Virus record (IMG/VR): IMGVR_UViG_3300034102_000850
Span: 1 to 26,731 of that record
From: a virus
DNA: 26,731 nucleotides
Strand: one strand, 5' to 3'
Each line of letters starts with the position of its first letter. Positions within the stretch are counted from its first letter, which is position 1. The notes under the pieces are model-generated. The model did no database searches. It had not been told where the DNA came from and worked only from the letters and a program-made list of their open reading frames with translations. The translations under genes and the position numbers were made by a program. Positions 1 to 26,731 of the stretch are shown one piece after another.

Positions 1-830
1 GCTGTGGTCTGTGTAGTACCATCTGGGAATTCTAAACTGCCATCACCGCGGAAGGTCCATTCGGATGTATCAGTATCTTCTGAATCAGTGCGATCATATG
101 ATATAATTCGCAGGCCGCTACGATTATTATCTTGCCACGCTAATTGAATTCGACCTCGATTTAGTTCTGTTTCATCATTGGGATTGCCAGTGTAGGCTCT
201 AATGAGACTAGTGTCTTCACCAAGAGGCATATTGATCCAACGCACACTAGTATTGGCACTTTCGGTACTGTCTATGTAAATGTGTCCGCCATCGACGCCG
301 CCGACAACAATGTCGCCAGGAGCGGTTAATGTACCAGTCTGTCCAAAGTTCCAAGTATAACTACTGCTGTCCTCACTGTTGACTGTGATGTTGATGCTAT
401 CGTTGCTGGTTAGGCTATCGCCTGCGCCACCGCCAATTTCACTGCCCGCATCGCTGTCATCAGGGTCTTCCGCTTCGTTTTCTTCACCAGGATTGACAAC
501 TTTAACAGCACGAAGTTTACCAGCAACGTTGGTAAGTTTAATATTGTCAAGATAGATACTGCCACCTGCGGTGTAAACGTGTCGCCATTGATTTGTAGGA
601 CTACCTAGGTCTCTGGTGTTATCAGTATCTGGAACGATATTAGTTGCTACAGACGAAAAATCAGTAACTTTGTCGTCCCAGTATGCTAGACTATTCCAAG
701 CAGTTGTACCTGTACCTATTTTAAGTTTATTATTGGTTATATCAATACCAATCTCGCCCTGTGCCAATGTTGGGTTTGTGCTGGTCCAGTTTGTCGCTGT
801 GTCGCGTCTTAGTTGTATTCTACGTGCCAT
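1..830 (-). CDS. Phage tail fibre protein, 3' end outside the window
   Basis: The frame is open from the ATG at 830 down to the left edge, giving 276 codons without a stop, so the C-terminus is missing. The start MARRIQLRRDTATNW, then a GEIGIDITNNKLKIGTG stretch and AW..LAYW, is the short N-terminal domain that begins many myoviral fibres (like the N-terminal domain of the major tropism determinant). It is followed by a DLGS..QWRHVY segment near residue 75, an acidic Glu/Asp-rich linker around residues 111-125, and two copies of a W-x-F-x-x-x-G-x-L-x-x-P motif. The fold and repeats suggest a trimeric beta-rich fibre for host contact; that role is inferred. GGAG lies 6 nt before the ATG, inside the end of the upstream 60-codon gene, with one base between stop and start. 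The two genes are probably translated from one late transcript. Receptor specificity cannot be read because the tip is absent. Confidence 0.82.
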   Translation of the reverse strand, partial: MARRIQLRRDTATNWTSTNPTLAQGEIGIDITNNKLKIGTGTTAWNSLAYWDDKVTDFSSVATNIVPDTDNTRDLGSPTNQWRHVYTAGGSIYLDNIKLTNVAGKLRAVKVVNPGEENEAEDPDDSDAGSEIGGGAGDSLTSNDSINITVNSEDSSSYTWNFGQTGTLTAPGDIVVGGVDGGHIYIDSTESANTSVRWINMPLGEDTSLIRAYTGNPNDETELNRGRIQLAWQDNNRSGLRIISYDRTDSEDTDTSEWTFRGDGSLEFPDGTTQTT

Positions 831-831
831 A

Positions 832-1014
832 TTATGCTCCGCCTCCATCTATGTTGTTTTCGTCATTAAAAATAGTAATAGCCGCTCCACCGTCTAGGAC
901 GATGATTTCATATATTTCGTCAAAATTTTGATTTACTTTATTAAACGCATCACGGATGATATCTCCGTCTTTGGAGTTTGCGCTAGTACCAATGTTTATC
1001 GTTTGTTTTGTCAT
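832..1014 (-). CDS. Small fibre-associated protein with IGTSANSKDGDIIRDAFNKVNQNF motif
   Basis: This is a 60-residue protein. Its N-terminal half matches the motif IxIGTxANxxxGDxxRxAFxKVNxNFxExY, which in marine myoviruses usually opens a larger fibre or whisker protein; that is family knowledge from memory. Here it stands alone and ends in a Gly-rich tail. The motif region looks helical, so it could be an attachment or oligomerisation segment; that is inference. The codons of the Gly-rich tail (GGAGGCGGAGCA) also form the Shine-Dalgarno sequence of the fibre gene that starts one base after the stop, which supports coupled translation. Its own ATG is preceded by AGGA at 8 nt and by a late-promoter-like GATAAATA. 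It could be an accessory attachment subunit or a split-off fibre N-terminus. Confidence 0.72.
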   Translation of the reverse strand: MTKQTINIGTSANSKDGDIIRDAFNKVNQNFDEIYEIIVLDGGAAITIFNDENNIDGGGA

Positions 1015-1044
1015 TATTTTCGTCCTAGGAGTTACTTCAACTAG

Positions 1045-1052
1045 TATTTATC
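1045..1052 (-). promoter_or_regulatory. Late-promoter-like box GATAAATA
   Basis: Read on the minus strand this is GATAAATA followed by C, a 7 of 8 match to the T4 late box TATAAATA. With the usual spacing, transcription would start near 1039, giving a 25-nt leader that contains AGGA before the ATG at 1014. It would drive the 60-residue gene and the fibre. The T4 consensus is established; its use by this phage is inferred. Confidence 0.6.
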
Positions 1053-1056
1053 GTGC

Positions 1057-1064
1057 GCTAAATA
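1057..1064 (+). promoter_or_regulatory. Late-promoter-like box GCTAAATA, divergent
   Basis: GCTAAATA matches six of eight bases of the T4 late box and is identical to the box at 24130-24137 on the other strand. It lies four bases from the divergent box at 1045-1052. The usual spacing predicts a start near 1070, only two bases before the ATG of the gp14-like gene, so the transcript would be nearly leaderless. No Shine-Dalgarno sequence is visible upstream of that ATG. Confidence 0.5.
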
Positions 1065-1071
1065 TAATACT

Positions 1072-2625
1072 ATGCCACGCTTATCACTTTACCGCCCCGA
1101 AAAAGGCTCTGATTACAAGTTTATTGACCGCACAGTCTACGAGATGTTTCAAGTAGGCGGTGTAGACGTCTTTTTGCACAAATATATTGGTCCTGCTGAT
1201 CCCAGTGATCCCAACAAGGCCATGGGAGAAACCACTATTCAGGATGTGCTGTTTTTAGAAAATCGCGATAGAAAATACGATGCAGATGTTTATACTCTAC
1301 GTGGCGCTTACAACATTCAAGATACAGATTTTAACCTCAGTCAATTTGGCTTGTTTTTGCAAAACGACACAGTATTTCTAACAGTACACATTAACAATAG
1401 TGTAGACACCATTGGTCGAAAAATAATGAGTGGCGATGTGGTAGAATTGCCTAATTTAAAAGATGAGTATGCGTTAAATGATTTTAAAAGTGCTTTAAAA
1501 CGATACTATGTTGTAGAAGATATTAATCGAGCCGCTGAGGGATACAGTGCTACTTGGTATCCGCATCTATATAGACTAAAATTAAAACCCATTGTTGACA
1601 GTCAAGAGTTTAAAGATATCCTTACTCGTCCAGAAGATGAAGATTTATTTGCCGGCGACTGGAGTCGAGAAAGAACATATTATGCTGGCGAAGTGGTAAG
1701 ATACAATGGAACTTTGTATGTGGTCAAGCCAACTGTTGGTGCTGAGGGTACACTATTAGAGCCGCCAAATCTTCAAGTTTGGAGTCCGTACAACGACAAC
1801 ACTGTACGAGATTTAATCAGCACCTATGAAAAAGAAATGCAGATCAATGCCGGCATTATTGCTGAAGCAGAATCCGATGCAGAACTAAGCGGATCAGATA
1901 CCACGCACTTTTATACATTGTCTGTTGACGGAGAAGGTAGATCGGCAGTAGAAACCGCAGACACTGATATAAATGTAGCCAGTGCATTTGATATTAGTAA
2001 TACATCAACACCTCCGGTAAGAGATGGATACAAAGGTTACTTGTTGGAAGATGGGATTCCTCCAAACACTTCTGATGGGCAGTTTGGATTTGGTATACAA
2101 TTTCCCCGTGGGCCAGTCAATGGTGATACATTTTTACGCACAGACTATTTGCCCAACAGATTGTTTAGATGGAACGGCAACAGATGGATTAAACAAGAAG
2201 ACAATGTACGTATGACTCTTTCCAACACTGATGATCGTAAAACACTCAAGACTTCCTTTATTAATAACAGCAATCTCAGTGGAATTTCTAAAATTAAAAG
2301 CGATGTTATTCGCATTGACGAAAACAGAAATCCGCTATTCGAACCCGATAAAGGAACTGTTAACTTTGTTGTTAGCAACAGTTCATTGTTTATATTAACA
2401 GATGTACCCTATCAAGAAAACATGTTTGTAGAAGTATGGCTAGACGAATTAAGTAAAGCCACAGAAATCACGTTATCAGATCAGCAGGGATTTTTAGCAT
2501 TTACAGTTAATCATCCAATTTTAGAAAGCACAATTATACGTTGGACAGCCTTTGATGAAACTGTTGACCAGCGACAAAGTCTAACCAAGGCTTTGAGAAA
2601 AATTAAACCAACGGCGGATAATTAA
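1072..2625 (+). CDS. gp14: Neck protein, T4 gp14-like, with C-terminal extension
   Basis: Residues 1-175 follow the pattern of T4 gp14: a helix with G-V-D-V-F near residue 30 (gp14 has R-G-V-E-C-Y), a DVLF segment, LSQFGLFLQND near 89-99 (gp14: FSKFGMQVQDE), GDVVELP near 121 (gp14: GDLIYFP), and a Y-P-x-x-Y-R-L-K strand near 163. gp14 closes the head portal below the collar and helps join head to tail. At 517 residues it is about twice T4 gp14 (about 256). The extra part holds a chitin-binding-like segment, DWSRERTYYAGEVVRYNGTLY, at 195-216, and a conserved block YLPNRLFRWNGNRWIK at 359-374. The next gene is gp15-like, as in T4, which supports the call. The ATG was chosen as the first in frame after the box; there is no visible Shine-Dalgarno sequence. 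Confidence 0.82.
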   Translation: MPRLSLYRPEKGSDYKFIDRTVYEMFQVGGVDVFLHKYIGPADPSDPNKAMGETTIQDVLFLENRDRKYDADVYTLRGAYNIQDTDFNLSQFGLFLQNDTVFLTVHINNSVDTIGRKIMSGDVVELPNLKDEYALNDFKSALKRYYVVEDINRAAEGYSATWYPHLYRLKLKPIVDSQEFKDILTRPEDEDLFAGDWSRERTYYAGEVVRYNGTLYVVKPTVGAEGTLLEPPNLQVWSPYNDNTVRDLISTYEKEMQINAGIIAEAESDAELSGSDTTHFYTLSVDGEGRSAVETADTDINVASAFDISNTSTPPVRDGYKGYLLEDGIPPNTSDGQFGFGIQFPRGPVNGDTFLRTDYLPNRLFRWNGNRWIKQEDNVRMTLSNTDDRKTLKTSFINNSNLSGISKIKSDVIRIDENRNPLFEPDKGTVNFVVSNSSLFILTDVPYQENMFVEVWLDELSKATEITLSDQQGFLAFTVNHPILESTIIRWTAFDETVDQRQSLTKALRKIKPTADN

Positions 2626-2627
2626 TT

Positions 2628-3989
2628 ATGCAATGGTTCTATGACGGACAAATAAGAAGATATGTAGGACAAATTGTCCGAATGTTAAGCGGGTTTAGAT
2701 ATCAGAGTCTAGACGGTAAACAAACCACCGTGCCTGTGATGTACGGAGATTTAACTAGACAAGTAAGTAACATTATTAGAGAAAACTCGGAAAATAAAAT
2801 TCCCAGTGCTCCTAGAATTGCTGTTTATATCAGCGACTTAGCCATGGATAAAACTAGGCTAGCAGATTCTACTCACGTTAGTAAAATTCATATTAGAGAA
2901 CGTGAAAAAGTTTTTGACAGTGCTGGCAATTTTGTAGAATACGGTGTCACACAAGGCAGCGGATACACAGTAGAACGTCTAATGCCTACACCATATAAAC
3001 TAACTGTTAAAGCCGATATATGGAGCACTAACACTGATCAAAAATTACAAATTTTAGAACAAATTTTAATGTTGTTTAACCCTAGTTTAGAATTACAAAC
3101 ATCTGACAATTACATAGACTGGACCAGCATCAGTGTGCTGGAAATTACTAATATTCAGTTTAGTACAAAAAATATTCCAGTAGGTGTTGACAGTGATATT
3201 GAAATAGCATCTATAACATTTGAGACTCCAATTTATATCAGTCCTCCTACTAAGGTCAAACGATTAGGTGTTATTCATGATATTATTATGAATATACACG
3301 ATCAAAACTATGACATAGATGTCACAGAAAAAATCAATATAGGTGGATTTGATATTTTTGTTTACTATAACACCGCCACTGGACAATACAATGCAGAGTT
3401 ATTAGATCCTAAAACTGCACTTAGTACATTAAATGAAGATGCTGTCACAGCGTGGCAGAAAAATGGCGCCGATTTAAATTGGAGAATATTGTTAGATCAA
3501 TATGCTGGAAAGTTTAGGGCTGGTAGTACACAAATTTTCTTAGAGCAAGCCACTGGAAATTATATTGTTGGCACTGTGGCATTGAATCCTGCAGACGAAA
3601 CAAAGTTAGTTATTAATTTTGATCAGGACACTTATAATACCAATACTCCTATTCTGTGTACACAAACAGGCATTACTAGAACCAATGTGGATGCAATCAT
3701 AGATCCCGAAACTTATAATCCTGGAGCAGTTACAGGAAATCCTAGATATCTAATATTAAATAATATTGGAAATAATACGTCAGCATGGGGTAACATTATT
3801 GCTAAAGCCAATGACATCATTGAATGGACTGGCACGCAGTGGGTGGTTGCACAAGCCTCTGAAGAAATTGATGAAATAATTTATACTACTAATCTTAGAA
3901 CCGGAGTACAATATAAGTTCGAGGACGGCGAATGGACTCGTGCATTTGAAGGCGAATATCAGAAAGGTTCCTGGCGAATTGTGCTTTAA
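2628..3989 (+). CDS. gp15: Tail sheath stabiliser/completion protein, T4 gp15-like, with C-terminal extension
   Basis: The first 220 residues follow T4 gp15: FYDGQIRRYVGQ at 4-15 (gp15: FYNSSFRRYATL), TVPVMYGD at 34-41 (gp15: RVPITYAS), PRIAVYISD at 62-70, PTPYKLTVKADIW at 120-132, LQILEQILMLFNPSLEL at 140-156 (gp15: IVEQILPYFQPHFN), and FETPIYISPP near 198-207 (gp15: FEVNGWMYPP). In T4, gp15 caps the finished tail and docks it to the neck. This protein has 453 residues against about 272 in T4. The extra C-terminal half (about 225-453) is beta-rich and ends in a YKFEDGEWTRAFEGEYQKG segment; its job is unknown. Two bases separate it from the gp14 stop. The only purine-rich motif, GGCGGA, lies far upstream, so translation is probably coupled to gp14. 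Confidence 0.87.
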   Translation: MQWFYDGQIRRYVGQIVRMLSGFRYQSLDGKQTTVPVMYGDLTRQVSNIIRENSENKIPSAPRIAVYISDLAMDKTRLADSTHVSKIHIREREKVFDSAGNFVEYGVTQGSGYTVERLMPTPYKLTVKADIWSTNTDQKLQILEQILMLFNPSLELQTSDNYIDWTSISVLEITNIQFSTKNIPVGVDSDIEIASITFETPIYISPPTKVKRLGVIHDIIMNIHDQNYDIDVTEKINIGGFDIFVYYNTATGQYNAELLDPKTALSTLNEDAVTAWQKNGADLNWRILLDQYAGKFRAGSTQIFLEQATGNYIVGTVALNPADETKLVINFDQDTYNTNTPILCTQTGITRTNVDAIIDPETYNPGAVTGNPRYLILNNIGNNTSAWGNIIAKANDIIEWTGTQWVVAQASEEIDEIIYTTNLRTGVQYKFEDGEWTRAFEGEYQKGSWRIVL

Positions 3990-3992
3990 ATA
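3985..3992 (+). promoter_or_regulatory. Possible late-promoter-like box TTTAAATA over the gp15 stop codon
   Basis: TTTAAATA contains the gp15 stop TAA (3987-3989). A start at the usual distance (near 3998) would leave a 4-nt leader before the Nudix ATG at 4002. It is the weakest of the six boxes, because the Nudix gene can also be read from the gp14 promoter and TAAATA arises easily in AT-rich DNA. Confidence 0.3.
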
Positions 3993-4001
3993 AGTACTGT
4001 T

Positions 4002-4445
4002 ATGACCAGCATTAGAGAACAGATTGTTTGTAGCGGCGCACTATTTTACGCCAAGTCTACACGAAGATTCCTACTGTTACAAAAAGCCACAGGCAAGCAT
4101 CGCGGAACATGGGGACTTGTTGGTGGCACTAATATCGAAGGAGAAACTGCTTGGCAAGGCCTTCAACGTGAAATAGCAGAAGAAGTCGGCAACATACCTG
4201 CTATTAAGAAAACGATTCCTTTAGAAACATTTGTTAGCAATGACAGCGTGTTTAACTTTCACACATATCTTTGTGTAATCGACAACGAATTCATTCCCAC
4301 ACTAAGTAGCGAACATCAAGGATGGGCATGGTGTACTGTAGACGGCGCACCAAAGCCGTTACATCAAGGATTGCGTAGTAGTTTTAGTAACAAAACAATA
4401 CGTACAAAACTCCAAACAGTTTTTGATATAGTTGAGTTGATATAA
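4002..4445 (+). CDS. Nudix hydrolase
   Basis: This is a 147-residue protein with one Nudix domain. The Nudix box GX5EX7REUXEEXGU is visible at residues 42-64 as GTNIEGE, seven residues, then REIAEEVGN. The metal-binding REXXEE glutamates are all present. The last position, usually hydrophobic, is Asn, with Ile next to it. TWGLVGG in front of the box and HTYLC and WAWCT strands after it are typical of the fold. Family members hydrolyse a nucleoside diphosphate linked to another group, such as dNTPs, NADH, ADP-ribose or capped RNA ends; the substrate cannot be read from the sequence. T4 also encodes a Nudix enzyme (NudE), but at a different locus. The gene lies 12 bases after gp15, on the same strand, and its stop lies inside the terminator hairpin. 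No Shine-Dalgarno sequence is obvious. Confidence 0.93.
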   Translation: MTSIREQIVCSGALFYAKSTRRFLLLQKATGKHRGTWGLVGGTNIEGETAWQGLQREIAEEVGNIPAIKKTIPLETFVSNDSVFNFHTYLCVIDNEFIPTLSSEHQGWAWCTVDGAPKPLHQGLRSSFSNKTIRTKLQTVFDIVELI

Positions 4446-4469
4446 AAATGCCCCTTGCGGGGCATTTTT
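4444..4469. terminator. Bidirectional intrinsic terminator between convergent genes
   Basis: A perfect 11-bp stem, AAAAATGCCCC / GGGGCATTTTT, surrounds a TTGC loop. The A and T ends give a U-tract on either strand, so it can stop the gp14-gp15-Nudix transcript and the fibre transcript. It overlaps the Nudix stop codon (4443-4445) and ends 3 bases before the stop of the giant fibre gene (4473-4475). Confidence 0.93.
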
Positions 4470-4472
4470 GTT

Positions 4473-4847
4473 TTACATACGTCCTACAACGACTTCAATA
4501 ACTCCACTGTCTCCGTCAAAGTCTTCCAATGCTTTACCAATTACTTGGCCCATCTTTGGATCTTCTTCTGCACGAGCGCAGCCATTGCCTGCGGCAACTA
4601 ACATGTCTCCCTTACGGATCTTACCAGTTACCTTACATGGTACACGACCTTGTAGTGCTAGAGCAACTACAGTTTCGCCTTTTAAGCCGTCATTCATCAG
4701 GTGTGCTGGATTTGTAGAAACAACACCTGCTACCTTACGTGTTCCGTCTAGGGCCAATGTTACTTCTGCATCACCGCCAAACATAACAACAGTACCTTCT
4801 TCGTACTTGACGTCGCCTAGATAGTTTTCTGCCAAGTCAGCGTAACG
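4473..4847 (-). other. Conserved C-terminal domain of the giant fibre
   Basis: Residues 3473-3596 read RYADLAENYLGDVKYEEGT, then FGGDAEVTLA, VAGVVSTNPAHLMN, VALALQGRVPCKV and KGDMLV. This module closes many marine phage fibres. It resembles the C-terminal domains of tail spikes that act as intramolecular trimerisation chaperones (peptidase G2-like in pattern), some of which cleave themselves. Whether this copy cleaves cannot be seen; there is no recognised catalytic pair. Confidence 0.55.
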
Positions 4848-7800
4848 TGCTGTTGTTGCTGTACCGCGGAACAAGTTAGCATAAATGTCACTTGAACCAT
4901 CACGCAATGCAACTGTGTTTGCACTACTTGCTGTGTTACCTGCATAGTCTGTAGAACTTACACGGATGTTAGTTGCGGCACTTGCTAGTCCACTTAAACT
5001 TGCAGTAATTGTACCAGCACTAAAGTTACCAGAACTGTCACGTGCAACAACTTTACTTCCAGTATTTGCGTTTGTAGCATCGACTGCTAATGTACTTGCG
5101 GCACTGCCGTTGAATGTTGTACCAACACTCCAAGTTAAGAACGAACCTGCTGTTAAACTAAACAAGTTGCTGCCTAACGCCACTCCACTAATTGTGCTGT
5201 TGGTTAGTTTAGCATTAGCAATGCTACCTGCCAACATTGTGTTAGACACACTGCCAGTATCGCCTGTTGTAACAATTGTACCACTTACGTTTGGTACTGA
5301 TAGTGTACGTGTTACGTTAGCAGTTACACCACTTACGTCAAAAGCCATTTTCTTAGTGTTATCCACATCGTCCTGGAACAATGTAGAACTATCAGTAAAT
5401 GTCTTATTAGTTAATGTCTGCGTACCTGTAGTTGTTACAACACCGCTAGTAATACTAATTGTACGTGCGGAACCACCGTTGAATGTTGTACCGCTGTCTA
5501 ATTGTAAACCAGTACCAACTGTCAAGTTGTTGGCTAAGTTGGCTGTAACAATTACTGTGTCTCCTAGGTTAACCAGTGAGCCGTTCAGTGTAATACTGCT
5601 ATTTGCCAATTTGTTATTTGGAATAGCACCAGCCAACATGTTGTTAGATACTGTGCCAGTATCGTTAGTACCAATTAGCGTACCGCTTGTTGGCAATGTA
5701 ACGCTAGTAGTATTTGATACCGCAATAGTTGTATTGAACGAACCAGAAGTAGTTAAATTACCACCTAGTGTAATTGTTCTACCTGTATTGGCAACACCTG
5801 TACCACCATACTGTCCTGCAATTACGTTTGCAGTCCATGTACCGCCTGTTAGTGTACCTACGCTGGTCAAACTAGAACCTACCACTGTACTTCCTAGTGC
5901 AGTAGCACTTAGCACAGCAACGTTGTTGACTTTGTAAGTCTTGCCTGTTGGAATATTAACGTGCTCGTTCAATGTCCAGTTTGTATTTGTTACATCCCAT
6001 AGAATTGTATGGTCAGTAGTTCCTTTTAGGATAATACCACCGCCGTCTGCTACAGCATTAGTTGGTGTTGAACGTTGTGCCAACTGAATAGCATTGTCTG
6101 CAATAGTAACTGCTGTAGCACTTAGAGTTGCATTAGTACCACTTAGTGTTACGTCGCCGTTGACTGTTAAATTATTTCTAACAGTTGTTGTACCAACCAA
6201 ACTAGCACCAATTGCAACAGCAGTACCTGCTCCTGCAATGTTAACAGTGGTTGCATTAGCATTAACTAAATTAAATGTTGTAGCAGTTGTAGTAATGTCA
6301 CCGCCGTTTACAGCAATGTCGCCGGTGCTGGTAATATCTGTTGTAACGTTAATACCACCGGCTGCGGCTGCACCAAGTGTTAGGCTACCAGCACTATTAA
6401 TTGTGATTGCACTGTTTGTACCAGTAGGGCTAAAGTTAATAATCTGTTGGTTTTGTGTAGCACTTAAATTACCAACTAATGTTGTTTGTACACCAAGTGT
6501 ACCAATAGTAGTTACACCAGCAGGCTGAATGCTTACTGAACCTGTACCTCCTGGACTTAGTGTAATAACAGCATCGTCGCCTGTAATACTTAAACTGCTG
6601 TTGAAACTAATTGCTCCGCCAACAGTTAAGTTACCACCAATGAATGCATTACCTGTTGCTCCAATACCACCTGTGACTTGAAGAGCACCAGTTGTGTTGC
6701 TGGTACTTTGAGTGTTACTGTTAAACAATGCACTGCCCGCAGTAACACTACCTGCTAGATTCAAGTTAGTAGTCCATGAAGGAATAGATCCGTCTGAACT
6801 TAAAACGCTACTAACTCCGCCAATTGGTAATTGAGTTAAACTTCCGCCAGCACCTGCATACAACAAGTCGCCTTGTAAGTATGTTGTTAATCCTGTACCA
6901 CCTTTTAGAACTGGCACTGCCTTGCTGAAGTTATCTGGATTAGTATAATATGTTCCTGGCTGACCGCCTAAGAAGCCGGCATCAATAACACCCGGTTTGA
7001 TACTTACGTTACCAGTATCTGCTGGAATGTTTGTTGCTTTACCTACTGCAAATTGACTCTTGTCGAATGATGACACACCTGGATTTGTAAAGTTAGGAGT
7101 TCCACCATCACCGTCTACCTTGTCAACGTCCAATATTGGAATGTTGTAATAGATAGTATCTCCACCATCTGTATATGTGTCGCCAGATAAACTAATTGCA
7201 GTGTTAGAATTTTTACGAATACCTTGAACAGCAAATGCAAAACTGCTGTCTCCGCGGAGGAATGTTTGTGTATTAGCAGTGCCTGCGCTAGCCAATCTAC
7301 TTGTAGCAAATACGCCCGACACAATATTACTTGCATCAAGACTGCTAACACTTACCGTTCCCCAGTTTGCAGATAAACTACTACTGTTGTTTACAGTTGC
7401 AGTAAATGCAACGTTTTGTGTTGTCAATGTAGCCGAACTTGAACCTACATCTGTAAATGTTACTCTGCTAGTAGTTGTACCGCCAACACTTGCCAGTGCA
7501 TTTGTTCTGCCAGTGTGTAGAGTAAATGTATTAGTACTTACGCTACCAACAAAATAATAAGAATCAGCAGTTAATCCTGCTGGCAAGTCTGTGCCTTCAA
7601 CATAAACAGGATCGCCTGTGGTAAATCCGTGTCCAGCCTTGTATAGGAAACTTAGACTTGTAGAACCAATACTCACTGTGTTGCGTGTTAGAGTATGAGT
7701 ACCTGTAGAAGTTGCTGTTAATAATACTTGATCCGCAGGATTCAATGCATAGTTAGTGTATAACTGTATTGCATTTGCATTAATAACTTTAATAAAGTAA

Positions 7801-10800
7801 GCACGATTGTTGGTTAATCCTCCAATGCTTGTGTTACCTTGATTGCTATATTGTAGGATATCACCGTTAGTTAATCCGTGACTGGTTAAAATAATATTAC
7901 CAGTACCTGTATTAACATCTGTATTTCCACTAAAACTAAATGTAGTAAACGCGGCAAGGTCGCTTATGGTTGTAACAGGAGCATTATCGTCTTCAAAATA
8001 GTCGTTGACTGCACCTGTAGCGTTAAATTTAGTTTTACTTCCAACTAAATCAACATACAGTCTTGTATCTGCACGGTTAGCAGTAATTTGAAATCCGCTG
8101 CCTGTACCACCAATTGTGGCTGCACTCGCACTTAATACGTTACCACTGGCATATCCAGAACCTCCGCTGACGATGGTTACGTCAGTGACAGCACCGTTGG
8201 TAACAGTGATATCTGCCGTAGCACCAGTGCCGCTGCCACTTACGTTAGTTAACGCAACACCAGTATAAGTTACGCTACCGCTTCCTGGAGTGTATAAACT
8301 TCCACCTAATAAACTACTTAGGTTTAGTCCATATAATACGCCTGCACGATATTCTGTAATTTGGCCTTGTGCAAGACCAATTGCACTGGTAATTGTATTA
8401 CCGTTGGTAAAATTATATCCTGTGCCACTTAGTAATAAGAACTGACTGCTAGTGTCGTTGTTCAAGAAATAGTTATCAACAATTTCTGCAACAGCAGTTA
8501 ATCCACTTGGATACACTCCTGTGACCACGGATCCATTCTTACGAATAGTTTGTGTGGCGTTGTCTTCTGTAAATGTACCGGTTACACCATATAGTGTTAC
8601 ACTAGTCCCGCTAGTGACTGCTTCTTTAACACGACCCGAACCGGTTGTTCCTGTTTGTGTAATTAGATCTCCAACAACTGCGGTTAATGTGCCGCCAGTT
8701 AAAGTTAGAGTTTGTTGTTGATAAGTTTCGCTGGCATTATCGCCGTTAAACACTTCTACTGTTGGTATTTTTTCGCTTAATAATAAACGGCCACCAAATG
8801 TTGAAGTTGCATAAGTTGTAACACCTCTTAGTGGAGGAATCAAGTCAACGTTAATCTGTCCAGAACTATTTAACTGAACAAGTGCTCCTGCAACTGAGTT
8901 GGTAGAAACGTTTTTATCAAGTACACTACCCAATCTGTTGTTAATAAAACTACGAATAGCCTTTTGTGTAGTCAATCGACTGTCACTAGCGCCGCCAATT
9001 TCATTATCACCTAAGCCAGTATCGTTACTAATACTACTAATTTCAATGCTAGACAATGATAGTCGTAGTACGTTCAACTGTCCAACAGTAACTTCAGTAC
9101 GGAATGTAATCTTACCAGTGTTGTTCTCAGCCTTAATGAAGTCACCGACTAAGAAGTCACCTGCTTCGTTGGTACCTGATGTGTAAACTCGTCCTGGTAA
9201 TTCAGTATACTGCTGGTAAGCAAGAATGGTCTGTCCACCGTTTTGTGGCAATGCATTATAGTCTGTACCTGCGCCTGCAAATTCCCATGTATGTGAAGAA
9301 CTGTTTAAGATACTTGGACGATGGTAATTACACTTAAATCCGATAGTACCGCTTGGGTTTTGTATCTGACTTGCAGTTCTAGTACTGTTTGTTTTTACAA
9401 CTGCGGTGTATAAATCTGTACGATCTTCTACAGATACTATTGGTATGGCAGTGTATGTGCTTTGATCTGCTGTAATTGTACTTAATAATGTAAATTTAAT
9501 ACGCTGTTGTTCTTCGCCAATTGTTGTCAATTCGTTAGAAACAACTAGTTCTCGTGTTGCCGGAGTCCAACTTAGTACGTAGGCATTGTTTGTGAATGCT
9601 CCAGTACTACCAGTAATTTGAGAACCGATTGCAAATACATAGTCAGGGGTTGATTCAGGCAGTGTTAATGTTTGATAACTGTTGTGACTGCTGACGACAG
9701 ATTCAACAAAGAATTCTTCGACGTTTTTAGCAATACGATGTGTACCTACACCGCCAGTTTGAATATCTGCAAGATATGCTAGTCCGTTGTCATTGAATAA
9801 TTGAATTGTATTGGCACTAATAACTTTAACAAAGTAGATACCGTTATCAATTAAACCTAAAATACTAAGGTTACCAGATACAGGCAAGTCTGCATAGTAG
9901 TAGACACTATCGCCATTTAATAATCCGTGATCTGGAATAGTAATGATATTTGATACGATATTAACTGCACCGCCTACTGCAAATTCTAATGGCAGTGCTC
10001 CAGTGCTAATTGCACCGTTGCTGGAAATATCAATTTCATTTTCTAGTGCTCTAACCGCAGTTACAGTTGTAACACTACCTAGTACACCGTCACCGCCTGT
10101 CTTGGTTAGATATTTGCCAGTGACGATGCCTGTGGTGTTTACACCAGTTAAGGTTGCAGTGTAAGGACCGCTGCCTGCAATATCTGTAATAACACCAGTA
10201 CGATCTGCAATTGTATCAAACGCACGAGAGTCAAAAGACAACTCTGTGCTGGCTGTTTTAAAGTTACTGGTTACGTCTACATCGGTACTAGCATTGCGGA
10301 ACTTCAATACATATTGTGCTACCGGTTCGCGTTCTGTTCCTAGTGTTGTTAATGTAATTCGGCCGCCGTTGGTGCCTGTTGCGGCAACAAATCCTTTGTC
10401 AAATGAGAATACGTTCGGACTGAAACCGCTTGATCGTAGTGCGTACAAGCCAAAGTTGGTGGCTGAGTTAGTAATAGATAGGTATCCGCCTGACTGTGTA
10501 TACGAACCGTTCAAACAGAAGATCTGGAAACACGACACGATCTGCGCATAACCATCGTTGGTTACTAGCCAACCTGTACCACCGAATGAAACCATGGTAA
10601 AGGCGTTGGCAACCATGGACTTACCTTGTGGAGGTGTTGCACCATCCACTGGATTTTCCTGTTCAATTTCAAATCCTGGAGGACTAATGTTAGGTTCTCT
10701 AATCTTTTCACCGTCTACCCAAATACCATTACCACCTAAGAACGAAATAATAGAGCAGTTTTGAATATACGGTGATAGTGAAATTTGTGGTTTGTTTCTA

Positions 10801-13800
10801 CGTAGACCAAAGTAGCCTGAACGATCAACTGTGTCATCTAGTGGGTCGTCAAACGCCACGCACCAGTTAAATGTATAGTTAGGAACTAAGTTTTCGTCTA
10901 GTCCATCTCGGAAAGTGAACCCAGTCATGTAAGCACCGTTACGAATACGGAACATATCCTTACCTGCGTTCAACGGACGAATAACCACAGAACGTAAACT
11001 GTCACCTACAACAGAAACTTTGTCTGGAATAATAATTGGGTTATCAATGTAAAAGTCGCCTGCGGCAACCTGAATAGTGATAGGAACTTCTTGGAAACTG
11101 TTGGCAACAACTGTAGGTGCAGGTTGTCCTTCAAAAATACCAATAATAGTATTGAATAGTGTTTCAATGTCAGTTAATGCGGCTGCGCCAGATATACTAG
11201 GATACTTAACTTGTGTTGGTTCTGCGCCAATAGGCTGGAAGAATGGGCTGATGGTTTGATTTTGTACAATCTGTTTAGCAATTCTTTTAGCATACTTGTT
11301 GGCTTCAGCCGTTTCAAATCGTTGATCTGAAATAACCAATGCCGCGCTGGTATTGCCGGCTTCGTAGTAAGCAAGTCCGGCTTCAACGCTTCGTTCGTTA
11401 CCGCCAAGAATAAAGTCAAGAATTACTGCATCAAGAATCAATCCTGTATCACGAGAACAAGTTGCGCTGTTGTAAACAAATCCTGTAAATGTATCTGCAA
11501 TATAATCTACAACGTTGTCGATAATTGCATTGCGGTTAGTTACTTTAAATGCTGTAAATGGGCCTGTTATCGCGCCAACTTGCCAACTTAGGTCAGGTTC
11601 TACTTCTGCTGGAATAGTTCCAATGCCGTTGATGATAACTCCTGAAATAATACCTAGTAAACCAGTTAATGTACCTGCTTCAACAGTTGTGGCATTACTG
11701 CCACTAGTGACCTGTGTTACCGCAGTTTGATAAACATCTGTCACTGTTACACCGCGAACAACCTTGTCTGTAAGATATGCTAGGCGATCAATGGCTTGAG
11801 ATGTAACACTTTCTTGATTAGGAACTTGTGTGTCGTATGTACTACCATCTAATGATATCCAATAAGCATTGGCCGCGCCAACTGTTGCACTATTTCCGCC
11901 GTATAATACGTCATAAGTAATTGCGTCAACAATATACCCTACATCTCTTGCACATTTTGCTTCGTTATAGGCAAAATCTTGGAATGTTGTTTGTACAAAG
12001 TCGATTGTGTCGTCGATGATTGTTTGACGATCTGCAACTAGTTCTAATCTTGCGTTCTGTAATCCAGTAGTTGCCCACGACAAATCTGGGTTAATGGCTG
12101 TTGGTAATGCTGATAAACCGTTTTCTACAACGTTTGTTATGATAGTTAGTAACGAGCCTGCGGTTGCTGTTTCAATAGAACTTGCAGATATTGCACCTAA
12201 AGACTGACTTGCACCACTGTATGCTTTAATAAGACTAATGTTAACAATGTCAGCAGTTGTAGCACCTGATCCCCAAGTATCTGTCACTGTTTTGCTAACT
12301 GTCAAGGTGATTGTATTTGAACTAATAGTAGTGTTAGTAACACTTACTTCAATGCCGTTGACATAAATTTCGTAAGGTTCAGTGCCGTCTAGTGCAACAA
12401 AGTCTGCTAAAAATGCTGTTCCGTTGCTATTGCCAGTGGCTTCTAATATTAAGGTATTACTACTCCAACTGGTTATTGCGAATCCATTAGTAGATGCAGA
12501 TCCTTTTGTATAAACTGTACGATCTAGACTTGGGGTTACTGCTACTCCAGTTAATACTTCGTCGACAATAGTAGACAAATACTCAAATGCTTTTTTAGTT
12601 TGAAATATTTGATCTGGTACTTGTGTTACTGCGCCCACCCAGTATGCATTTGCGGCTGTACGTGTAGCAGTGTTACCGCCATATAATACGTCATAGGTCA
12701 GTGCATCAACAATATACTTTACATCACGTTCGCATTTTGTTTGATTGTAAGAGAAACCATCAAACGTTGTGGTCAAGTATGCGCTGGTGTTGGTGATAAT
12801 TGTTGGTTTTGCTGTTGCTAAAGAATCTGTAGCCGCCACAATGTTTACATTTACCCATCCAAAACTTGGGTAAGTTGGTGTTGGTAATCCTGCTGGAGTT
12901 TCAGCAGTGATAACATCTATAATCAATTGTAGATCTGCAGAAACTAATGTTGCTTCTGCACTAGTACCTACTGCGGCTGATCCAACACCTGATTGTGTTT
13001 CAATATTTCCAGATGTTACTGTTACTGCCTGTCCTTGTATAATCTGAGATAGAACAGTGTTTAATCGGTTATAGGCTGCAATAGTTCCATCTTTTTGACC
13101 TGCGCCTAATTGTCCAAGTGTACCTACAAAGTAAGAATTAGCGGCAACAATACTTGCAGAATTTCCACCATATAATAAGTCATAGGTCAGTGCATCAATA
13201 ATGTAGCCAACGTCACGAGCACATTTTACACTGTTGTATGTAAATCCATCGAATGTGCTGCCAGGTGCGGCTGTGGCAATTTGATTATTAATCCATGCAA
13301 CAATTTCTGACTTGGCAAAATTTCGGTTTCCAATAAGTTGATTTTTAGAATTAATAACTGCTTGGGTTGCATTTGCTGGGTTGGTAAATGTTAAAGCATC
13401 TGCAGATGTATCTGTGGACACTACTCCGTTTCTAATAATATCGACGACTTCGTCAAAGGCAGCACCGACGCGAGTTACAGTAGTTCCGTTTATACTTACT
13501 GCGGCTAAGGCAGCGGTTTTTGCAAATTCAATACCTGCAATAGTTTGTATATTTTGTCCACTTAGTACATAAGAACTGTTGGCACGTTGATAGGCTAGGC
13601 CTGCTGTTACAGCATTAAAGTTTGTACCTAAGGCAGCATCGTAACGTGCGGCATCAATAATGATCCCAAGATCACGTTCGCAGGTTGTTTTTACAATACC
13701 ATTATATGTGTAACCTACAAACTGTTTGTTAATATATGTACTAACTGCATCGGCTATGAAATTACGATTGGCCTGTAACTGATCCTTTGCATCTATTTCA

Positions 13801-15263
13801 TCTTGAGTAGCATTACTAGGTGCGTTAAAAATAATAGCATCAGTTGAATCGTCACCTTCAGCGTTGGCAATAATGTCTAAGATTTCGTCAAATGCTAATG
13901 TAACTCTTTGCACTGCTGTAGCATCGCCGGTGACACTTAATAATGCTTGACTCTTAGCAAATTGGAATGCCGCAACAGTTTGTAATTTTTGATTATTTTC
14001 TAAGTAGTCTGCATTAGCACGTAGATAAGCACGGCCTGCAACAACAGCATTATAGTTTGTGTTTAGTACTGCGTCAAAACCTGCGGCGTCTAATAACAGT
14101 CCTGTGTCACGAGCACATTTTTCTTCGTTGTAGGTAAAGTCAGAATAGTTAGTATTAATCCAAGCAATAACTTCTTCTTTTAAGAAGTTTTTATTTGCCT
14201 GTAATTTATCTTTGGCTGCAATTTCTTCAGTGCTTGTTCCAGCATTACTAGGATATACGATTGCGTCTGTACTGTCGTCGCCGATGTCGTTTTCTAAAAT
14301 GTCAACAATTTCTGCAAATGCTGTGTTATAGCGACTAAGTGCAGTTGCGTTGGTGCTAACAAACGATAAACCTTCTTGTTGCGCTTGAAGAATTGCACTC
14401 TTAGTTTGAAGAATTTGATCTTGGATAACTGTGTAGGCATTTTCACGACGATATGAAAGACCTGTAGTCACAGCCTTGTAGTTTGATCCTATTGCAAAAT
14501 CTAATGCTACTGCGTCAATAATTAGTCCAAGATCTCTGCGGCACTTTGTTTCGTCGTATTGGAAATTTACAAAGTTAGCATCGATCCACTTAATAACTTG
14601 ACTTTGGATAAAACTACGGTTGGCTTCTAGTAAACGCTTGGCATTAAATTTGCCTTGTCCTGGATCAACTAACGGACGTAGACCTAAACTTGCGGCAATT
14701 TGTGCGGCACGTTTTAAACTACGCACAGGTGCGTTAACACCATCGTTGTCATCACTACCTTTTCTGTCTGAGACATAAACACGGTTACCGCCAAAACTAT
14801 CTGGACTACTCCACTCTAAGTTACCTTGGCCGTCTAGTGCTAATACGCTTTGGTCGATAGGCTGGAATGTTGGCAATTTGATTTCATAACTAAAGTCAAC
14901 ATTGTCTGGACCTTTAATAGTTACGGTGTTTGCATTCGCGGCATCATTAAAAATCAAACCTTTTTGATTTTTAATTCTTACATCGTTGACAAATTCTGTT
15001 CCGTCTTCTGTAACTTCGAATTGCGTTACATTGTCAACTTTATTAATAATTTTACTAGGTGTAGTACCGCCGTCGTCGTTTGTGGTAACACTGGTGTCAC
15101 GTTCAAACGTTGTTTTAGTAATATCAAGTATAGTATCGTCTTCTTTCTTTAGAAAGACTTTACCGTCAGCAGTATTCATCGCTAGTTCGCCTTGAACCAA
15201 CGACCCTGGACTTGGTGTTACACCCGCATTGTTATTTCTCTTAAAAAGGATTCTTGATGCCAT
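4473..15263 (-). CDS. Giant tail fibre protein, 3596 residues
   Basis: Domains in order: an N-terminal fibre start domain (1-50, MASRILFKRNN..GELAMNT..GKVFLK), similar to the start of the fibre at 830; RVYVSDRKGSDDNDG (161-175), a common lead-in to beta-helix repeats; seven KCxRD repeats (209-1330); a beta-helix-like region (1395-1625, VSVVGDSLRSVVIRP, GMTGF-type turns, YIQNCSI); a block HTWEFAGAGTDYNALPQNGG..GRVYTSGTNEAGDFLVGDF (1991-2042) also known from marine T4-like fibres; three HGLxxGDxVxY repeats (1764-2593); one ~53-residue beta repeat (2987-3038); GTQTLTNKTF (3280-3289); and a closing YADLAENYLGDVKYEEGTVV domain (3474-3596). The likely role is a long trimeric fibre or tail-surface protein for host recognition; this is inferred from the architecture. 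The ATG has GAGGA 5 nt upstream and a late box at 15292-15299. The end is set by a terminator. There is no frameshift over 10.8 kb, so it is under selection as one protein. Confidence 0.9.
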   Translation of the reverse strand: MASRILFKRNNNAGVTPSPGSLVQGELAMNTADGKVFLKKEDDTILDITKTTFERDTSVTTNDDGGTTPSKIINKVDNVTQFEVTEDGTEFVNDVRIKNQKGLIFNDAANANTVTIKGPDNVDFSYEIKLPTFQPIDQSVLALDGQGNLEWSSPDSFGGNRVYVSDRKGSDDNDGVNAPVRSLKRAAQIAASLGLRPLVDPGQGKFNAKRLLEANRSFIQSQVIKWIDANFVNFQYDETKCRRDLGLIIDAVALDFAIGSNYKAVTTGLSYRRENAYTVIQDQILQTKSAILQAQQEGLSFVSTNATALSRYNTAFAEIVDILENDIGDDSTDAIVYPSNAGTSTEEIAAKDKLQANKNFLKEEVIAWINTNYSDFTYNEEKCARDTGLLLDAAGFDAVLNTNYNAVVAGRAYLRANADYLENNQKLQTVAAFQFAKSQALLSVTGDATAVQRVTLAFDEILDIIANAEGDDSTDAIIFNAPSNATQDEIDAKDQLQANRNFIADAVSTYINKQFVGYTYNGIVKTTCERDLGIIIDAARYDAALGTNFNAVTAGLAYQRANSSYVLSGQNIQTIAGIEFAKTAALAAVSINGTTVTRVGAAFDEVVDIIRNGVVSTDTSADALTFTNPANATQAVINSKNQLIGNRNFAKSEIVAWINNQIATAAPGSTFDGFTYNSVKCARDVGYIIDALTYDLLYGGNSASIVAANSYFVGTLGQLGAGQKDGTIAAYNRLNTVLSQIIQGQAVTVTSGNIETQSGVGSAAVGTSAEATLVSADLQLIIDVITAETPAGLPTPTYPSFGWVNVNIVAATDSLATAKPTIITNTSAYLTTTFDGFSYNQTKCERDVKYIVDALTYDVLYGGNTATRTAANAYWVGAVTQVPDQIFQTKKAFEYLSTIVDEVLTGVAVTPSLDRTVYTKGSASTNGFAITSWSSNTLILEATGNSNGTAFLADFVALDGTEPYEIYVNGIEVSVTNTTISSNTITLTVSKTVTDTWGSGATTADIVNISLIKAYSGASQSLGAISASSIETATAGSLLTIITNVVENGLSALPTAINPDLSWATTGLQNARLELVADRQTIIDDTIDFVQTTFQDFAYNEAKCARDVGYIVDAITYDVLYGGNSATVGAANAYWISLDGSTYDTQVPNQESVTSQAIDRLAYLTDKVVRGVTVTDVYQTAVTQVTSGSNATTVEAGTLTGLLGIISGVIINGIGTIPAEVEPDLSWQVGAITGPFTAFKVTNRNAIIDNVVDYIADTFTGFVYNSATCSRDTGLILDAVILDFILGGNERSVEAGLAYYEAGNTSAALVISDQRFETAEANKYAKRIAKQIVQNQTISPFFQPIGAEPTQVKYPSISGAAALTDIETLFNTIIGIFEGQPAPTVVANSFQEVPITIQVAAGDFYIDNPIIIPDKVSVVGDSLRSVVIRPLNAGKDMFRIRNGAYMTGFTFRDGLDENLVPNYTFNWCVAFDDPLDDTVDRSGYFGLRRNKPQISLSPYIQNCSIISFLGGNGIWVDGEKIREPNISPPGFEIEQENPVDGATPPQGKSMVANAFTMVSFGGTGWLVTNDGYAQIVSCFQIFCLNGSYTQSGGYLSITNSATNFGLYALRSSGFSPNVFSFDKGFVAATGTNGGRITLTTLGTEREPVAQYVLKFRNASTDVDVTSNFKTASTELSFDSRAFDTIADRTGVITDIAGSGPYTATLTGVNTTGIVTGKYLTKTGGDGVLGSVTTVTAVRALENEIDISSNGAISTGALPLEFAVGGAVNIVSNIITIPDHGLLNGDSVYYYADLPVSGNLSILGLIDNGIYFVKVISANTIQLFNDNGLAYLADIQTGGVGTHRIAKNVEEFFVESVVSSHNSYQTLTLPESTPDYVFAIGSQITGSTGAFTNNAYVLSWTPATRELVVSNELTTIGEEQQRIKFTLLSTITADQSTYTAIPIVSVEDRTDLYTAVVKTNSTRTASQIQNPSGTIGFKCNYHRPSILNSSSHTWEFAGAGTDYNALPQNGGQTILAYQQYTELPGRVYTSGTNEAGDFLVGDFIKAENNTGKITFRTEVTVGQLNVLRLSLSSIEISSISNDTGLGDNEIGGASDSRLTTQKAIRSFINNRLGSVLDKNVSTNSVAGALVQLNSSGQINVDLIPPLRGVTTYATSTFGGRLLLSEKIPTVEVFNGDNASETYQQQTLTLTGGTLTAVVGDLITQTGTTGSGRVKEAVTSGTSVTLYGVTGTFTEDNATQTIRKNGSVVTGVYPSGLTAVAEIVDNYFLNNDTSSQFLLLSGTGYNFTNGNTITSAIGLAQGQITEYRAGVLYGLNLSSLLGGSLYTPGSGSVTYTGVALTNVSGSGTGATADITVTNGAVTDVTIVSGGSGYASGNVLSASAATIGGTGSGFQITANRADTRLYVDLVGSKTKFNATGAVNDYFEDDNAPVTTISDLAAFTTFSFSGNTDVNTGTGNIILTSHGLTNGDILQYSNQGNTSIGGLTNNRAYFIKVINANAIQLYTNYALNPADQVLLTATSTGTHTLTRNTVSIGSTSLSFLYKAGHGFTTGDPVYVEGTDLPAGLTADSYYFVGSVSTNTFTLHTGRTNALASVGGTTTSRVTFTDVGSSSATLTTQNVAFTATVNNSSSLSANWGTVSVSSLDASNIVSGVFATSRLASAGTANTQTFLRGDSSFAFAVQGIRKNSNTAISLSGDTYTDGGDTIYYNIPILDVDKVDGDGGTPNFTNPGVSSFDKSQFAVGKATNIPADTGNVSIKPGVIDAGFLGGQPGTYYTNPDNFSKAVPVLKGGTGLTTYLQGDLLYAGAGGSLTQLPIGGVSSVLSSDGSIPSWTTNLNLAGSVTAGSALFNSNTQSTSNTTGALQVTGGIGATGNAFIGGNLTVGGAISFNSSLSITGDDAVITLSPGGTGSVSIQPAGVTTIGTLGVQTTLVGNLSATQNQQIINFSPTGTNSAITINSAGSLTLGAAAAGGINVTTDITSTGDIAVNGGDITTTATTFNLVNANATTVNIAGAGTAVAIGASLVGTTTVRNNLTVNGDVTLSGTNATLSATAVTIADNAIQLAQRSTPTNAVADGGGIILKGTTDHTILWDVTNTNWTLNEHVNIPTGKTYKVNNVAVLSATALGSTVVGSSLTSVGTLTGGTWTANVIAGQYGGTGVANTGRTITLGGNLTTSGSFNTTIAVSNTTSVTLPTSGTLIGTNDTGTVSNNMLAGAIPNNKLANSSITLNGSLVNLGDTVIVTANLANNLTVGTGLQLDSGTTFNGGSARTISITSGVVTTTGTQTLTNKTFTDSSTLFQDDVDNTKKMAFDVSGVTANVTRTLSVPNVSGTIVTTGDTGSVSNTMLAGSIANAKLTNSTISGVALGSNLFSLTAGSFLTWSVGTTFNGSAASTLAVDATNANTGSKVVARDSSGNFSAGTITASLSGLASAATNIRVSSTDYAGNTASSANTVALRDGSSDIYANLFRGTATTARYADLAENYLGDVKYEEGTVVMFGGDAEVTLALDGTRKVAGVVSTNPAHLMNDGLKGETVVALALQGRVPCKVTGKIRKGDMLVAAGNGCARAEEDPKMGQVIGKALEDFDGDSGVIEVVVGRM
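6150..6305 (-). repeat. Single GGDITT...TTTVRNN module in the giant fibre
   Basis: Residues 2987-3038 (NGGDITTTATTFNLVN, TTVNIAGAG, then GTTTVRNNLTVNGD) are nearly the same as the first copy in the 2310-residue protein (about residue 990). They also match the two copies in the 404-residue protein. This is one exchangeable beta module shared by three neighbours. Confidence 0.8.
7485..9974 (-). repeat. Three HGLxxGDxVxY-type repeats in the giant fibre
   Basis: Related segments of about 60-80 residues lie at 1764-1844 (HGLLNGDSVYYY, GIYFVKVISANTIQLF), 2448-2526 (HGLTNGDILQYS, AYFIKVINANAIQLYT) and 2531-2593 (HGFTTGDPVYVE, YYFVGSVSTNTFTLHT). The first two are about 600 residues apart, the last two adjacent. 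They look like small beta domains; a GGSGY glycine-rich segment sits between the first and second. Confidence 0.7.
10389..11081 (-). other. Right-handed beta-helix-like region of the giant fibre
   Basis: Residues 1395-1625 contain ITIQVAAGDFYIDNPIIIP, VSVVGDSLRSVVIRP, MFRIRNGAYMTGFTFRDG, YIQNCSIISF, GNGIWVDG, WLVTNDGYAQIVSCF and LSITNSATNFGLYALR. This is the strand-turn pattern of pectate-lyase-like helices found in phage spikes. No catalytic site is recognised, so it may be purely structural or bind glycans. Confidence 0.7.
11274..14639 (-). repeat. Seven tandem KCxRD repeats in the giant fibre
   Basis: Residues 209-1330 hold seven copies of a domain with signature YN..KCxRDxGxIIDAxxYD, followed by G.N and an A..Y strand. 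The cysteines are at 241, 383, 528, 681, 844, 1104 and 1269, so the spacings are 142, 145, 153, 163, 260 and 165. Each copy starts with an alpha-helical NR.FI...I.WI stretch. Copies 1-3 have DA..(L)D.AL.TN-type endings while copies 4-6 have DALTYDLLYGGN, so two subfamilies are present. The long interval holds an extra beta-rich insertion. Confidence 0.88.
12216..12530 (-). other. Inserted beta-rich segment between KCxRD repeats 5 and 6
   Basis: Residues 912-1016 have no match to the repeat. They start near TPSLDRTVYTKGSAS and include a TEPYEIYVNGIEVSVTNT strand pair and TITLTVSKTVTDTW. The insertion accounts for about 95 of the 260 residues between the cysteines at 844 and 1104. Confidence 0.55.
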
Positions 15264-15291
15264 AATATTCCTCGTTTTCCTTGTCTGTTCT

Positions 15292-15299
15292 TATTTACC
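15292..15299 (-). promoter_or_regulatory. Late-promoter-like box GGTAAATA before the giant fibre
   Basis: On the minus strand this is GGTAAATA in the 56-base gap between the 2310-residue and 3596-residue genes. A start near 15286 gives a 23-nt leader with GAGGA five bases before the ATG. It probably adds transcripts for the giant fibre to those reading through from upstream. Confidence 0.55.
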
Positions 15300-15319
15300 G
15301 TTTCTAAAATCCACGTTCT

Positions 15320-18300
15320 TTAAAATGTTCCGCAGTCGATGACATCGGTCCAAACTGGTACACCTTGAGCAGTAGTGGTTAAAATTGCATTACTAGTTTG
15401 CTGATTGGTTCCAGTATATGGAGTTTCATAATCGCTGCCTGCTGTACTCTGTATGGCATCGGTACTATTTCCGTACAATATACCTCTAGCATTAAATTGG
15501 CCGGCACCAGTACCACCGCTTGATACACTTAGTTCGTTTTCGAACAATACTGTACCGCGCAATGTCAACTGGTTAGCACTTACGTTACCTTCAACATTTA
15601 AGTTTTCACCTACGCCCATACCTCCTTGAACTACCACAGTACCTGTGGTAGAATCAACACTACTAATACCAGCAGTGAATCTAGTTTGAGCATTTGCTTC
15701 TAAACTTGTAAATCTACCTGAGGCTCGTGTTGTTGCACCAATGTTAACGTTATTAATGTTGCCAAGTGTTGAAGGATTTAAAATAAATCCACCTTGTGGT
15801 TCAATGATAACACGACCAGTACCCTGCGGACTAATAACAAAATCGTTGTTTTCACCACTGGTGTTTAAAGATGTTAATGTTAAGTTTCCGTTTACTGTTA
15901 AGTCAGAATCTAAAATTACATCGCCGGTAACTGTTAAATCTGTAGCGACGGTAGTTAGACCACCAAGACTTCCCATGTTAATGCTGGTTGCGGCGCCACC
16001 AAAGTAAATTGTTTCCGCTGTAGTATCTGCAAGGAAGAATGTTGTATCTGTTACAGCCAATGTTGATACGCTACTGTCGCTGGAACCCACTGTAATTTGT
16101 CCTGCTACTGCAAGGTTATTTCTAACATTAGTAGATCCACTTAACGCACCAATGTTAACTGTTGTGGCATCACCACCAAAGTTAATTGTTTGGGCAATGT
16201 TGTTTAATAGATCAAATACTGTGCTTTCTGTTTCAACACTTTGTCCAACGTTTGTACCGCCTTGGAAATTAAAACTTGTACCGTCAAAACTAATTGTACC
16301 ACCGGCTAAGTCAATTGTACCGCCGCTTAGATATAAATCACGGAAACGATTTGTTGAACTACCTAAGTCGTAGGATACATTATCTGCTGGAAGAATATGG
16401 TTACTTACAGTAGTGATTCCAGTAACATTCAATGCACCTGCAATATTAGTTGCACTGCCAGGAGCAGCCACGTTAACAGTGTTAGCACCACCGGCAAAGT
16501 TTACTACAGTAGCATTGGTATTAATTAAATTAAATGTTGATTGATTAGTTGTTAAGTCGCCGCCTCTAATTTCAACGTCTGCATTTGCTTGTAGAGCATT
16601 TTTAACAATAGTAGTGCCAGTGGTTGCACCAATATTAACAGTTGTACCGGCACCTGCAAAATTAACTGTTTCTGCAACAGCATTGATTAGGTTAAAGGTA
16701 GTTTGATTTGTTGTTAGGTCGCCACCTTTGATTTGAACGTCTAGTTCAAAAGTGGCCTGGCCGTCAACTGTCAATGCATTGTTAACTGTGGTGGTACCAG
16801 TGGTAGAACCAATTTCTACAACTGTGGCAGCACCGCCCATGTATAAGTTTTCTGCTGTTGTGTTAGCAAGATAGAATGTTGTATCTGCTGAATCAATAGT
16901 TGAAGTCGATCCTGCCGAACTTCCTACTGTTATTTTTCCATCTACATTCAGATCATTCTTAACGTTGGTAGAACCACCTGTACTACCAATGTTAACCTGT
17001 GTGCCTGCGCCTGCTAAGTTTAGCGTAGTAACAGTGCTGTTTAACAAGTTAAATGTTGTTTGACTTGTGGTAATATCACCACCGTCAATGTTTACATCTA
17101 AGTCCACATCCAAGTTGTTTCTTACAGTTGTTGTGCCGCTGGCTGCACCAATTTGTAATGTTGTTGCCGCATCAGCAAAGTTGATAGTTGTAGGTGTTTG
17201 TAGTAAATTAAATGACGTCTGATCAGTGATAATGTCACCACCTTTAACAGTGATATCACCATTAAAGTTTACCATGGTTCCTGCAAAATCTACAGTACCT
17301 GCTGAGTTACCAATGTTAGTTGCCAAGGCAGCGCCAGCAAAGTTAACAGTGGTTGCTGTGGTGTTAAACAAATTCAAAGTTGTGTTGGTAGTACTGACAG
17401 TGTCACCGTCAACTTGTAAATTTTCGCCGGCAACAAGATTGTTGTTAACAGTGGTTGTGCCTAGGGTAGAACCAATACCCACTACACTTGCACTGCTACC
17501 TATGTTAAGAGTAGTAGCACCGCTGGTTACAAAATTGAATACGCTTTGATTAGTGGTTATCTCTCCGCCGTTGACTGCTAGATCGCCGTCTACTTGTACA
17601 ATTTGATTACGTAATTGAATAGTGCCTGTGGTTGCACCAACAACAACACTAGTTGCCGCTTGACCGATATTCAATGTGGTAGCAGTATCATTAATTAAAT
17701 TAAATGTTGTTTGATCTGTTAATAAATCGCCACCTTGTATTAAGATATCAAATGCAAATGTAGCACTGCCATTAACTTGTAGATCGTTGGCAGTTACATC
17801 TCCGTTGATGGCATTGATAATAACGCTACTTGTATCGCTGAATACACTACCTTTAATGTCTGCAACAATACCTGTGGGTACTTCTAACATGTTATTAATT
17901 GTAGTAACGCCAAATACACTACCAATGTTCAATGTGTCTGCGGCACCGGCAAAATTAATTGTGTTGGCTGTATTATTAACTAGATTCAATGCGATTGCAT
18001 TAGTATCAATGTTGGCTGTTGCTCCAGTGAACACACCGTTAAGCGTAACATCACCATTGGCTTGAAAGTTATTTCTTACAGTAGTTGTACCGTTTGCCGC
18101 ACCTAACGTATCTACAGCACCAATTTCTATTGTAGTTGCATCTCTAGCAAAGTTTACAGTTTCAACATACTGATCAAGTATACTAAATGTTGTTACACCG
18201 CCAGTGATAATTGGAGCAGTTCCTTGATATGCAAATGTTGTAATAACACCAGTGTTGTCACTTGGTTCAGTACCAACACCACCTGGTAAAACTTTAGGTG

Positions 18301-21300
18301 TATTAACAGCAGTAACACCGATTACAATATCGTTGCCTGTAGGAGGTAATGATCCTAGTGCGCCGCCGTCAAGACCGCCTAACGCAGTACCTCTAATGTA
18401 TAGCAAATCACCTACAAACGGTGTTGCGTTTGCAACCCAACCTTTACCTCCAGAAAGTAATGTTACTCTTACAATGTTACCGGTATCGAATTCAAATTCA
18501 ATTTCAAAACTTGCATCCATACCGTCTGTAGTAGTTGTCTGCCCGCTTTGGCCTGCGTTGGCAGAATTTCCAATAATACCAGATGCAACTATACTTGTAG
18601 TAGGTTTAGCAGAAATACTGTTTCCACCAATTCTAACTACACCATCGATATCTGTGTTATTCTTGATAGTCGTAGTACCAGAGGCTGCGCCAATATTAAC
18701 TGCCGTTGCTGTGACGCCAAAGTTAATTGTTTCAACAGTGTCTGGATATAAATTTTGTATTAAGTTATCACTAATAACGTCGCCGTTGGTAATTAAATTA
18801 TTGGTAACTTGAATTTCATCATTAATTGTAACAGTACTTAATACACTACCAATTGTTACGTTACCGTTTGGAAATAGTGCTGTTTCAGTAACTTTGTCAA
18901 CGCCTGCAACTTTAAATGCATTTCCTGATAACACATCAATATTTTGATTTGCAGTAAATGCGTTAGTGGCATCAACCCAGTTAAATGTTTTGTCGCTGGT
19001 GCCTTTAATTGTAATACCCGCACCGTCTGCTGTTGTGTCTGTAGGGCTTGCAGTACTGGCTAATTCGATGTTTTTGTCGTCTACTGATAGCGTAGTCGAG
19101 TTAATAGTAGTTGTAGTACCGTTTACTGTCAAATCGCCTGACACTGTCAAATTGTTTCTAACAGTGGTAGTTCCTGTTGTAGCACCAATTGCAACAGTTG
19201 TTGCGGCGCCACCAACATTTAATGTTGTGGCTGTTGTGTTTAATAAATTAACTGTTGTTGCAGTTGTTGTGATATCTCCACCGTTAACTGCTAAGTCACC
19301 GGTGAGTACTGTATTGCCGGTGACATTTAAATCTGTACCAATGTTAACACTGCCTGCAACGCCCACACCACCTGTGACAACTAATGCACCGTTGGTAGAT
19401 GTTGTACTTGCTGTAGTTAAAGGAATAGTTACTGCTGTTCTAGTAATACCAGCACTCTTAACACTTCCATTGCCTGTGGCATTTTCTGTGTAAAATTCTA
19501 GTTCACCGTTACTAGCACCTGGACTTGTTTCAGGAACGATGTAGGTAAATCCGTCAACAGATTTGACTCCTCCTAGAGAACCCCAAGCACTTGCGGCATA
19601 ACCTTCAAATGTTGAAAGTTCGCTGTTGTAGCGAATCATACCAGTTACAGCCGTTGGACGCTGTGAAATATTACCTACTGGAATTATAAAACTTCCAGTG
19701 CCGTTGGATATTACTGTATCTGCATACAATGTTCTCCAGTTTTGTCCAATAGAACCTAAATCATACGTGTCTGTGACATCTGGTACTAGATTACTTGTAA
19801 AGTCAGCAACAACTGTTACTGTATCTAATGTTTGATTACCAATAGTGATGTTGCCGCCAATTGTTACATCTCCAGTGACATCTAAGTTTCCTGTAATATT
19901 AGTATCGGCATTAATGTTAACTGTAGAAGATCCGCTAGGATCCATTACAATGTTGCCTGTTGCAGTACTAATAGTGTTTCCTGCTAGTATAAGATTTCCA
20001 GTGCTGACAGTTGTTGGATTAACTATTGTGGTGTTAGCGCCATCTGTAAAATTAATACCAGTTAAACTAGTAACATCAAATGATGGAGCCTGGAATGATA
20101 CATTACCAGTGTCAAAGTCCACAGTAAACAAATCACCAATACGATAATTTCCTGCTTGGTCAACACTATTATAAAATACTCTACCACCGTTAACTTCGAT
20201 AACTTCATTGGCTTGTACTACTGTACTCTTGTTATTAGATAAATCAGCACCTGTGCCAATATAGGAAAAATTGTGTGCCATGATGTTCATGCTAACATCT
20301 ACACCATCGGCTTTGATTCCTTGATTACCATAGACGTTTGCACTAGCAATTGAACGCAGTTCTGCGGCAAATTCTGCTCGGTCGTATCTTGTAATGCTGG
20401 TAGCAACACCGCCGGTGCTGGAACGAATGTCTTGTGTGATGCCAGCATCATCTAATATAGTTGTGCTGCCGTTTGCGCCGTCCATGTGCAGTAGCAATTT
20501 AGTAGAACCATCGCCCACAAATGCAGTTGTGTTAGGTGTAAAGGTTGTGGTGTATCTTGCTAGACCTTTGGTAATTCTAAATTCGTCAATGTATCCAGCA
20601 AATGCTGTTGTACCGTTGTATTGAGCACCAACTACTAACGGCTTTGCAGAGCCATAGTTGGTTGTGTCAGTGTAAGTATTAGTAGATACTACACCATTTA
20701 TAAAGAATCTTGTTACGCCGCTGGCACGACTGATGGCAAGATGATTCCAAGCATTGTTAGTATGAGTATTACTACTTGTTAATACAAATGCGCCATTTAC
20801 AAATAATCTTAAATTGCCAGCACCGTTGGACTGAACAGCAACGGAATCTTCATTCAAGATTGTTCTTGTGTCAAACAAGAATTGTGTAGACACTGCTGTT
20901 TTATAGAACCAGCCTTCAATGGTGAAATCGTCTGTGCCAAAGCCATAATTTGTATCTGAAGCAATGCTGAGATAGTCACCGGTGCCGTCTAATAATAAAC
21001 TAGATGCGCCAAATTTTTGCTGTGCAGTACTAAGTTGTGCATTACCAGATACAGTTATTGTATTGCTGGCTCTTGCTACGTCTGCGTTGGTTAAGAATCC
21101 TGCAACACTTCCGTCTAGTGTATATCTGCTGCCTGAAACTGCTTCAATAACACCGCTGGCTAACACTGTTACGTTGTCGTCATCGTAGAAACTTAGTGTG
21201 TTTCCCACATTGAATGTTCCAGTGATTCCAGATAGTTCAATATAAGTTTTACCGTCGGCTGCACGGCCAGTAGCACCCACCACGCCTTCAATAGCAAGAT

Positions 21301-22252
21301 CTGCAAAATATGTAAAACAAGTTAACCATTCACTGCGGGCGCCGTTCTTCATTATCAACGCACGACTGTTTGGTACAATAAATGTACATTCGTTAAACAA
21401 CATTGCGGCTTCGATGCTTGACCTTGATACTTTAGATCCGTCAACTAATGCGCCACGGCCAGCATCGCCTGCGGCATATCCGTAGGGATCTGCACTGCTG
21501 GTAACACTGCCACGGTTTAATACTGTAACTCTTTCAATATAAGGACTGCGTAAGGCAATAGTTATGTTTTCTGCAAATCTAAATGCATAACCAGTGTCAT
21601 TGATGTTGTTGTAAAACATTTCACCAATGGTAAGATCGCTAACGCCTGTGTCGCCTTCTAATAAAAATCCGTCTAGATCTTCTGTAGTGGTGCTTGGAAC
21701 AATCTTTGTAGAACGAATTCCAGTACCAACAACGCTAACACCTTGAGGAACTGTTAACGGAAAATCTTCTTCAAATGTTCCTGGACCAATTTTAACTGTA
21801 TCTCCACTAACTGCCACGCTTAATGCTTGTGCAACAGTGGCAAACGATGTGCTTGGTGTTGTACCTAGTGCAGAGTCGATTCCGTTTGTGCCTACATAGT
21901 AGACATTTCCTTGACTGCGGTTTACTGATAGTGTATCCCAGTAAGTAGCATTTGTTGGAAGATTACCTGTGGTTTCTATCAATGAAATATATAAAGCATC
22001 TTGATATCTAACTACTGTATTAGCCGGGTATGTTGTTAGGGCGTTGTACGGAGTTGGATCCCAATCAACACCTTCGGTCATTAGATCAAAATTACTCGAT
22101 GTGGCAGTGAAGTTTATGCCGGCTGTATGAGAACTAATACAAACATAACTGTTTGCACCGTATTTTACAACATCGTCTTTGGTGTAGGCTGTGCCTGTTA
22201 CCCAAGGGCCTTTCCAACTAAATTTAATTTTTCCTAGATTAATCATGCTCAT
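15320..22252 (-). CDS. Large tail fibre protein with CBM-like, beta-helix, LamG-like and ~14-copy repeat region, 2310 residues
   Basis: Domains in order: a chitin-binding-like segment WKGPWVTGTAYTKDDVVKY (13-31) with a second at 64-107 (WDPTPYNALTTYPANTVVRY); a beta-helix-like region (115-320, DTVKIGPGTFEEDFPLTVP, VSVVGTGIRSTKI); a concanavalin/LamG-like domain (411-567, SLLLDGTGDYLSI, DDFTIEGWFY, WNHLAISRASG, YIDEFRITKG); ISQRPTAVTGMIRYNSE (862-878); about 14 copies of a 50-56-residue beta repeat (985-2110); and an end with SSGGTGAGQFNARGILYGN (2244-2262). Carbohydrate-binding folds suggest a host-surface adhesin; no catalytic site is seen. AAGGA overlaps the stop of the 71-residue gene upstream, so it is in the same operon. 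The ATG at 22252 was chosen for this site; a second Met two codons in is possible. Confidence 0.9.
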   Translation of the reverse strand: MSMINLGKIKFSWKGPWVTGTAYTKDDVVKYGANSYVCISSHTAGINFTATSSNFDLMTEGVDWDPTPYNALTTYPANTVVRYQDALYISLIETTGNLPTNATYWDTLSVNRSQGNVYYVGTNGIDSALGTTPSTSFATVAQALSVAVSGDTVKIGPGTFEEDFPLTVPQGVSVVGTGIRSTKIVPSTTTEDLDGFLLEGDTGVSDLTIGEMFYNNINDTGYAFRFAENITIALRSPYIERVTVLNRGSVTSSADPYGYAAGDAGRGALVDGSKVSRSSIEAAMLFNECTFIVPNSRALIMKNGARSEWLTCFTYFADLAIEGVVGATGRAADGKTYIELSGITGTFNVGNTLSFYDDDNVTVLASGVIEAVSGSRYTLDGSVAGFLTNADVARASNTITVSGNAQLSTAQQKFGASSLLLDGTGDYLSIASDTNYGFGTDDFTIEGWFYKTAVSTQFLFDTRTILNEDSVAVQSNGAGNLRLFVNGAFVLTSSNTHTNNAWNHLAISRASGVTRFFINGVVSTNTYTDTTNYGSAKPLVVGAQYNGTTAFAGYIDEFRITKGLARYTTTFTPNTTAFVGDGSTKLLLHMDGANGSTTILDDAGITQDIRSSTGGVATSITRYDRAEFAAELRSIASANVYGNQGIKADGVDVSMNIMAHNFSYIGTGADLSNNKSTVVQANEVIEVNGGRVFYNSVDQAGNYRIGDLFTVDFDTGNVSFQAPSFDVTSLTGINFTDGANTTIVNPTTVSTGNLILAGNTISTATGNIVMDPSGSSTVNINADTNITGNLDVTGDVTIGGNITIGNQTLDTVTVVADFTSNLVPDVTDTYDLGSIGQNWRTLYADTVISNGTGSFIIPVGNISQRPTAVTGMIRYNSELSTFEGYAASAWGSLGGVKSVDGFTYIVPETSPGASNGELEFYTENATGNGSVKSAGITRTAVTIPLTTASTTSTNGALVVTGGVGVAGSVNIGTDLNVTGNTVLTGDLAVNGGDITTTATTVNLLNTTATTLNVGGAATTVAIGATTGTTTVRNNLTVSGDLTVNGTTTTINSTTLSVDDKNIELASTASPTDTTADGAGITIKGTSDKTFNWVDATNAFTANQNIDVLSGNAFKVAGVDKVTETALFPNGNVTIGSVLSTVTINDEIQVTNNLITNGDVISDNLIQNLYPDTVETINFGVTATAVNIGAASGTTTIKNNTDIDGVVRIGGNSISAKPTTSIVASGIIGNSANAGQSGQTTTTDGMDASFEIEFEFDTGNIVRVTLLSGGKGWVANATPFVGDLLYIRGTALGGLDGGALGSLPPTGNDIVIGVTAVNTPKVLPGGVGTEPSDNTGVITTFAYQGTAPIITGGVTTFSILDQYVETVNFARDATTIEIGAVDTLGAANGTTTVRNNFQANGDVTLNGVFTGATANIDTNAIALNLVNNTANTINFAGAADTLNIGSVFGVTTINNMLEVPTGIVADIKGSVFSDTSSVIINAINGDVTANDLQVNGSATFAFDILIQGGDLLTDQTTFNLINDTATTLNIGQAATSVVVGATTGTIQLRNQIVQVDGDLAVNGGEITTNQSVFNFVTSGATTLNIGSSASVVGIGSTLGTTTVNNNLVAGENLQVDGDTVSTTNTTLNLFNTTATTVNFAGAALATNIGNSAGTVDFAGTMVNFNGDITVKGGDIITDQTSFNLLQTPTTINFADAATTLQIGAASGTTTVRNNLDVDLDVNIDGGDITTSQTTFNLLNSTVTTLNLAGAGTQVNIGSTGGSTNVKNDLNVDGKITVGSSAGSTSTIDSADTTFYLANTTAENLYMGGAATVVEIGSTTGTTTVNNALTVDGQATFELDVQIKGGDLTTNQTTFNLINAVAETVNFAGAGTTVNIGATTGTTIVKNALQANADVEIRGGDLTTNQSTFNLINTNATVVNFAGGANTVNVAAPGSATNIAGALNVTGITTVSNHILPADNVSYDLGSSTNRFRDLYLSGGTIDLAGGTISFDGTSFNFQGGTNVGQSVETESTVFDLLNNIAQTINFGGDATTVNIGALSGSTNVRNNLAVAGQITVGSSDSSVSTLAVTDTTFFLADTTAETIYFGGAATSINMGSLGGLTTVATDLTVTGDVILDSDLTVNGNLTLTSLNTSGENNDFVISPQGTGRVIIEPQGGFILNPSTLGNINNVNIGATTRASGRFTSLEANAQTRFTAGISSVDSTTGTVVVQGGMGVGENLNVEGNVSANQLTLRGTVLFENELSVSSGGTGAGQFNARGILYGNSTDAIQSTAGSDYETPYTGTNQQTSNAILTTTAQGVPVWTDVIDCGTF
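15923..19300 (-). repeat. About 14 copies of a ~53-residue GGDxTTxQTTFNLxN repeat
   Basis: Residues 985-2110 of the 2310-residue protein are mostly copies of GGD(I/L)TT(N)Q(T)TFNLxN, then TTxN(F/I)AGAAT, then VxIGxxxGTTTVRNN. Copies begin near residues 991, 1161, 1350, 1412, 1507, 1562, 1617, 1671, 1724, 1787, 1843, 1897, 2005 and 2065. The central ones are head to tail with a 52-56-residue period; the early and late ones are degenerate or interrupted (DLGSSTNRFRDLY at 1962-1974, a GGKGW insert near 1268). This gives an extended beta shaft. Confidence 0.88.
20552..21022 (-). other. LamG/concanavalin-A-like lectin domain
   Basis: Residues 411-567 show the typical order FGASSLLLDGTGDYLSI, FTIEGWFYKT, LRLFVNGAFVLTS, WNHLAISRASGVTRFFING, and GYIDEFRITKGLARYT. 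This jelly-roll family often binds glycans. It sits between a beta-helix-like segment and the beta-repeat shaft, an unusual position for a ligand-binding module in a fibre whose tip should be C-terminal. Confidence 0.85.
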
Positions 22253-22264
22253 TTTATATTTCCT

Positions 22265-22480
22265 TTAGTACTTGAATACAAGTCTACCGTTATCGTCTAT
22301 AACAAATTCTCCGTCGCTGATTCCGATAAAATAATCGCGATAATTTTCTTCTTGGTCGCCGTTTTGTATGTCAACATCATCATCGTTGCTACGAGTATGA
22401 ATTAACTCGCCTTCGGCATTTACATTAAATCCGTAAAACGTTGTTGTATGTTCTTGACGACCTATGAATTTATTTGTCAT
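22265..22480 (-). CDS. Small acidic protein of unknown function
   Basis: This is a 71-residue protein with a very acidic middle (NDDDVDIQNGDQEENYRDY) and a C-terminal strand pair, GEFVIDDNGRLVFKY. There is no membrane segment or cysteine. I do not recognise a family. The start overlaps the stop of the 109-residue gene as ATGA, and the stop TAA overlaps the AAGGA Shine-Dalgarno sequence of the 2310-residue fibre, so it is firmly part of the fibre operon. It could be a minor virion component or an assembly factor for the large fibre that follows; both are guesses from position. Confidence 0.75.
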   Translation of the reverse strand: MTNKFIGRQEHTTTFYGFNVNAEGELIHTRSNDDDVDIQNGDQEENYRDYFIGISDGEFVIDDNGRLVFKY

Positions 22481-22806
22481 ACTGTGATCTCCAATACGCT
22501 AACTGCTACATCGCTCGATGTGGCTGTATCTGTCTGTACATACAATGTGCTACTTTCTGTAAGCACTAATTTTTGATCGCCGCCCATGGCTGCTAGTGCA
22601 GTGCCTGCGGGAATTCTAGCACCTTTAACAATGTTAATTTGTGTAGCGCCTTTTTCTAAAATAATATCTGCTGTTACCGTTCCAGTAGTATTATTTGAAA
22701 TGTTAATACCAATCACTGTGGCTTTTGTTACACTGTTGGTAGTGTACACAATCGTTGGAGTTGTGCCTACGTCTGCTGTTATTTGATTGTTGAATACGTT
22801 TGCCAT
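22477..22806 (-). CDS. Small beta-rich virion-like protein, paralogue of the 110-residue neighbour
   Basis: This 109-residue protein consists almost wholly of alternating strands: ATVIGINISNNTTGTVTADI, then IVKGARIPAGTALAAMGGDQKLVL, then STLYVQTDTATSSDVAVSVLEI. The same order (strand with N.S/NT, IPAG, K.VL, GD/S...A.A.S.....V.VS) is seen in the 110-residue protein at 24801-25133, so the two look like diverged paralogues. The pattern suits a small jelly-roll or immunoglobulin-like decoration protein; location on the virion is inferred. There is no signal peptide or cysteine. It overlaps the next gene by four bases (ATGA) and starts 7 bases after the 404-residue gene. Confidence 0.78.
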   Translation of the reverse strand: MANVFNNQITADVGTTPTIVYTTNSVTKATVIGINISNNTTGTVTADIILEKGATQINIVKGARIPAGTALAAMGGDQKLVLTESSTLYVQTDTATSSDVAVSVLEITV

Positions 22807-22813
22807 GTTCTTA

Positions 22814-24028
22814 TTATCCTAGGGCAATAGCAAAAGCAATCGCATCGTCATCATGCAACATACGATTCCACGCTACACCGTTATAGTTTTCTAAACGCTG
22901 AGTATCAGTGTTTAAACGAATTGTACCTGTTCTTGCAAGCACTGGGCGTTCTGCCGTTGTTCCTACTGGAACAATAAATCCTGCTTGTCCTAGTACAACA
23001 ACTTGACCTGTGCCTGCTGTGTCAAATTCTAAATCTGCATTACTGCGGAAAGTTCTAATAGTATTTCCAACAATTTCAATTTGATCGTTTAAGAAACTAC
23101 CAACAACAGTAATATTTCCAACGCTAAGTCCATCTACAAATACATCGTCAAAGTAGCCCGATCGCCACGGTTTTGCTATTGTTCCTAGGTCGTAGGTAGA
23201 TGCTGTGTTAGGAATAATACTAGAATTTACATCTGCACCGAACACTACGTTATCAGTGTCTGCATTACCAATGTTGATGCTACCACCAAGATTGATATCT
23301 CCGGTAACACCCAAATCACCGTTTACTTGTAGATTATTACGTACAGTAGTAGTGCCGCTGAGAGGAGCACCAATAGTAATAGTAGATGCGGCACCAAATG
23401 CGTTTATAGTTGAAGCATCGGCATTGAATAAGTTAAATGTGCTTGCATTAGTAGTAAGGTCACCGCCTTTAATCTGCAAGTCTTTATTGATTACTACATC
23501 ACTTCTAAAGGTAGTTGTACCTGTGCTGGAAGCAAATACTAATGTTTCGGCGGCGCCAAACGCACTAACAGTTGTGGCTGTGCCGTCAAATACGTAAAAA
23601 GATGTTTGGTTAGTATTTAGATAATTTCCGTTGACTGCTAGATTCTTAGAAATCTCAGTGTCGTTATTGATTTTTACTTTATCAAATATCGTAGGCGCTT
23701 GTAATTCTAAACTGCCAACAGTTGATTGAATTATGTTGCCGTTGATGTTTACATTGTCAATTTCTGCATAAGCATCGTAAGATGCATTGGGCTTGACTAA
23801 TAGTTGATTGCTTCGAGTTGTGCCGACAACGTCTAAGGGATATGCTGGGTTTGGATTTCGAATACCTACATTACCGGTCCAAGTAAGAGGATCTGTGGAT
23901 GCAAGTACATCCGCGGCATGAGAATTAACATCAAGATAGATCAGGTTGCTTTCAAAGCGTAAGTTAACTCCATCACGAGTTAAATTCTCTTTGAGCAACG
24001 GACCCGAAATACGACCGATTTCCGGCAT
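22814..24028 (-). CDS. Fibre-like structural protein with two beta-repeat modules
   Basis: This 404-residue protein opens with MPEIGRISGPLLKENLTRDG, an N-terminus that may anchor it. Residues 54-70 (VGIRNPNPAYPLDVVGT) match the fibre lead-in GIGTxxPxxxLDVxGT. Two copies of the beta module seen in the 2310- and 3596-residue proteins lie at about 136-186 and 187-238. Then come TYDLGTIAKPWRSGYF (278-293), as in other fibres here, and TTAERPVLARTGTIRLNTD (357-375), the Q/ERP..G.IRYNT motif shared with the 213- and 2310-residue proteins. It is probably a short fibre or linker subunit. An AAGGAG lies 6 nt before the ATG, behind a hairpin-bearing leader and a late box at 24130-24137, so it begins a transcription unit that can run into the giant fibres. 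Confidence 0.83.
   Translation of the reverse strand: MPEIGRISGPLLKENLTRDGVNLRFESNLIYLDVNSHAADVLASTDPLTWTGNVGIRNPNPAYPLDVVGTTRSNQLLVKPNASYDAYAEIDNVNINGNIIQSTVGSLELQAPTIFDKVKINNDTEISKNLAVNGNYLNTNQTSFYVFDGTATTVSAFGAAETLVFASSTGTTTFRSDVVINKDLQIKGGDLTTNASTFNLFNADASTINAFGAASTITIGAPLSGTTTVRNNLQVNGDLGVTGDINLGGSINIGNADTDNVVFGADVNSSIIPNTASTYDLGTIAKPWRSGYFDDVFVDGLSVGNITVVGSFLNDQIEIVGNTIRTFRSNADLEFDTAGTGQVVVLGQAGFIVPVGTTAERPVLARTGTIRLNTDTQRLENYNGVAWNRMLHDDDAIAFAIALG
23315..23623 (-). repeat. Two copies of the shared beta module in the 404-residue protein
   Basis: Copy one runs from NGNYLNTNQTSFYVFDGT to STGTTTFRSD, and copy two from IKGGDLTTNASTFNLFNAD to SGTTTVRNNLQVNGD. Both contain an unusual AFGAA in place of the FAGAA of the large fibre, so they look like duplicates of each other. 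Confidence 0.8.
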
Positions 24029-24034
24029 TGCGCT

Positions 24035-24040
24035 CTCCTT
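24035..24040 (-). promoter_or_regulatory. Strong Shine-Dalgarno site AAGGAG for the 404-residue gene
   Basis: AAGGAG lies 6 nt before the ATG at 24028 and fixes this start. It sits five bases downstream of a small hairpin, so access could be affected by leader folding. Confidence 0.8.
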
Positions 24041-24045
24041 AGACC

Positions 24046-24126
24046 CCGTGTTTCACGGTTAACCACCTTGCATAGCGGGTTTACCACTGTTTAATTGTTC
24101 AGCAGACACATGTCGGCAGTGAACAA
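24046..24126 (-). promoter_or_regulatory. Structured late leader: two hairpins before the 404-residue gene
   Basis: In the minus-strand RNA, TTGTTCA (24120-24126) can pair with TGAACAA (24095-24101), with GAC/GTC pairing inside. Nearer the gene, CCGTG and CACGG (24046-24058) form a 5-bp hairpin with an AAA loop just before the AAGGAG. With a start near 24124 the first hairpin would sit at the extreme 5' end of the mRNA. It could slow decay or affect ribosome entry; neither is shown. Confidence 0.5.
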
Positions 24127-24129
24127 CTG

Positions 24130-24137
24130 TATTTAGC
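24130..24137 (-). promoter_or_regulatory. Late-promoter-like box GCTAAATA
   Basis: On the minus strand this is GCTAAATA followed by C, identical to the box in front of the gp14-like gene. It lies in the 131-base gap between the 213- and 404-residue genes, the largest gap in the cluster. The predicted start is near 24124, giving a 96-nt leader. Confidence 0.55.
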
Positions 24138-24159
24138 GGTTTGGTAAAATAAGGAGTGG

Positions 24160-24801
24160 TTAGCGGTCGAAACCGTGAAGAACGGTTACAGGTTTTCCAA
24201 ATGGAACTGCGCCATTGAATTTAACATAAACGCCTGTGGGATAAGTTGGTGCACCTGCATAACAAGTTGCTGTAGGTGTGCCTGCAGGATTTGATTCTAA
24301 AATATAGTTAACGTTGGGTAACTGAGGAACATTCTCAACATAGACAACTAAATTTTGAGGCTTAGTAATGTCTGGTGTTGCATAACTAGGATAAGCACTG
24401 GTGGCATTATCGTCGTCATACAGCAAAGGGCCAAATAGGGTTTCTCCAGTAGTGCCGCCGTCGATACTATTTCCTTCCCATATTGCGCCGCCGCCACTAG
24501 GGCCTGTTTGAACTTGAATGCTGTTAGGTTCTTTGTAGGCTAGTCTACGCCACACACCGTCACTACGTACTTCAATTTCATCAGTAGTTTCATTGTATCT
24601 CATTAAACCGTCAATAAGAACAATACTGCCACTAGGACGTTCGGTAGTACTACCACTTGGTAATTGCAAACTGTTTGTGTTATCTAATACAATTCGTGCA
24701 TCTCTATCAATGCCTGCAACATTAGGGCCGTCAGTTACTACACTGACACTTTGGTCCTTTAAATTTCTGCCGTTGAGTTGGCTTTGTTTAAGAAATTTCA
24801 T
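24160..24801 (-). CDS. Virion structural protein with ERPxGxIVLxDGLMRYN motif
   Basis: This 213-residue protein opens MKFLKQSQLNGRNLKD. Residues about 49-84 (LPSGSTTERPSGSIV, GLMRYNETTDEIEVRSDG, VWRRLAYK) match a motif found in the 404- and 2310-residue proteins and common in marine phage fibres, where it forms a small beta hairpin around Arg-Tyr-Asn. The C-terminal part (150-213) is beta-rich with QNLVVYVENVPQLPNVNYIL and GVYVKFNGAVPFGKPVTVLHG; this N-Y-x-L-x-x-x-x-P and V.F...P..G..V pattern is seen in fibre or collar decorations. I infer a virion surface protein. The start overlaps the stop of the 110-residue gene by one base (TAATG), so the two are translated together. Confidence 0.78.
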   Translation of the reverse strand: MKFLKQSQLNGRNLKDQSVSVVTDGPNVAGIDRDARIVLDNTNSLQLPSGSTTERPSGSIVLIDGLMRYNETTDEIEVRSDGVWRRLAYKEPNSIQVQTGPSGGGAIWEGNSIDGGTTGETLFGPLLYDDDNATSAYPSYATPDITKPQNLVVYVENVPQLPNVNYILESNPAGTPTATCYAGAPTYPTGVYVKFNGAVPFGKPVTVLHGFDR

Positions 24802-25133
24802 TAACTTACTCTCATCGAACTAACTGTTACGCTTAGTCGGCTGTTGGCCGATGCAACTGCACGTACACGATCGCCTGTACCTAGTACTAGTTTTTCACTG
24901 TCAAAACTAAAGGTTTCTCCAGCAGGTATCGATAAGTCTTTAATAACTTGTGTTTGTACGGCTACAGTTAATCCTGTCGGTACTGCATATAAATTTAAAG
25001 TTACATCTGAAGCAGATGTATTGCAAAAAATCATGCAGGTTACTGCATGTTCTTGAACATTGCTTGGGGAAGTACCTGGACAAAGAAATATATCTTCTCC
25101 ATCCGTTGTAATTTGTGTGCTGGTTAACGCCAT
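24801..25133 (-). CDS. Small beta-rich virion-like protein
   Basis: This 110-residue protein has alternating strands: EHAVTCMIFCNTSASDVTLNLY, VQTQVIKDLSIPAGETFSF, EKLVLGTGDRVRAVAS and NSRLSVTVSSMRV. It shares this order with the 109-residue protein at 22477-22806. Unlike that one it has three cysteines, two of them in TCMIFC. AAAGGA lies close before the ATG and overlaps the stop of the 331-residue gene, so it is in the same operon. A small decoration or accessory structural role is inferred; no catalytic motif or membrane segment is present. Confidence 0.78.
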   Translation of the reverse strand: MALTSTQITTDGEDIFLCPGTSPSNVQEHAVTCMIFCNTSASDVTLNLYAVPTGLTVAVQTQVIKDLSIPAGETFSFDSEKLVLGTGDRVRAVASANSRLSVTVSSMRVS

Positions 25134-25142
25134 GTTTGTCCT

Positions 25143-26138
25143 TTAGAATATCATACTGTAAGCAATGGCCTTGCTTTTACTAATCAATTCGTCTCTGTTA
25201 TTTTCTTTATTTACAAAAAATATGCCTGAGCCACCGTATGCTTGAGTTTTGGCATAAACTTTAACACCATCTGTTTCATATGTTGGGTCTGAAGAAATAG
25301 TCAACTTTAGTACATCATTTACCACCACAGACCCTGTACCATCGCAAGAGATAATTAGGTCTTGATTACTGGTAGTAGTTGAAATTTCATTACCGGCAAT
25401 TCTAATATTTTGTACTTCAAAACTACCAGGGCGCCATTCTGCGGCCGACTCATTGTTTAATCTTAATTGTAGTAGAGTTTCAGCATCCACACTGTCGTCA
25501 TATATCTGAAGAACACTGTCGCCCACTTTGATAAATTCAGGCGGTGTTGTTTCAAAATAACTAACAACAAAGTCATCTACAAACTGTACGTTGGGTATAT
25601 CATCTGGATCCGTACATCTGTCTTCATAGTTGCCGACACTGCCTCTAACACTGAGAGTTCCTGTTCCTATACTAAGCACTAAATCTGCATTGTCTTTTGT
25701 AACAATAGAGTTAGTGCGCAGGCCAATCATAAAATTATTATTGTTGTCTGCTGATATAGAAAATGCGCCGGATTTAGTAGTACCTGTTTGACTGTCAAAC
25801 CATGTAATTGCTTCGTCAAATACAATTCTTGCAGGCGGATAGGAAGGGTTACTGCCTCGATTAATTTCGATACCAGAAACTCTTCCACTGCCGTTATCTT
25901 CAATACCTGCAGGAAAATCTAATGCATTACCATTGGCATCAAATCCTTTGTTAAGAATAAGAATTTGATCTTCAATGGTAATTTGAGTAGTATTAATAGA
26001 AGTTGTTTCACCTTGAACTACCAAGTTACCAGTGACAATAACTTGCCCTGGACTATCGCCCACATCTAAGGTAATAGTTCCACCGTCATTGACGGCTACT
26101 TTGTAATTACTAGCACCAACTCTTAATACTTTTGACAT
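25143..26138 (-). CDS. Fibre-like virion structural protein ending in RDELISKSKAIAYSMIF
   Basis: This 331-residue protein starts with MSKVLRVGASNYKVAVNDGG. Residues 33-60 (VIVTGNLVVQGETTSINTT, TIEDQILILNKG) are a typical fibre shaft motif, seen here also in the larger fibres as VNGTTTTINSTTLSVDDKNIEL and as VTIADNAIQL. The middle holds a PNVQFVDDFV stretch and a VEVQN..IAGNEIST-like strand pair near 245-260. The last residues, DELISKSKAIAYSMIF, match an ending found in marine T4-like structural proteins (from memory). The likely role is a fibre or tail-surface subunit. The ATG is preceded by AAGGCAACGAA, a weaker Shine-Dalgarno site than its neighbours, with 13 bases to the stop of the upstream MGRPL gene. 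Confidence 0.82.
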   Translation of the reverse strand: MSKVLRVGASNYKVAVNDGGTITLDVGDSPGQVIVTGNLVVQGETTSINTTQITIEDQILILNKGFDANGNALDFPAGIEDNGSGRVSGIEINRGSNPSYPPARIVFDEAITWFDSQTGTTKSGAFSISADNNNNFMIGLRTNSIVTKDNADLVLSIGTGTLSVRGSVGNYEDRCTDPDDIPNVQFVDDFVVSYFETTPPEFIKVGDSVLQIYDDSVDAETLLQLRLNNESAAEWRPGSFEVQNIRIAGNEISTTTSNQDLIISCDGTGSVVVNDVLKLTISSDPTYETDGVKVYAKTQAYGGSGIFFVNKENNRDELISKSKAIAYSMIF

Positions 26139-26151
26139 TTCGTTGCCTTGA

Positions 26152-26574
26152 TTAGATTGCTGTTAACACTAGTACATCTGCTGAACTGTCGTTGTCCAAG
26201 TACCATGTGTAACGGTTGCCACTGAAATCTGTAGCAACACGCTTGGTTAGTTTAGCAATCGCAACAGTACCTGGTGATTGGCCATCAGTTGATCCAAGGA
26301 TACGAATTTCGCCTTCGGCAGCAGGTTGACCTGATACTAATTTACCTATTTTTAAATTACTGCTGGTAATAGAATCAACTGTTTCTGCTTCATCAAATGC
26401 ATCTACTGATGTTTTTAAAACAACATATGTAACTGCACCACGTTGTTTAACAATTTGATAATCGCTGGCCAATGTGCCACCAAAATAACCTTGAACTACA
26501 ATACCTGCTTCTGTTGTTGTGAATGATCTGGTAACTCTAGTACCGAGTACATCTTTATGTAATGGACGTCCCAT
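26152..26574 (-). CDS. MGRPL-type virion structural protein
   Basis: This 140-residue protein begins MGRPLHKDVLGTRV, close to the MGRPLNKxxFG start of a small protein that is common in marine T4-like phages (from memory). It continues with QGYFGG, YQIVKQRGAVTYVV (cyanophage members have a YIVSQKGS strand here), a middle strand set, IAKLTKRVATDFSGNRYTWYL and a hydrophobic end VLVLTAI. Mostly beta; no cysteine. It is the first gene of the operon, behind a late box at 26660-26667 and a leader with two hairpins, with AAGGAG 7 nt before the ATG, so it should be made in quantity. A small abundant virion protein is inferred; the exact location is unknown. Confidence 0.82.
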   Translation of the reverse strand: MGRPLHKDVLGTRVTRSFTTTEAGIVVQGYFGGTLASDYQIVKQRGAVTYVVLKTSVDAFDEAETVDSITSSNLKIGKLVSGQPAAEGEIRILGSTDGQSPGTVAIAKLTKRVATDFSGNRYTWYLDNDSSADVLVLTAI

Positions 26575-26581
26575 TTTGTTT

Positions 26582-26587
26582 CTCCTT
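26582..26587 (-). promoter_or_regulatory. Strong Shine-Dalgarno site AAGGAG for the MGRPL gene
   Basis: AAGGAG seven bases before the ATG at 26574 fixes this start. It is the same hexamer as at the 404-residue gene, and both lie downstream of hairpin-bearing leaders. Confidence 0.8.
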
Positions 26588-26608
26588 AATATGACGTTCT
26601 AGGTCTAC

Positions 26609-26643
26609 GCAGAAGGGTTCTGCATAAGTTCGCACAGTGCGAA
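26609..26643 (-). promoter_or_regulatory. Structured late leader: two perfect hairpins before the MGRPL gene
   Basis: GCAGAA/TTCTGC with a GGG loop (26609-26623, plus-strand reading) and TTCGCA/TGCGAA with a CAG loop (26629-26643) are perfect 6-bp stems separated by five bases. Both lie in the predicted 80-nt leader between the late box (26660-26667) and the AAGGAG. There is no U-run after them on the minus strand, so they do not look like terminators. A role in mRNA stability or translation is possible. Confidence 0.65.
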
Positions 26644-26659
26644 TATAATTTAGACTATG

Positions 26660-26667
26660 TATTTATG
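26660..26667 (-). promoter_or_regulatory. Late-promoter-like box CATAAATA heading the fibre cluster
   Basis: On the minus strand this is CATAAATA followed by C, a 7 of 8 match to the T4 late box. It would start transcription near 26654 and drive the MGRPL gene and the operon behind it. It contains the TAA stop (26663-26665) of the probable gene that runs in from the right edge. Confidence 0.62.
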
Positions 26668-26731
26668 TTTTACTAAGACTTGCCAGTAGTTCACGCTTTG
26701 AAAATGTCCTAATGATTTCTGAGGCACGGTG
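26663..26731 (-). CDS. Probable C-terminal end of another minus-strand gene, truncated by the window
   Basis: On the minus strand the frame from the right edge reads ASEIIRTFSKRELLASLSKT to a TAA at 26663-26665, 22 codons without a stop. The helical, charged composition looks like a real protein end and its stop falls inside the late box. Another frame is open slightly further (to a TAA near 26650) but reads less like protein and would run through the box. Nothing can be said about function. Confidence 0.4.
   Translation of the reverse strand, partial: HRASEIIRTFSKRELLASLSKT

Follow-up and report, generated by a model that had tools for sequence, protein, structure and literature searches.

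Architecture of the locus

The window, i.e. the whole stretch of 26,731 nucleotides analyzed here, is a 26.7-kb virus record that is probably a fragment. Positions 4473-15263 hold a single open frame of 3596 aa on the minus strand, with an ATG start and no internal stops, and the plus strand across the same interval is crowded with stops. The uninterrupted 3596-residue frame described in the first-pass annotation was therefore borne out and assigned to the minus strand. Its features are as follows.

4473-15263 (-): whole giant tail fiber gene, 3596 aa; single frame, phrog_5342, five full-length relatives
14784-15263 (-): N-terminal fiber start, residues 1-160, putatively the attachment end; relatives 76-96% identical
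14679-14783 (-): residues 161-195, initial strand region of a pectate-lyase-like beta-helix, apparently interrupted by the module array; alignment with the neighboring frame P0002
14253-14678 (-): module d1, residues 196-337, Cys241 codon at 14541-14543; module HMM, C-x-R-D
13818-14252 (-): module d2, residues 338-482, Cys383 codon at 14115-14117; AlphaFold (340-496) and Foldseek
13359-13817 (-): module d3, residues 483-635, Cys528 codon at 13680-13682; C-x-R-D, module HMM
12870-13358 (-): module d4, residues 636-798, Cys681 codon at 13221-13223; NCBIfam C-phycocyanin alpha, phmmer
12090-12869 (-): module d5, residues 799-1058, Cys844 codon at 12732-12734; C-x-R-D, module HMM
11595-12089 (-): module d6, residues 1059-1223, Cys1104 codon at 11952-11954; AlphaFold (1061-1230) and Foldseek, PF00502 E = 0.01
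11064-11594 (-): module d7, residues 1224-1400, Cys1269 codon at 11457-11459; C-x-R-D, module HMM
10104-11063 (-): beta-helix continued, residues 1401-1720; BLASTP to P0002, E = 9e-7
4974-10103 (-): repetitive beta-type shaft, residues 1721-3430, as suggested by sequence pattern; phrog_5342 matches
4476-4856 (-): C-terminal closing domain, Peptidase_G2-like, residues 3470-3596; PF11962 in three of seven homologs

The fiber-type N terminus, the pectate-lyase-like beta-helix start, the long repetitive beta-type regions and the conserved C-terminal domain proposed earlier were all upheld, as were the seven KCxRD domains, whose C-x-R-D motifs lie at residues 241, 383, 528, 681, 844, 1104 and 1269 (Lys precedes Cys in five of seven). 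These tandem modules span residues 196-1400 at intervals of 142-165 aa, with one of 260 aa; module d5 has the longer spacing and an extra beta-type stretch. Joined together, residues 161-195 and 1400-1560 match the uninterrupted beta-helix start of P0002 with an alignment score of 83 (shuffled maximum, 46), which suggests that the array interrupts the beta-helix within its first turn. Because the score comes mostly from the second part, for which BLASTP alone gives E = 9e-7, the insertion point is an inferred one. Residues 1401-1600 are among the best-conserved stretches across relatives.

P0002 itself (15320-22252, minus strand, 2310 aa) has baseplate-wedge-type PHROG matches, the contiguous copy of the beta-helix start, a CBM_5_12 domain (residues 17-47) and a ConA/LamG-like lectin domain (residues 422-561, E = 5.6e-17). 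At 3-848 (minus strand) lies the start of another fiber, truncated by the end of the window; it contains a major tropism determinant N-terminal domain (Mtd_N, E = 3e-16). Genes for a gp14-like protein, gp15 and a NUDIX protein (1072-4445, plus strand) are opposed to the fiber genes, whereas in P-HM1 they are co-directional; the opposed arrangement is repeated in five relatives (L023, L024, L026, L027 and L028), which argues against misassembly.

The gene was found as a single frame in five independent metagenomic contigs (3594, 3713, 3900, 3905 and 3840 aa). Among three relatives compared, divergence at codon positions 1, 2 and 3 was 0.09-0.22, 0.05-0.15 and 0.34-0.48, respectively. Since position 3 diverges several times more than position 2, the frame is under selection as a protein, and the assembly error that the first-pass annotation had named as evidence against its reading is rejected. 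In one close relative (L005, 2772-9695) the frame stops at 2307 aa while the homology extends beyond it, perhaps owing to a frameshift or a sequencing error. A DNA-level search of the phage collection gave no match.

A giant tail fiber of T4-like cyanophages

The best family for the 3596-aa frame was phrog_5342 (tail fiber, E = 3.3e-211), and tblastn against annotated phages retrieved 162 records, named nearly all as cyanophages and every one below 60% identity. Giant genes of P-HM1 (11.0 kb) and S-SCSM2R (10.2 kb) lie shortly ahead of gp13-gp14-gp15. The gene order in the window resembles theirs though the strand differs, and its tail fiber cluster is likewise near neck and sheath-completion genes (gp15 = PF16724, E = 1.5e-21). 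Homologous genes of 9.7-10.5 kb are present in S-PM2, S-WAM2, S-RIM32 and Sf-FR1, while ACG-2014d and S-SSM4 have single 20-kb genes (about 6800-6900 aa) that also contain the module. The size that had been presented as remarkable was therefore dropped as the finding: T4-like cyanophages commonly have single frames of about 10 kb, and frames of 20 kb are known. The idea of a giant fiber assembled from blocks did hold, given the family match and the synteny with P-HM1 and S-SCSM2R, and comparison of homologs revealed the expected shared ends and variable middle, i.e. the ends are conserved and the middle gains or loses modules (seven or nine).

When S-PM2d was grown with its host in chemostats, its ORFs of 3338 aa (the S-PM2 homolog) and 3779 aa acquired non-synonymous mutations (PMC9910659). 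These sizes match the two module-bearing frames of S-PM2, the 3779-aa one by size alone, and mutation of the S-PM2 homolog in host co-culture fits host contact. Virion proteomics is available for S-SM1, S-PM2 and Syn9 (PMC3037559). The gene product is best read as the giant host-contact fiber of a T4-like cyanophage, which by analogy would be present in the virion.

The C-terminal domain is common to phages of Agrobacterium, Pseudomonas and Campylobacter, and its homolog in PA5oct is annotated as detected by MS. PF11962 (Peptidase_G2) matched three of seven homologs (best E = 2.3e-4), with the window's own domain below threshold, and a PDB search with this domain returned nothing firm, the preneck appendage protein 3gqh scoring only E = 0.2. 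The domain may serve in trimerization or self-cleavage.

The C-x-R-D modules are related to phycobiliproteins

The identity of the KCxRD domains had been missed in the first-pass annotation. When residues 161-1400 were compared as a single sequence with the PDB, 22 of 23 matches were phycobiliproteins. With a profile of 26 modules from the window, metagenomic phages and isolated phages, 57 of 58 matches (E ≤ 10; best E = 7e-5) were phycobiliproteins or engineered derivatives, and the aligned span covered helix B and the chromophore helix E. For module d4, phmmer aligned phycocyanin alpha at E = 0.003, and the NCBIfam C-phycocyanin alpha model matched residues 662-702 at E = 2.9e-6, below its cutoff. 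In bits, the models of light-harvesting phycobiliproteins proper scored 16.2 (PF00502; curated cutoff 22.2) and 27.4 (TIGR01338; curated cutoff 269). Reciprocally, an HMM of 18 cyanobacterial phycobiliproteins matched only module ORFs among 545 phage frames (best E = 5.8e-9), and the module HMM, searched against 1216 frames of cyanobacterial loci, gave 94 matches, all phycobiliproteins; these loci are rich in phycobiliproteins because they were fetched by phycobiliprotein queries, and what makes the search informative is the absence of any match to another frame. Profile-profile comparison using hhalign yielded a collinear alignment of 93 columns (probability 95.3, score 49.1) that placed module columns 2-95 on phycobiliprotein columns 50-151. 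At 13% identity, a phylogeny could not reliably show whether the phage modules branch within phycobiliproteins or next to them.

The fold was predicted with AlphaFold, template-free and from phage sequences only, for d6 (residues 1061-1230; pLDDT 73) and for d2 (residues 340-496, alignment of d1-d3-type modules; pLDDT 65). Since the d6 alignment also held d1-d3-type rows, the two models are replicates that are not fully independent. For each model, Foldseek listed 50 PDB matches, all of them phycobiliproteins or engineered derivatives, with query-normalized TM-scores of 0.54-0.68 and a best E of only 5e-3. The Big Fantastic Virus Database (BFVD) contains fiber models of S-PM2, S-WAM2, S-H9-1 and other phages with a matching fold. 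Neither predicted module has X-Y helices (no extra pair precedes the helix at 15-26), and the profile alignment begins at column 50. Taken with the searches, these models make it very probable that the modules have the phycobiliprotein fold and are homologous to phycobiliproteins. The new identification of the KCxRD domains as phycobiliprotein-fold modules with a bilin-attachment motif is well supported.

Conservation of the bilin site, distribution and co-occurrence with CpeT

Phycobiliproteins have their bilin site at CxRD, as do some bilin biosynthesis-associated globins (BBAGs) (PMC10151467). Across 105 non-redundant modules the Cys of this motif is kept in 97%, Arg in 84% (Asp in 11%) and Asp in 99%; Asp at Cys+14 (92%), Asn at +20 (94%) and Tyr at +30 (98%) are also conserved. 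The motif is present in all seven window modules, and its Cys residues make up 7 of the 14 in the protein. In P-HM1 the modules have C-x-D-D instead of C-x-R-D; its host genus, Prochlorococcus, has no intact phycobilisomes (PMC3037559). Two modules lack the Cys.

A three-module stretch of Syn9, used as a query, matched 359 of 50,697 phage records; apart from one "Marine virus", every one is named as a Synechococcus phage, a Prochlorococcus phage or a cyanophage. Of 23 cyanophage records searched with the module profile, 19 were positive, and profile searches of T4, KVP40 and Pelagibacter phage HTVC008M found no modules. CpeT, called as PF06206 at the family cutoff, was present in 18 of the 19 module-bearing cyanophages (three of these reach the cutoff only when their pieces are summed) and in none of the four module-less ones (P-SSM2, S-SM2, S-CRM01 and S-SSM7), giving Fisher p = 5.6e-4 with kinship ignored. 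S-SSM7 was chosen because it is listed without cpeT (PMC3037559); absence of modules was predicted beforehand and then confirmed. In S-RSM4, S-WAM2, S-PM2, Sf-FR1, S-H9-1 and S-RIM32, only a few kb separate cpeT from a giant module-bearing ORF. In S-RSM4 (L161:1423-10345), CpeT comes just before a 13.4-kb module-bearing short tail fiber gene, with tRNAs and an HNH gene between them. Modules without CpeT occur in DSL-LC03, a phage isolated from fresh water that is one of the two closest tblastn relatives, and CpeT was not found in the window's own family, whose searched records are all fragments. T-type lyases act on another Cys position in phycocyanin (PMC10452541). Co-occurrence did not support bilin reductases as the linked pathway, P-SSM2 carrying pebS without modules; S-SSM7, which lacks modules, also carries pebS (PMC3037559, Table 3).

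Discussion

The computations established a giant frame whose modules are in effect confined to cyanophages, are homologous to phycobiliproteins, share their fold as predicted, conserve the Cys-Arg-Asp triad and co-occur with CpeT. These findings led us to hypothesize the following arrangement. The beta-helix near the N terminus is apparently broken by seven helical modules in tandem, which belong to the bilin-binding globin superfamily. A bilin made by the host or the phage would most likely be attached covalently to the module Cys while the fiber is assembled in the cytoplasm; host lyases would do this, joined in many phages by phage CpeT. If the modules are indeed loaded before lysis, the virion fibers would carry tetrapyrroles, and the pigment might stabilize the modules, shield against light damage or tune adsorption to light. 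That the modules carry a covalent bilin seems to us somewhat better than an even proposition, and we lean just as slightly toward the whole arrangement, i.e. a fiber with an array of phycobiliprotein-fold modules in its beta-helix that is bilin-loaded during assembly. A stronger version, in which CpeT (and in some phages also bilin reductases) loads pigmented tail fibers derived from an antenna-type globin, so that the virion senses or screens light, is rather unlikely.

The alternative that survives best is that the modules have the phycobiliprotein fold by descent and are free of pigment, serving as domesticated spacers or protein-binding domains in which CxRD is retained because it aids folding or binds some other ligand. 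This is a real possibility to which we give less than even odds. It would suit a structural protein that functions outside the cell, the C-x-D-D motif of P-HM1, the two Cys-less modules, the lack of strict co-occurrence with bilin reductases, and DSL-LC03 with its missing CpeT; however, Cys and Asp are kept almost invariably in modules that are otherwise often only about one-quarter to one-third identical, and CpeT both co-occurs with the modules and lies near them. Furthermore, most modules have a single Cys (counted for the window) and hence no disulfide partner within the module, which also speaks against a pigment-free role.

It is much less probable that the likeness to phycobiliproteins comes from a short helical C-x-R-D motif that arose by chance or convergently, and that AlphaFold, whose training included phycobiliproteins, replayed a memorized fold. 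The weak E-values of single modules and the pLDDT of only 65-73 could be read in this way, but the profile-profile alignment is collinear across the module and exceeds all 200 column shuffles (≤23.7) and the reversed profile (9.1) even when C-x-R-D is masked (26.9), reciprocal searches match nothing else, and the two predictions concur. Finally, misassembly or the fusing of neighboring genes, at which the shorter frame of L005 might hint, was ruled out by the five full-length relatives under purifying selection and by the syntenic 10-11 kb genes of isolated phages.

In the open-access papers that we searched, no description of a link between phage tail fibers and phycobiliproteins was found. 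The present analysis places a predicted phycobiliprotein-type fold in a putative virion protein, across hundreds of cyanophage genomes. An earlier study calls the role of phage cpeT unresolved; it also regards what phage pcyA and pebS do as a mystery, because Prochlorococcus has no intact phycobilisomes (PMC3037559). The bilin-loaded fiber favored here would make the modules a candidate acceptor for the products of phage bilin genes; pigmented fibers, if real, would explain what these genes do and perhaps also light-dependent adsorption. Several marine cyanomyoviruses do adsorb in a light-dependent manner (PMC2984593), and the modules occur in proteins of the kind that mutates in co-culture with the host (PMC9910659).

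Comparison with known systems

The closest known counterparts are the giant fibers PHM1_097 (P-HM1), p091 (S-PM2) and S-SCSM2R_112, which share with the window gene a size of about 10 kb, a single frame, homologous beta-rich regions, modules of the C-x-R-D type and a position in the tail fiber cluster, which in P-HM1 and S-SCSM2R is one before gp13-gp15. Compared with other giant fibers of phrog_5342, the window protein is less than 60% identical and has seven well-preserved tandem modules, and the genes for its gp14-like, gp15 and NUDIX proteins are on the opposite strand. The C-terminal region resembles phi29 gp12 and the Peptidase_G2 autocleavage domain (PF11962) in being the closing domain of an appendage protein, the profile similarity being weak and the window's own domain falling below the profile threshold. 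BBAGs, compared here by their described features, are also relatives of phycobiliproteins outside the antenna, some with C-x-R-D, and they bind bilins without lyases (PMC10151467); unlike the phage modules, they are cellular proteins of bilin gene clusters. With phycobiliproteins themselves (PF00502, phycocyanin alpha) the modules share a predicted helical fold, the C-x-R-D bilin site and the collinear alignment to columns 50-151, whereas they lack the N-terminal X-Y helices, stand in tandem within a fiber and have conserved residues of their own, namely those at Cys+14 (Asp), +20 (Asn) and +30 (Tyr).
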